From Stachybotrys elegans (taxonomy: Eukaryota > Ascomycota > Sordariomycetes > Hypocreales > Stachybotryaceae), in the NCBI GenBank assembly GCA_020746835.1, contig JAGPNK010000021.1:248001-312000 (forward strand): DNA of 64,000 nucleotides, in the 5' to 3' direction. The notes under the pieces were generated by a model. The model was not told where the DNA came from. It saw only the letters and a list, made by a program, of their open reading frames with translations, and did no database searches. Positions 1 through 64,000 of the stretch are shown here, in pieces. Each line of letters opens with the position of its first letter. Position 1 is the stretch's first letter. The translations under genes and the position numbers were made by a program.

Positions 1-581
1 TTGATTTGGTCTTCCTGGAAACTGGTGTTGTATGCGATTGGAATATCCTCCGCTACCATCACGGCTTGTGCCACAAAGAGGCGTGCAGCAAGGGGGGCGA
101 TGGCGTAGGTAAGCAACACAGACAGCAGAGTCGTTGCTCCGACGGTAAAATGAGACTTGCGGAATGCCCCCCACCAACGCCAAATGCTGGCAACGACGCG
201 GTAGTCGAGGAGGATAGAGAGGCTCGCGCCAGCACCTTGTTCCTTACGGAGTTCAACGTACGGCTGACGCTCAGCGAGAGCCCCGGCCATCCAAGCCCAA
301 TATGCGCCGAACAGAGCAAAAATAAAGCTGGGAAAAGACGTCCAAAGCACGCCGAGATCCCATGGAGCATTGATGCCATCCGAGCCATTACCCGTGCTGC
401 GAGACGGTGTGGTGACAAATCCATTCTTCTTAGATGATATGATTGTCAGCGAAATAATGGTTATGACAAGAGCAATATCGACGAAGCCGAAGAAGAGAAG
501 GGAGGGCCATCGCAAGCAGGCTGACAGCCATCCAAATGTTTCTCTGGACTGCGCGGGATAACGAGAATATTGCGAAGACAT
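1..581 (-). CDS. DUF3433 membrane protein, N-terminal part (runs off left edge)
   Basis: An open frame of about 193 codons starts at the ATG complementary to 579-581 and runs without a stop to the window edge. The translation has a hydrophobic helix (around residues 22-47, LLFFGFVDIALVITIISL), a second one (WTSFPSFIFALFGAYWAWM) and then PYVELRKEQGAGASLSILLD, the signature of fungal DUF3433 proteins, large multi-pass membrane proteins of unknown function. A third hydrophobic stretch follows (ATTLLSVLLTYAIAPLA). Only the beginning of what is usually a protein of over 1000 residues is present. The family call comes from recall of the motif, so it is fairly but not fully sure. Confidence 0.7.
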   Translation of the reverse strand, partial: MSSQYSRYPAQSRETFGWLSACLRWPSLLFFGFVDIALVITIISLTIISSKKNGFVTTPSRSTGNGSDGINAPWDLGVLWTSFPSFIFALFGAYWAWMAGALAERQPYVELRKEQGAGASLSILLDYRVVASIWRWWGAFRKSHFTVGATTLLSVLLTYAIAPLAARLFVAQAVMVAEDIPIAYNTSFQEDQI

Positions 582-1111
582 CTTCTCACAACCGGCGTGC
601 ATACATTACAAGGGTAAGAAGAATGAAGAATGGAATTGCACACTTTGCTATGTTTTTAAGGAGTCTGCGTGGCTTGTCGTAAGCGCTACTAAGAAGCGTC
701 GAGTCCATGTTTACTTAAACGTGATTTGAACATGACTTGAGCATGAGCTGAACATGATTGCAACCTTGTCGCCTTCGCCCTCCCCTCCCCCAAGGTCTCG
801 AACCGCCCATCTCCACTTAGGTCTATTTTTTGGGCTATTTTTGGCCAAGCCGCTGTGAACGTTGCAGCTTTCTTTTATGGTGTTTGACCGGCGTGCCAAT
901 AGTGCCAAAGCCACAGCAAGGGCAATGTTGCTTGTCCTCCGTGACTGGTTGAATCAATTCAACTCTAAACTGATGTAGCATGTTAGCATTGTCAATATGC
1001 ATGAGTCGACCGGTCGAGGATGGCACGTGCTTGCCGGCGCCCTACAAATGAGACGCAGCACCCACGACACACCGATAACGAAGCTTCGCTTGGCCTTGAA
1101 ACTACCTCGAC
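582..1111. other. Divergent intergenic region
   Basis: Shared upstream region of the leftward DUF3433 gene and the rightward secreted-protein gene. Around 720-762 there are about four degenerate copies of a 10-11 bp unit resembling TTGAACATGA. No coding signal was seen. Confidence 0.4.
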
Positions 1112-2035
1112 ATGTCATCCATCACTCTGTTCCTCGTGGTTCTGCTTGGTGCCCTTGGTGTCTCCGGTGCAGCCTCCCCAAGCGCCACTGTCTGTGTCGG
1201 CGAAACCTCACAGCTCCCTCAATGTGACCAAGCCAGTTCAATTGTCTTGAGCTGCAACAATCTGTCAAGACAAGAAACTATTGACTGCTTTTGTACACAG
1301 GAGCTATTGGATGACTTAATAGGGTCGGTTCTTCATTCAATTTGCTGGAAGTGACGCAACGATTGACTTCAACAGATGCAAGGAAGAAATGAGGCAATGC
1401 GCTTGGGGGAACGACTTTGACAGCGCAATCGATGATGAGATTTCCAGCTGGCGAGATGCCTGTGGCCCTTACTTGTCAACTGATATTACCACCGCAACCG
1501 CTGCCGACCCAACAGCGACACTGGATGTAGATGTGTGTCTGCCGTACGCAGAAAGTTGCGCACAGCGCAGCCAGTCGGTCACCTCTTGCATTTCTGAACA
1601 CACCCAAGAAGCGGCATTGACTAGCTGCCGCTGTCAAAGTTCTATAATCGCTCTTGCCTCGGCGTGCGAGCTTGACTTGCCTACATTGTGCCTCGGAGAG
1701 ACTCCCATAACTACGAATGTTTGGGAATTCCGTAACTGCGATGCGGAAATTCCCCCCCGGACCTCAGCTGTGAGTCCCTCTCAAAACCACCAGACACGGT
1801 ACTTACCCTCTCAAAGACTTCAGCTCAGGTCACCTCGGACGTAATCGCTTCAAATACGATCACCAGAGCCCCGTCAGGCTCTGGCAATGACGCATCATCA
1901 ACCTTAGAATTCGGCCCAGTCTCAGCGACCAGCACTACTACTGCGGGTGCGGCTTCATTCCAACGGGGGGGACCAGAAGAGAGCAGATGTTTGCTGCTTT
2001 ATCTGCTGCCACTGGGCTTCATGTTACTCTATTGA
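1112..2035 (+). CDS. Cys-rich secreted protein, probably GPI-anchored
   Basis: Three exons, 1112-1323, 1376-1769 and 1829-2035, sum to 271 codons (270 residues). Intron 1 (52 nt) and intron 2 (59 nt, GTGAGT donor) keep the frame; an in-phase alternative acceptor for intron 2 lies 12 nt upstream. The product starts with a clear signal peptide (MSSITLFLVVLLGALGVSGA). Two cysteine-containing modules follow (CVGETSQLPQC... and CLPYAESCAQRSQSVTSC...), then a Ser/Thr-rich stretch and a hydrophobic C-terminal end (LLLYLLPLGFMLLY), the layout of a GPI-anchored wall protein. Cysteine spacing is not clearly CFEM. Function unknown. Confidence 0.7.
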
Positions 2036-2491
2036 TCTGGGCTATAGTGAATGAGCCCTTAATCAAGTTCCTGTCATTGCCTGACATACGATTTAATCTC
2101 CTTGAGCTTTAATACTACCGGTAACAGCGTCTCCCCCCTGTATATATTTACTCTGTGGTGTCCCTAGATCATTAGGCACCGGAAGTTCCCGGCTGTATTA
2201 TAGGCCGATATTCACTTTATCAGCTACTGGACAACTACACATACCAGCTACGGTTCGAATGCAAGAACACCGAAAGCTGTAGAACCAAAGGCAAAATCCA
2301 AGAGTCCGGTCAAGCTCCTGCGTAAAACTAGTACTAATTCAAATTGACATGTAACTGATAATATGCAATCTAGTGGATGAGCCGTATCGTGTAGCTAGCA
2401 GGCTGTTTGCTGGGTCCCCCTTCATCTTCCCCGCTCGAATGGTCTCTCGCCTTGATCAGCCATGACCACGGCCGTGCTTCTTCCTCGATGT
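2036..2491. other. Convergent intergenic region
   Basis: Lies between the 3' ends of the secreted-protein gene and the F-box gene. Nothing recognisable; probably 3' untranslated sequence of both. Confidence 0.3.
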
Positions 2492-4048
2492 TCACTCACT
2501 TCGGTGTCGTGAGCGCCTGTCAGCCCAATATCTCGCCAACGGCCTGCGCAAGTAGCGATAATAGTTGAGGCACCCAATCTGGCGACACCAATAGACCCCG
2601 AAACTCTCCTCGTCATCCGCTAGTGCATACGAATCCGGGTCGATTGATTGCCACCAGGCTGGACTAACGCGACCTGGCTCGTCACCGGGCACCGTGATTG
2701 TAATGTGGCGTTCGTATTCCATCTGCAGGCATTGGCTGCTGGCAGGACAAGGCCTCATGCGGGTGAAAATGGTACAGTCGCCCCTCGCGCCAACCCCATT
2801 TGAAACAACCCTACTATCGTGGCAAGTAGAGCCCAGCCTCTTTGTAGGATCAGACCGACAATTCGGAAACCTTATATCTTGAACACGCATCATTGTCCAG
2901 CCCTTGCCCAAGTGTTCCTTGCCGGGGTATTCAAGGCAGTCGCAGCGGTTAGGGTCGCAGCAATTCATCTCCGGTAGTCGCCCCGGTGGTAGTTCTGGCG
3001 CAAGGTGCTCAGCGACCCCGGAACGGAAGTCCTGGCTCAGCCTCCTCATCAGGACCTCTGGCGTCAGGCCTCCTTTCTCGTTGAGCTCCGGGGTTTCCAA
3101 ATGCCCTGTCCACTCCATAACCAGTCTGGGGGCCGATCCTTGAGCGCCCCAAGTGCCACAACGAGGCTGCCGAAAGTAGAAAGACTCGTGGGATTGGTGA
3201 CCGCGATGATGCTTTGGATAGTGGCTCACATCGTCGCAGAGAAAATCAAGAGTCTTGGCTCCTACGCCGCCAAGTGCACACTGTGACAGAGATTGCGCCT
3301 TTGGGAGGACATCTGCAAACCTGATAACATGATGCTCACAGAGTCGTATATGCCCTTCATATCCAATGCAGAGTCGTACTGCAGAATTTGGCTCCTTTCT
3401 CTGTTTTGCAGAGAACATAGCCCGTGGGTGGTAGACAAGGCAACCTGAGCAGTGCAGACTGTTGCCAGTCAGCTGATCTACACGGGATTGCCAGTCTGGA
3501 GCACCCCGTGCCGCCCGACAGTCACAGCAGTAGCCATTGATGTCGCGATCAAGCAAGCCAGGAAGGCTTTCTCCGGGCCAATGACCAATCAAGGGCTCCT
3601 TCCAGGGATAAAGGTGCTTGCTTTTCCCGTCGTAATAGTGCGCGCTGAATTCGCGAGACGAGTACAGCCGCATGAAGAGTCGGCAAGTCCGTCTCAGGCA
3701 CTGGATGCTAAGCATATCTAGCCTCTGTATAATGGCCATGAGGACACTTTCAGGGAGCTGGCAAAAGCGGCTGCAGTGCTCGTTATGAAACATGGCCGCG
3801 ACAAGAGCGTCCATGCCAGGGCGGTAACACCGACATGAAGAGGGCAGTTTGGCTCGTGCAGTCCAAGTGGATGGAGGGGTAAAGGGCTCGACAGCAGCGA
3901 ATTCAGGGCTGCCAGGAGTTGGACTGCTGGCAGGAGTGTGGAAGCCAGGGGTGCTCGGATTAGAAGGGCTCTCCATGTTCATGAACAGGCGAGGATTGTT
4001 CAAGCACCAGTTCAGGTGTGTCTGTTGGCGATGCAAAGTAAGGACCAT
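2492..4048 (-). CDS. F-box domain protein
   Basis: Single exon, 518 codons. After a Ser/Pro/Thr-rich N-terminal 75 residues there is an F-box (about residues 95-140: CQLPESVLMAIIQRLDML, then a leucine/arginine-rich helix). F-box proteins normally hand substrates to an SCF ubiquitin ligase through Skp1. The rest is rich in Cys and His (CCDCRAAR, CSGCLVYHP, CCDPNRCDCLEY), common in Sordariomycete F-box proteins, possibly metal binding. A second in-frame Met (MNMESPS) near residue 23 is an alternative start. Substrate unknown. Confidence 0.75.
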   Translation of the reverse strand: MVLTLHRQQTHLNWCLNNPRLFMNMESPSNPSTPGFHTPASSPTPGSPEFAAVEPFTPPSTWTARAKLPSSCRCYRPGMDALVAAMFHNEHCSRFCQLPESVLMAIIQRLDMLSIQCLRRTCRLFMRLYSSREFSAHYYDGKSKHLYPWKEPLIGHWPGESLPGLLDRDINGYCCDCRAARGAPDWQSRVDQLTGNSLHCSGCLVYHPRAMFSAKQRKEPNSAVRLCIGYEGHIRLCEHHVIRFADVLPKAQSLSQCALGGVGAKTLDFLCDDVSHYPKHHRGHQSHESFYFRQPRCGTWGAQGSAPRLVMEWTGHLETPELNEKGGLTPEVLMRRLSQDFRSGVAEHLAPELPPGRLPEMNCCDPNRCDCLEYPGKEHLGKGWTMMRVQDIRFPNCRSDPTKRLGSTCHDSRVVSNGVGARGDCTIFTRMRPCPASSQCLQMEYERHITITVPGDEPGRVSPAWWQSIDPDSYALADDEESFGVYWCRQIGCLNYYRYLRRPLARYWADRRSRHRSE

Positions 4049-4706
4049 GACGGGAGGCTCGAGGGGGGAAGCATCATTTTATGATGAAGCGGGAGGGGAA
4101 AAAGAACAGTGGAAAAAGTAAGAGCCATGAAGGTTGCCATGTTGCCCACAAGGCTGAGAACAGAGTCAAACGGGCTTACTACACCGTGAGTCATAGTTTT
4201 ACCCGCTGAAGAATAATGAGGCAGGCAGCAGCGGCAGCAAAAGCTTGTGCGTCGCCAAGTTCGCAGACTCGATGTGTGTACATACCGTTCGTGGGCTCTG
4301 GGCCTGATGTGTGGCCTGGTGAGGCTGGCGAAGACGCTGTTGTTCAAACGTACCACGGTGGCGGCGGAAAGCACCATTTTATTGCTTCTGAGGGAAGCAT
4401 ATGCTGTGGCAAGTCAAAGTTTGCTTTGGCAGCAGGCAAATCAGTTGGGCAATTTACTTTTGAATCACGCGGGGAAGATGGAAGGGGACGACATGTTGAG
4501 TTGGAAGTCAGCAAAAGGTGAAATCTTGTATTAATAGCTCGTATAATTCATTATCATCATCGTCCTTGTCGTCATCGTCGTCATCGTCGTCGTCGTCATC
4601 GTCGTCGTCGTTGTCATCGTCGTCGTCATCATCGTCGTCCTTGCCCTTCTTGTCTATTGTCTTATTAGCAGAGTTCTTTATAAGAAACACCATGTTTCTT
4701 ACCTAC
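4049..4706. repeat. Intergenic with (TCR)n trinucleotide tract
   Basis: At about 4553-4640 there is an imperfect TCG/TCA/TCC trinucleotide array. It would read as poly-Ser on one strand and poly-Asp on the other, but neither frame is embedded in a convincing gene, so it is annotated as a microsatellite. The remaining sequence shows no gene. Confidence 0.6.
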
Positions 4707-5120
4707 CTAGGCCCGGGGGGTGACCGTCGCGGCGGCGGGTGCCGCGGGGGGGGGCGTCGAGGGGGGGCGTCGAGGGGGGGCGGCGGTGCTGCTCTGCTGC
4801 TGCTGTGGCTGCTGCTGGGCCTGCTGCTGCAGTAGCTGCAGAAGGAAATCATGCTGCTGCTGGTGTTGCTGGTGTTGCTGCTGCTGGGCCCGCGGCCCAG
4901 GAACACTCCACGCGCCGGCCATCATGGCCACAAAGTTGAGGACTGCGACCGCGAAAACAGCCACAAGAAACTGCCACAAGGTGGCCCAGTTGGCGGCAGC
5001 GGCGGCGGCGGCAGTGGTGGTAGTGGTGGTGGTGGCAGTGACGGCAGCGGCCATGGTGGTGATGGTAGTGGTAATGGTGATGGTGGTGGTGGCGCTGTAG
5101 AGGTTCACTGGAGGAGCCAT
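4707..5120 (-). CDS. Small low-complexity protein with one membrane helix
   Basis: A frame of 138 codons starting at MAPPVNLYS (ATG complementary to 5118-5120). It has a Thr/Ala-rich N-terminus, one strong hydrophobic helix (WATLWQFLVAVFAVAVLNFV, about residues 52-71) and a Gln-rich, then Ala/Pro-rich C-terminal half. The frame stays open upstream, but that stretch is translated from GA and GT microsatellites, so this Met is preferred. No family recognised. A hydrophobic helix surrounded by low-complexity runs could be a genuine small membrane protein or a chance frame. Confidence 0.4.
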   Translation of the reverse strand: MAPPVNLYSATTTITITTTITTMAAAVTATTTTTTTAAAAAAANWATLWQFLVAVFAVAVLNFVAMMAGAWSVPGPRAQQQQHQQHQQQHDFLLQLLQQQAQQQPQQQQSSTAAPPRRPPSTPPPAAPAAATVTPRA

Positions 5121-5195
5121 AGAGAGAGAGAGACAGAGACAGAGATAGAGAGAGAGAGAGAGGCTGTGCGTGTGTGTGTGTGTGCGCGCGCGCGC

Positions 5196-5229
<34 letters not shown>
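5121..5229. repeat. (GA)n / (GT)n / (CG)n compound microsatellite
   Basis: A purine GA tract is followed by GT repeats, a short CGCGCG stretch, more GT and a second GA tract. It sits immediately upstream of the small membrane-protein frame, so it would be in its leader or promoter. Confidence 0.85.
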
Positions 5230-8200
5230 AAGATGAAGAGAGAGAAAAGAGAGGGATAAGTTCGAATTTCGAAAACGAGATCAGGAGCGGGGACTAGGAA
5301 GTGCTGGGAAATTTCTGGGTGCACTTGGCAGGAGTGCGAGGAGGGCACTTTGCTCCTTCCTTCTCTCCCGCGAGCATTGCTCTGGTCAGTCTGTGGAACT
5401 GTCATTTTGTAGAGGGGCTGACCTGGAAGGCGACGCAGTCCAGAGGGGGGATGGCGTCCAACGAGAAATTGAGGTGTCGCGCGAAGAATCTCGTCAAAAG
5501 AGAATGGCGTTTGGATGTTGAAGGGAGCAGAAACGCCGTAGGGGAGGCAGCGACATCTGGCTGGTGGCGTATGAGATCCAGGTACAGATTTGCTGCAATT
5601 GGCCAGCTTCTGCATGGCAGCCACTTGTTTGAGTTCAGCCCAGACGAGAGTGGCGGTTGGGTATCGGGCACCCAATGCATGCAACTGCTCAATGGTACAT
5701 CCCTACCCACCAAATTTAGTGCACATTGCTTGTACCTAAAAGCTAGTGTCTACCCCGTTACCTCGTGAATCTTATCGGGGAACTGATAACAGTACACAGC
5801 AGTTGGTCCGTTACGGTGCATGCTTAGCTGTCCGGGCATAAGGGTGCCTAGGCATGGTTGAGATGGCAGTGACTGATACCACGGTCGTTTAATTAAGAAT
5901 AAACAGTGACAGAGCATAATCTGTACCCAGACTAGTAGCCACATAAGGCTGGCCGAGAGCGGTTGCATCCAAGGATCCTTCCATCTGATGTCGTACAAGT
6001 ATCGGGTAGGCGTGGGGCGGATTTTCAGCCGCCATCCCCTTGCACGAAACCAGCGATGGACCGATGGCGATCCTTACCCTATTGGACCATTACTTGCTAC
6101 ATGAAGGTGGTGTCACATTTTCAGCCTCTTGAGACGTTGTGGGGGTGGGGATTTGACAGGGACAAGGTCATACAGTAGCGTGGATTGCGAGCACGTCCAT
6201 TGCGCAACCATCCAATGTAACCTCCGAGAGAAGGATGAAAACAGTGACAGATGCAGATCATTGGAAATTCATCTAGACACCAGCAGCAGCAAACCCTGGG
6301 GGCGCGGTGGGCGCCCAAATGGACGCCGCCCGCCAGGACCAACGAGACGGGCTGGCTGACGTTTGGTGCCCTCGGGTAGGAGGTCGGCGACCTTAAGAAC
6401 AAGGACAAGCAAGGACAAGGAGGAGAAGAAGAAGGGTGTGGAGGGGGGCCCTAAGGAGGCCAAGGCTGGCAGAAATGCCACATAATTATGTCTCTTTTGG
6501 GGGGGGCATTTCTTTTCTCTCTTCAGATCAATCTGCGATCTACCTAGTTGTGTTTCTTCTTCTTTTTCTTTCTTTCTTTATTTTATTTCCATTTTATTTT
6601 GACGAATTCACAATGTGCCTAACTGACGTTTCGCCCATGATGCCTTACCACCAAGTCAAACAAGAGTAACCCGCCATTTCTTGCTGTCGTGTGGCTGTGA
6701 CACCATTATCCTCCGTGTCTCCAAATTGTCATGGCTAGGTAGCTAGAGATTGCTGCTGTGGAAGGTCTCGAGAAATGGCGGGCTGCCCCACCATTTCTCA
6801 ACTTCGTAGCTTCGCAGAAGTGTGCTGCATTTAACGTTTTTTTTCACGTTTGCATGCCAGCTTTCTCAACTCGACCACACAAAGCAGCCCTCCTTATCCG
6901 ACCGACCGAAATCGCAACCGGATTTTCGCCTTACAGCTTGCTGTCCGACCGACCGATTATATACACACAGCTTGTTGCATTGGAGTTGCTGTACCGACCG
7001 AGCGGCTGGCTCTCGAATGCCACTTCGGGCAATTCAAGGGACAAGCACACTGCCGCTTCACGAGACTCATAGCTCGCCGAGAGACGCATGCCCCAGACCA
7101 AGAGAGCAGAGCTCTGTTGCCTGAAATGATTCCCCGTGCAGCCCGTGCGGCCCATGCTCCAGCAGCGGCGCTCCGTCAGAAGCCTCCAGGTCGGCTGCAG
7201 CAATGGTGGCACAGGAAGACGACCTAGGCAGCATACCGGGACCATTCGCTTGCCAAACTTGTCTCCTGCAAGACTCTTCCTGCTTCTGCCCTTGCGTGTA
7301 TATGGACCTAGAGACATCGCCCGCTACCTACAACACATCAGCATTCAACAGGACCGAACCCTCGCGCTTGTATGTGGCAGCAGAACCATTCAAGTTTTGA
7401 AAGCAAGTACAGGCGTTTGCTGAACAGTCAACCAATCATACCTCAAGGTGAGCGGACAGATGGATAGTCGAACCCTGATCACAGCAGATTCTATTCTTCC
7501 CAATGGGATACAAACCAGCGACTTCGAGGAGGCCCCCTCTGCTGCGCTACCTACGAACAGCCTGGACCTCTCAGTTGGAGTCTTATCGGCCAGATTTCGT
7601 CCATATTCCTCACCACCATTCTCCAGTCATCCCTTCTACTTCTTCTGCCCTTGATACCTTCTCTTTTATCGCTGACGACTTGGCATCTGCTAGATCTGCC
7701 AGAGATCCCTCATGACTCAATGCACCGACAAACTTACCTTAACCTTCCTGCATGCCGACACAGATATTGGCAATCGGTCGAAGCCTTCTCGCAGACCCTT
7801 CTCGCACGTTCGACGCCCAAAGCCACGCCGCCAATGAAGCTCCCGAACAGCTACAGTGCTGAGAAACCCCAGAGGCGTTTCCCCGAAGTCTGTGGTCTCC
7901 AAGGAGTGGGAATTTCCAAAATATGCCTCGGTACCCGGCAATGTAGTTCACTATGGCAAAGACTAGGAGCCGGCCGAGGAATCTTTCCAGGCAAGCACGC
8001 TGGCTTCGCTCTGCCATCCTTGTATGTGGCGTCCTCGTAGACCCCAGCAAGACGGCGTGGGATGTCAACTAGACGAAAATGGGTAAATGTCTGCAAATGT
8101 ACTCCAACGCTCTCGCATACTGTGGGTTCTCTCTGACAGATCCAGATCGAAGGTCTCGGATACGGATTCAGTACTCTTCAGACAACAACAAAGTCATGCA

Positions 8201-11200
8201 ACAAGGATCCTCATCCTCGCGATGCCACTCAACACCGAATATCCCGATGGCGTTCCTCTTTCAGCTCGTCGATATACGGTCCATCTTTGGCCGTCGCAAA
8301 AGATGCCTGCCATGCCCAGCTCCCGAAAGTCACCCTCACAATATATCACCCGCTGCATGACGAGTGCCCACCCATAATGGTACTACAGCTCGCGTCGTAC
8401 TGTAGCAGATTGGGTCTCCGAGCGGCGAGCTCTCAGCATTGTCAGCTATAACCTGTTCAAGGAAATGCTTTCGACAAGACAAACCATGAACGAGTGATGT
8501 TCCAAGAACTCGTTCCGATGAACCCTGGTGCTAACAGCTCCATCATTGTCCATCAAGCCCTTCGCGTCCATGCTTACCCTCATATTTTCCAACGCCTTCA
8601 CGAGCATGGCTAACTTCCTGTCAGTAGCCTTGTTGTTAAACATGGTCATAACACCCGTGTTCTCGGCTTGGTTGTGTCCACTACAGCGATAATTTATGCG
8701 CGAACAACATCATTACACACCTACCTGACGAAACGAATATATCTACCCGACGATGAAAAAGTGGTAGTTCGAGAACAGCGCCGCAACCTCGACCAAGACC
8801 CCGAGGCAGAAGTTGAGGAAGAAATTATACCAAGAATAACAGCGCTGAGAACTATAGAGGCAGCATCGATATCCAGCCCAATCCCAACCGTACGTTCACT
8901 GACTCGCCTAAGGCCAAAGGAGTATTTATCAGCGCTCATGAGACAGAGGGGCACCCGATCATTTCACGGAAGACAGTTAACTCAGACATACGAGGATTGA
9001 TGCACGACACGACAGCGGAGGGTATGCTTCGAAAGATTGAGGTATTGAGTAGAAGGCCAAGGGCGTGTGCTCTACCATACGGAGGACCGAACCCGTAGTC
9101 TCGACTATGATCATACCCGGCCATAAACTCGGCGCCGCCCCTGCGAAAACGAGCTTCAGCAAGCACCTCGAGGTATTGACCGCTTGACCATGACGACTCA
9201 CACCACTGTGGTCACGCCCGGCCAGATCATGGGGGTGGTCTGGGTGGCTCGCCCAAGTCATAACAACCCCTCACGCGTGCTTGTCAGGTCCTCGCTCTAC
9301 TTAGTAGTCTACAAGGACTCCCACATGATACTTACGACCGAGCCTGTGAGGTTGGTATAGTGGCAGTAATTATCCAGGAACGAAGCTGATCGAGGAGAGA
9401 AGTCAGGTCTGCTACGAAGGTGGGCGAGAGCCCCTACTTGCACATCTGTGCGGTCCCACATTCCCTATGGTCTCCCTCGGCTCCGATATTGTGCGCTCGG
9501 GCATAGGAGCGAGCTCGTCGAGGAAGCTGGAATGCCAGCCGCCGACCTTGACATTGGGTACGGCTACGTCCTTGATCTTGTTCGGGAGGGTCTATGTACC
9601 TATGTGAGTCCCATGCCATCGAGTCACAACTTCTTACTCTAACGTACAGCAGTTTCGATGTATAGGTCTCTTGAATTTGGAATGTTGATTGCCCCCGAAA
9701 GAGCGACACCAATGAAGAGATGTTCAATGCTTAGGATATAGAAGGCATATCTTGTAGGCAGCGAACCCCCAACAGACTGGAAGCTCGACGGCTCTCAGCG
9801 CGTATTTCTCTCCAGCAGTGTTGATCGAGAGACCCTCTGAAAGCTACGTTGCAGTCATCGAAACCGTGATATCATCATCGCCTTGCCCCCCCAGAACGAG
9901 CCTGTCCGCGGCAATACCGACCGCACTACTCGCCAAGGCCTTCTCCTCTGATCAAATCACCGGACGGAGGCCTTCTCGAACGCCCGACGCTACAATGGAA
10001 TCGCCATGAAGCTTCCAACCAACGGCAGTATGGCGGGAACACAGCGATGGGTGTGTAAGAAGTCTCCTCTTGTGGTCTTGCCACTGAGCCTACTTCTCTC
10101 ACAGACTTTTCTGCCAATTTTCATTATTGATATGATGCCTTCCGTATCACTAGAGGGTGCCTCCTCGAAGACTGCTATCTATCCTGTTGGGTGCACAGGG
10201 TCGGCAAATCTCACAGCACTACAGGGTCGATCAAGGAAACATATTTTCACGGCGGGGACTTAGTTCAAGGATGGCACGACCAACCCATAGGCAGAACTAG
10301 TCAAAAGACAGGCTGCTGAGCCTTATATGTTGGCATTCCAACTGTCCCCGTCAATGGAAAATTTGTCGAACATATGCTAGCAGAATATTTGCGACCTTCT
10401 TTTCGTTCCTGCATCACTTTTCACGCCCCGATCGACTGAGAATCGACCGCTTTCGACTTCTGGACATCTGATCATGTCGCGTACCCTACCAGGCGAGTAA
10501 TTTTAAGCCACCCGATGTTGTAGTTTTGGCTGATAAACATTGAAACGGTATTATTTAACTCGATCCATGACAATAGCCCGACTGACTCACGTGTATCTGT
10601 ACACAGTCAACCACGATCCACATGTCGAGCTTTCTGAAGCTGCATTTGCACACCTTTATGGCCTCTCCTTCCGACTGAGTGACCGTGTCGTCCATACCCG
10701 TTTCCAAGGCAGGGCGTAGATCCACAAGTCAAATGACACCGCTGGCCATGAGCCGAAATCTTCAGGACCGCACACGCCAAGTCTACAAGCATACACCCGT
10801 TTGTGGGCTTCCCAAATATGCTGCGCACGGTGCTCACGAATCGCTCCGTGTCGAACCTAGTCAATAACCAGTCAGCAGTCGCAGTCGCGGATCCCATGTG
10901 CTGTAGGTCCACCAAGAAGGAAGTTCGTTCTCCAGGCTACGAAGCTCATCCAGCGACAACGCGGAACCTCGACTACATCCTAAAGACCTTCATTACGCAC
11001 ATCCCTTCCACGCCTGTCTTACCAAGCCTCGTTCGAGCTCGTGAAGCTAATGATGGGGAGTCAGATCAGCCGCACATCCGAGAACGAGCCGTAGCCCAAT
11101 ATCGAGATCGACCTCCGTTTCAAGACGCCATTCCTGTCCGAAGGCACAATCTGACCACGGCACGTGGATTATCGGCTAAAATCCAAGAAGCCAACGAGAT

Positions 11201-11640
11201 TTTGCCACACCCAAGACATGGCGTTGGTCACGCCTATCTACGAGAGCTGTCGATTCTCTATTTATGATTATTCCTAGGCCCTTGTACAAAGCCGCCTGCG
11301 TCAGTCCCATCTGCTGGTACATGCATAAGGTCGACAGGCTATCCATTATCGTGTCAGCCAACCTTCGCCTGCAGGCAGCGTTATTGGGTCACCGGCCGGA
11401 ATCGACCTTGCAGTCATCGGGACCCCGATATCTCTCCATCACCTTGGCCGAGACCCCATAGCGCATATATCTTATACATGGTCATATCCTGCTATAAGGC
11501 TCTTGGATATTTTCTGTACCATCGGGACTCGACCAGTTCCCCAGCCCTTTCTAAGGACGCTCAATACATTTCATCACTTCCGAAGTGCTAGCATATGAGC
11601 TACAGTCATCAAAAATGTTGAAATAAATATTAAAATGAAT
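5230..11640. other. Gene-poor region with decayed fragments
   Basis: More than 6 kb with no frame that can be assembled into a recognisable gene; all frames are short and overlap on both strands. Fragments that look slightly protein-like: plus 8668-9000 (110 codons, charged), minus 8446-8649 and minus 10607-10915. A 37-base stretch at 7500-7536 encodes NGIQTSDFEEAP on the plus strand and is closely matched at 63475-63510. Best read as an area of old, decayed genes or elements. Confidence 0.45.
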
Positions 11641-13155
11641 CTAGTTATTAAATTTAAAACCCCCCGTCCTGTCCGCCCACAGACGGTCCGGGTCCATGAC
11701 ATCGCGCATCTCAGCGGCCAGCGCCCTTCTCTCCGGCTTCAACCTCCCCCACACATCCTGCCGGTAGTAGGCATCGTTGACGAAGAGGGGAAGATAGGCG
11801 TCGGGCGCCAGGCCCCTCGACTGAAAGTCGACGACGCGGTCCCGGATGCCGCCGTAAATCTTCTGCAGGGCGCTGTCGACGGTGTTTGTGCTGGACTTGG
11901 ACCAGTAGCTGATGTTGAGCTCTATGATGATGAGGTCGGCGTCGTCGTCGAAATCGTAGAGGTCGCCGCCCTTTTCGCGTGCGATCCGCGCCATGCTCCG
12001 AGGCATCGGCTGGAATGCGATGCTGCTCACAAGCCCTGCCTGGAGCTGCACGTCCCAGCTGATCTTTTTCCAGTGGGCGTAGACGCTCTGCAGCAGATCC
12101 AGGCTGGCCGTTGCGTTGCCGGGGTTGAGAGGGACCGTCTCGGTGGCTATCGTGTAGATGCTGCCCTTGAGGACAGCCCAGTTGTTGCCGCTCAGGAGGG
12201 CCGAATAGCTCTGTGTCTTGCAGGTGTTGAGGAATGGCTTGGCGGCGAGGAAGTCGTCAAAGACACCGGCAGGTGGCGTTGGGCCGTTATAGTAGAGAAA
12301 CATGATCCAATTGTTGATGATGCCGCTCGCCGACAGTTCGGCGGTCATGATGATGCCGGCCTTGGGGTCAGGGTAGTTGAGGGTGAACTTGTTGACGGCT
12401 GCCAGCAGGGCCTTGTTTGTGCCGTCTGCGGCATTGAAGAATAGACTGCCGCCCCAGACCTTTCCTTGGGGGTAGGCCCTGACAACAAACGCCGTGATGA
12501 TGCCGTAGTTGTTGCCGCCGCCTTTGAGGACGGTGAATAGGTCGGGATTTGATGCTTCGCTGACGGTGATGACGGTTGCATTGGCCAGCACCAGCTCATA
12601 CTCGACGACGCTGTTGGCCGCCCAGCCATATTCTGACGACATGAAACTGAGGCCGCCACCGAGCATGTAGCCGCCCACACCAACATTGCCTATGCGGCCG
12701 CCAACCACCGTATAGCCCGTGCCCTCCAGCTTCTTTCCGACCTCGTCCCAGCGATTGCCAGGGCCAATTCGGACCGTCTCGGCTTCTTTGTCGAGCTTCA
12801 CCTCGTTGAGCTTGAGTGTAGAAATTAGGGCACCGCCTTGGATGCTGGAGAAGTAGTTGTTGGGGTTATGGCCGCCCGACTTGATGGCAAAGTTCTCGGT
12901 CGTGTTGCGCAGCGTTTTCACCACGGAGACGACCTCATCGGTGGTGGCAGGAGTGACGATGCAGTCGGGCTTGAGGGAGCTGGCGCCTTTGGACCAGTAA
13001 TGCGACTGCTCCGTGTCGAATGCGCTCGTCAATGGCAGAAGCTGGGAGATTTTGTATATGGAGTTGAGTTCGTCGCAGACGATACTGCTTGCGCCCAGCT
13101 GGGAAAATAAAGCAAGCCCGAGCCATGCGGACTGAATATTGATGGAAAACATCAT
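11641..13155 (-). CDS. Secreted FAD-linked oxidoreductase (BBE/FAD_binding_4 family)
   Basis: Single exon, 504 residues, with an N-terminal secretion signal (hydrophobic to about residue 24). The PCMH-type FAD domain is clear: SGGHNPN carries the histidine that normally bonds covalently to FAD, and GNVGVGGYMLGGGLS plus GGGNNYGIIT are the flavin-binding glycine runs. The C-terminal berberine-bridge-like end is present (DAYYRQDVWGRLKPERRALA). The cysteine that gives bicovalent FAD in berberine bridge enzyme is replaced in RIGNVGVGG. Known relatives oxidise sugars, oligosaccharides or secondary metabolites. Next to arabinan and xylan enzymes a carbohydrate oxidase role is a reasonable guess. Confidence 0.85.
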   Translation of the reverse strand: MMFSINIQSAWLGLALFSQLGASSIVCDELNSIYKISQLLPLTSAFDTEQSHYWSKGASSLKPDCIVTPATTDEVVSVVKTLRNTTENFAIKSGGHNPNNYFSSIQGGALISTLKLNEVKLDKEAETVRIGPGNRWDEVGKKLEGTGYTVVGGRIGNVGVGGYMLGGGLSFMSSEYGWAANSVVEYELVLANATVITVSEASNPDLFTVLKGGGNNYGIITAFVVRAYPQGKVWGGSLFFNAADGTNKALLAAVNKFTLNYPDPKAGIIMTAELSASGIINNWIMFLYYNGPTPPAGVFDDFLAAKPFLNTCKTQSYSALLSGNNWAVLKGSIYTIATETVPLNPGNATASLDLLQSVYAHWKKISWDVQLQAGLVSSIAFQPMPRSMARIAREKGGDLYDFDDDADLIIIELNISYWSKSSTNTVDSALQKIYGGIRDRVVDFQSRGLAPDAYLPLFVNDAYYRQDVWGRLKPERRALAAEMRDVMDPDRLWADRTGGFKFNN

Positions 13156-13671
13156 GGTGTGAATGAGAGTGCTGATTGGAATGACAGGACTGGGAAATCA
13201 TGTTTGTTTATGTAGACACACAGCTCGTCCGTTGCTGCCACCTGAAGTTTGGTCATGGCATATTATGGCTTGAAATTACGAGAGTAGCAGCTGTTGTGTA
13301 AACAAGCCACACCGTCCCTGATCCACCACCACGAGTCAGGACGGCAGTAGATGGTGACAGCAGATTAGTAGCACGGGGCAGCCGGGCACCACGGCAGCAC
13401 TATCGACTTTGGCATTGAGCTATGGGCAGTTTCAGGTTAAAATAAGACGGGAGCGTTACGCTACGGGTGCTCCGTAACTTTCGCCGAACTTACTCCCTTC
13501 TACTTCCTGTGTAAGTAATTGTGTATCAACCGTCACTCCATACAGTGCCATTCTGAATAAAGCGTTCAGGAGGACAGGGCCGGCAACCATCTACGCGGTA
13601 GTGGAAGGAAATATTGTGACACTTTCAGTCTGCCTGGAATCCGTCCCTTGCCTACAGCATCGTGTCTGGAT
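13156..13671. promoter_or_regulatory. Intergenic between FAD oxidase and GH3 genes
   Basis: About 500 bp holding the promoter of the FAD-linked oxidase and the 3' end of the GH3 gene, both on the minus strand. No specific regulator site is claimed. Confidence 0.3.
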
Positions 13672-16515
13672 TTAGTCGATGGGCTGCGGAAAAAACTCAA
13701 TCGGAGCCACCGAACCCCCCAAGCGGACCTGCGCGGTAGCCTTCTCATCAAGATCGACCCAAAAGGTGAAATTACCAGGGTACAACAGTTTATTCCCGCC
13801 CCAGTCTACCCTCACCATGCGCTCAAACGTGACGGGGAGGACCAGGCTCCGCTGCTCCCCCGGCTCGATCCCATTCAGCCGTCGGTACGAGGCTATCGTC
13901 TTGAGCGGACGTGGCTCGGGCCCGGCGTTGGACCGCATGAAGAGCAGCACGACATAGTCCGACTTTACGGACCCGACGTTGGTCACGTTGACGGCAAACT
14001 CGAGGACGATGGAGCTGAGGACCTCGTTCCAGTCCGTGTCCCTGGCGTGGAAGCCGTGGCTTGCGAGGAGCTGGTCTGTCTCGAGGTCGATGGGAGGCGG
14101 TATGATCCTCTCCATGGTGACGTTGAAGTCGGTGTAGTGCAGGCCGTGGCCAAAAGGCACTGGCGCATCGCCCGTGTACCACATGTGGGTGCGGCCAAGG
14201 TAGTTGTTGCCTTCGGCTGGGCGGAGGTTCATGTCGGTTGGCGGGACTTGGTCGAAGTAGCTGGCTGGGTATTGCGTGACGGGAAGCCTCCCCGCCGGGG
14301 CCGCATCGCCAAAGATGATGTCGAGGATGGCCGTACCGCCAGATTGACCCGGGTAGCCGCTCCAGAGAATCGCCTTGACATTGTCGCTGGCCAGCCACGC
14401 CGTGTCATCAAGCTGACCGCCGCCGAACTGGACAATGATGATTGGTTTATCCAGCTCTACAAGCGCCCTGAGCAGCTGAATCTGCGGAACAGGCCAGTCA
14501 AGGGAAGTTCTATCGTTGTTTTCCCTCTCCATCGAATCATCAATCCCGCCCATAAACACCACCACGTCGGCGTCTTGGGCGGCACGGATGGCAGCGTCAA
14601 AGGAGCAGTCGGTCCCATTGACACGTGAACCGAGGTGGAAGCTAAAGTTTAGCTGACGCTCCGCAGCGGCTGCATGCGGCGTGATAACATAGGGCGCGGG
14701 ACCTGAATAGATGCCCTGCATCTGGGCTGTGGCGTTGACGCCTGGTCCAACAAAGGCATACACAGTTTCCTTGGCAGCATCCAGAGGGAGGAAATCGTCG
14801 TTTTTAATCAATACGGATCCAGCCACCGCGGCATCGTACGCCAGCTGCTGGGCTTCGGGCGTGTTGACAGCCTCCCAGCCGAGAGACCGCAGGGGCTGTT
14901 GGTCGGCCGGGTCAAAGATGCCGAGGGAAACCAGAGAGCCCCAGAGCCTCACGAGGGCGGTATCGAGCTCACCTTCCGTGACGAGCCCCTGCTCGTAGGC
15001 TGCGGTGATGGAGTCTGCGCCAGGGCCGGCGTTGCACTGCAGATCGGTGCCCGCCTTGAGCGCGACCGCTGCGGCCTCGGCGTCCGTCTCAACGTAGTGG
15101 TGGTCGTCGTGTATGTTGCGGATGGCATCGCAGTCGCTGGTGACAAAGTTGGTGTAGTTGGTCCAGGCCCAGTGTCCTCGGAGCACGTCGTTGAGGAGGA
15201 AGCGGTTGGCGCAGAGGGGATGCCCATTCACAGCGTTATAGCTGCACATGAACGAGCCGACATTCAGGTCAACAGCACAGGTCTTGAAGGGCGCGAGGTA
15301 GTACTCGTTGAGCTCCTGCAGGGTGATGGGGGCGTCGAAGTTGTGGCGCGTGTCCAAGCCCCAGGCTTCGAAATCGTTGGCGGCGTAATGCTTACATGTT
15401 GCAATCGTCTTCTTGTAGCCAGTGGACTTGTCTTCGAGACCCGAGAGGATAGCAGCGGCGTAGCCTTGGGCGTGGAAGGGGTCCTCGCCGGGCGTCTCCA
15501 TGCCACGGCCCCAGCGGGGATCTCGAAAGGTATTGACGTTGGGGGTCTATAACGTCAGTCGTGCCGCGTGGATGAGGGGTAACCTACATAGAGCGTGATG
15601 CCGCTGCGGCCTGCGTTGTGAAAGGCACGCACTTCGGTGGCGATGGTCTGCCCGATCCTCTCCACCATGTCGTCGTCAAAGGCGGACGCGACGACAATGG
15701 GCTGCGGAAAGGACGTGGAGTAGCTAAACTCGCCCTCGTCGGCGAATCTGGACCCCGGGGAGTCGGCCAGGCCGTGCAGCGCCTCATTCCACCACTCGTA
15801 GGGCCGGAGGCCGAGCCGGGGCACGCCGGGGGCCGTGTTGACGTAGTTGTTGAGCTTCTCGGTGAGGTTGAAGAGGGAGATGAGGGCATGGGCGCGCAAG
15901 TGGTGCGGCAGAGACGTGTCGCAGACGGCGTTGGAGCAGAGGGGATCCGTGGTGCAGTCGGGGAAGAGGGGGAGGTCGGGGCGGTCGTCTACGTTGACAA
16001 TCTCCCAGATGTTGACCCTAGTCAGGTTAATCTCAGCTTCACGTATCAGGCGGCTTGACTACCTCTCGGATTGACCGCATGTAGCTGATGAGTCGCCGGG
16101 GCAGACCATGTCGCACTCAGATTCATCTACCTGGCGCGCGTCGGAAGCAATCTCTCCCCCGCACAAGCATTGCCTAACGGTGTAAGCATTCTCTTGTTGT
16201 TGTATTTTAGAAGAACGGGAATTGAACTGACCTGCCAAACTCGACGCCGGCATATTTGTAACCCAACCGGCCGCACAGGTCGCTGCACACGTCGACCGAG
16301 TTCTCGCGGATCAGGACGAAGCTGTCGGCGAGGGCCCTGTCGCGGCTCGTGTCGGTGTAGCAGCCAATGTAGGACAGGTTGGCGGCAAAGGAGGGCGCGG
16401 GCTGGCAAGCCGCTGGGTGGAGGGCGGCGGCGAGGGGGAACTGGCTCATGGTGAGGAGGCCGGGGAGGGCTGTGAGGATGCCCGGGAGGGTTGTGAGGAG
16501 AGAAGAGGAATGCAT
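13672..16515 (-). CDS. GH3 beta-xylosidase with N-terminal WSC domain
   Basis: Four exons (16515-16232, 16173-16063, 16017-15588, 15546-13672) add to exactly 900 codons (899 residues). The introns are 58, 45 and 41 nt. A signal peptide (MHSSSLLTTLPGILTALPGL) is followed by a Cys-rich WSC domain at about residues 49-132 (YIGCYTDTSRDRALADSF, QCLCGGEIAS). Then comes a complete GH3: LRPYEWWNEALHG, DPRWGRGMETPGEDP, and VTSDCDAIRNI, in which Asp413 is the expected nucleophile. The C-terminal GH3 domain and an Fn3-like end (VNVTNVGSVKSDYVVLLFM) are present. The enzyme should release xylose or arabinose from short oligosaccharides outside the cell. WSC domains bind glucans or wall polysaccharides; this pairing is unusual. 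Confidence 0.9.
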
Positions 16516-16846
16516 CGTGCGAGCCGGCCAGAACTCCTCCGAGGTCGCTTGGCAGGCATGGGATGGATCTAGTGCGGGCACTGGAATCCTTATAGCCTCG
16601 TCCCACCGCCCTGCAGATGCATCAAGAGCCGTCCGCTGATTTACCCGGATGCTTATCTTGAGCCAAGAGACTGGCAGATTGATTCTAGCCTAAAGGTGGG
16701 CGGCGATCCATGCAGCTGTCTGCTGCGATGCAACGTACTGCTGCACATGTGCGGGTATAACATCACGAGCTCACTTCAAACATTGGTTCACCGGGGATAA
16801 TTGTGGCACCGTGATTGCGTTGAATTTCAAACATGACCTAGACTAT

Positions 16847-17784
16847 TTATGGCAGACATGTCAATATATCCTTGAGCTTGTCCAGCACAATGGCCTGGCG
16901 CTCGGCATCAACAGTCGTCTTGTCGGCGGCGTCGCCCACGCTGATGGACGCAAAGCACCCGTCGGTCTGGAAGACCTTGAGCTCGGTCGGGAGGCGCTCG
17001 CTGCCGCACCACGCGACATCGGGCGCAGAGAAGAGGCCGGGGTTGATGCGGCTCAGCACCCACTTGACGCTGCTGGCGTCGCAGTCGGCGCTGGCCTTGG
17101 GCAGGTTGACGTTGAGGAAGACGTCGTCGGGCAGGTAGGGCTTGCCCGACGCAATGACCTTGTTGGTCAGCGTCGTCGCGAGCTCGGCGTAGACGAGGCT
17201 CTCGGGCGGGACAGGGCTCGTGTCCCACCGGTGGCGGGTGCCCTCGTCGGTCGAGAAGGCAATGGAAGGGATGCCGGCCTCGTGAGCGGCGTACGCGGCG
17301 GCGCCGACGGTGCCGGAGAAGGGGACCTGGACCCAGATGTTGGTGCCGACGTTGGGCCCGGCGACGGCCAGCTCGGGCGCCTCGCCGTCCCACAGCGCGG
17401 GCCCGAAGCGCTCGATGCCGAAGCGCATGGACGTGACGGGGAAAGAATTGACCCAGTTCAGCTCCGGGCGCGTCGCATTGCTGCCGAAGGCGCCGCTGTT
17501 TGGCGGGCAGCTGTCGTACTCGCACGCGTCGCGGCGATCCTTGGGCTCAGCATCGAGGGAGCCTGCAATGCGTTAGTCGGCGGCGATGGATGCGCCATGT
17601 TACACAACTCACTAGTGCCTGACTTGTTCTCCGCAGGGGCCGAGACGACGGCCTCATGGCCCGTCGCCTGCAGCGCGTCGTTGAAGGAGCGGAGGAAGAG
17701 CTCGGCCCATCCGTCGTCGTTGGACTGGACGATGCGGATGGCCTGCGCGGTGCAGGCAAGGAGGGGGAGACACGAGACCTTCAT
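16847..17784 (-). CDS. SurE-like secreted acid phosphatase / nucleotidase
   Basis: Two exons, 17784-17613 and 17562-16847 (50 nt intron, GTGAGT donor), give 296 codons (295 residues). A short signal peptide (MKVSCLPLLACTAQA) precedes IRIVQSNDDGWAELFLRSF, the SurE N-terminal motif whose paired aspartates bind the metal. Later motifs are GPNVGTNIW and AAYAAHEAGIPSIAFS, matching the SurE core. Fungal members with signal peptides are acid phosphatases or 5'/3'-nucleotidases. Several cysteines suggest an extracellular disulfide-bonded protein. It sits between GH3 and GH43 genes on the same strand, which suggests shared secretion and perhaps shared induction, but no direct role in polysaccharide breakdown. 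Confidence 0.85.
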
Positions 17785-18019
17785 GATGAGCTGGGGAATG
17801 AATAATGAGCTGGTAGAATGAAGGGTAGAGAGGCTGCATAAGACGGGCGTGGTATAATTTATAATTAATACATGCCTCCTCCACCGGCATCACCGAAGCA
17901 AAGCCACTTATGCAGTGGAGGCCATTCGGGGGTCAAAGCGATGGGATCGGCACTTCCCGCCCACTAGCAACGATAGACAATAGAACTAGGGACTGGCTAT
18001 TGAGCATCTTTCAATGCAT

Positions 18020-19441
18020 CTACTCCGCAAAAAAGGTTGCTGCTGCTTCGTCCCCCTCCGCCACCGCACCCACAACCAAAACACCATCCTCGACCTGGAC
18101 ATAGTCGCTGCCAATGCGGAACGACACGCCCTCGGCGCTCGAGAGTCCCGCCTCCTGCACGAAGCTCGCGTCGGCGGCAATGCTCGCGTCGTTGGCCGCC
18201 AGCACGACCTGCGCCCCGAGGCGCCGCAGGTACCGGCCCGGCAGGTTGGTCGACTCGAGGCTGACGGTGCCGTCGCCGCTCAAGCCCGGCGTGACGACCC
18301 GGAACTGCGTCTCGGCCAGCGCCGGGGGGTCCCGCTGCGCGACGGCCGGGGAGCCCTGCAGGTGGCGCACGTAGAGCGTCTCGTCGGCGGCGCTGCGCAG
18401 GCGGATGGGCGTCCAGCCGTCGGGGATGGGGATGCCAAAGTCGGGCGTGCCGTCGGACCGCCAGTACAGCTTCTGCACGCGCGTGCGGCGGTTGGGGTCG
18501 TACAGCGGCTCGCCGGCAATGTCGCGGTAGCTGCGCCCGTGGTAGACAAACACGTCGCTCAGCCCGTCCTCGGACACGGTGAAGGAGCTGTGGCCCGGCC
18601 CCCAGTTGCTCGTCTCGGCGCTGCTCGCAAAGACGGGCTGCTGCGACTTGGCCCACGACGACGGGTCCATCAGGTCCGCCGTCTCCGAGGCCGTCAGCAG
18701 GCCCAGGCAGTAGTTGTGGTCCGTCGCGCTGGCCGAGTACGTCAGGAAGATGGTGCCGTTGCGCTTGATGACGTAGGCGCCCTCGTTGACATTGTGCCCG
18801 ATGCGCTCCCAGGGGAGGTCCGGGTACGTGATGGCCACGGCCGGCAGCCGCACCTCCCACGGGCTGGCCATAGGCGCGATGAGCAGCGCCGTGTTGCTGT
18901 CGCCCCAGTTGGGGTCGTTCTGCGCCCACACCAGGTACCGCACGCCGTTGGCCACAAACGTCGTGGCGTCGAGCGAGAAGGTGTCCCAGTTGGTCGTGAT
19001 GAGGCCCTTCTCGACCCAGGTGGCCTCGAGCGGGTTGTCGCCCGTGCCCTCGAGCACAAAGGGCCGGATGCGCCACCGGTCGTCATCGCCCACGGCCACG
19101 TAGATGTACCACTTGCCGTCGATCTGGTGCAGCTCGGGCGCCCAGATGAAGCCGGCGCCCACGCCCGACGGCTTGCGCTGGAACACGACGACCTCGTCGG
19201 CGTCCTCGAGCCCCTGGATCGTCTGGGACCGGCGCAGGATCACCTGGTCGTAGTCGGGCACGCTGGCGGTAAAGTAGTACCAGCCGTCGGTGTGCTTGAC
19301 AATGTGCGGATCGGCTCTCTGCAGGATGATGGAGTTGTTGTAGGTGAGAGGAGGAGAGCGCACCGAGCCGACAGACTCGTAGCTGGGCGACGACGCCACA
19401 AGGGGGATGCCCAGGAGGGCGACGAAGAATGATTTGAGCAT
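18020..19441 (-). CDS. GH43 exo-arabinofuranosidase with C-terminal CBM42/AbfB-like domain
   Basis: Single exon; the preferred start is the Met at 19441 (MLKSFFVALLGIPLVASS, signal peptide), with another Met six codons upstream at 19459. The GH43 five-bladed propeller is signalled by RADPHIVKHTDGWYYFTAS with its catalytic Asp, IWAPELHQIDGKWYIYVA and WGPGHSSF. DPHIVKHTDGWYY is reminiscent of subfamily 26 exo-1,5-alpha-L-arabinofuranosidases. The last ~130 residues (PIRLRSAADETLYVRHL to the end) have the trefoil look of an arabinose-binding AbfB/CBM42 module, an arrangement known from Streptomyces Araf43A. Expected to release arabinose from arabinan. The subfamily assignment is by recall. Confidence 0.85.
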   Translation of the reverse strand: MLKSFFVALLGIPLVASSPSYESVGSVRSPPLTYNNSIILQRADPHIVKHTDGWYYFTASVPDYDQVILRRSQTIQGLEDADEVVVFQRKPSGVGAGFIWAPELHQIDGKWYIYVAVGDDDRWRIRPFVLEGTGDNPLEATWVEKGLITTNWDTFSLDATTFVANGVRYLVWAQNDPNWGDSNTALLIAPMASPWEVRLPAVAITYPDLPWERIGHNVNEGAYVIKRNGTIFLTYSASATDHNYCLGLLTASETADLMDPSSWAKSQQPVFASSAETSNWGPGHSSFTVSEDGLSDVFVYHGRSYRDIAGEPLYDPNRRTRVQKLYWRSDGTPDFGIPIPDGWTPIRLRSAADETLYVRHLQGSPAVAQRDPPALAETQFRVVTPGLSGDGTVSLESTNLPGRYLRRLGAQVVLAANDASIAADASFVQEAGLSSAEGVSFRIGSDYVQVEDGVLVVGAVAEGDEAAATFFAE

Positions 19442-19746
19442 CTCGGCAATCTTGAGCAACTACATTCATGCCCTCCTCTGCCACTTACACCATCCTTAAA
19501 TACCCTAAATATCTACCGGGAGGGACGTCATGCGTCGGTCGAATTGGCCCGGAATCTGGGGTAACTGTGGGGGACGAATTACGCGTCGATGCGCACCACT
19601 CACGATGCTCCTCGACGCGAGGCCTTTCCCAATGCAGGAGTTTCTAGCCAACTTGGCATTATTCAACGGCCGAGGTATGACCTTCCTATTCACGTAATAT
19701 CATTAACGACATACTTGATATTGTGCCTCGGCAGAAAGACATTCAT

Positions 19747-21834
19747 CTACAGACACTGGCTATACCACTCGTTGCTGAACTGGCACGTGCTGCCCGACTC
19801 GCACACCTTGCACCCCGTGAAGCCGCTTCCTCCGCACTGCTCGTACCGCTTGGCCGTGCAGCCATTGCCGGGGCTGGTGGAACTCGGCAGCGCGCTCGAC
19901 AAGGTTGTTGGGCTTGGCGGCGACGCCGTCGAGCTCGGGGGCGGCGGCGACGGAATGGTCCCCGAGTAGGCCCAGTACGTGACGTAGTTGAAGCTGGCGC
20001 CGCCGTCGTACCACGGCACGAGGCTGATGCTCTGCCCGTTGGCCGTGCCCGTAAACGCCAGGCTCGTCGTGCTCGTCCGCCGCAGCGTGCCGAGCTGCAT
20101 CGTCGGCGCCGCGCTGACGCCGCTGCTGCCGTAGTTGCCAATCAGCACCACGGGGCCGTACCCAATCGCCGCAATGTTCCTGTTGTCGTTGGCCGGGATG
20201 AGGTAGAAGCCCAGGGGCAGCCGCACCGTGACGGTGTCGCCCGCCGCCCAGGCCCGGGAGATGCGGGCGTAGGAGCCCGGCGCCGCCGCCACGCTCTGCC
20301 GGACGCCGTTGACGGCAATCTCGGCGTTGGACGTCCACGTCGGGATCCGCAGCCTGAGGTCAAACGTCGCGGCGCCGCTCACCGTCAGCGTGACCGTGTC
20401 CGTGACGGGGACCTGGCCCGACTGCCGGACGCGCACGTTCTTCTGGGACCAGCTGAGCGTCGACGGCACGTACAGGTTGACAAAGAGCGACGTGTCGTCG
20501 TAGCCGTAGATGGCGTCCATGAGTCGCGTGTTCTGCTCCACGCCCGAGCCCTGGCAGCACCAGAAGGAGTCGTAGTCGGTGCTCCACGTCCCTCCTCCCC
20601 ACACGGGGCCGACGCCCTTCCTGCCCCCCGGGTTGAGGGGGAGAAGTAGGTGACGTGGCCGTGCGAGCTGCCGGGGTCCTGCGCGCCGAGGATGTGGTTG
20701 GTCACGGCGCGCTCGTAAAAGTCCATGTAGCTCGTCGACGGGCTCATGGTCCAGAGCTCCTTTGTCAGCTTGAGCATGTTGTACGTGTTGCAGTGCTCGG
20801 CCGTGTCTTTGGTCAGGTAGTTGGAGATCTCGTTGGGCGGGCGAAAGTGCTCGTTCTGGCTGTTGCCGCCGATGGCGTACGTGTGGGCATTGACGACCAT
20901 GTTCCACGCGTTCCTCGCAATGTCCTGGTACCGCTGCGTGCCCGTCGCCTTGTACTCGCGCGCCGCGCCCACCCACTTGGGGATGTTGGTATTGGCGTGG
21001 TTGCCGTTGAGCCGGTCGTTGTTGGAGGCCAGCCAGCTGTTGGTCGACTCTTGGTCAAACCGCCTGGCCACGGTGATCCACTTTGCGTCGCCCGTCTGCC
21101 GGTATATCTCAGCCAGCACGTCCTGCATGCCGCCGTACTCAACGCCCAGTATCGTCTGCATCTGCTGGTAGCTGAGCCTGGCCGTGCGGTTGTCGACCCA
21201 GCTCGCCATGGAGAGGAGGACGTTCTTGGCGTTCTGGTCGCCAATGTTCCTCCACACGTCGAGGAGCCCGGCCATGGTCTTGTGGAGGGCGTAGTACACG
21301 ACGGTGCTGCTGCGGCCGGCCTCGAGGTCGTTAAAGTTGGACTCGGGGAACCCGCTCAGGTACCCGGCCGCGAAGCCCGCCGCCCCGTTGTTGTTCTGGC
21401 ACTTTTGCAGCTCGGCGACAAACGACGTGGCCCGGTTGCGGCACTCGGCGTCCTTGAGCGAGGCCCAGCACTGCGACCAGGCGCTGAGGAAGTGGCCCTG
21501 CATGTGCGTTCGAAAGGGGAAGTCTGGGGCGTCCCACCCTCCATTGCGCGAGGCCCCTTGGGTGGATAGCCTGTGGTTGGACCGGAAGTTGTAAAGAAGG
21601 CGGTTGAGGTCGACCGACTTGAGGTAGTTCAGCGTGCGATTCTAAACCAGTGTTAGCAGCTTAGGGTGGGAGTATGGGGGAAGGGCTTGCCTGATTCTGC
21701 TGGAACCGGCTGTCGTCGAGAACAACTTGGCTAATATCAAAAGTGTGCGCCGTGACGCCATAGTCGGCTGAGACAGGGGGTGAGGCCTGTCCAGCCACCA
21801 GAGTCAAGGCTGCAGCAATGGCGAATAGCTTCAT
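19747..21834 (-). pseudogene. GH127 beta-L-arabinofuranosidase with CBM1, apparent one-base frameshift
   Basis: Exon 1 is 21834-21691 (MKLFAIAAALTLVAGQASPP, signal peptide). Exon 2 is 21641-19747, after a 49 nt intron with a GC donor (CAG|GCAAGC). The first part matches GH127/DUF1680 (FRTHMQGHFLSAWSQCWA, EYGGMQDVLAEIYRQTGD, AEHCNTYNMLKLTKELW with a metal-ligand Cys). At 20639-20646 the frame shifts: the coding strand has a run of five C where six would be needed to continue into LNPGGRKGVGPVWGGGTW and SFWCCQGSGVEQNTRLMDAI. With one base restored the exons sum to 680 codons. The C-terminus is a Pro/Ser linker and a CBM1 (CTAKRYEQCGGSGFTGCK). Either a sequencing error in a homopolymer or a fresh null allele. 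Confidence 0.85.
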
Positions 21835-22691
21835 GTTGACAATCAGGTCGACACCAATGACGATTGAGAAATGCTTCATCATTCCGCCAAGAATACACAT
21901 CATTATATAGACACATCTTTCCCCGCTGGCCATACATTATTGGAGCGATTGATTCAGTCGCCAAACGTGCTTTATAAATCTTCCGTCGGTTGATTCTGCT
22001 CTTGCTGAGTCGGAGCCAATAGTCTGGATGGGGATAGGTGGATAATTGACGATTCAACACAGAAGAGACAAACGGAACTAGTTGTCCCTGTTCCGTGCCG
22101 ACGATAATTCACCCGGTCTAGCTGTCAGATGACACCGCCATACCGAACATGACTCGTGTATGTTGCTCAGTTCAGCAGTCAAACTGTGGGCACAAGTGTC
22201 TGTTGCTCGGAAGCCCTGTTCCGAATATCGAATATGAATCAGCGTATACAGAGGACGAGGTAAGCGACAACCATTCAACAACGAGCAATTGTCGTTTGCA
22301 ACGAGTTGGGGGGGGGGGGGTATTAGTGTAAGCGATGGAATGTGCCATGCTTTTGACAAATGTTTGTACATTTCCCATATTCAGGGGACTTGTTTGCGTA
22401 ATGCTGATATTTCCATGAAAATAGGAGCACGGAATTTGTTTCGACTTGAATCATAAATGGCATCTATTCATTGAGTCCTGGTTGACGTGATGGTCGCAAG
22501 TTCAAAGACGTCCGGATGAAAGGATTCAGGGCTCAAGTTTACAATGTCAATTATCGCTTAGTCAGTTGCCGAGGTCATTATTTGCCATACGTTTCGTCAT
22601 CGCATCCCTCACGTCATCTCTACCGCCACGGCCGAGCAGAACGAAAGCATCATCACGCTGAAACTATTCAGGACCTATTCAAGCCGCAACC
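21835..22691. other. Divergent promoter region between GH127 and HAD genes
   Basis: About 860 bp serving as upstream region for both the leftward GH127 gene and the rightward HAD hydrolase. It contains a poly-G run of about 12 bases near 22307-22320. No gene seen. Confidence 0.35.
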
Positions 22692-23454
22692 ATGTCGACG
22701 ACAGTCATCGCCTTTGACCTCTACGGCACGCTGCTCTCCACCTCATCCATTTCAGAGGAGCTGGCAAAGACGTATGGGGAAGCCAAGGCCAAGTCCATCG
22801 CCGCCGAGGCCCGCCGTTATCAGCTCGAGTATTCTTGGCGCGTGACCTGCATGGGTGAGTGAGCCATGCGCTGGTGGACGCACATTAACGACAACAGGAC
22901 TTTACCGTTCCTTTGAGGACTTGACGCGCGCATCCTTCCGCCAGGCTACCAAGGAGGCCGGTGTCGAGCTCACCTACTCGGTGGAAGAAAGCATCATGCA
23001 AGCCTACAACGGCCTGGACGTCTTTCCTGATGTCAAAGGCGCCCTCCACACGCTACAGAAGACGCCGGCGCTGGACCCTTATGTCTTTTCCAACGGGACG
23101 GTTTCCATGATCAACAGCTCGCTGGCGACATCCCCCACGCTGTCAGACATGACGAGCCTTTTCCCCCTTGCAAAGGTCGTCAGTGTCGAGCCGCTCAAGC
23201 TCTTCAAGCCGCACAAGAAGTCCTACGAGCACCTCCTCCAGACAGTCGGCAAAGAGTCAGACCCCGGCAGCGTGTGGCTCGTCACTTCCAATCCGTTCGA
23301 TGTCGTTGGGGCTATTTCGGCGGGTCTGAAGGCGGCTTGGGTGGACAGAGGGGGGTTGGGTTGGATCGATGGGCTGGGAGACGTCTTATCGTGCCGGCCT
23401 TCCATTATTGTCCAGGGTGTTGATGAAGCAGTGGACGCCATCCTCAAAGTATAG
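22692..23454 (+). CDS. HAD-superfamily hydrolase (haloacid dehalogenase type II)
   Basis: Two exons, 22692-22854 and 22898-23454 (43 nt intron, GTGAGT donor), sum to 240 codons (239 residues). All four HAD motifs are visible: the nucleophile motif FDLYGTLL, SNGT, the lysine in KPHKKSYEHLL, and SNPFDVVGA. The layout matches 2-haloacid dehalogenases, which remove halide from short 2-haloalkanoic acids, but many fungal members act on other small substrates. No signal peptide, so cytosolic. It is the only plus-strand gene inside the cell-wall enzyme block. Confidence 0.85.
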
Positions 23455-23595
23455 GAAGACGGTTTGTGTAGACTATAACACTTATGTGGTTGAGGGACAG
23501 AGCGGCTCAGCATGTTAAATCTAAATTGCACTAGAAGCTTGCCATGCCAAGACAAGACAAGACGTTTGCCCACATAATTCACCCATTCACGAGAT

Positions 23596-24917
23596 TCAGA
23601 TAATTCCTGTTCCAGCCTGTGATTTAACTCTATCGCAGATGCAAGAAGCCTCGTCAACTCTATTGAGCAGTTAGCAAACGCACATGTATTCAAGGTCCAC
23701 ATACGTATAGCTATAAGGCGGGTTCGTGTGGCCCGTCTGGGTGATCTGAATGTTGCTGTTGGAAAAGACGTTGTTGCGCTGCGTCACAAACCCCTGGTTA
23801 TTGGCGTCGAGGTTCGTGTGGATGGCGTCCTTGACGTTGCGGAAGTAGTTTTGCTCTACAAGAGCCCTGGCCCCTTCGCGGATGTTGAGGCCGGAGCCGG
23901 GGATGTTCTCGTAGCAGCTAGAGTAGATGTGGCCGGTGCCGAACCGCAGAGAGGGCGTGCGGGAATTGACCTGGTTCCACCAATTGTGATGGTATGTTAC
24001 GCGGAGCTTGCCCTGGTCTTCTGCGGCGTTGCTGGCCGAGTGGCCGACCAGCGAACCCTTCCACTGCCGAGTCGTCAGCGCTGCGGGCTCGGGTTGTTGA
24101 TTGACTCACATGGTCTGCAAAGGTGTTCCAAGAGACCGTCACGAAATCGCTGGCGTGGGTAATGTCCAAGAGACCGTCGTAAAAGTCCTTGTCTCCCACC
24201 AGCCCGTCGTTGGAGAACTCGTTGTGGTCAATCCACACCTGCGTCGCGCGGTCGAGGGCGAGCAAGTCGCCTCCCTGGGGCGGGTTCTTGAAGCGCAGGT
24301 TGCGGATAATGACATTGCTGACGCGTCTGATGCGGATGCCGCCTCCGACAAATCCTGGGGTACAGTCGTCAGCATGCCGAGGTAGACGCAGCTGCAATAC
24401 ATACCCGAGCTGGCTCCGACGCCGATGACGGTGGTGCCGCCTGTCACGTCGACGATGCCACATCCGCTCAGGGTACCCGAGACCCTGATGACACCGCCGC
24501 TACCGGCAGCAGATCTAAAAGCCGAGCAGGATGTGACTGTCGTCCCACTGCCGCTGCCACCTCCTGTGGTACCTGCGCCATACCCAACGAGTTGATTGAC
24601 GGGAGCAGAAGAGCATGCTCCTCCACCACCCCCTCCTCCTCCACCTCCTCCTCCTCCTCCCCCTCCTCCCCCGTCTCCTCCTCCCCCGCCGCTTCCACCC
24701 TCCAAACACTGCCAATACCATTCATTCTGAGGGGTGCATGTCCAGCCTGGCCCATCAGCAATCACAGCAGGCCGAGGTTCTGACAACACTTACCCGAAGG
24801 ACAGATCGTGGGTCCGCTATAGCCAGATCCACCACACTGGCCCCAAGGACTGGCCTGCTGCGCGGCGGCTATGCCTGCGGAGGCGAGGATGCCAACGAGT
24901 GCCTGCAAAGTCCACAT
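23596..24917 (-). CDS. PL1 pectate lyase with N-terminal CBM1
   Basis: Five exons (24917-24794, 24746-24405, 24354-24110, 24063-23705, 23659-23596) add to 378 codons (377 residues), with introns of 45-50 nt. A signal peptide (MWTLQALVGILASAGIAAAQ) leads into a cellulose-binding CBM1 (WGQCGGSGYSGPTICPSGW, CTPQNEWYWQCL). A long Gly-rich linker follows, then the parallel beta-helix lyase: VWIDHNEFSNDG with calcium ligands, and NSRTPSLRFGTGHIYSS with the catalytic Arg. The last exon supplies YTVDEASCICDRVKSQ, the usual C-terminal helix. Cleaves polygalacturonate by beta-elimination. The CBM1 would tether it to cellulose in intact walls. Confidence 0.9.
24600..24700. repeat. Coding microsatellite for the Gly-rich linker
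   Basis: A run of TCC/TCCTCC-type repeats on the plus strand encodes about 25 consecutive glycines, broken by one Asp, between the CBM1 and lyase domains. Confidence 0.8.
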
Positions 24918-25858
24918 GGCAGAGATGCGTTGATCCGTGTCGATCAGAAGGGCTCATCACACCTCGACACAAGGATAGCCATGCTGGCTATTTGAATGCG
25001 CCACCCATCTCTTGCCGAGACATACGCTGAGCCAAGACTGGTTATATTGAGTGTCGTGTTCTGGGAGACGTCGGAGTTTCTGCACCTATCCCGTAGCCTC
25101 ATCGCCCTACACACCGCGACACGGCCGTTATTCCTGCTGGGCACGCCATCTTTCCACCAGTCACATACAGCTAGTGCTAAAATTCGACCGTGGTGTAGAC
25201 TTGGCACACGCTGAGGATGCGCCGTAAGAAACTGTGAATCACGGAAGCGGAACATTCCGACTTGCCCAATTCTTGACTAGGCGGCGCCAAGCAATTCGCG
25301 TCACTCGAGATTGAGTTCCTACACTAGCAGGGTTTCCATGCTTCTTGTGTGAGGGCTTTTGGTGTCGCTCAAGGCACGCAGCATCCCAAACTGGCAGCCG
25401 CGAAGTCTGCCTCCGAAGCAGGCTGGGCAAAAACCACATGTGGGTGCTTGCCGAGTCCTGGCGTGGGTGATTATTCAAACGTGGTAGTTTACAAGAAATC
25501 GTCATATTCACTTGCACGGCAACACAAATCAATACTGGGTTATGTAGAGTGTAGACTAACTCGCGCTTGAACAGAGATTGGTTTGCTTCTGAACTCCATG
25601 ATCCTCTCCATCATGGGAGTGACTTGTAAAGACAATCGTCCACAAACGTCTCGATCTTGCACTAAGATCAGAGACATGGATTGTTAGCATCGCCAATTTC
25701 ATACAGCTTGGTCGCATTTGGTTCAGTGGCCGGGTTTAGTTCAGTGGCCGGGTTTGGTTCAGTGCAAATACTTGACAAGATCTGCCACATCCACCAATTA
25801 CACACCCTGGCTGTGGCTGGGGTGGTTGGGCTGACAAGGCCCAGCTGCCAATCGACAA
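24918..25858. other. Divergent intergenic region
   Basis: About 940 bp between the pectate lyase promoter and the CorA-like gene. A 19 bp unit, GTTTGGTTCAGTGGCCGGG or close to it, repeats about 2.5 times at 25718-25765. No coding signal. Confidence 0.35.
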
Positions 25859-27529
25859 ATGGCTCAACTCATCGGATCTATCGTGCCAGGTAGGACCTGG
25901 TATATTATTTATCTGCATAATCTAGCATCGACTGAAATGACGGCTCTCCTCTCGGCCTGGTGGATGCAGGATCCCCCCCGTCCGGGGACAGAGGCGAATG
26001 ACACACAATTTCCACATCTGCAGTGGCCGTGGAGCACGCGCGACTCCGCCGTTGTCCCGCTGGCCGAGCTCAAGGCCTTTCTCAGCACCAAGCACGACAG
26101 GAAGCTGTGCGCGGTGCACACGTTTGAGCACCACGACGCCGAGTGGGCGTATCGCGGCCTCTTTGACGACTCGGAGGCCTTGCTCCATGAGCTCAAGGCA
26201 AAGCCTGATAATGCCCTATTGTAGGAACCCCATCTGCTCTTGGGGCAACCCACTTACCTCGGCACTAGTGTCGTAACGGCTGCTGGCCCGGAAGTTATCC
26301 AGGCCCTTGGCTACTATCTGGACATTGCGCCGCGGTTCTTCAGCTCTGGCGCCGTTCCGTCAAGCACAAGCAACCATACCTTTGATTGTGGGTACCGTCG
26401 GCGCAGTCAGTAATATCGCTGATCGAGATGAAGATGCGGCGTTCCACCTACAGTTCATGGATCGATACGAGGCGGGGACCTACCCTGGGGAGTTTGTCCG
26501 AATGGCCAGAGACGCATTCGTCTTCAGGTTTGGCAGGAATACCTTGCTCGAGGATAGACACGCGGTTACGTGGCACGTCACTCGATTTGCCATGGTTTTC
26601 TGGACGAAGCCTACCGGAAGCGGGTGTCTGGTGCATCTAGACCGTGGCAGCAATGTCGTTTTTGACGGGTTCAAAAGACTGATGGTGCAAAATGAGACGA
26701 GAGCCTGGACCAAGTTTGAATCCAAGTTTGGCTGGGGCAGAACAGTGAGCTACATGTTTCGCATCGTCTATCACAACTGGGACGTATTCCTTGCCGAGGC
26801 AGACTCTCACGTAAAGATGCTGGTGAGTCGAGACGCAACGCGCTTGCCACGATGCTGACCAGCAGGGCCATGCCGTCCTATACGAGGAGACGAACCATGA
26901 CCGGCAACGCGAGCTGTCGCTTACCCTACACAGGCTCTGTTCCAAGTGGACGCAAGTGCGTCACCGTATATCGGCTGCCAAGGACGTGGCCCGGCAATTG
27001 ACTACTCATCCCTTCTTTGGCCAGGACGGGGCTGAAACCATGGAAAGCCTGCTCGGTAAGATGATTGCGGGCTTTGATCAACAGGTTAAACGGATAGAAG
27101 AGATAGACGACTATACCAAGTCTCTTATAAGCATGGTACGGCGCACAGCCCTCGGCGAAATCATAATTAACTAATCTCGGGCCAGGTCTTCAGCCTTGCC
27201 ACCTTCTCAGACACGGCAGCGTCTATCCAAGAGACCAAAGTGGCCAATGAACTGGCGGCGAGCCTCCGGCGCGTGGCCATGCTCACCTTCTTCTACCTGC
27301 CCCTGCAGGTGTCAGCGGTAAGGCTCGGCGCAACTCTGTGGGATCGCCGTGTTGACGTATGCAGAGCGTGTTTGGGATGAACGTAGGCGAAATCACGCTG
27401 GAGGAGGGCGCGCTGGGGATATGGAGATTCGTCGTCTTGTCGTTGTGCCTGATGGGTTTCACCTTGATTGTGTGGATCGTGTGGTCGAAACAGCGCATAG
27501 CAGAGCGTTTCTGGAAGCCCACCAGGTGA
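25859..27529 (+). CDS. CorA-like divalent metal transporter-type membrane protein
   Basis: Six exons (25859-26220, 26269-26387, 26428-26822, 26866-27135, 27186-27317, 27365-27529) sum to 481 codons (480 residues). Intron 1 is 48 nt and carries an in-frame stop, so splicing is required. The long soluble N-terminal part is followed by a helical stalk (NELAASLRRVAMLTFFYLPL). The C-terminal pair of helices carries FGMN, the CorA selectivity motif, then WRFVVLSLCLMGFTLIVWIVW. CorA proteins form pentameric Mg2+ channels; this divergent fungal group is common in Sordariomycetes and its substrate is not established. The start is uncertain: Met at 25937 or 25964 would also fit. The intron 3 acceptor could be 3 nt earlier. 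Confidence 0.75.
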
Positions 27530-27974
27530 AGACTGGCGCGGCTACTCCGTAGCGTCAGTGCAGACACAGTTTCGGGGCCAGTGGGTAGTGGCAAATTGGG
27601 ATGAGTGATCTCCACGGCGCCGTTTTAACAGGGATGGAAAGGGTGGAGTGTTTTGAATCTGATGGACCAAGAGACGGCTTGTGTGGATGCATGATTACAT
27701 GATTGTTATCTAACAAGGTGCTTCAAACGTATCCGAGGTTTCAACGACAAAGACGGCACCCAACATACGGAGTACAGGTCTGTCTTTTGTGTAGAATTGC
27801 TTTTCAGGTTTCAGTGGAGTTGCACGGCGTGTGATATTACGTGTGATACAACAAGCGATGGACCGTCAATGCATTCATTATTAGTCTGGAAGATTGGCGA
27901 TCCTTGTCCCCGCCGCGTCGATTGTCTTGAAACGGCGCAGCGCCCCGCCGAAAACCCTGATTCCGCCCTGGCGT
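27530..27974. other. Convergent intergenic region
   Basis: Between the 3' ends of the CorA-like and enoyl-CoA hydratase genes. Nothing recognised. Confidence 0.3.
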
Positions 27975-29213
<1,239 letters not shown>

Positions 29214-30098
29214 TGTCGTTCGTCTGATGTGTCTTTCTGTTTGTCTGTATCTCTGTCTGTTGTCTGCTTGGGGGGGCGAGCTTGGAGTTGGGCACGTTGG
29301 GTCCAGGCCCTTGGGGTAATATGTAAGAAGACTGCGGTACAGCTGGCTTGATTGGCTCGGTCTAGGCTCCGCGGTGGTGCGGCGTCGATGCATGAGAAAC
29401 GGGGGGGGGCGTCCCACCTCGTTCCCCTGGAGCTGGGGAGCCGGAGTTTGTTTGGATGCAACATGCAATCAATATGCACTTCTGTAATGACGCCGGTGGG
29501 CCCTGGACCTTGACCGAGCCGTGACTCTGCCGAGGCGCGCCATGGGTTGACGCCATTGAGCCGTAGTCTCCGCCTCTGGTTTAGGGAGGTCAAGCCGTCG
29601 CGGCATTGGGCCGAGTGGGAGTCTCGCAGGCACCTCTACTGTCGCACCAATGCGCTTGCGCCGTTCCCACTGTCGTCTCCGTCGTGGGTCCTCGAGGCCC
29701 GGACAGCCAGGCTCGGCCCCTGTTCCCGTCCCGAAACTCGTCGAGGAAACCAAACTCTACTACGTATGTACATACAACACACGTCTTTGCTTCGTGGAGC
29801 CTCGCAACACAGACTCTTTCCCACGCTCCCTGTCCGAGGAAACCAGTTATGGGCCACCCAGGCGAGGAACGGCTCCCTTGCTCTCGGTTCGTGCTGTCTT
29901 CGGATGTTTGCCCGTTGTCTGTGCGGCGTCATGCCAGTCCACACGGCCATGAATAAGAGGACGGCCATTCCTCGCGGGCCTGGGTTCGTTTCGATACCGT
30001 CACCAACGGCCGATCCATATTCATAGCGCCCTGGAGGTAGCTTGTTGTCCTTTTGCTCTGGTTGTTGTTGCTGCTGCTGTTATTGTTTGTTTTGCACA
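29214..30098. promoter_or_regulatory. Shared divergent promoter region
   Basis: About 885 bp between the starts of the enoyl-CoA hydratase gene (left) and the NRPS-like gene (right). The stretch just before 30099 is TTG/CTG-rich. Co-regulation is possible but not shown. Confidence 0.4.
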
Positions 30099-33000
30099 AT
30101 GGCTTCCTTCCACGGCCTCGAGGAGCTTCCTCTGGCCGACCGAATCCTCTTCAACAAGTTCAGCCGGGGCAAGGAGGTCCCCATCCCCTACGGCGTAGTC
30201 CACCATGCCTTTGAGGCCATCGCCTCGGCCAACCCGAGCGTCACGGCCGTCCGCCACCACGACGGCACCACCATCACCTACAGAGAGCTCAACAGCCGCG
30301 CCAACATGCTGGCCAACGAGCTGCGGACGAGCCACGGCTTCCGCAAGGGCGACCGCGCCGTCCTCGTCTACTCGCGGTGCATCGAGATGGTCGTCTTCAT
30401 CTTCGCCGTCCTCAAGGCTGGCGGCCAGTACGTGCCCCTCGACGGCGGCATCATCCCCGAAGACACGCTCCGATACGACATCATCGACTCCAAGGCCCGC
30501 GTCGTCCTCTGCACCCCCAAGTTCGAGGCCAAGGTCCTCGGCTGCATGGTCGACAGGATGCCGTCGCGAGTCGGCGTCGTGGCGCTCGACAAGAACAGCC
30601 CGCTCTGGGCCCAGGGCAACACCTCGACGCCCTCGGTCGACGTGACGCCCGACGACGGCGCATACGTCATCTACACATCCGGCACCACCGGCCGGCCCAA
30701 GGGCGTCGACGTCAGGCACAGGGGCGTCACCAACACCCTGCTGGCCGAGCCCTCCAAGCTCGGCATCACCGTGGGCTCCCAGGTTGCGCAGCAGCTCAAC
30801 GTGGGCTTCGACATGTGTAAGTTTTTTGTCCCGCAGGCAGCGCCGCACCACACCCTCTAACACGCAGCCAGGCGCATGGGAGATTCTCGGCACCATGATC
30901 AACGGCGGCACCCTCCACATCCGGGGCAGCGGCAACGACCTCTGGAGGGAGTGTCTGCAGCGCGTCGACACCGTCATCGCCACGCCCTCGGTCGTCCTCA
31001 AGCACATGGCCGACCGCCGCGAGTTCCCCAACATCCGCACCATTGCCGTCGGGGGCGAGCCTTGCCCCGTCGCCCTGGCGGAGACGTGGGCGCCCTACGT
31101 CAGGTTCTGGAACGTCTGCGGACCGACCGAGATCAGCATCCTCAACACGGCGCATCGCCACAGGCCTGGGGCAAAGCTGTCCATTGGCAAGCCCAACCCC
31201 AACACCAACGTCTACATCCTCGACGACGACGAGAAGCCCGTCCGCATCGGCGAGCCGGGTGTCATGTGGGCTGGCGGACCAGGCGTCTCTCGGGGGTACT
31301 TGAACCTGCCCTCCCTCACCAACGAGCGCTACAAGCCGGATAAGTTTACTCGCAATGGGTAAGTCTCCCATCACGCAGGATGCTTGTTGTACAAGGCGTC
31401 ATCCAGCTGCTTGTTCGCGCAGACTAACCATCGCAGGACCCTCATGTTCAACACGGGCGACCTGGCACGGTGGCTCGAGGACGGCAGCCTGGAGCCTCTG
31501 GGTCGAAAAGACGACCAGGTCAAGGTCTCGGGGTTCCGCGTCGAGCTCGACGGCGTCTCGAGAGCCATCGAAAAGTGCCCTACCGTCATCAAGGGGTGCG
31601 CCCTCAAGATTGACGAGAAGCTCTGGGGCTTCTACTCGGCCCCGGCCCCCATCCAGGAGGAGCAGCTCAAGGCCGTCGTCGGCCAGGGCATGCCCTTTTA
31701 CGCGGTGCCCACCGTGTGGAAGCACTGCCGCACCATTGCGCTGACGCCCAACGGCAAGGTCGACAAGCGCGCCCTCAAGGCCATTGCCGGCGGCCAAGAG
31801 GCTCCCCCCTCGGCAGCCGCGCCGACCCCGATGCCCAAGGCCCTTCCCGCCGTGCCCCTGACGCTGCAGCTCTCGCAGAGCACCGTCGAGACGAGGCTCT
31901 CGCAGAACTTTGACGTGTCCTCGCCCGTCACGCTGGTGGCCTCGGCCGACTCGGTCAGCCTGGAGAAGGGCGAGGTCGAGATCATCGACGGCTCGCCCGA
32001 GGAGTTTGAGGTGCCGCAGAAGAAGGGCTTCCACGGGTGGCGATGGGTGCGGCACCGCGGGCTCTCGGCGTACCGCAAGCTCTTTGGCGTCATCTTCCTG
32101 GCCAACATGGGCGTCTTTGCCTGGATGCTCTGGGAGAGCCGCAGCGTCAGCTTCTCCCTGCCGATCCCGCATATTGCCACGGCCGTCGCGGCCAACCTGC
32201 TGGGCGCCGTGCTCCTCCGCCAGGACTACGTCGTCAACCTCATCTTCTGGGCGTGCTCGCGGCTGTCGACGTCGCTGCCGCTGTCGGTCCGGCGGCACTT
32301 TGCCCGCGTCTACCACAACGGCGGCGTCCACTCGGGCTGCGCCGTGTCGGCGTCCGTCTGGTGGACCGTCTTCACGGGCGCCGCGACGGGCAACTTCCTG
32401 GCCGCCGGCGACGCCCTGTACCCCGTGGACCTGGCCACGCTGCTGCTCTCGTACCTGGTGCTCCTGCTGCTCGTCTCCATCCTCGTCATGGCGTACCCGG
32501 CCATCCGCGCCAAGATGCACGACCAGTTTGAGTGGACGCACCGCTTCGCCGGATGGACCGCCCTCGGCCTCGTGTGGGCGCACGTCGTCCTGTCGGCCAA
32601 CACGGCGGCGACGCCCGAGCGGCCCCTCGGCCAGACGCTTGCCGCGACGCCCGCGCTGTACCTGGTGGCGCTGACGACGCTAAGCATCGCCCTGCCCTGG
32701 ATGCGCCTCCGCCGCGTCAGGGTCGTCCCGGAGCCCCTGTCCAAGCACGCGGTCCGCCTGCACTTTGACTTCGTCACGCCCGGCCCTTGCACCTCGCGGG
32801 GCGTCCGCATCACCGACAGGCCGCTGGTCGAGTGGCACGCCTTTGCCGCCATCCCCGAGCCCAGCGGCAAGGGCTTCAGCATCATCGTGTCCAAGGCCGG
32901 CGACTGGACGAGGAAGATTATCGAGAACCCGCCCACGTCCATCTGGACGCGCGGCACGCCGGCCTCGGGCGTTCTGGCCATTGCGCCGCTGTTCAAGAAG

Positions 33001-33336
33001 ATTGTCCTCGTCGCGACGGGCTCGGGTATCGGCCCCTGCATGCCTGTTCTTATGGAGAGGCGTGTGCCCGCCCGCGTTCTCTGGAGCACCAAGAACCCGC
33101 TCAAGACGTATGGGCAGGGCATCATGGACACGATCCTGGCCGCCGACCCGGATGCCCTCATCTGGGACACGGACCACCGCGGCCGGCCGGACCTCGTCAA
33201 GCTCGCCTACCAGATCTACAAGGAGAGCGATGCCGAGTGTATTTGCATCATCTCCAACGGGCCCACGACGAATAAGTTTGTGTACAGGATGGAGAGCCGC
33301 GGGATACCGGCCTTTGGTCCTATTTGGGATTCCTAA
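30099..33336 (+). CDS. NRPS-like protein: adenylation domain fused to membrane and oxidoreductase domains
   Basis: Three exons (30099-30816, 30872-31358, 31437-33336) give 1035 codons (1034 residues). Adenylation-domain motifs are complete: YTSGTTGRPKGV, FDMCAWEILG (across intron 1), NVCGPTE, FNTGDLARW, GRKDDQVKVSGFRVELDG and PNGKVDKRAL. No carrier (T) domain with its LGG[H/D]S-type serine follows A10. Instead a linker of about 90 residues leads to roughly six hydrophobic helices (about 620-825), then a ferredoxin-reductase-like end with VATGSGIGPCMPVL (about residue 927). This suggests a membrane enzyme that activates a carboxylic acid and passes electrons. Substrate unknown. Similar carrier-less fusions exist in ascomycetes as NRPS-like proteins. 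Confidence 0.85.
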
Positions 33337-33676
33337 TACCCAATATCGTCTTTCCTTGACTATATTTCTTTGTTATCAATTCGCTTCTTGACGCAGGAGT
33401 TGGAGGAAGACCTGGATAGTTACAAAATAGAGCCTCTCCATTTGAATCTTAATTCAATGACCAGCTAAACGTGAACCTTGTCCCGCTAATTTTTCTTTTC
33501 TGTCTGTGAGCTTCGGCTAGTGGGCGGCTTGCGGTTATCGGGAGACCCAATATTATGGCGCAATTGCTGAAAACTTATCATTAACGATTCGCTAACATCA
33601 TAAACATACCTCTGATTTCACCCTGACCTACTCCATTTCACACATCTCCACGGACAGACCCGGAACCAGAAGCAAG
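33337..33676. promoter_or_regulatory. Intergenic, SQR promoter
   Basis: About 340 bp between the NRPS-like stop and the SQR start, AT-richer than its surroundings. Nothing specific was recognised. Confidence 0.3.
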
Positions 33677-34999
33677 ATGATGTCGCGCCTCGGATCAGCA
33701 GCTCGCGCGTCTGTCCGGACTCTGGCCACCGTCTCCTCGTCTGCCGCACCAGCAGCCCGCAGCCACAAGGTCGTCGTCGTCGGCGGCGGCACGGGCGGCC
33801 TCGCCGTCAGTCACCAGCTGCTCCGCACGGGCAGGTTCTCCCAGGACGACATCGCCGTCGTCGATCCCGCCGAGTGGCACCACTACCAGCCCGGATGGAC
33901 GCTCGTGGCGGGCGGCCTCAAGACCAAGGAGGAGCTGCGCCGGCGTCTCGAGACGCTCGTCGACCCCAAGCTCAAGCACTACGCCGCCGGTGTCCGGGCC
34001 TTTGAGCCCGAGCACAACGCCCTCACCCTGGCCAACGGCGACCGCCTCGCCTACGAGCAGCTCGTCGTCGCGCCCGGCGTCAGCGTCGACTACGGCAGCG
34101 TCAAGGGCCTGCCCGACGCCCTCGCCAACCCCGACTCCATGGTCTCGTCCGTCTACGGCTTCGACACGTGCGACAAGGTCTTTCGCACAGTCGACAACCT
34201 GCGCAAGGGCGCCGCCATCTTCACGCAGCCCGCCGGCGTCATCAAGTGCGCCGGTGCCCCCCAAAAGGTCATGTGGCTGGCTCTGGACCACTGGAGGCAG
34301 TCGGGCCGCTATGTCCCTGGGAACCCGTCGGCCTCGCCCGTCAGCATCAGCTTCGCCACCGGCCTCGGCGGCATGTTCGCCGTGCCAAAGTACAGCACCA
34401 CGCTCGAGGCGCTGCGAAAGGAGCGAGGTGTCGAGGGGTTGTTCCAGCACGACCTGGTCGCCATTGACGGCAACACGGCCACCTTTGCCCGGCCGGACGG
34501 CCAAGAGGCGGTCACCAAGAAGTTTGACCTCCTGCACGTCGTTCCCAAGATGGGCCCTCACGCCTTCGTCAAGAGCAGCGCCCTGGCCAACGAGGCTGGA
34601 TATGTCGACGTCGACGACGCCACCACGCAGCACAAGAAGTTCCCCAACGTCTGGTCCGTCGGAGACGCTTCGAGCCTGCCCACATCCAAGACGGCCGCAG
34701 CCGTCACCGCCGAGGCCCCCGTCCTGGTCCGCAACATGCTGCAGACCATGGATGGCAAAGCGCCCGATGCCGTCTACGACGGATACACGTCCTGCCCGCT
34801 GCTGACCGAGTACGGCAAGGTCCTCCTGGCCGAGTTCAAGTACGGCGGAGAGCCCAAGGAGACGTTCAACAACATGCTCGGGGTCGACCAAGGTGTGCCT
34901 CGCCGGGCATTCTATCATCTCAAAAAGGACTTCTTCCCGTGGGTCTACTTCAACTCCATGGTGAAAGGGACTTGGGGCGGTCCCAAGGGTTGGCTATGA
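33677..34999 (+). CDS. hmt2: Sulfide:quinone oxidoreductase, mitochondrial
   Basis: Single exon, 440 residues. The N-terminus (MMSRLGSAARASVRTLATVS) is an Arg/Ser-rich mitochondrial presequence. The FAD-binding motif VVVVGGGTGGLAVSHQLL follows directly. The two redox cysteines expected of type II SQR are present: Cys191 in VIKCAGAPQKVMW and Cys373 in YTSCPLLTEYGKVLLAE. The C-terminal amphipathic end (FYHLKKDFFPWVYF) would contact the inner membrane. It oxidises H2S to persulfide and feeds electrons to ubiquinone, as in fission yeast Hmt2. Length and motifs match the family. Confidence 0.9.
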   Translation: MMSRLGSAARASVRTLATVSSSAAPAARSHKVVVVGGGTGGLAVSHQLLRTGRFSQDDIAVVDPAEWHHYQPGWTLVAGGLKTKEELRRRLETLVDPKLKHYAAGVRAFEPEHNALTLANGDRLAYEQLVVAPGVSVDYGSVKGLPDALANPDSMVSSVYGFDTCDKVFRTVDNLRKGAAIFTQPAGVIKCAGAPQKVMWLALDHWRQSGRYVPGNPSASPVSISFATGLGGMFAVPKYSTTLEALRKERGVEGLFQHDLVAIDGNTATFARPDGQEAVTKKFDLLHVVPKMGPHAFVKSSALANEAGYVDVDDATTQHKKFPNVWSVGDASSLPTSKTAAAVTAEAPVLVRNMLQTMDGKAPDAVYDGYTSCPLLTEYGKVLLAEFKYGGEPKETFNNMLGVDQGVPRRAFYHLKKDFFPWVYFNSMVKGTWGGPKGWL

Positions 35000-35397
35000 T
35001 GGAGGGATGAAGGTTCGAGCCGGTGTTGTTGCTGTCCTTGTAAGTTAAGAGTCAGAAAAAAAAAAAAAGCAAAGGGGGCGTGAAATGGCGGCCTTTGCTA
35101 CGCGCTCCGTATTTTTATGAGCCAACATTGTACACAGGGAACGCCATAGATGCACTCAGAAAAAGTTATATCATGCGCGTAAACGCCGAGGCAATATTGC
35201 ATTGACCATGTAGCTCTGCTACGTTATGTGTAGATAAATATATACAATGGTAGAAGGTAAGAATGATTGAAGAGAATCATTTACAGAGAAACATCGCAGC
35301 ATTCATCCCAAGATGAGTCGCGGCTGATGAGCAAGTTTCGGCAACTTGCCATGACGAGAAGAGAAGGTTTGTTTGTCGAGGAGACCAGCAGGCGCGC
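35000..35397. other. Convergent intergenic region
   Basis: Between the stops of SQR and the AA9 gene. A poly-A run lies at about 35057-35069. Nothing else. Confidence 0.3.
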
Positions 35398-36399
35398 CTA
35401 GTAAGAGGCAACGCGGGCACGGGCAACGCGGCGGCGGGCGCGACGAGCGCGGCGGCGGCGACGGCATTGCTCCGCCTCATCGACAGGAGGCTGAGGAGCA
35501 GGTTCCTGAGGAGCGGGAGTGGGAGCAGGAGCAGGAGTGGGAACATCCGGGGTAGGTGCAGAAGTCTCGGGAGCCTGGGGAGCAGGGGTCGTGGCATCGG
35601 GGGTCTCGGTAGGAGTAGTGCTCTCAACGGGAGCTTCAGCCGGAGGAGGAGGGGTGACGCTGGTGGCGTTGCTACCCTCCCAGACGGCGGGCTGGGGGAA
35701 GGGGAAGTTGTGGTTGTTGCCCCAGACGCTGAAGTTCCAAGACTCGTCCTGGACGCCGTAGGCGCCGGGGAACTTGACCATGGGCCCGGGCGTGCCGGAG
35801 CCGTTGCCGGTAACGCGGATCTGGGCGCACGAGTAGTAGAACTCGGCCTGGCCGTCATGGGCGCCGTGCAGGCCGACGTGCTCGAAGCGGACGAGGTACT
35901 CGCCGGCCGGGGTGCCCTCGGGGATGGTGGCGTCGACCGAGTTGCGGTCCCAGGTGCACCAGGCGTCGGTGGTGACGTCGGTGTCGCGGCAGATGCCCTC
36001 CTGGAAGATCTTGAACCAGTCGCCGGAGCCGTCGTAGGAGCGGACGTCGTCGCCGGGGGCGCGCGACATGTAGACGAGGGCAGGGCCCGGGTGCCGCATG
36101 GTGGCGCCGAAGGCGAGCTTGGCGCCGAGCTTGGTGCCCGGGGCGACCTCGATGACCTCGGTGCGCCCGGCGGTGCCGGCGCCCAGGTTGCAGCGGAAGT
36201 CGTTGGTGAGCGGGGTGACGCCGTCAAACGAGTTCTTGAACTTGGTGGGCATGTACTTTTCGGCGCGCGTGTTCTGGCGGATGTACTGGTTGGCGCGCGT
36301 CTCCTGGCCGTCGACGATGAGCACGTCAAACGTATAGTGAGCCGAGGCGAGCGGCGCGACGGCGGCGAGGAGCAGCGAGGCGAAGGCGGTGGACTTCAT
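35398..36399 (-). CDS. AA9 lytic polysaccharide monooxygenase with Arg-rich tail
   Basis: Single exon, 334 codons. The signal peptide (MKSTAFASLLLAAVAPLASA) ends just before His, the N-terminal ligand of the copper brace (HYTFDVLIVDG). The second His is in TMRHPGPALVYMS, and the axial Tyr region is AEFYYSCAQIRV. The enzyme oxidatively cleaves cellulose or hemicellulose. After the catalytic domain (to about residue 235) comes a Pro/Thr/Ala-rich linker of about 70 residues. The last 25 residues contain over a dozen arginines (QCRRRRRARRARRRVARAR) instead of a CBM1. The tail could bind acidic polymers such as pectate or be a processing site. The start at this Met is preferred over the longer frame because the signal peptide begins here. 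Confidence 0.88.
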   Translation of the reverse strand: MKSTAFASLLLAAVAPLASAHYTFDVLIVDGQETRANQYIRQNTRAEKYMPTKFKNSFDGVTPLTNDFRCNLGAGTAGRTEVIEVAPGTKLGAKLAFGATMRHPGPALVYMSRAPGDDVRSYDGSGDWFKIFQEGICRDTDVTTDAWCTWDRNSVDATIPEGTPAGEYLVRFEHVGLHGAHDGQAEFYYSCAQIRVTGNGSGTPGPMVKFPGAYGVQDESWNFSVWGNNHNFPFPQPAVWEGSNATSVTPPPPAEAPVESTTPTETPDATTPAPQAPETSAPTPDVPTPAPAPTPAPQEPAPQPPVDEAEQCRRRRRARRARRRVARARVASY

Positions 36400-37101
36400 G
36401 GTGCTGGTGATGTGCGATGGAATGGATGCGATGTGTGGATGGTAATTCTCGACCTGGAGGCAAGGCAAATGAATGGCGGGTGTGAAGCGAAGGTAGCGAA
36501 TGCAATTGGCCTGCAAGATGGCAATGAATGAATGAATGTACTGGTAAAGAATGAAAGAGGTCGAGCAATAAAAGACCGGGCTCTGGAGGTAAAGAGAGAA
36601 GAGGTGAGGAACAAGAGTCCAACGGTTGGCTGACCGAGGCTTTTTTATATACGCATCACCATGGCCCCCTTTGCTCGTTCGTCCAAGCCGCTGAGCGACG
36701 CAGTAATCGCCCTGCAGCCCAAGCGAGATTTCGGTGGCCCTGCATCGTTGGCCGCGCAGGGGTCCCGTGTGTCAAGTAGACGAGGCTTCGCGCCGTCCCA
36801 AACATGGTCGTCTGATGGGCCATCAATGTGAAACGGCGCGGCTCGCAACACCACCCGGCCTCTGCCCTGGCGGCTCGACCCCTGGCCCCCGCACGGCGAA
36901 ATGACAGCTGCTCACCTGCATGGTATTTTCCGGCCCCGGCTCAGCCTTGGCTGGTAAAGGAGAACGTGGGCAGCGGCATTTGTGTCGTCAATAGATGTGT
37001 CAATTTCACTGCGGAATCAACCAAATTCACAAAACCATTCTTTCTCATATCAGCGCCGCCATCCTCCTCCTCCGATCCACCACGGATGCCAGGGACCCCC
37101 C
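36400..37101. other. Promoter of AA9 gene and 3' flank of next gene
   Basis: About 700 bp with no gene recognised. The part nearest the AA9 start is GAATGAAT-rich. Confidence 0.3.
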
Positions 37102-39129
37102 TCAAGCACCGTTGCCTGCTTGGGCTGGCTCCTCCAGCGTCATTTCCTCTACCATACCAGACAGCGACTGCGAGGGCTCTCCCTCCTCGTCATTTCCTCC
37201 CACACTCCCAGGGGCGGCACTGCTGCCACCAGGCACCCCGGCGCCTTCACCGTTGCCCCCATTGCCCGACTCGGCATCCGGACCCGCTCTGTCTTGCGGA
37301 CCCTCGTTGGTACGGTTATAACTCGTCGGCTTGCGCTTGAGAGATGGTGGCTTGTCGTACTCATCCAAGTCACTGGCGTCGCTCACGTCTTCGTCTTCGG
37401 GCTGCAAAGAGTCCAAGAAGTCGTACATGTCAATGTTGAGTGTTTCGGGTTCTCTCTCTTCCCAGAATTGTGGCAGGATACATTCTGCAATAAGTTCCGG
37501 ACAACCTGGTAGTGGCGACGCTGGCCCAACCCATTTGCCGTAAGTTTTGACCAACTTGGTGAAGGCTTGGAAGCTCATATGGCCATAGTTTTTGAACTCT
37601 ACATTAACATCCCAGACCATGGGTCCCATGTCGAATGTAGTGTGAATCACTTCGTAACGGCCGTTGATAAGACCCTGGACGACGTCAAGGAATCCATCCA
37701 TTATATCTAGAGCATATAATGTTAGTACTGCGTGCCATCTTTGCCCAGGTCCGGTCGCGAACTTACATGGCCATGTCAATCTGACCGAGAACAAGTCTAT
37801 GTTCTCATCTTTCTTCTCTTTCTCGCATATCATCTCGGCGACCTTTTGCCACACAGCAAAGCGCTGAAAAGCGGTCTGGAAGAGTTCGGACCATTGGTGG
37901 TTCACGGGATCCCCGTCGAGGATGAGTTGGAAAGATTGTTTCGGCATCCCAGCCTTTTCAAGCTCTAAAGCCTCCGTGACCCAGACAGCGAAACGGCGGG
38001 CGAGCCTATAGTCGCTGACCTTGCCCACGGATTCCGGATCATCGTCAGTTGCTGCCGAGGTCACCTTCCAGTTGTGCTCGAAATGGGGGAAGCATCGCAT
38101 AGCGGCTGAGTCTGGTGTCATGAATACAGTCCGCCACATATCAACGCGGCGTTTGATGCGAAGACGAGGATTCTCCTGGCAGTACGGAATGAACCCGAGG
38201 GCGTGTGTTTCAGGGTAGGCTACCGACACAGCATTTTCATCGAGATAGATTCTCCGCAAGTGCGTTCGTAGATGTGACGGGAAGCGAGACAGGAAGGCTA
38301 TAGCGGCAGACGCTGCTGAGAAACGATACTTGCCGTCGGTATACCATGGCTGCCCGTCGGCATCAAGAAACTGTCGCCTTTCCCAGTGTTCTGTTGTGTG
38401 TGGGGGGCACTGCATGAGAGGCCACATTTTCCCGATCCTGCGCCCAGGAGGGATGTAGCTCCAAAAAGGCAGCCTCTTGAGGTGTGGCAGCATATTCGGG
38501 GGCAAGAAATGCTCGTGTTCAGACTCGTAAAACTCGGCATCTGGATCGGTCTCAAACCATTCCCGAGGCCAGGTATCATACTTGACTACCAGCTCGTAAA
38601 GACGAAGCAGTGCCCGGTTGACGTATGAGAATGGAAGTCCCCAGTCGCTATTGTGCACACGCCGGTCAAAGGCTGGCTGCGTAAGTACATGCCGAAGAAA
38701 CGGTTCCACTTTAGGAAAGTCGACAATGACTTCCTCTAGGATAGACTCGTTGAAGCCGCATTTGAACCCTGGCTGCTGTTGCTCCTCTAGATCGTCATCG
38801 AGGTAGCCTCGAAAAACCTCGCAGAGCAGCGACATGGTGTGGTATGCGCAGCTCTGAAAGCGAGCAGCTGTGATGCGTGCCTCATCTGAATAGTCGGACG
38901 AGAAGTGGATGGTATTGGTGTTGAGGGCCAGGCCGTCGGTCTCACCGGCGACTTGCTTGCATGTAAGCCTGAGGGCTTGGTCGATAGGCTGCTTTTCGCC
39001 GTCGTGGCCGCGAGCCTCGAGCTTGCGGGTTTTGAAGTTGTAGACATAACCGCCGTCAGCAGCAAAGTAGGCGCAGTAGATGGCGTCGCGAATCTCGCGG
39101 GGGAGGTGGAGAAAGGGCGGAGGAGCCAT
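37102..39129 (-). CDS. Large protein with N-terminal LPREIRD motif, function unknown
   Basis: Single exon, 675 residues. It begins MAPPPFLHLPREIRDAIYCA, the short F-box/2EXR-like opening seen in many Pezizomycotina proteins of unknown role. The middle is ordinary globular sequence with many aromatic residues. The last ~100 residues are acidic, Gly/Pro/Ser-rich and probably disordered. No catalytic motif or membrane segment was seen. Either a substrate adaptor or one of the expanded fungal 2EXR-type proteins; the domain call rests on the first 20 residues only. Confidence 0.7.
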   Translation of the reverse strand: MAPPPFLHLPREIRDAIYCAYFAADGGYVYNFKTRKLEARGHDGEKQPIDQALRLTCKQVAGETDGLALNTNTIHFSSDYSDEARITAARFQSCAYHTMSLLCEVFRGYLDDDLEEQQQPGFKCGFNESILEEVIVDFPKVEPFLRHVLTQPAFDRRVHNSDWGLPFSYVNRALLRLYELVVKYDTWPREWFETDPDAEFYESEHEHFLPPNMLPHLKRLPFWSYIPPGRRIGKMWPLMQCPPHTTEHWERRQFLDADGQPWYTDGKYRFSAASAAIAFLSRFPSHLRTHLRRIYLDENAVSVAYPETHALGFIPYCQENPRLRIKRRVDMWRTVFMTPDSAAMRCFPHFEHNWKVTSAATDDDPESVGKVSDYRLARRFAVWVTEALELEKAGMPKQSFQLILDGDPVNHQWSELFQTAFQRFAVWQKVAEMICEKEKKDENIDLFSVRLTWPCKFATGPGQRWHAVLTLYALDIMDGFLDVVQGLINGRYEVIHTTFDMGPMVWDVNVEFKNYGHMSFQAFTKLVKTYGKWVGPASPLPGCPELIAECILPQFWEEREPETLNIDMYDFLDSLQPEDEDVSDASDLDEYDKPPSLKRKPTSYNRTNEGPQDRAGPDAESGNGGNGEGAGVPGGSSAAPGSVGGNDEEGEPSQSLSGMVEEMTLEEPAQAGNGA

Positions 39130-39700
39130 GGTGAATTAGCCGAGCTGGTAGTGCCGGCGCACGCTATGGATTGTTGAATGAGGCCTCGCCGTGCTGATTG
39201 TCGTGCTGGTGCGGCGAGGTTGTTGAGGTTGTTGAGGTTGGTGAAGTTGGTGCGGTTGGTGCGGTCGTGAGGTGGCAAGGCCGAGGATGCAAGAAGCAAA
39301 GCCAGTGCTGGGCAGCCCGCGTGTTATATAATTGTCTGTCATACTCAGTGGCTTGCCACAAAGGTCATCGAGGGAGGGGATGGACTTAGCTTTGCAACAA
39401 GGTTGCCTAGTCGGGTGAGTCATTGCCAACAAGCGGGGCCTCAGTCAAACTTTGTCTGACTGAGGCCCACGGCGCAGACGGAAACGGCGAACCCTCGAGG
39501 AAACCCAAAGAAGAAGAAGAAGAAAAAAAGAAAGAAAGAAAGAAAGAAAAAAATCCCCCAGAGAGAACGACGAGCCACCCCAGCTCGCTAGGACAGCCGC
39601 TCGCTGTGAAGGCAAAAAGCCCTAACTCACAGGTCCTCGCTGGCGCCTTTGGAAAAAAGAGTCTCAACGCGGGCATGCGTCACTTTATGATGAGGAAAAG
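39130..39700. other. Intergenic with purine tract
   Basis: Upstream of the 675-residue gene. Contains (GTTGAG)-like repeats at 39215-39260 and an AAG/AAAG purine tract at about 39508-39552. Confidence 0.4.
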
Positions 39701-39826
39701 AGTGTGCAGTGTAGGGTGTAAGCAGTAGAGAGCAAATAAACAGTAGAGGTGGTGCCTAGTGCCCCGGCAACCAATGCAGTCGTAAACAGTAGAGAGAAAC
39801 AACAACGAGGCCATCGTCAGGCTGCC

Positions 39827-40275
39827 CTTGCTCAATGCAACGTTAGCAAAGGCTTCCTCTCATCGCCGCACGACCAACTTACCGTACAGGGTAGCCGACT
39901 GGCCGAACGGCCGAGTGGCCGAGCCACAGGTGGCTGCGACTTCTCATGTCAAGGTTAGCTGAAGTCCAGACACGAGCCTTGCCTGGATCAGGTACAGGTA
40001 CATACGCACCGTCACAAGCCACACTGAGCTCTCGAACAAGTTAGCCACGGCGGGGTGTACGAAGCAGGCGGGGAAAAGCGTACTGACCATGCGCAGGCAT
40101 GTGATGCGACGGGATGTCGAGCTGGCCTCCTAGACATATCAGCAAACGCCACAGCCACATCACACGGTGAGTCACACTCGCAGACACGCACATACACGTA
40201 CACGTACGGAGGGTTGGGGCGGGGTCTACCGGCGAGTTAGATGACAGTTCATACCGAAATAACAGATGCACATAC
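39827..40275 (-). other. Further candidate introns beyond the proposed stop
   Basis: The same splice grammar continues past the proposed stop codon at 40298: candidate introns 40226-40275, 40024-40087, 39940-40005 and 39827-39882, each with a donor, a CTAAC-type branch site and an AG. Either the 3' untranslated region is spliced or the real coding chain is longer. Confidence 0.4.
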
Positions 40276-40898
40276 TAGACCAGATGGAAGGCTCTGACTA
40301 ACTGCAACCACACAAGGTTGCCTGTATGTCAGATAAGCTTCAATTGGTATAGGGGCCACATTGAATACGTACCGGTGCCCGGCTGGGAAGCTTCGGTTGA
40401 CTCATCTACCAGAAAGTTAGATGATGCTCATACTGGAACAGCAGATGCACATGCCGGATGAACGCTGACTGACCGAATAAGGTTGCCTATACACCATATG
40501 AGCTTTAACCGGGACGGCCGCGTTGGGAGCATACCGACGCTGCAGAAGCCTTGCTGTGACTGTGACCGTGACTACATCAGATGAGCTTGAACCGGGACGG
40601 CCGCTGCATCGAAGACGTACCCTGTGCCCAGATGGAGAGCGCCACTGGCTGCAACCACAAGGTTGCTTGCACGTCAGATACTGCACTGAGGAGAAAATGC
40701 GGTGAATGCATACCGATGCTAATGGAAAGCTTCGACTGACTGCAACCACAAGGTTGCCTGCACGTTAGATGAGCTTGAACCGGCTTGACAACGACATTGA
40801 GGACGTACTGACGCTGGAAAAGCCTGTGACTGCAACCACACAAGGTTGCCTATGAATTAGACAATGCCCAGACGGAGATGATATTTTCAGCAACATAC
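40226..40898 (-). repeat. Array of ~90 nt exon+intron units (array 1)
   Basis: Units recur about every 90 nt. The exon part often begins GCAACCTTGTGGTTGCAG and the intron part has GTACGT, then GGTTCAAGCTCATCT, then AAC and AG. Stem-forming GCAACC/GGTTGC lies within several exons (near 40313, 40651, 40742, 40832). Introns here are 49, 51, 48, 49, 48, 49, 51 and 50 nt. Confidence 0.75.
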
Positions 40899-43393
40899 CA
40901 TCGCTCCAGGCTGCCAACAGAGCTGCCGCTAGACATGTTAGCTACATCACCGGGCTGATGGAAAGGACGCACAAAAGCTTGATCTGCCTCCTGAATCGTC
41001 AGAATAAGAAGAGTTTTGCAAGGAGATGGCTAGCTTACGCCCACGGCTACATAAAGCCCTTGAGCCCCCGGCTCCTGACAGAACAATTAGTTGGCGGCAC
41101 AACACCCCTTTCATGCCCGGAGAACTTACGAGAGAGATGAATTCATCATCCGTATCCCACCACATGCTTGTGCCCTATGACGGTAAGCTTTTTCCTTCTG
41201 TTGGCCGTTTCTGTTCACTTACTCACAGCTGATCGAGACAACAAAGCAATTAGTTGGTACTTGGTGCCCAGCAGAAGGGTGACTGACTTACTCAAAATGC
41301 AAGCAAACAACACCCACACCCACAACAACGCGGCTGTGTCTTCCAAGTTAGCAAGCGCTTGTAACTATAATGCAGCCGGCTTACCAGAGGGGTCGAATCC
41401 CCCTGCTGAAGCTTGCAAGCATTAGTAGGACTAAGCCTCAAATAATCACAATAACGCACCTGCTCCAGCAGCCACGGCAGCCTCGGCTGCCGCCACTACC
41501 AACGCTGGCGAAGTCATCCACAAGGTGAGTTGCCCTGAGGGGTCTTCTCCAGCTCATCAACATAAGTTGTTAGCAGACTCTCGAGCTGTAGCCGCAGTCT
41601 TGCTCACCCGATGACGGTGTTGCTGACGGTCTGGACTGGGGCAATTAGAAGAGCTCCATGGATTTGTTGTGTCCACTTACATACAACAGGATGACTTCTG
41701 CCGCCCCCCTTCCCCCGGAGCCCCAGAGCCGTACAAGAAGCGGCAGGGCAGAAAGGGCAAGAAGGCCCAACTCGCCGACGACAGGCCCCTCGGCAGCCAA
41801 ATCAAGCTAATGAGGGGGGATAGCTGTCTAAAATCAGTAGGTGAGAGACATGAGCAAGATAAGCATAAATGGACACAAGTGTGCATTGACGTACAGGGCC
41901 CTGGCGCGACTCAGCCCAAGTTAGTAAACAAGGCAAAGATTCGAATCGATATGGGAGAAATCCGCACACAGAGACGTACGGCTAACTTGAGAAGCCCTGA
42001 TGGAGCTCGGGCCGTTAGCTGACGTCATGGCTCAAACCAACATAGCAAAGAGACGTACAGAGACGGTTGGAGTTGCTCCAAGAGAGCTCTCCTCGGTCAG
42101 TTGAGTGTTGGAACTCGCGATTGGCAGGCAATGTAGGGAAAGCAAAAATGATATACATACTTGGCTTGGTTTTTCGGTGCGGGTTTTCGGTCGGTTTTTT
42201 GCTTTGGTTGTTGAATTGATCACTTTTGCCGCCTTCTAGCATTGTGATCAGCAGGTATAGTAGTAACACGGGTGACCACAAAAAAAAGTGCGTGGTAGGG
42301 AGATTCTCTAATTAACGTCAGCCTCCTTTACCAACACTGGGTACTCTGGAACCCACTTGATTTTCCCTCGGTGCTGAGCGTGGAAAGAAGGATCAGAGGG
42401 CTGGGGGAGGAAGAGACTATACCTCACGAAATTGTGTGCCCAATGCCCCTGTGACGTGACTGCATAGCTATCAGCACTCGCCGCAGCTTAATGTCTCGGC
42501 AAAGTCAGCTTGTACGGCCAGGCGAGACAGAAGGCTGCCGGTCCATCCGGCGGGGTGAACTAGCGTACCGTTTGATCGAATGCCGATACCATCGTAGAGA
42601 GCTGTCCTTGGACGTGGTCAGAGACTGGAGAGGTTGGCGGAGGCTGTGGTGATGCAAGGGCAAACCTACTGAGAAGAGCCAGCTCAGGCAACGTCAGTAA
42701 GTCCCAGAGCGGTGGTGTAGATAAAGACATACACGAACGACGTACAGCAGACTGCAGTAGCCAAAGCGCTTAGAGGGTCAGTCTGCGCGCACTGGTCCTG
42801 AGAATGGGTTGAGGTTGCGACCAAGATGCAAAGGAAGAAGTTGACATACCAAGCAATGTGTCGGAAGCCGTAGTCGTGTGTGGAAGCTGTGCGCTGACTG
42901 TATTAGATGAGGCAGTGGCTAAAGAATAAAGGGAGAGCAGGATGTACGCTGCGAAGGAACTGTAGTTGTGTGAGAAGGTCGACTATCTTTGGATGAGACA
43001 GTGGCCAAGGATTGAGGAAGAGCCGGGCGTACCGTACGCTGCGAAGAAGCTGCGGCTGTGTGAGAAGGCTGACTAGCCTTGTATAAGGCAGTGGCCAAAA
43101 GAACCGAGGAGGAGATGGGCGTACCATGTGATGCGAAGGAGCCGTGGGGGAAGCTGGGCGCTGGTCTTAGATGAGGTTGTTGGCCAAAGCATCAAGGAAG
43201 CACCGGACGTACGTACCACGTGATGCGGGGAACCTGCTTAGTCCTTTGAGATAAATCATCAGCACAAGGACAAGCCAGTGTTTCCGCCTCTTGCTGGAAA
43301 GGGTCGACTCACAGCAACGAAGTGTGGGAATGGGTCCAGGGTAAGCCGGAAAAGACGGTGAAAAAGAAACAGTGCAAGCCTTTTAAACCTCAT
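40298..43393 (-). CDS. Putative micro-exon gene encoding a secreted repeat protein
   Basis: Exon 1 (43393-43313) encodes MRFKRLALFLFHRLFRLTLD, like a signal peptide. Next exons: 43233-43217, 43160-43125, 43072-43033 (or -43038), 42982-42948, 42897-42850, open in one frame with introns of 79, 56, 52, 50 and 50 nt. At the other end seven exons (40849-40809, 40757-40714, 40665-40621, 40571-40535, 40486-40455, 40405-40373, 40321-40298) read in one frame to a TAG, encoding peptides such as QPCGCSQWRSPSGHR. Their introns are 48-51 nt. Donors are GTACGT/GTATGY/GTAAGT, with CTAAC/CTGAC branch sites before YAG. Further good introns in the middle: 41910-41979, 41997-42058, 41828-41894, 41334-41384, 41229-41291, 41075-41129. 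The middle exon chain is unresolved. Function unknown. Confidence 0.45.
42850..43216 (-). repeat. Array of ~90 nt exon+intron units (array 2)
   Basis: A second array with its own unit of about 90 nt. Exon parts resemble CCTTCTCACACARCYRCAG and intron parts contain CTTTGGCCACTGYCTCATCTAA. Four to five copies between about 42,850 and 43,216. The unit differs in sequence from array 1 but has the same period and exon-intron plan. Confidence 0.75.
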
Positions 43394-43658
43394 GCTCGGG
43401 AGGGGTGGAATGAAAAGACATAGCAAGCATGGCACGTAATAGTTAAAGAGCAAGGTCAATTGGTTGTATGTATATATATGTGTGTGTAAGGAGAAAAGGC
43501 AATGCTCGAGATACAATAAGCAACGACAGAAAAGAGCATGGTAAACCAAGGAGCAGGAAATGGTGGGAGAAGGGACGATAATAGACGAGATTGTAGTAAC
43601 AGGGGAGCATGAAATCGAGAGACAGCTGGCGTACGTGTGTAATCTCGCTCCCCTCCAT

Positions 43659-46600
43659 CTACCTCATATCCTTGTTGGTATGGGCACGCAGCTGGAGCAG
43701 ATTGCATTTCCTCCTTTTGGCAGGCGGTGCGGCGCCGTCGTCTGGTGCCGGACGTTTCTTGATGTATTCGGTGGGAGGCTTGCCGGAAAATTGGTCTAGG
43801 TTGAAGGTTTCGAGAGCATACTTGGCAGCATGGGAGGGATTGTTGAATATCTCTTCCAGCATAGGCCTCTTCAAATAACCGGATTGGAGCCTGATATCGT
43901 CGAGGAGCCGCCTCCGCGGTTCGATCAAACTCCAATCCTCACACTCGACAAAGAGATGCATGACCGTCTCGGGCTTCCTGCCGCACCTGCGACACAGCTC
44001 AGAGGTAACACCGGGGGCGCCGATTCTCTTGAGGAATGGCCTTAGAGCAATGACATTGACCCTGCATTGCAGCAGAATGGTGGTTTGCTTGCGGGTAAGG
44101 CCCCCCCCGTAGTAAGAGAGGTTCTCACGCCCCCACGCCGTATCCAACGCGATGGTGTAGGCGTGGCGATCTTCTCCCCGGCGACTGTTCTGGTACTCGG
44201 ACCATCTCTGCTCCATGGTGTCCCGAATCATCAGATCCCCCGTCTTCTTGATGGCCTCTTTCCGCCATTTACCACATTCAGGCGCCGCCCACTTTTGTTC
44301 AAAGATGGCTTCGGAACCCGAATCTCGGTAGCGCTCGCGAGTCTTGGAGATTACCTGCGTGGCAAGAAGACGAAGCCTGTGGTAAGGATGGCGTGACTGC
44401 ATGGATATGGGCCGGAGTGAGGCAGGATAAGAATAGCACGTCCCGTCCCGAAATGAATGCAACATCTTGGCCTGGTGCACCTGGGCTTTGATGTGTAGGG
44501 TGAGAGAGAGGGGTGGGATGTTGAGCTCTTTTTGTATCATCAAGGCAGATGTGGTGGGTAGGGCGCCTGCGATGAGCCTAAGGCACTGACGCTGGAACGT
44601 GTCGAGTTGTGCGATGGAGCTTTGCTTGAGGTAGCTTTCCCTGGTGCCTCTCGTCATGTTATCTTGAAGCTGGGCGGCTGTCTGGGACGCATCCATGAAC
44701 CAGACGGGACAGGCGTAGGTCAAGATGGACTGGACCCTGGAGATGTAGAGGTTCCTCATATCGACTAGGTTGGGACCCCATGTGCTGCCGGACATGAATT
44801 GCAAGATGCGGAAGGCCTTGCTGGCCTTTTTGAAGAGGGAATTGATGTGGACTGTCCATGACAGGCGCGGATCGACCAGCACACCGAGAAGCTTGAGATA
44901 ATTCTTTTCGAAGAGTACCTCGACGGGAGGCAGCCTCTTGATATTAGGGACCTCGCGGACTTGCACCTCTTTGTCACGGGGGCCGAGGAAATGAAGCAGG
45001 CCGTACTTTTCAGGAGAAAACATGACGCCGTTTTCCTTGGCCCACACCCGCATCCTTGCGTAGATGACTTCGATGATTTTGCAGTTTTCCGCCCACGAAG
45101 AGGAGCGCACCAGGATGCTGGTGTCGTCGACAAACGCAAGAATTATGACGTGGAGCCAGGAATAATCCGAGCCCATCCCAAGAAGCGGCGCAGCGAAGAG
45201 CAGGAACAGGATAGGAGAAAGGACGCTGCCCTGAGGAAGGCCCCCGTTCTCATGGAAATGTTGAGGTTCGTCTCCAGGGATGCAGAGGAGGGTCATGCGC
45301 TCGGAGAGGAAGGAGGTGAGGAACATGGCCAGGTAAGGTGGGAATTTATGTGTCCTGAACATGGCCATCAACGCCGAGCGTTTGAGCAGAGGAAAGGCAC
45401 GCGTCATGTCAAGCACCATTATAGTGACCTTGTCAAGCCTTTTGCACAGCCACGCCTTCTGGACAAACGAGGTGATGAGCTGAAGGGCCATGGTGGTCGA
45501 GGTGCCCGGCAGCCCACCGTACTGCGTCATAGGGATCGCACGCACACCAGTGCAGCCTTCGAGGAATGCCCTGATGCGCTTGGCCACCAGGCGCTCGAGC
45601 AACTTGCCGACAACCGGGAGAAGGGCGATGGGGCGGTAGGATGTTGTTAGGGTGGGATCCTTGCCCAACTTGAGGAACAAGATGGTCCTAGAGGATTTGA
45701 AGAGTCGTGGGTGGTAACCGAGGCGGAGGCATGCGCTGTAGAAGCGGGAGAGGTACGGTGCGATGACAGGGGCAGATAGCTTGAGAGCCTCGTACCCAGC
45801 GCCGTCCAAGCCGGGAGCTTTGCCACTGGGGAGCGCCTTGATGGCTTCCACTACCTCCTCCACTGTCACAGTGGTGGCTGGGTCGTCATCGAAGTTGGCG
45901 TTGTGGTCGCAGTGCCCAGGATCCTCGCTATCCCCATCTGTCTCTGTGCGGCTCGCCATGCCTGTACCATAAATGTCGTTCATCATGGCATCGGCCTTGG
46001 TTTCCGACGTGGTAGCCTCCCCCGCACTGGTACGCAAGTTGGGTGCCTGTGGCATTGTCGCTGGCTGTGAACGTTGTTGGGTGGACTTGGCGAGGCGCGA
46101 AGCCAGAAAGCTATGTGCACGCTTGCCTTTGGCAGCGGTGGGTTTCTTGCCCTTGTTCTTGCCACGTGAGCCGTTCTTGACAGAGGACTTGTTCTTGCCA
46201 CGTGAACCGTTCTTGACAGAGGACTTGTTCTTGCCGCGAGGCCCTCTCTTGTCGTGGTAGCCTTTCCCAGGAGCCTCCTTATCCTTGCTAGGTTCAGGGA
46301 CCGGAGGCTTGGGAGACCGAGTGTGCTGGCTTCGCTTGGGGTCGAAAGGGTCGCTGTCGGGGACGAGTTCCTCGACGGCTTTCACGAGAACCTTGTGGGT
46401 CAGAACCTCGCTGTACTCGTTCAGGTGTGCGCCCGTCTCGAGTGGCAGAGAATCGAGGACGGGAAGCTTGGACTTGACAAAAGCTTGGAACTTGGCGGCG
46501 TCGACTTTGTCGTAGTTGCGACGGCTACCGTGTTGTCGAGGGACGCTCAAATGCAACCAGAGCTCGCAAGGTTTGTGGTCACCTTTCAATTTTTCAATCT

Positions 46601-47291
46601 CAGGCATGTTCCAAACAGGACTCTTGCCTGTGCCGGGGCCAGTCCTCTCGAGGCTTTTGCTGACGAAGGCGAGGTCCAAGGTCGACCGCCACCTGGATTC
46701 GTCGGGTTTGGCGGAGCGCGCGTAGGTGATGGCCCCGCGTTTCGTAACGAGCATCATCTCGCGGTCCTCAATTGCCTCGACAAACTGCTTGGCCCGAAGC
46801 GAGATCTTACTGGGAGGCAATCCGTCACCGGCCCACATGGGATGGTGCAAGTTGAAATCCCCAAGCAGAACCGACGTATTGTAGCTACTGGCTACCCGAA
46901 CAACCCTCTGGAGGTCAAGCTCCATCCCATCGTCGAGCTCCTTCTTCTCGTTGCGATACACATTGTGGATAGCCATTATATGCTTGGGTAGATCGATGAC
47001 CAAGGTTTGGAACATGTCGTTGGACCACTCATGCTGGACCCTGGCCCAGCACCCAATGGGGAGAGTATTCGAGACCAAGAAGCAGGTTTGGTTGTTGAAC
47101 TTGGGCGGCGAAGCCCCGGGGACATTGTGCATGTCATGATGGTCGTCCGTGATGGGCTTTGGTGAGTCGTAAACGCTGTAGTAGCGGCCATTCGTATAAC
47201 GATTCGTCCACATAACGCAAGGCGGAACATCCTGGAGAACGACGACGTGGTAGTTCCTGCGGCTCTTATAGATGTAAGCCAAGGCGGCCAA
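43659..47291 (-). CDS. LINE endonuclease / reverse transcriptase polyprotein
   Basis: One uninterrupted frame of about 1210 codons; the listed first codon at 47291 is TTG, and the frame stays open upstream to 47357 (QTIDDENGFLLLQFNC). Domains in order: an AP-type endonuclease (QFN, LQDVP, GDFNLHHPMW, STLDLAFVS, GDHKP); a Lys/Gly-rich linker with a repeated SSVKNGSRGKNK; reverse transcriptase (LDMTRAF, GLPQGSVLSPILF, FVDDTSIL with the catalytic Asp pair); and a C-terminal CCHC-like knuckle (CRRCGRKPETVMHLFVEC). No RNase H domain. No internal stop or frameshift, so the copy is young or under selection. No upstream ATG in frame: just before 47357 there is a splice-acceptor-like CTAAC...CCAG, so the first exon may lie further upstream. 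Confidence 0.85.
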   Translation of the reverse strand: MAALAYIYKSRRNYHVVVLQDVPPCVMWTNRYTNGRYYSVYDSPKPITDDHHDMHNVPGASPPKFNNQTCFLVSNTLPIGCWARVQHEWSNDMFQTLVIDLPKHIMAIHNVYRNEKKELDDGMELDLQRVVRVASSYNTSVLLGDFNLHHPMWAGDGLPPSKISLRAKQFVEAIEDREMMLVTKRGAITYARSAKPDESRWRSTLDLAFVSKSLERTGPGTGKSPVWNMPEIEKLKGDHKPCELWLHLSVPRQHGSRRNYDKVDAAKFQAFVKSKLPVLDSLPLETGAHLNEYSEVLTHKVLVKAVEELVPDSDPFDPKRSQHTRSPKPPVPEPSKDKEAPGKGYHDKRGPRGKNKSSVKNGSRGKNKSSVKNGSRGKNKGKKPTAAKGKRAHSFLASRLAKSTQQRSQPATMPQAPNLRTSAGEATTSETKADAMMNDIYGTGMASRTETDGDSEDPGHCDHNANFDDDPATTVTVEEVVEAIKALPSGKAPGLDGAGYEALKLSAPVIAPYLSRFYSACLRLGYHPRLFKSSRTILFLKLGKDPTLTTSYRPIALLPVVGKLLERLVAKRIRAFLEGCTGVRAIPMTQYGGLPGTSTTMALQLITSFVQKAWLCKRLDKVTIMVLDMTRAFPLLKRSALMAMFRTHKFPPYLAMFLTSFLSERMTLLCIPGDEPQHFHENGGLPQGSVLSPILFLLFAAPLLGMGSDYSWLHVIILAFVDDTSILVRSSSWAENCKIIEVIYARMRVWAKENGVMFSPEKYGLLHFLGPRDKEVQVREVPNIKRLPPVEVLFEKNYLKLLGVLVDPRLSWTVHINSLFKKASKAFRILQFMSGSTWGPNLVDMRNLYISRVQSILTYACPVWFMDASQTAAQLQDNMTRGTRESYLKQSSIAQLDTFQRQCLRLIAGALPTTSALMIQKELNIPPLSLTLHIKAQVHQAKMLHSFRDGTCYSYPASLRPISMQSRHPYHRLRLLATQVISKTRERYRDSGSEAIFEQKWAAPECGKWRKEAIKKTGDLMIRDTMEQRWSEYQNSRRGEDRHAYTIALDTAWGRENLSYYGGGLTRKQTTILLQCRVNVIALRPFLKRIGAPGVTSELCRRCGRKPETVMHLFVECEDWSLIEPRRRLLDDIRLQSGYLKRPMLEEIFNNPSHAAKYALETFNLDQFSGKPPTEYIKKRPAPDDGAAPPAKRRKCNLLQLRAHTNKDMR

Positions 47292-47357
47292 GTAGCGCTC
47301 CTTGCTACCCTTGCAATTAAACTGAAGGAGGAGGAACCCATTCTCATCATCGATCGT
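43659..47357 (-). mobile_element. Tad-like non-LTR retrotransposon (LINE), ORF2 region
   Basis: The stretch holds a complete endonuclease/reverse-transcriptase frame and little else. No ORF1 (gag-like) frame is found upstream, so the copy is 5' truncated or unusual. No poly-A tail or target-site duplication could be recognised at the 3' side (43,394-43,658), so the element ends are not defined. Confidence 0.75.
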
Positions 47358-49072
47358 CTGGCAACACCGTCATGTTAGCAACGAGACGTGAGGCAGTGCC
47401 GGTGTTTGGTGAAGGAAGCATACGAGTACCGAACGAAGCAAGTTCTGTATAGTCGGGCAGGTCCCTCACCACCCGCGTTGCTGTTCTGGCTTTGGTGATT
47501 CAAGTCTTCAAGACGGAATCCATGGGGGGCAATGTTGTGAGAGGAGTGCTGTTTGAAGCCCCACCCCCACCAGATGGTCCCACCAGATGGTCCTCGCTGG
47601 CGGGAGCGGCACTGGGCATGGCACGGCACGGCACGGCACAGAGCACAGGCTATCGAGGAACGAAACTGGGTAATTTGCAGCGCGTAATGATGTCTGGCTG
47701 TATGATCAGATGCACACTGTCGCCCTGATACACCATGCAGCCGCTTCGATTGACTCGTCTCACCTCTGATTCCCTGCCAGGCGGAGACCAATCGGAGCTG
47801 CGCGAGAATCGTCGGACCCACCACGCACCACCCACCTTGCCACGTGTCTGTCTCTGTCTCTGTCTGTCCTGCTTGTCTGTCTGTCTTGTCTGTGCCGTCC
47901 CTCACCAAGGATAAAGATGGGTGCAATGATGTGTCGCAAACCTCAGTCTGGGGTACGTATATTTCCCAGGTCTTTTTTTATATATATTTATTTTTTACGT
48001 GGATGCAGCATTGTCCCAGCAATCCCACTCACGTGAATGTGATGCAGCTGTGTCGGCCATGGTCGCAAAAGAAGCACTGCTCCCAATCTATGGCGGCCAT
48101 TTTCACACCATTCATTCACTCCCTTTCCACCAAACCACGACAATCAGCACTTGCACTGGCTCACAACAAATGCAGTCCTTCTAGTCTTCTATGTTCGCTA
48201 TGATGCTCGCTAATGCTCCAGGTGCACCTCTGGCCATGACACGCCTGGCCGTCCAGGGTAGGCTGTACGTTTGCCGGCATCATGCTGGAATGCCGTGGCT
48301 GGTAGCTCGGGCCACGCGTCTCCCCGGGAATCCGCATCGCGTGGGTACGAGACGAGACATGGGGAGCCGGCAAGGCGGTTCCAGCAAAAGGGTCCGAGCC
48401 GCTTAGTCAATCGACAGACTATGGTGCCAGCAGACAGTTATAGACATGTCATACGGAGAGCAACATGAAGCCATTTATCGCCAGCCATCCTCTCAGCCAG
48501 CCAGATGGACCAAGGGGATCTCCTCAGCTAGCCAGCACGGGCCAAGGGGATTTGTCCGTCATCTACCATCCTGGCGGAGCGGCTAAATATAGACATGCAA
48601 TGATACTAGGCTTACGCTTCCCCAAATACAACAGGGGTTCAGCGATACACGACCATGACATGGCGATGGGCGATGGACGGTACATAATGGACAAGCAAGT
48701 AAACGACCATTGCAATCAAGAACATGAAAAATTAAAAATTAAAAAACTAAATAAAAAAGAAAAGAGAGAGAACAGAAAGTAATGCAAAAAGAGGGAAAAG
48801 AAAAAGAAAGAAATGGGTACATGGTCGGTGGATTCGTTCGGTCCATTATTTACTCGCCGCGGCCCCGGTCGACGCATCCATCCCACAAACTCGTCGATAT
48901 GCCCGAACCTCCCGCCCTGTCATGGAACCATCCCAAGGCTGCCTCTCCGAATCGCCGCTTAGGTAAACCCACGGCCGCGCGGATATATTCACGGCAGCCG
49001 CCACACAAACACATCCTCTGCCGACCATCCCCATCATTCTCCCCCATCCACCCCTCTCCCTCTACCGACAAC
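47358..49072. other. Intergenic region
   Basis: About 1.7 kb between the LINE and the monooxygenase gene. It contains CTGTCTGT repeats near 47840-47895 and a purine-rich stretch at about 48720-48820. No gene recognised. Confidence 0.35.
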
Positions 49073-51604
49073 ATGCCCGACAGCCTCAAGGTCATCATCG
49101 CCGGCGGCGGCGTGGCCGGCCTCACCATGGCCATCATGCTCGAAAAGTTCGACATCGACTACGTCATCCTCGAGGCCTACTCCAAGATTGCGCCCCCCGT
49201 CGGCGCCAGCGTCGGCCTCTTCCCCAACGGCCTGCGCATCCTCGACCAGCTCGGCTGCTTCGACGAGATCAAGCGCAAGTACAACCTCCAGCAGCGCGGC
49301 AACACCTGCCACCGCGACAAGCGGGGGAAGCTGCTCGCCGCCCTGCCCGACGAGGCCGGCCAGTACGAGGTGCGCCACGGCTACCCGCTCCTCTTCTTCG
49401 AGCGCACCGGCCTCCTCGAGATCCTCTACGAGACGGTCCGCCACAAGGACCGCGTCCTCGTCAACAAGCGCGTCGCCTCGGTCGACATGACCGACCACGG
49501 CGTCGTCGTCCACACCGCCGACGGCGCCTCCTACCCGGGCACCTTCCTCCTCGGCGCCGACGGCGTCCACTCGGCCGTCCGCTCCGTCATGACCTCCCTC
49601 GCCGCCGACCTCGAGCCCGGCTACTTCTCCGGCAACGAGGCCGACGAGGTCGCCTGCCACTACATCTGCGACTTCGGCATCGCCCAAAACGTCCCCGGCT
49701 GGACCGAGGGCGACACCAACATGGTCCAGGGCGACGGCCGCGCCGCCGGCGTCGTCTCGGGCCCCGACCACATGGTCTACTGGTTCTTCACCGAGAAGCT
49801 GCCCCAGACCCGCTACGGCGCCGACATCCCGCGCTTCTCCGCCGCCGACGAGGCCGCCTTCACCAAGCGCCACGCAAACTTCCGCGTCACCGAAAACGTC
49901 ACCTTTGGCGACGTCATCAAGGCCCGCAAGACGTCCACCCTCACCCCGCTCCACGAGATTGTCCACAAGAAGTGGTTCTTCCGCCGCATCATCGCCCTCG
50001 GCGACTCGGTCCACAAGCCCAACCCCGTCGGCGGCCAGGGCGCTAACGGCGCCATGGAGTCGTGCGCCGAGCTCCTCAACGCCCTCCTCGACCTGCGCGC
50101 CCGCCGCGGCGGCCACCTCGACGGCCTCACCACCCCGGAGCTCGTCGCCGCCTTCCGCCAGACCCAGCACCGCCGCCACGAGCGCGCCCACATGATTGTC
50201 GACGCCGCCCACGAGGTCCAGTTCATCATGGCCCACGAGAACCCCCTCGTCTCCTACCTCGCCATGGCCGTCGTCCTCCCCAACGCCGGCAACGAGCTCA
50301 TGCTCACCAAGCTCGGCGACATCTTCTCCGGCGGCTCCTCCATCCGCCACCTGCCCATGCCCAACCGCCGCCGCGAGGTCCCCTTCAACGACGAGCTGCC
50401 CGCCCAGCCCGCCACCACCGCCGCCTCCCGCGCCGTCCTCGGCCTCCTCATCGGCAGCATGGGCCTCGTCGCCCTCTCCACCTACGCCACCCTCCGCCTG
50501 CCCGCCGCCCAGCTCGGCGCATGGGGCCCGGCCCAGCAGCCCCTCCTCCTCGGCTGGTTCGGCACCACCTCCCTCAACGCCTACTTCAACCGCCTCGTCT
50601 CGGCCGTCTCCCTGCCCATCCTCGACAGCAGCCCCATGCCCCGCATGCAGCTGCTCACCTACCTGTCCACCCTCATCTCGCCCCTCCTCGTCTACACCGT
50701 CGAGGGCTACCGCCTCGGCAACCAGGGCACCCCCCTGGCCCTGCCCATCCTCATGACGGCCGGCATCCCCTTGTTTGGCTTCGCCCGCGTCGCCCCGCTG
50801 CACGCCATCTTCACTGCCCTGTGCACCCACAAGTTCCCCACCGGCCGTGCCATCCCCGCCGAGGTCGCCTCATCCCTCATCCCTGCCCTGACCCTCAGCT
50901 ACCTGGTCCCCGCCGTCATGTCCATGACCCCTACCGCCAACGTGGGTGCCTGGCAGAGCTGGGTCGGCCTCTCGGTCCTGGCCCCTCCCATGTTCAGCCT
51001 GGCCACCTACGCCATGGCGGCCGCGAAGCGCTGGTGGAGCCGCCGTCCCATGACGCAGCAGGAGAAGCTCGACGCTGAGTACGACCGCTACAAGCAGCTC
51101 GATCTGGCCTCGCTCAAGACGGCCTACACCTTTGCCTTTGCCATCCAGGCCGCCGCCCACATCTCCACCATGATCTACTGCTACACCCAGCCCGGCGTCT
51201 CCATCTACGACACCTTCTTCGCCGTCCCCAACCCGCTGCGCTCCGACTGGGGCCTGACGTCGCTCTCGGCCGCCGCCGCCACCTACTTCAAGTACAACCT
51301 GCAGACGGGCGTCGTCGCCTCGGTGGTCAGCAACCTCTACAGCATCTGGAACATGCGCAGCATCGGCTACATCACCACCGGCGAGGCCCTGTCTACGGCC
51401 GCCAAGGTCGCCCTCGGACAGGTCCTCGTCGGCCCCGGCGCTACCTGGACCGCTCTGTGGCGCTGGCGCGAGAACAAGCTGACCACGCTGGGCGCCTGGG
51501 CCAACGAGAGGCGCGAGAAGGCTGCGCTGGCTCTCGAGTCGACCAAGCAAAACGGCCACGCCAACGGCCACGTCAACGGCAATGCCATCAAGGCCAAGGC
51601 GTAA
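49073..51604 (+). CDS. FAD-dependent monooxygenase fused to a polytopic membrane domain
   Basis: Single exon; the chosen Met (MPDSLKVIIAGGGVAGLTMA) lies directly before the dinucleotide-binding motif and gives 843 residues. The frame is open further upstream but lacks family-like sequence there. The N-terminal ~400 residues are a group A flavin monooxygenase (GGGVAGLTMA, FLLGADGVHSAVRS, ALGDSVHKPNPVGGQGANGA). From about residue 450 to the end there are many hydrophobic helices (LGLLIGSMGLVALSTYATL and on). Relatives such as PaxM and AscE-type enzymes epoxidise polyprenyl chains, and some partners are small membrane cyclases. A cyclase-like role for the tail is only a guess. Very GC-rich third positions. 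A Zn2Cys6 regulator follows. Confidence 0.8.
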   Translation: MPDSLKVIIAGGGVAGLTMAIMLEKFDIDYVILEAYSKIAPPVGASVGLFPNGLRILDQLGCFDEIKRKYNLQQRGNTCHRDKRGKLLAALPDEAGQYEVRHGYPLLFFERTGLLEILYETVRHKDRVLVNKRVASVDMTDHGVVVHTADGASYPGTFLLGADGVHSAVRSVMTSLAADLEPGYFSGNEADEVACHYICDFGIAQNVPGWTEGDTNMVQGDGRAAGVVSGPDHMVYWFFTEKLPQTRYGADIPRFSAADEAAFTKRHANFRVTENVTFGDVIKARKTSTLTPLHEIVHKKWFFRRIIALGDSVHKPNPVGGQGANGAMESCAELLNALLDLRARRGGHLDGLTTPELVAAFRQTQHRRHERAHMIVDAAHEVQFIMAHENPLVSYLAMAVVLPNAGNELMLTKLGDIFSGGSSIRHLPMPNRRREVPFNDELPAQPATTAASRAVLGLLIGSMGLVALSTYATLRLPAAQLGAWGPAQQPLLLGWFGTTSLNAYFNRLVSAVSLPILDSSPMPRMQLLTYLSTLISPLLVYTVEGYRLGNQGTPLALPILMTAGIPLFGFARVAPLHAIFTALCTHKFPTGRAIPAEVASSLIPALTLSYLVPAVMSMTPTANVGAWQSWVGLSVLAPPMFSLATYAMAAAKRWWSRRPMTQQEKLDAEYDRYKQLDLASLKTAYTFAFAIQAAAHISTMIYCYTQPGVSIYDTFFAVPNPLRSDWGLTSLSAAAATYFKYNLQTGVVASVVSNLYSIWNMRSIGYITTGEALSTAAKVALGQVLVGPGATWTALWRWRENKLTTLGAWANERREKAALALESTKQNGHANGHVNGNAIKAKA

Positions 51605-52207
51605 AGTGAATACATGTGCGAAGAAAAAAGAGGGACGGGGTTTTAACAGCAATAATATGACTTCACCGAGGACTGTAGACACGATTGCTTATTTTCACTT
51701 TACTGTATAACGGTTTCCTTTGTCAGTCTGCATCATTCATAGAGAGGGCGCATAGCGAGTTTCGATAGTTTCAATTGTCTCATTTCATTTCCCCAGACTT
51801 TGCATAGTCTCCATTATTCGTCGTGTCTTATCCTCCCGAATTATTCGCACCCCCCTCCCCTTCCCCCGACCTAATAATAACATCGCACTACTATAGTTTA
51901 TTCAAAATACGCCGACCCCCTTGTCGCCGATCCTTGGCCAGGACCCCGGCACAAGCTAAATCTAGATCTGCCCTACACCCCTCAGACAGCCCAACGGTTC
52001 AGCCGCTAGTGGATACATCCCGACGTCTAGGATTATATCTTGCCGATGCTTGTTAAATCGCCGGCCCCGTCTCCTCCCGCCCCGCTTAGTAACTATCTTT
52101 GTTTCCCTCCCGAGCCCACGACTTGTCTTGTCTCAGCAGCCCTAAACCCATCTGTTTCGCTTGCAACTCAAGGCCAAGACTCGTCCCGCCCGACTGTCTG
52201 TCTCGCC
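51605..52207. promoter_or_regulatory. Intergenic, regulator promoter
   Basis: About 600 bp, C/T-rich on the plus strand close to the regulator start, a common feature of fungal promoters. No specific site claimed. Confidence 0.3.
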
Positions 52208-54486
52208 ATGCCGGCCTGCGACAACTGCTACAAGCGAAAGGTAAATCTCGGTATCCCACCATTACTGTTCAAAGCCTCACCATCCAGGTGCAATGCTTCT
52301 ACCCCACCTCCGGAGTCGGGGCGAAATGCGATTGGTGTCATCATCGCGACATCCCCTGCACCTATGAGCGCGTCAAGGAGAGGAGAGCAAAGGGCAAGAG
52401 GCAAGTCTACACAACCACCACTCACATATATCCAAGCCTGACTCTGTCCCGTGCTTTGGCATCAGGTTAAAGGACAATCTCAAATCACGAGACGCCCAGA
52501 CCAGTGATGACTATGCCCAGCGCATCAAGCGCCTCGAGGAATTCACGGCCCAGTTCAAGTCGCTCAAGGTTCACAAGTCCTCTCCCCCCAGCATATCCTC
52601 GCCTGATCCAGTCACCATCCCTTCACTCGAGCAGGTCCTTTCGGAAAAGAGTCTTTCGCCCGACCATGTTCTCCCACCCCTAGTCATTACACCAAGCCCA
52701 GACCCGCCCAAGCTGCAAGAGAACCCGAGAACACGGCTCAAGAACGGCATGGGCCAGGTCTACTTTGCCGGCCTCGAGCTCGGCTCCGTCGACTCGCACA
52801 CGGGCATGCCCATCCTCTCAGGGCTCGCGCGGGAGCTCATATTCAAGGCAGCCGGCACGTGGCCCAACTTTGACAGCCCCAGCGCGGCCCAGGGCATCGG
52901 CCAAGCGCCCATACCAAAAAGCCATCCCCTCGGCCCTCCCAGGGCAACGACGGCGCTGCCAGAGGAATCCTTGATCCGCTTCATGCTCCGTGCGCTGTTC
53001 GAGTCCAAGATGAACCTCCGCCTCCCTATCATCGACGCCATTCTCTTTGAAAACATCATCGAAATGGCCTACAGACCCGACGACGGCGAGCCAACGTACG
53101 AAAAGATGACAGCGAGGGCGTGCGTGTTTGCCTTTGCTTGTTTTGTCGGCGTGCGAACGGGCGAGACAGGCCAATTCGATATAGACGAGTGTGCTCGCGA
53201 AGCGCAGAGCCATGTCATGGATCTCCTCGAGGATCCCAGTCTGACCATGCTGCAGACCATTCTGATGCTTGTGAGTTAAATCAAATTTCTTCATAGTCCT
53301 TGCAAACGGATGAGCTTCTGCAACAATGCACCTACCGAGCATGAAGGCAACTCGCAGTACAGCAGACGATCAAGATAACGTACACTTATTCTGACTGGTT
53401 AGAATTTATACCATATTGTTCTCGGCCGCTTCCTCACCGCTTACATGCTTCACGCCACCGCATGCCGCACACTCTTTGTCTTGGGAGCACACACCCTCAA
53501 TGTCCCCCCGGCGCCACAAGACCGGCCGCTCAGCCACGCGGAACGGGAAGACAGGCATCTCCGGTGGATATTCTGGATCTGCTACATCCTCGACAAGGAC
53601 ATTGCCCTACGGACCGGCCAGCCGTACATTATCGGCGACGAGTTTTGCGACCTCACGCTGCCGGCCGGATACACGCAGATCGGCTTCGTTTCCGACATGC
53701 ACGTGCCGAGCCCCAAGCTCACCGCGCCAGACAAGACGCCCCTGCTGCCCTGCGACATCAGGCTCAGCATGATCAAGTCCAAGGCCTGCCGCCTGCTGTA
53801 CTCGGCCGAGGCCATGAGGAAGTCGGACGCCGAGCTTCTCTGCTGCATCCGCCAGCTCGACGAAGAGGTGGAGAACTGGCGGCTATCACTCCCACCGGAC
53901 CTTGCACCGACACTGTCCGTATCGAGCGGTTCTCTCCTGTCACTTCTCAAGTCGGGCAACCAGGACACGATGCATCGGATCGACCTGCACCTCGAATATC
54001 ACCACCTCATGTCTGTCATCCATCACGCGAGCGGGAGATGCATGGCGCTGGAAGCGCTTCCGCCCGACCGAGCCACGATTAGCATTCTCGAATCGAGCCT
54101 GGAGCTGTCGGTCGAGGCAAGCCGGTCTACCATCCTGTACCTGAGTGTTGCCGCCAGCGAGATGGCAACAGAGGCTGCTTGGTACGTACAAATGACATGC
54201 TCCCGCTCAACCACGCGGCTAACGGCTACCCAGGATCATTCTATTTTATCCGATTGCTGCTCTCATGACGCTCTTCTTCAACATACTGAGGGATCCCCTG
54301 CATAGGAATGCCGAGGCCGATCTGGATCTCATCAAGCTGGCCCGGGACATCATCAAAAACGTACCGTCAAACAAGCTGCGACCACACGCAGCTGCCAGTC
54401 TAGAGAGGCTGGATTTGTTGATAGCAGAGCTCGGGAGGCTCGGGGGATTGGCTACAGAGCGTGCTAGGAGGGGTATTGTAAGCTAA
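52208..54486 (+). CDS. Zn2Cys6 transcription factor with fungal_trans domain
   Basis: Five exons (52208-52240, 52288-52400, 52466-53270, 53403-54181, 54234-54486) total 661 codons (660 residues). The Zn2Cys6 cluster spans residues 4-35 with C4, C7, C14, C25, C28 and C35, split by intron 1. Intron 2 uses a GC donor (AG|GCAAGT). A short heptad-like segment follows (AQRIKRLEEFTAQFKSLKV), probably for dimerisation. The middle homology region of fungal_trans spans about 190-560 (ARELIFKAAGTWPNF, LRWIFWICYILDKDIALRTG, QPYIIGDEFCDLTLP). It sits just downstream of the monooxygenase gene on the same strand and could regulate it, though nothing in the sequence proves this. Confidence 0.88.
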
Positions 54487-57400
54487 CGAGGAATGGCTTT
54501 TGTATTAAAGGTTGAATGTATGACGGTATGACCGAAATGATTGTCTGGGTGGTGGTAATTCTGTACTCACTGTCTGATTAAGAATTGAATATTTTCAAAG
54601 GCAATGCGACTGCTCAAAGAAGATTATTGTAGATGGCATGCTCCATCGAATACTGGGTTGCGAAAAGCGAGAGGACGCAAAGTATTACAATGAAAGGCAT
54701 ATGCGGCACAATGAAACAACACAAATAAAAGACGTCTCTCAATAATGACCCGAAATAGATAGAAATTTCTCTACCAATCGTCATCTGTTGTTTGATTTCT
54801 ACTCTTACAGAGGCCTCGCCGAAGCCACTGATTTCTATCCCGTTGGCGACAGAAATATTTTGATTAACACACATCAGCTCAGTCTAATTAGACCGACGGA
54901 AACTGCGAAACCGGTTCTTCAGGCACTGTGCGCAGAAGCCACTTGATCTATACGTCGATTTCGATTTTTGATTTAATAATCCATCGCTACTTAATATCAC
55001 AAGCACGTAGTTGCCGCTATTAAGACACGGTCGCCCCACAATCTCATAGACACCGGACGTCGATTTAATGTTTGGTCAGTGCTCTATCCCCTGCTAGCGT
55101 TGGGAAATACAGATACCTTCCAGGGCCCTCATTTGACAACGACATGCCAACTCGGCACTGGGTTCATCTTCGCAAGCAGCTTATCATACACGGACCAGAC
55201 CTTACAACCTTCCCTCCCAAATCCACTGCCAGTGCTGAGCAAGTCTGTCCAATAATTCAAGCAAATTGCGTTTCGTCGTTGGCGGATGCATCCATGTCAG
55301 AATGACGATGCATTTTCTGCGCGTGGAGTCCATCTGCCAAGAACTCTCCCAAGAAAGACGCAAGCAATGAGGCCCGATGTTCATCAAATACACGTAGAAA
55401 AGAGCCAGGTACTTGAATACTTAAGGGGGGCAATGCGATCAAAGCATGACTTCAAGAGAGTGTAAGTAGGGGGTTGGGTTAAGTATCCCATTGATCAACT
55501 TGGTGTCCTAGCAAAGGATATAGAATATACATTTTAAAATGGTGTCTAGATTTCTGCATAAATAAAAATGAAGAAATAAATTCAAATTCTTTAAGAAACC
55601 TGGTGCAGAAGACGACAACTCGTTGGCAAGTTTCAACAGACCAACGCAGCTTCGCCTCTCCCTATCGCCCTACCCTACAGCCCCCTAAGTGCTTCTAGCA
55701 CCTTGAAGCCTCTGTTTTCATCAAATACTATGCAACTGAGCTATTTATTGACTTGGCTTGGATATGTTTAAAGTCATAGCGCCTGTCGAGACACCAGTCC
55801 ACACCAAAGCTTGGCAGGGCATCGCCAATCAATCCTTCCGTACTTCCATTCTCTTTTCCTGTGGGGAATTTATCAAACACAAAGACATCCGACTTGAATG
55901 AGAGAACCTGCAAGAGGTCCCTCGATCAAATGACCCGCTGATGGTAACTCTGATGGATAGCTGGGTACCTTTACAAGCCGCGCCAGTTCTTCGGCGACCT
56001 AGGCTTTCTGTTCAGTTCGTACAGTACCTCCATGACTCCATGACGGCTCACTTGTTCGCCATCTTCTGGCTGCTCTATTCTAGGTTCGCAAGGAATACCT
56101 CAACACTTGACGGGTTGCCTGTCGACGGAATCACGGCTTCGCAAAGACACGCCTCGTCGTGTCCAGCGCTGGCCTAGTACACAAGTAGTCAACTAACCCC
56201 CAAAGTAGAGTTGTTACGAACTGACGCCTACTCGTATCGTGTCACGGTATCCTCTTCCAGAAGGGGCCGAGATCCAGGCTAATTCACAATTCCTTTCCTA
56301 CACGGATTTCCACATGCATCGTACTAAATCCGCTGACCTGGATTTGACTATCGAGACTCCCCTGAGCATGTTTCACAGTATTAAGACCATAACATGCTCC
56401 TACAAGTGGCCAGAGTGCAGCCTCGCTGTTCAAGGCTTCGCACTTACAGCAAAGATCCGCCACACCTTATAAAAGGGCGAATCAAATTCCAACATGCTAC
56501 TGTTACTTGCAAGACGCTATACTCATCTTGGCTCAAGGGACTGAGAGTGCTGGGCCAGAGCATCGATACCTCTCGATCTCTTTCGAAGTTGGCTTCTCGA
56601 ATAAGGTGGATAAGGTGGGGTGTTGGCTGGGAGAACTGGAGAATGAGCTCCTTGTCGGCCGTCACTCGAAGAATCAGACATAACACCAAACAATGAGTCC
56701 AAAAAGAAAAAACCTCATTGTAGTTGTCCCTTTCTTTTCCTTTCATGCACAATGCCACAGAGACCTTTCCGTTGAGTTTGGATACAAACTTCTTGGTTGC
56801 TCTGAAAATAACGACTTGCGCTTTGCTCCAAAACTCCGATCATACGTCTGATACATCCTGCCTACACTTCTGACCTAGCGCCTCCGCTCTGGACGGAGAC
56901 GAAGCAATATGGCACTTCCGAGTGACTGGTTACGGGTGCAAGTGAATCTCACGGGGCTGCAATCTGTTTGATCGAAAGACAACCCTAAGCCCTTAATATG
57001 GAGGTTAAAAGCTTAATCATATAGCCGGGAGGAAACTAATCTTCCGAGTACATGCTTCTGCTCACCGATCTCAAGGGCTGGTGGTTCTCCAGGTGATGTA
57101 CGAATGGCTCTTGATGGTGGTTGTCACCAGTGTCTGCATGGACTTAACTTCTGCTCTAACGTCATGAGTACCGTGGCCAGCTCCACAAAGAGATAAGTCA
57201 ACGCAGTAATCCCCAATCTATCAATTGATTTGGGTTGTTGAGTCGTCGTGGCCCCAAAGTGCTGTTGGTAGTTGCGGCTGAGAATCAGGCAACTACCACT
57301 CTGCACAAGGTACAAATACCAATTTGTGAATAACATGCAAGGTGCAGTTGGTCAAAATGTTTCTTCAAGCCCGGGCTCAAGCAGGACGCTTAGACCTTGA

Positions 57401-59536
57401 AGTGGATTTAGTAGCTCACTCCTAATTTCAATACAATCTAGGCTAATCGTACTAGCCTTCAATAACCATTTCTAGCACGCCTTCATCCCTGCTTGCTACA
57501 AGAATTCCAGGGAGATTATCCTGCAGAGCCCCAACTATGAATCCTGAATCCCACTTCACGCCGCAAGGCTCTCAGAACATCCGGTCAGGGTGGAGCCCAG
57601 CCAAGCCCAACACTTTCGCCGCACCAGGATCAAGAAGGCGGGCCGGATGGCAGTGGGAAGAGGAGAAGCAAGCAGCAACCTCAGCCGAGTCTCATCACTG
57701 TTGTCGTCTACAGTCTCTTGTTATGTCAACACGCTTCAACTATTGCGTACCACTCACAAGTCGACAGATAAAATATGACGAACCTTGAGTTCTGTCCTAC
57801 GCGTATTCATCTTCACCTGGGTGTACGCATCAGTTATCCCGAGGTCCTTCCACAATTCGATATTAAGGAAGATCCAGTCCGAGACTGCGCTGTTAGACAG
57901 CGGCATGGCACAATGGCTCGGATGTCCAATATATTACACGAGAAGCTGTTGTATCTCTACGCTAGGAACGGCATGACATTAAGTCGGTGGCTGACTTTAA
58001 CTATCGGTAGAGGGATTGTTTCTTGCAGAATCAACAGCGATTGTACGATTTCATCCCTGTGCCCTATATGCTTTACAGTATTAACCATTCAACTAGAATC
58101 CTTATGAGCTTCTTAAGCAATAAGGCCCAATTTCGGTAGGGTCCTGTGTATTTCTAGTGCAAGTTTGGACATCGGCATGATTGGTTAGGTCGCTAGAAGC
58201 TTATATAATTAATACTCGGTAGGGATGGTGAACTTGGAATAGACTCGTGCAGTTGTTCCCAAGGCGACTTTTCTTCAATCCACAGGTCATCAATGTTGAA
58301 TGTAACCCAATGTACCTAGCGCTACATTGAATCGTCAAGTTACAAGAACAGTCCAAGATCGCTTCTAAGCCCGCGAGCCAGTAGATTCTCAAGTCAGAAA
58401 ATTTGGGCTCGCTATCGACAGGTTTAATTTTCCTCTAAAGCGTCAACTATTGTCCAGTCAATAAATGCTAGTATTATTTCTGGAGGTCGATCGTTCAAGC
58501 TGCTTAGCGTACCACCGTGTTGCCTTGATCTATACAGTATAACTGTCTATCACTGCGAATTTGATGTGTCCTATAACCAGATCAAGCCCAGAACCTAACG
58601 GTAGGCTTTTCGAGACACGTATCGAAGGCGTCTTTCAACGCTTAGGCGGAAGGCATGTACCAATTTGTATAGGCACTGTTGCAACGCAGGGAAATGCACA
58701 GGAAGGGAAACTTGCTCAGCACCAAGCTGCTAAGATGCGGCCAAGAGAGTGCGTCTTATTTGATCCATCTAGGCTGTCCCATTGAGCTACATCGAGAAAA
58801 AGGTAACGAAGGCACCCCGCCGCATAGCATCTGCAATATATGATGCAAGCAGAGGGTCCGCGTTGTAGATGAGGTAATTACAAGCATTAGAAAACTCTCT
58901 TCGGCTTCAATTCCTCTAGGTACACCAATTTTAGCGAAGACAAACATTGCCATTGCCACCACTCAAATCATGCCACTGAATCTATCTTTACAGAGACTGG
59001 TTGATACATAGCCTATCAATGTCTATGCTTTGGATAAACAACAAGCTGCGCGGGCCGTTTGCTCTCTTGGCAACCCGCCCAATCCATTTGCTGCACGAGA
59101 TCGCCTTTTGTAGGATCCAGTTCGCAATTGAAACCCTGCGACAGGTACCTGTTGGCAAACGGTATGCCGAGATGAGTTGTATCGGTTGTTTATCGTGGCG
59201 ATAGGCATTAGACGTGGAATCAGGGTCATACTGCCCAACGGAATACGCTCAGCTTCAACAGTCAGCATGTTACTCAAAGCCCTTGTTTCTGCCAATAAAG
59301 GCAGAATAAATCTTATCATGGATTATGCGATCACTGGCCTGCTCAAATAGCAACCAGAGGTAGGGTTGGGCGAGAATGGCTGTACCGGGCTGGGGTAAAG
59401 CTTGTGCAAGGTCCACGAGACTGTTTGCAATTGTAATTTTGCCTCCCAGTTGCTTAAGCATGAATCCTAACTTCCATAATTCGATCCGGACTCGCCATCG
59501 GTGATGCAGTCTTTGCCCAAGTCGATGTCTATCCCA
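54487..59536. other. Gene-poor region
   Basis: Five kilobases with no frame longer than about 110 codons and no recognisable domain. Base composition is visibly more AT-rich than in the gene blocks. Probably decayed sequence. Confidence 0.45.
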
Positions 59537-59848
59537 TTAGCCGGACTCAAAGGCACGCAAGACCCTTAACCCGAATTGACTAAGAATCCGCGCCAAGGCA
59601 TCAACATCCCAATTTAGCACGAGATGTCCTGGGATTGGTTGGACAGCATCGAATTCCAGAAGGCCATCGTGAGTCTCGTACGAAATCTGAAATGCCGCGT
59701 CAAGAGAACCGATAGAAGTACTCAGACCGGATAGAGTCTGCCGCAGCGAGGTAGAACTTTGGAAGCTAACGGCTGTATTGGTGCCCATAAGACTTGGGCA
59801 AAGTGTTGAAGACATATGAACCATATGAACCTTGAGGTAAACTTTCAT
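59023..59848 (-). pseudogene. Possible decayed gene fragments downstream of the HET gene
   Basis: Three short minus-strand frames (59537-59848, 59270-59461 and 59023-59319) have protein-like composition, for example QTLSGLSTSIGSLDAAFQ and PYLWLLFEQASDRIIHDK. They are in different frames and separated by stops. No family recognised. Confidence 0.25.
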
Positions 59849-59878
59849 ACATACAGTTGCAAGACTAGACTGTATTAC

Positions 59879-61966
59879 CTACCTAAGCTCGAATATTTCA
59901 ATAGGAGGGCCTCTTCCATATCTAACATGGCAGGCCATATGACCAAGCATGACATAGTCATCCTCAACATAGCACTCACCGATTAAGATGTAATGGTCAT
60001 GTTGACGGCGTATAAGAAAAGGTAGTCTACCACCATAAAATACAACAATCTCGTCTCCAGGTTGTGTAATTGGCGGGCCAAGGCCCAGGTGCCCAGTTTG
60101 GCTTAGGAACGCTTTACGCCCTATAGACATATTGTTTATTGCATTGCGAAAGCAGGTGACATCGTTCTCGCTCGGGACTCCATAGATCGGATGCGGCTCT
60201 GGGTCGGGGTAGCCATGTTGCTGAGCGATATGCGCGAGTAGCCCATTTATACCTCGAAGAAGCACCTGCATTACAGTTGTCCAGTCCACGCTCCGATCAT
60301 GTACAAGTCCCATTTTCGTCATGCTAATTGCAAGCGCCCCGCGGATTCCATTGCCTCCGGTGCACAGAACTCGGCAGAATGCTAGGTTCAGTGGCTCGCC
60401 ACTTCGGTAGGCTTGCGGAGGCATGGGAACCATGGGAAATGGGAAGAGCTGGGACCAAGCCTGCTCTACAATAGCTGCACAGTTGGACATTCCCCCGTCA
60501 AAGTCCGGTATCTCGGTTGAGGTTGGGCTAACTATCTCGGCTGTAGTGTTCGAGATGATGCCAACGCGGAATCCCTCCAGGCTTAAGCCCTGTGGATGGG
60601 CCGCCCGAGACAGAATCGGATGTATCAAGCTTGGACACCTCGGATCGGTGGTCTCGTAGATGCCTGCTCTGTAGTTTTCTGATCCTATAACTGGGTAGGA
60701 AGTACTTTCAAACCACTTCGGTACCCAAGAGGGATATCCATCCACCAATGGCTCATGACGATGTTGGACGTGATGCAAGATATCGAGAGAGCCTGGTGCT
60801 TGTGCGATGAGGTATCGCGCCACATCGATATATACGTCCTTTGTGTCTCTTTTGTAGTTTGGCTCGAGCGTAGAAATATCCACGGTTGGATACGATGACT
60901 GATTAGCCACGGCTTGCTGGAGCTTTGTTACTGATCTATACATCCGGCGTAGTAGGTGCTTGGTGCTTTTGGCGTTTATGTTATCGTTTTGCATCTTGAT
61001 GCCTTCATCACAAATGCCAAGCAGGGAAAAGATCTTATCACGGCTGTCGGTTGCTTCGAGGCAGCGTGTGTGTATCAGCAGTTCTTGGAGGGAACCAAGT
61101 GACTCTTCGCTTCTGGGGGATTGCTGCCCGGCGCTAGTCGGGTCACGCGCCCTTGCAATTTCCTGCCAGATTGAATCGACATTGACCCTGGATGGAGGGG
61201 GTATCCCAAAGAGGTGAACTACCGTTCTTGTCGAAGCCAAGCTCAGAAATGGGATTTCTAATTCGCCACACTTAATGACCGGGGAGCGACCGACAAAGAC
61301 TTCCTGCAGCACCCAATGGCGATGAAAGTATTCGCAGTCAAGAAGCTTGACAAGATTCAACGCAGCAGATGCAGGCATATTGGACAGAACAGTGCGAGAA
61401 ATATCCTGCAAAAGCTCATCAAAAAAGGTTTCGCCTATTGGGCGAACGGGGTCTGCAGGCATACCCCGAACAATTTGCGCTCCCTCGATGATTCTTGCCG
61501 CTAATTCGAACGCTTCCTTGACATCTGGGCTCTCCGGTCCCAGCCAAGCGATGACTTTTGCGCAACATTGATAAATACGACGCATATACTGCACTTGACG
61601 AGTTCGCTCCTCGACGTTGGACTGATTAATACACAAGGCATCAATCCAAATCCGACGCGCGCCTTCGGACCGTCGCAGAGACCGCATGGCGGCGGCTAGG
61701 TTGGACCGGATGGGCAAATCGCTTCCCTCGATGCGTATAGTGGTACTGGGACCTTCGGACCCCCAACAGTAGGACAGTGCTTCGTACGGAGGTGTATTTT
61801 CGGCGTCGATGACCTCCAAGGCTCCGGAGAGGGGCTCATCCCCAACTCCCGCATGCAGGTAGAGGATACGAGTGAGTGGCTGGCGATGACGCTCAGCATC
61901 GTACGGTAGAGGCTGATACTGATACATGGCGATAGTATCTAGACGGGGTAGCAGATGAGATGGCAC
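59879..61966 (-). CDS. HET domain protein
   Basis: Single exon, 695 residues; an internal Met at 61927 (MYQYQPLPYDAERH) may be the true start. The heterokaryon-incompatibility domain covers about residues 55-205: YEALSYCWGS, RRIWIDALCINQSNVEERTRQV and MRRIYQCCAKVIAWLG, the three standard HET blocks. The C-terminal half has no recognised domain but is intact. HET proteins trigger cell death when incompatible strains fuse. The neighbourhood (gene-poor DNA, a MITE, ankyrin/STAND-like debris) is typical for this fast-evolving class. Confidence 0.88.
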   Translation of the reverse strand: MPSHLLPRLDTIAMYQYQPLPYDAERHRQPLTRILYLHAGVGDEPLSGALEVIDAENTPPYEALSYCWGSEGPSTTIRIEGSDLPIRSNLAAAMRSLRRSEGARRIWIDALCINQSNVEERTRQVQYMRRIYQCCAKVIAWLGPESPDVKEAFELAARIIEGAQIVRGMPADPVRPIGETFFDELLQDISRTVLSNMPASAALNLVKLLDCEYFHRHWVLQEVFVGRSPVIKCGELEIPFLSLASTRTVVHLFGIPPPSRVNVDSIWQEIARARDPTSAGQQSPRSEESLGSLQELLIHTRCLEATDSRDKIFSLLGICDEGIKMQNDNINAKSTKHLLRRMYRSVTKLQQAVANQSSYPTVDISTLEPNYKRDTKDVYIDVARYLIAQAPGSLDILHHVQHRHEPLVDGYPSWVPKWFESTSYPVIGSENYRAGIYETTDPRCPSLIHPILSRAAHPQGLSLEGFRVGIISNTTAEIVSPTSTEIPDFDGGMSNCAAIVEQAWSQLFPFPMVPMPPQAYRSGEPLNLAFCRVLCTGGNGIRGALAISMTKMGLVHDRSVDWTTVMQVLLRGINGLLAHIAQQHGYPDPEPHPIYGVPSENDVTCFRNAINNMSIGRKAFLSQTGHLGLGPPITQPGDEIVVFYGGRLPFLIRRQHDHYILIGECYVEDDYVMLGHMACHVRYGRGPPIEIFELR

Positions 61967-62116
61967 GCCGTCGCTCGAATGGTTTGGTTGTGAAAGTGAA
62001 AGATTTCACGTCGTGCGGGGACCCTGTCTAATAAATAACCCCTGTATTGCCTCGATTCTGACATTCCGCCTTGCCAAGCATGGCGCAGCGCAGCCTTATA
62101 AGCCTCAACATACCAT

Positions 62117-62373
62117 ATCCCCTTGAGTGTGGAAAGGCTCCCTCAATGTATTCAACCCACATACCCCTCAATTTAGATTAGTACAAGAAGTAATTTCAAC
62201 TCTCTATTTGGCTGTAATATATATAATATAGCTATATATACCTAGTAGGAATGCTAGGACTTCTACTATAGTCTAATTTATTAGGGAAATAAAGTTATGA
62301 TTTTTTTCTACATTTTTATTAATTAAAAACCCTGTCTGCAACATTAAGGGAGCCTTTCCACACTCAAGGGGAT
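62117..62373. mobile_element. MITE with 33 bp terminal inverted repeats
   Basis: The left end at 62117-62149 (ATCCCCTTGAGTGTGGAAAG...) and right end at 62341-62373 are near-perfect inverted copies, differing at one base (C/T). The 191 bp interior is very AT-rich (for example TATATAATATAGCTATATAT) and has no coding capacity. Size and structure fit a miniature inverted-repeat DNA transposon. A clear target-site duplication was not seen. Confidence 0.8.
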
Positions 62374-64000
62374 GAGCTCTTATTTATCCCCAACCCTTTC
62401 CCAGAGCTAACATTTGAACCCAAGAAGTTGCAAAGGGCGCCATTCAAGTGGTCATTATTTTACGGGAATGGATAAAAGGCCTGAGCCTGTATAAGAGGCA
62501 TTCCTGCCTTTTACTTAGTTTCTTCCACCGCAATCTCGTTGGGATGCTTCGTCCGTTTCTCTATATGATATGAGTGTGAGCACATTCACATTTAATAGTG
62601 TGCTCTACCTTTCTTCTATAACGGCCAAGTCATTTATGCTTGTCAACGTATGGATAGTCCCCTCCAAACGGCGATGCGAGTCTCCAAGTCTTGGATCTCA
62701 AGCTTCTCTACCTCTCCTATATTTTGATGCTAGACTGCCATCTTCATCGGCGTATTTACTAAAAGCTTATCTGGCAAGATGCCCAAGGAATGGAAATTTG
62801 CGATCCGGGACTGCCTCCGGTTATCAGAGAACTTGGCAGCGGATAACGATGTTTTGTGGAATGACGTCTTTGTCCTCTCCTCACCGTGTCGTGCTAACCC
62901 ATAATATACCCTTTCGATCACCTGCACAAATTTTCCTGGCCAAGTTCCTTGCGAATGCTATATTCCTGGTTACCTCTTGCATAATACAACCCAAGCTCGT
63001 ATGCCGTACGATCCTCGTTGTCCTTGGCATGGTGGCCGATCCCGAACGGACACAAAGGCAAGGTATGTTTTTCTGCATCGTTCATAGCATTTAAGACACA
63101 GTAATGAAGAAGTGTGTATCTTTTACTGTCTTTTTCTAGCAAGTAAACACCGGTCTGCCCCAGGATACTCAGATCGCCCTTAGTGCCGGCGAATCTCACA
63201 CCTAAAGCGATACAAGTGGCCAAAGTCCTCTTGGGACTGGCAAATGATATCCGCACCAAACAACAATTACACAGATTTTGCTTAGCGTTTAAGTATTCGT
63301 TCCAGTCTCCCTGCGCATCATCCTCTACAAACTTACAGTTGGTCTTTGCGTAAATGAACAGTGTCCCAGCCTTTGTAAGCCTATGGAGCTTGTGTCTCCA
63401 GAACCCATTAGATGACTTGATTAACTGCAGGCCTTGAGCTGCAGAAGGCAATCATGTGAGATTTCCCGTGTGCCCCAATGGGGTACAGACTAGCGACTTC
63501 GAGGATGCTCCTCCGACGATAAAGCAGAAGTCAATTATGTGAGATTTCCCGCTGTGATTCACACTCATGTAGAGCATTGATGAGTCGACGAATAGCTTGG
63601 TGGAATGTGAGCGGATCAAAGACGAGCTTCCTGAATTGCGTAGCTGCAGCTAAGCCTCCATTGGGCAGTTATTAACACGCTTCTAATGAGCTTGGGCATC
63701 TCTGGAAGCTCGTAGATAGTTGAGAGACGATGAGAATTGCTTTAGTTTCCCCGCATGAATAAGCAGTCTTGGAGCCACTGACAATGGCAATCTTTACACT
63801 TCTAGGCATAGTCCCGAGGCCTAAACAGCAATCCCCCATTACCCTAGCTATACCGAACACACAGGTCTATTTAGAGTTTCCTCGATTAACCATGTCAAGT
63901 GTAGAGGAAGACACAGATTGGACGGATCACCCTTCTTGGTCCATCCCGCTGTCTCACATCAGCGACTTACCAACGAAAGACATGACGTTGTACAATATAT
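62374..64000 (-). pseudogene. Decayed ankyrin / STAND-type gene fragments
   Basis: The minus strand holds a 177-codon frame at 62918-63451 whose end looks like worn ankyrin repeats (RYTLLHYCVLNAMND, AKDNEDRTAYELGLYYARGN). Further upstream at about 63560-63860 is a stretch like the helical N-terminus of fungal STAND/ankyrin proteins (FDPLTFHQAIRRLINALHEC), with stops between. A direct repeat containing ATGTGAGATTTCCCG occurs at about 63451 and 63535. Read as a broken gene; the family is a tentative reading. Confidence 0.35.

Follow-up and report, generated by a model that had tools for sequence, protein, structure and literature searches.

The 64,000-nucleotide stretch of Stachybotrys elegans DNA analysed here (the window, C14:248001-312000) contains, on its minus strand, a gene dissected into micro-exons, whose RNA, judged to be non-coding, is found in intronless form at many other places of the same genome. 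An intact endonuclease-reverse transcriptase (RT) gene and a third gene flank it, and the whole set is repeated on contigs C23 and C3. The arrangement is probably a split retroelement, in which an RT gene and an intron-shredded non-coding RNA gene would both stay in place and mobility would be confined to dead-end copies, the spliced cDNAs of the RNA. The DNA itself records that the RNA was spliced, reverse transcribed and integrated, that the copies decayed while the source stayed clean, and that the module is repeated. The retrocopies provide a ready record of splice isoforms, and represent genome-encoded evidence for a fungal non-coding RNA with about 30 micro-introns.

Structure of the micro-exon gene and of its intronless copies

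Candidate introns were chained by using a regular expression for a donor, a CTRAC branch site and AG, without overlaps, and 200 dinucleotide shuffles were used as control. On the minus strand of 39684-43403, 19 chained introns were found, as compared with 1.33 +/- 1.05 (maximum 5) in the shuffles and with 2 on the plus strand. Among the 66 tiles of the window (median 1), tile 39821-43540 has the highest count. This count and the spliced genomic copies described below agree with the initial annotation in that a dense micro-exon gene is real and is transcribed from the minus strand. The number of introns, given there as at least 23, is higher (26 to 33 per copy in seven full-length copies), and the span 39827..43393 falls within the gene, whose true ends lie slightly beyond, at the limits of the copies (Table 1).

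Table 1. Features of the micro-exon RNA gene and of the genes next to it, in window positions.
Feature	Position	Strand	Evidence or remark
Source gene of the micro-exon non-coding RNA (putative)	39684..43404	minus	spliced alignment of intronless genomic copies; regular-expression chain vs shuffles
Source gene ends	5' about 43404, 3' about 39686	minus	
Introns, L009-type isoform (1/3)	43312-43244, 43212-43161, 43124-43069, 43037-42960, 42947-42894, 42849-42644, 42568-42460, 42427-42233, 42160-42092, 42058-41997, 41969-41901	minus	
Introns, L009-type isoform (2/3)	41894-41824, 41680-41636, 41607-41544, 41459-41412, 41384-41334, 41291-41229, 41226-41167, 41129-41075, 41038-40988, 40972-40923, 40898-40830	minus	
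Introns, L009-type isoform (3/3)	40808-40736, 40713-40645, 40620-40572, 40534-40487, 40473-40406, 40372-40302, 40280-40226, 40195-40122, 40087-40029, 40009-39940, 39882-39827	minus	
First exon	43313..43404	minus	5' end common to full-length copies (begin 43403-43404); contains 28-codon ORF
Last exon	39684..39830	minus	alternative starts 39830, 39826, 39821; most-copied part of the gene
Core exon, following intron and start of next exon	41534..41633	minus	69% conserved with C23 micro-exon RNA gene; blastn, 103 columns, E 6e-6
Tandem-duplicated exon-intron unit	42944..43098	minus	65 nt at 82%, spacing 90 nt; direct-repeat search
Endonuclease-reverse transcriptase gene, intact, just upstream	43659..47369	minus	Pfam RVT_1 and Exo_endo_phos_2
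Third module gene (ORF of 675 aa, weakly 2EXR-like), just downstream	37102..39129	minus	three genome loci, each beside an RT/RNA pair

The genome (43.4 Mb, 61 contigs) was searched with the source region, and at least 205 matches were obtained (best 40 of 272 candidates scored), with exons lying end to end in many loci; these loci are designated by L-numbers. Matches of L001-L008, places mostly covered by larger loci, were excluded, which left 103 chains, still including some false ends and some places counted twice in overlapping loci. Eleven copies were aligned to the window. They comprise every chain of 1.2 kb or more except L037:3345-4599 (seven out of eight), a further chain of 736 nt, and three truncated ones. 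When no splice-site rule was imposed, 165 of the 251 long gaps were compatible with GT/GC-AG, against 1.5% of random gaps, and the other 86 did not fit GT-AG. In L030 and L031, which are identical to the source, all 8 gaps were compatible.

With the splice-site rule on, the seven full-length copies lack 26 to 33 introns and consist of 27 to 34 exons each; 33 introns are removed in both L009 and L011, and 26 in both L013 and L023. The exons of these isoforms have a median length of 29 to 36 nt, the longest measuring 146 nt. All together, the 11 copies use 111 distinct junctions, 82 of them spanning 44-81 nt, made from 58 donors and 76 acceptors, many of which lie 3-7 nt apart; the first junction, 43312-43244, is used in all seven full-length copies. 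Each copy looks like one RNA molecule captured in DNA, and the choice of splice sites varies between copies.

The last exon terminates with CTCTTTTCCTCATC, followed by ATA in common with the target, and carries no poly(A). It was found at 39 places beyond the source with 92-100% identity, together with 3 weaker pieces (best 40 of 306 candidates scored). A set of direct repeats, further to the tandem unit of Table 1, occupies 40300-40808 of the source gene. The largest internal exon (41684-41823, minus strand), compared between the window and L009, L011 and L013, differs strongly in several copies, which implies either that this exon of the source has been exchanged in the course of time or that variant source genes existed. 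At about 41510-41530 (minus strand), an exon contains, in the window, L009, L011 and L013 versions, the motif ACTYACCTTG, which resembles the 5' end of U1 snRNA. No Rfam match was obtained at E up to 1, and three last exons folded no better than their shuffles. Promoter motifs common to the three RNA genes (TATATA, ATGTCT) were not clearly above chance, as 324 of 2000 shuffles share some 6-mer.

The initial annotation had read the gene as one for a secreted protein, with an open frame from a signal-peptide-like start. Very many tiny exons are indeed typical of the schistosome micro-exon genes and of the aphid bicycle genes, which encode secreted proteins, and a hydrophobic ORF does stand at the start of the first exon. 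It opens at the first ATG (43393), however, and runs for 28 codons only, reaching a stop just after junction 43312/43244; an open frame with a signal peptide is thus missing. The longest ATG ORFs of the seven isoforms range between 61 and 181 aa; for every isoform this is less than the 95th percentile (181-221 aa) obtained by first-order Markov shuffling of that isoform, and 43 of the 61 shifts between alternative sites are not multiples of 3, about the chance expectation. Since the ORFs do not exceed those of shuffles in length and the alternative sites are blind to frame, the RNA is, as far as its sequence tells, non-coding, unlike the products of the animal genes. The 5' exon of the relative on C23, which begins ATGGGGTAA, also speaks against a secreted protein, and this reading retains hardly any probability. 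Of the earlier interpretation, the dense introns and the minus-strand transcription therefore stand, the secreted protein does not, and the remark that no fungal equivalent was known is countered by two paralogous micro-exon RNA genes in the same genome, on C23 and C3.

On the opposite strand of the largest internal exon (41663-42022, plus strand), a protein-like stretch, PPSPGAPEPYKKRQGRKGKKAQL, is partly kept in several copies. The corresponding antisense ORF (41669-42022, plus strand) was rejected as a protein. Of its 23 genome matches, 22 are short fragments at other places; stops interrupt 21 of these 22, several fall at known retrocopies, and no parent-like gene was found among them.

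Origin and decay of the copies

Full-length copies span from 43403-43404 to about 39686 and have no poly(A). In 13 of the 103 chains, both ends carry an exact repeat of 13 nt or more, as compared with 2 of 10,120 mismatched flank pairs; one of the 13 (L019) falls in a simple AT repeat. These target-site duplications are 13-16 nt long. Copies reach 1.2-1.4 kb, and the copies with clear duplications end at the 3' end of the RNA. The other 90 chains show no clear duplication, many of them lying in mutated AT-rich DNA or having an uncertain 5' end. Young copies are truncated at the 5' side: examples are L030 and L029, the latter beginning at the very end of the penultimate exon, with a last exon 100% identical to the source. 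Fixed ends, absence of poly(A), 5' truncation and target-site duplications indicate that the copies were reverse transcribed from spliced RNA, and these marks support target-primed reverse transcription as the likely route. Within L038 (C60:12400-15800, at about 820-1309, minus strand), a spliced copy of the C3 type directly joins a piece of the C14 type, as in a template-jump chimera.

Mutations were counted in 84 of the 103 chains, after dropping those below 110 nt, those with ends past query position 3730, overlaps, and loci after L037. In the last exon, the 84 copies differ from the source by 2671 C>T/G>A changes, 26 T>C/A>G changes and 203 transversions; the C>T rate is 71% at CpA and 77% at CpG, and about 20% at CpC and CpT. 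The excess of 2671 changes over 26 in the reverse direction points to a RIP-like decay of the copies and to an unmutated source. Copies of 1.15-1.4 kb, including L046, carry 72 to 326 C>T/G>A changes over their length, and seven copies of at most 367 nt carry 0 to 11 each. Intermediate copies have 29 (1015 nt), 156 (1060 nt), 19 (883 nt), 11 (736 nt) and 16 (493 nt). The RIP load seems to follow copy length, age being a confounding factor; that the copies of 883 and 1015 nt have only 19 and 29 changes indicates that age matters besides length.

In 20 loci, chosen for having matches, the AT-rich bins add up to 154 kb, of which copies of the C14 family cover 53%; much of the AT-rich DNA in the loci sampled probably stems from such copies. 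Some young copies (8 of 84) lie in GC-rich, gene-like DNA.

RIP in Neurospora requires several hundred bases of homology. Since the exons are small, the homologous blocks between source and copies stay short: the longest C14 exon has 146 nt, and the match of the first C3 exon spans 225 nt. Micro-exons may therefore shield the source from RIP and let it live among its own copies, which raises the testable question of whether introns can act as homology camouflage.

Three modules in one genome

The RT gene has a listed ORF of 1210 aa (43659-47291) within an open frame of 1236 aa, and retains the motifs GDFN, GDH, GLPQGS and FVDD, so that both endonuclease and RT motifs of a LINE are present. A tree of 23 proteins places it beside Trichoderma and metagenome proteins, and next with Colletotrichum. 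The dispersed, mostly 5'-truncated copies of its own that a LINE leaves behind were not found: the 3' part of the gene with its flank (1897 bases) matches, in the genome, itself and relatives of 66-67% on C23 and C3 only, and the window RT has no match in the 27 other loci examined. At the protein level its nearest relatives are those of C23 (48%) and C3 (42%), with none above 48% in the genome; the C3 RT shows one TGA in the N-terminal match, perhaps an intron.

The third-gene ORF (37105-39129) matches B0I35DRAFT_484324 of Stachybotrys elegans at 97% identity, and its family yields 7 matches at three loci, on C14, C23 and C3. Pfam 2EXR is recognised in 2 of 22 family members (best E 0.013). 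The AlphaFold model has a mean pLDDT of 68, and no fold match was found in the PDB at E 0.001 or better.

In each of the three regions the RT gene is accompanied by a micro-exon RNA gene and by the third gene, in identical order and orientation, and all three RNA genes found have such an RT neighbour. Genes further upstream of the window RT (a 183-aa ORF and a FAD gene) have no match beside the C23 or C3 RT. The intron chain counts 16 in the C23 gene and 9 in the C3 gene, and 0 to 1 in four loci that cover the 3' part of other LINE relatives and the DNA downstream of it. Both RNAs have left retrocopies, with at least 169 matches for C23 (best 40 of 330 candidates scored) and at least 129 for C3 (best 40 of 675); 30 introns of the C23 gene are missing from L046 and 21 of the C3 gene from L052, and both copies are flanked, by eye, by target-site duplications with one mismatch. 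The C14 and C23 RNA genes share the intron-spanning block reported in Table 1, and neither of them matches the C3 RNA gene at the DNA level at E 0.05. C14 being closer to C23 than to C3 in RT, third gene and RNA, the parts diverged together.

Two loci, L041 (C38) and L042 (C22), belong to a LINE family; their 3' ends agree at 97% over 1.7 kb and terminate with a telomere-like (CCTAA)n.

Proposed mechanism, alternatives and related systems

In the split retroelement, the RNA would be transcribed from a stationary template gene and then heavily and variably spliced, as seen in the copies. The spliced RNA would be turned into DNA at new sites, from a fixed 3' end, by target-primed reverse transcription, most likely carried out by the adjacent RT. 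The products, intronless, without RT and decayed by RIP, would be dead ends: lacking introns and RT, they are probably no sources. The source would persist because its 27-34 exons share with the copies only blocks too short for RIP recognition, and the RT gene because it is never copied. The 2EXR-like neighbour would be a member of the cassette, perhaps, as a guess, an adaptor controlling turnover. Against this scheme it counts that dead-end copying brings a selfish element no obvious gain, and that the copying could be done by another LINE, the genome having several with long open frames. It can be tested whether an RT that does not move is able to work on a dedicated template beside it. We propose tentatively, and with less confidence than the scheme itself, that such modules form a new class, in which enzyme and template genes never move and micro-exons hide the source from RIP while the copies are destroyed.

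The other LINEs are central to a different explanation, by which the RNA would be a SINE-like parasite, an ordinary housekeeping lncRNA copied in trans by one of them, with the adjacent RT as a bystander. The presence of LINE relatives with long open frames would permit it, and in Magnaporthe the WEIRD RNA was reported to be copied by, and fused to, the MGL LINE (PMC2104539). We consider it unlikely, as the three closest RT genes are all found beside such an RNA gene, and vice versa; moreover, clear-duplication copies end at the 3' end of the RNA, the window RT is unmatched in the 27 other loci examined, and the (CCTAA)n end of the C22/C38 LINE, the one LINE family whose 3' end was resolved, is unlike the window, C23 and C3 RNAs. 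A domesticated module, by which the host would seed RIP-prone DNA through RT and RNA and so build AT-rich heterochromatin such as that of pericentromeres or subtelomeres, appears less likely still. It would agree with the large share of C14-family copies in AT-rich bins of the loci sampled, and with RT frames that are mostly open at 42-48% identity, which suggests selection; the young copies in GC-rich, gene-like DNA argue against it.

Introns might also have been gained, an intronless mobile element having come first and introners having been inserted later in the window copy. Some exon-intron units are duplicated, and the matches listed include no other intron-rich version of the window gene; both observations would favour this history. 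It is nonetheless very improbable, because no insertion of introns into a pre-existing intronless sequence is seen: single source introns are kept in copies (L019, 99% across 40808-40758; L021, 89% across 43124-43069), an intron-spanning block is common to C14 and C23, and junctions differ between copies at alternative GT and AG sites.

As in SINE/LINE pairs, the RNA of the split retroelement would be non-autonomous and copied in trans; a fixed 3' end, target-site duplications and 5' truncation are likewise common to both. The split retroelement differs in its spliced source (26-33 introns in the window gene, 21-33 over the three modules), where a SINE source is intronless, and in a putative RT partner that is uncopied and adjoins the template. 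Processed pseudogenes and retrocopies likewise derive from spliced RNA and have duplications; here poly(A) is lacking, and a single RNA per module has hundreds of candidate places. Drosophila HeT-A, which has no RT, relies on the RT of another element, as in the HeT-A/TART pair, and targets telomeres; the dependence is similar, but HeT-A is not known to be intron-shredded as the present source is. No description of such a gene was found in the open-licence literature, searched by titles and abstract openings.

The closest parallel in description is offered by the WEIRD RNA and the MINE elements of Magnaporthe. WEIRD is non-coding, 1.1 kb long and highly expressed, and its retrocopies have duplications of 10-20 bp (PMC2104539). 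Judged from these descriptions, size and duplications agree with the present RNA. No WEIRD copies other than fusions with the MGL LINE or with Mg-SINE were reported (PMC2104539), unlike the clear-ended copies described here, which are solo. The WEIRD source gene was missing from the genome then available, and an incomplete assembly was suspected (PMC2104539); the strings 'intron' and 'splic' are absent from the main text of that article. RT-PCR of WEIRD gave several bands of 800-1100 bp (PMC3978060), as variable splicing would produce. A source cut into micro-exons would be expected to give multiple bands and could be missed by an ordinary search, because most exons, about 30 nt long, would easily escape a similarity search with a spliced copy. 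By analogy, the missing WEIRD gene may resemble the present one, a lead that makes the origin of this orphan RNA a testable question; the new class, if true, would explain its absence, and may be widespread in Sordariomycetes.

Elsewhere in the window, tiles with 4-5 chained intron signals (window median 1) occur at 21221-30520 on the minus strand, perhaps in an intron-rich ordinary gene, and a minus-strand ORF at 59879-61966 carries a HET (heterokaryon incompatibility) domain.
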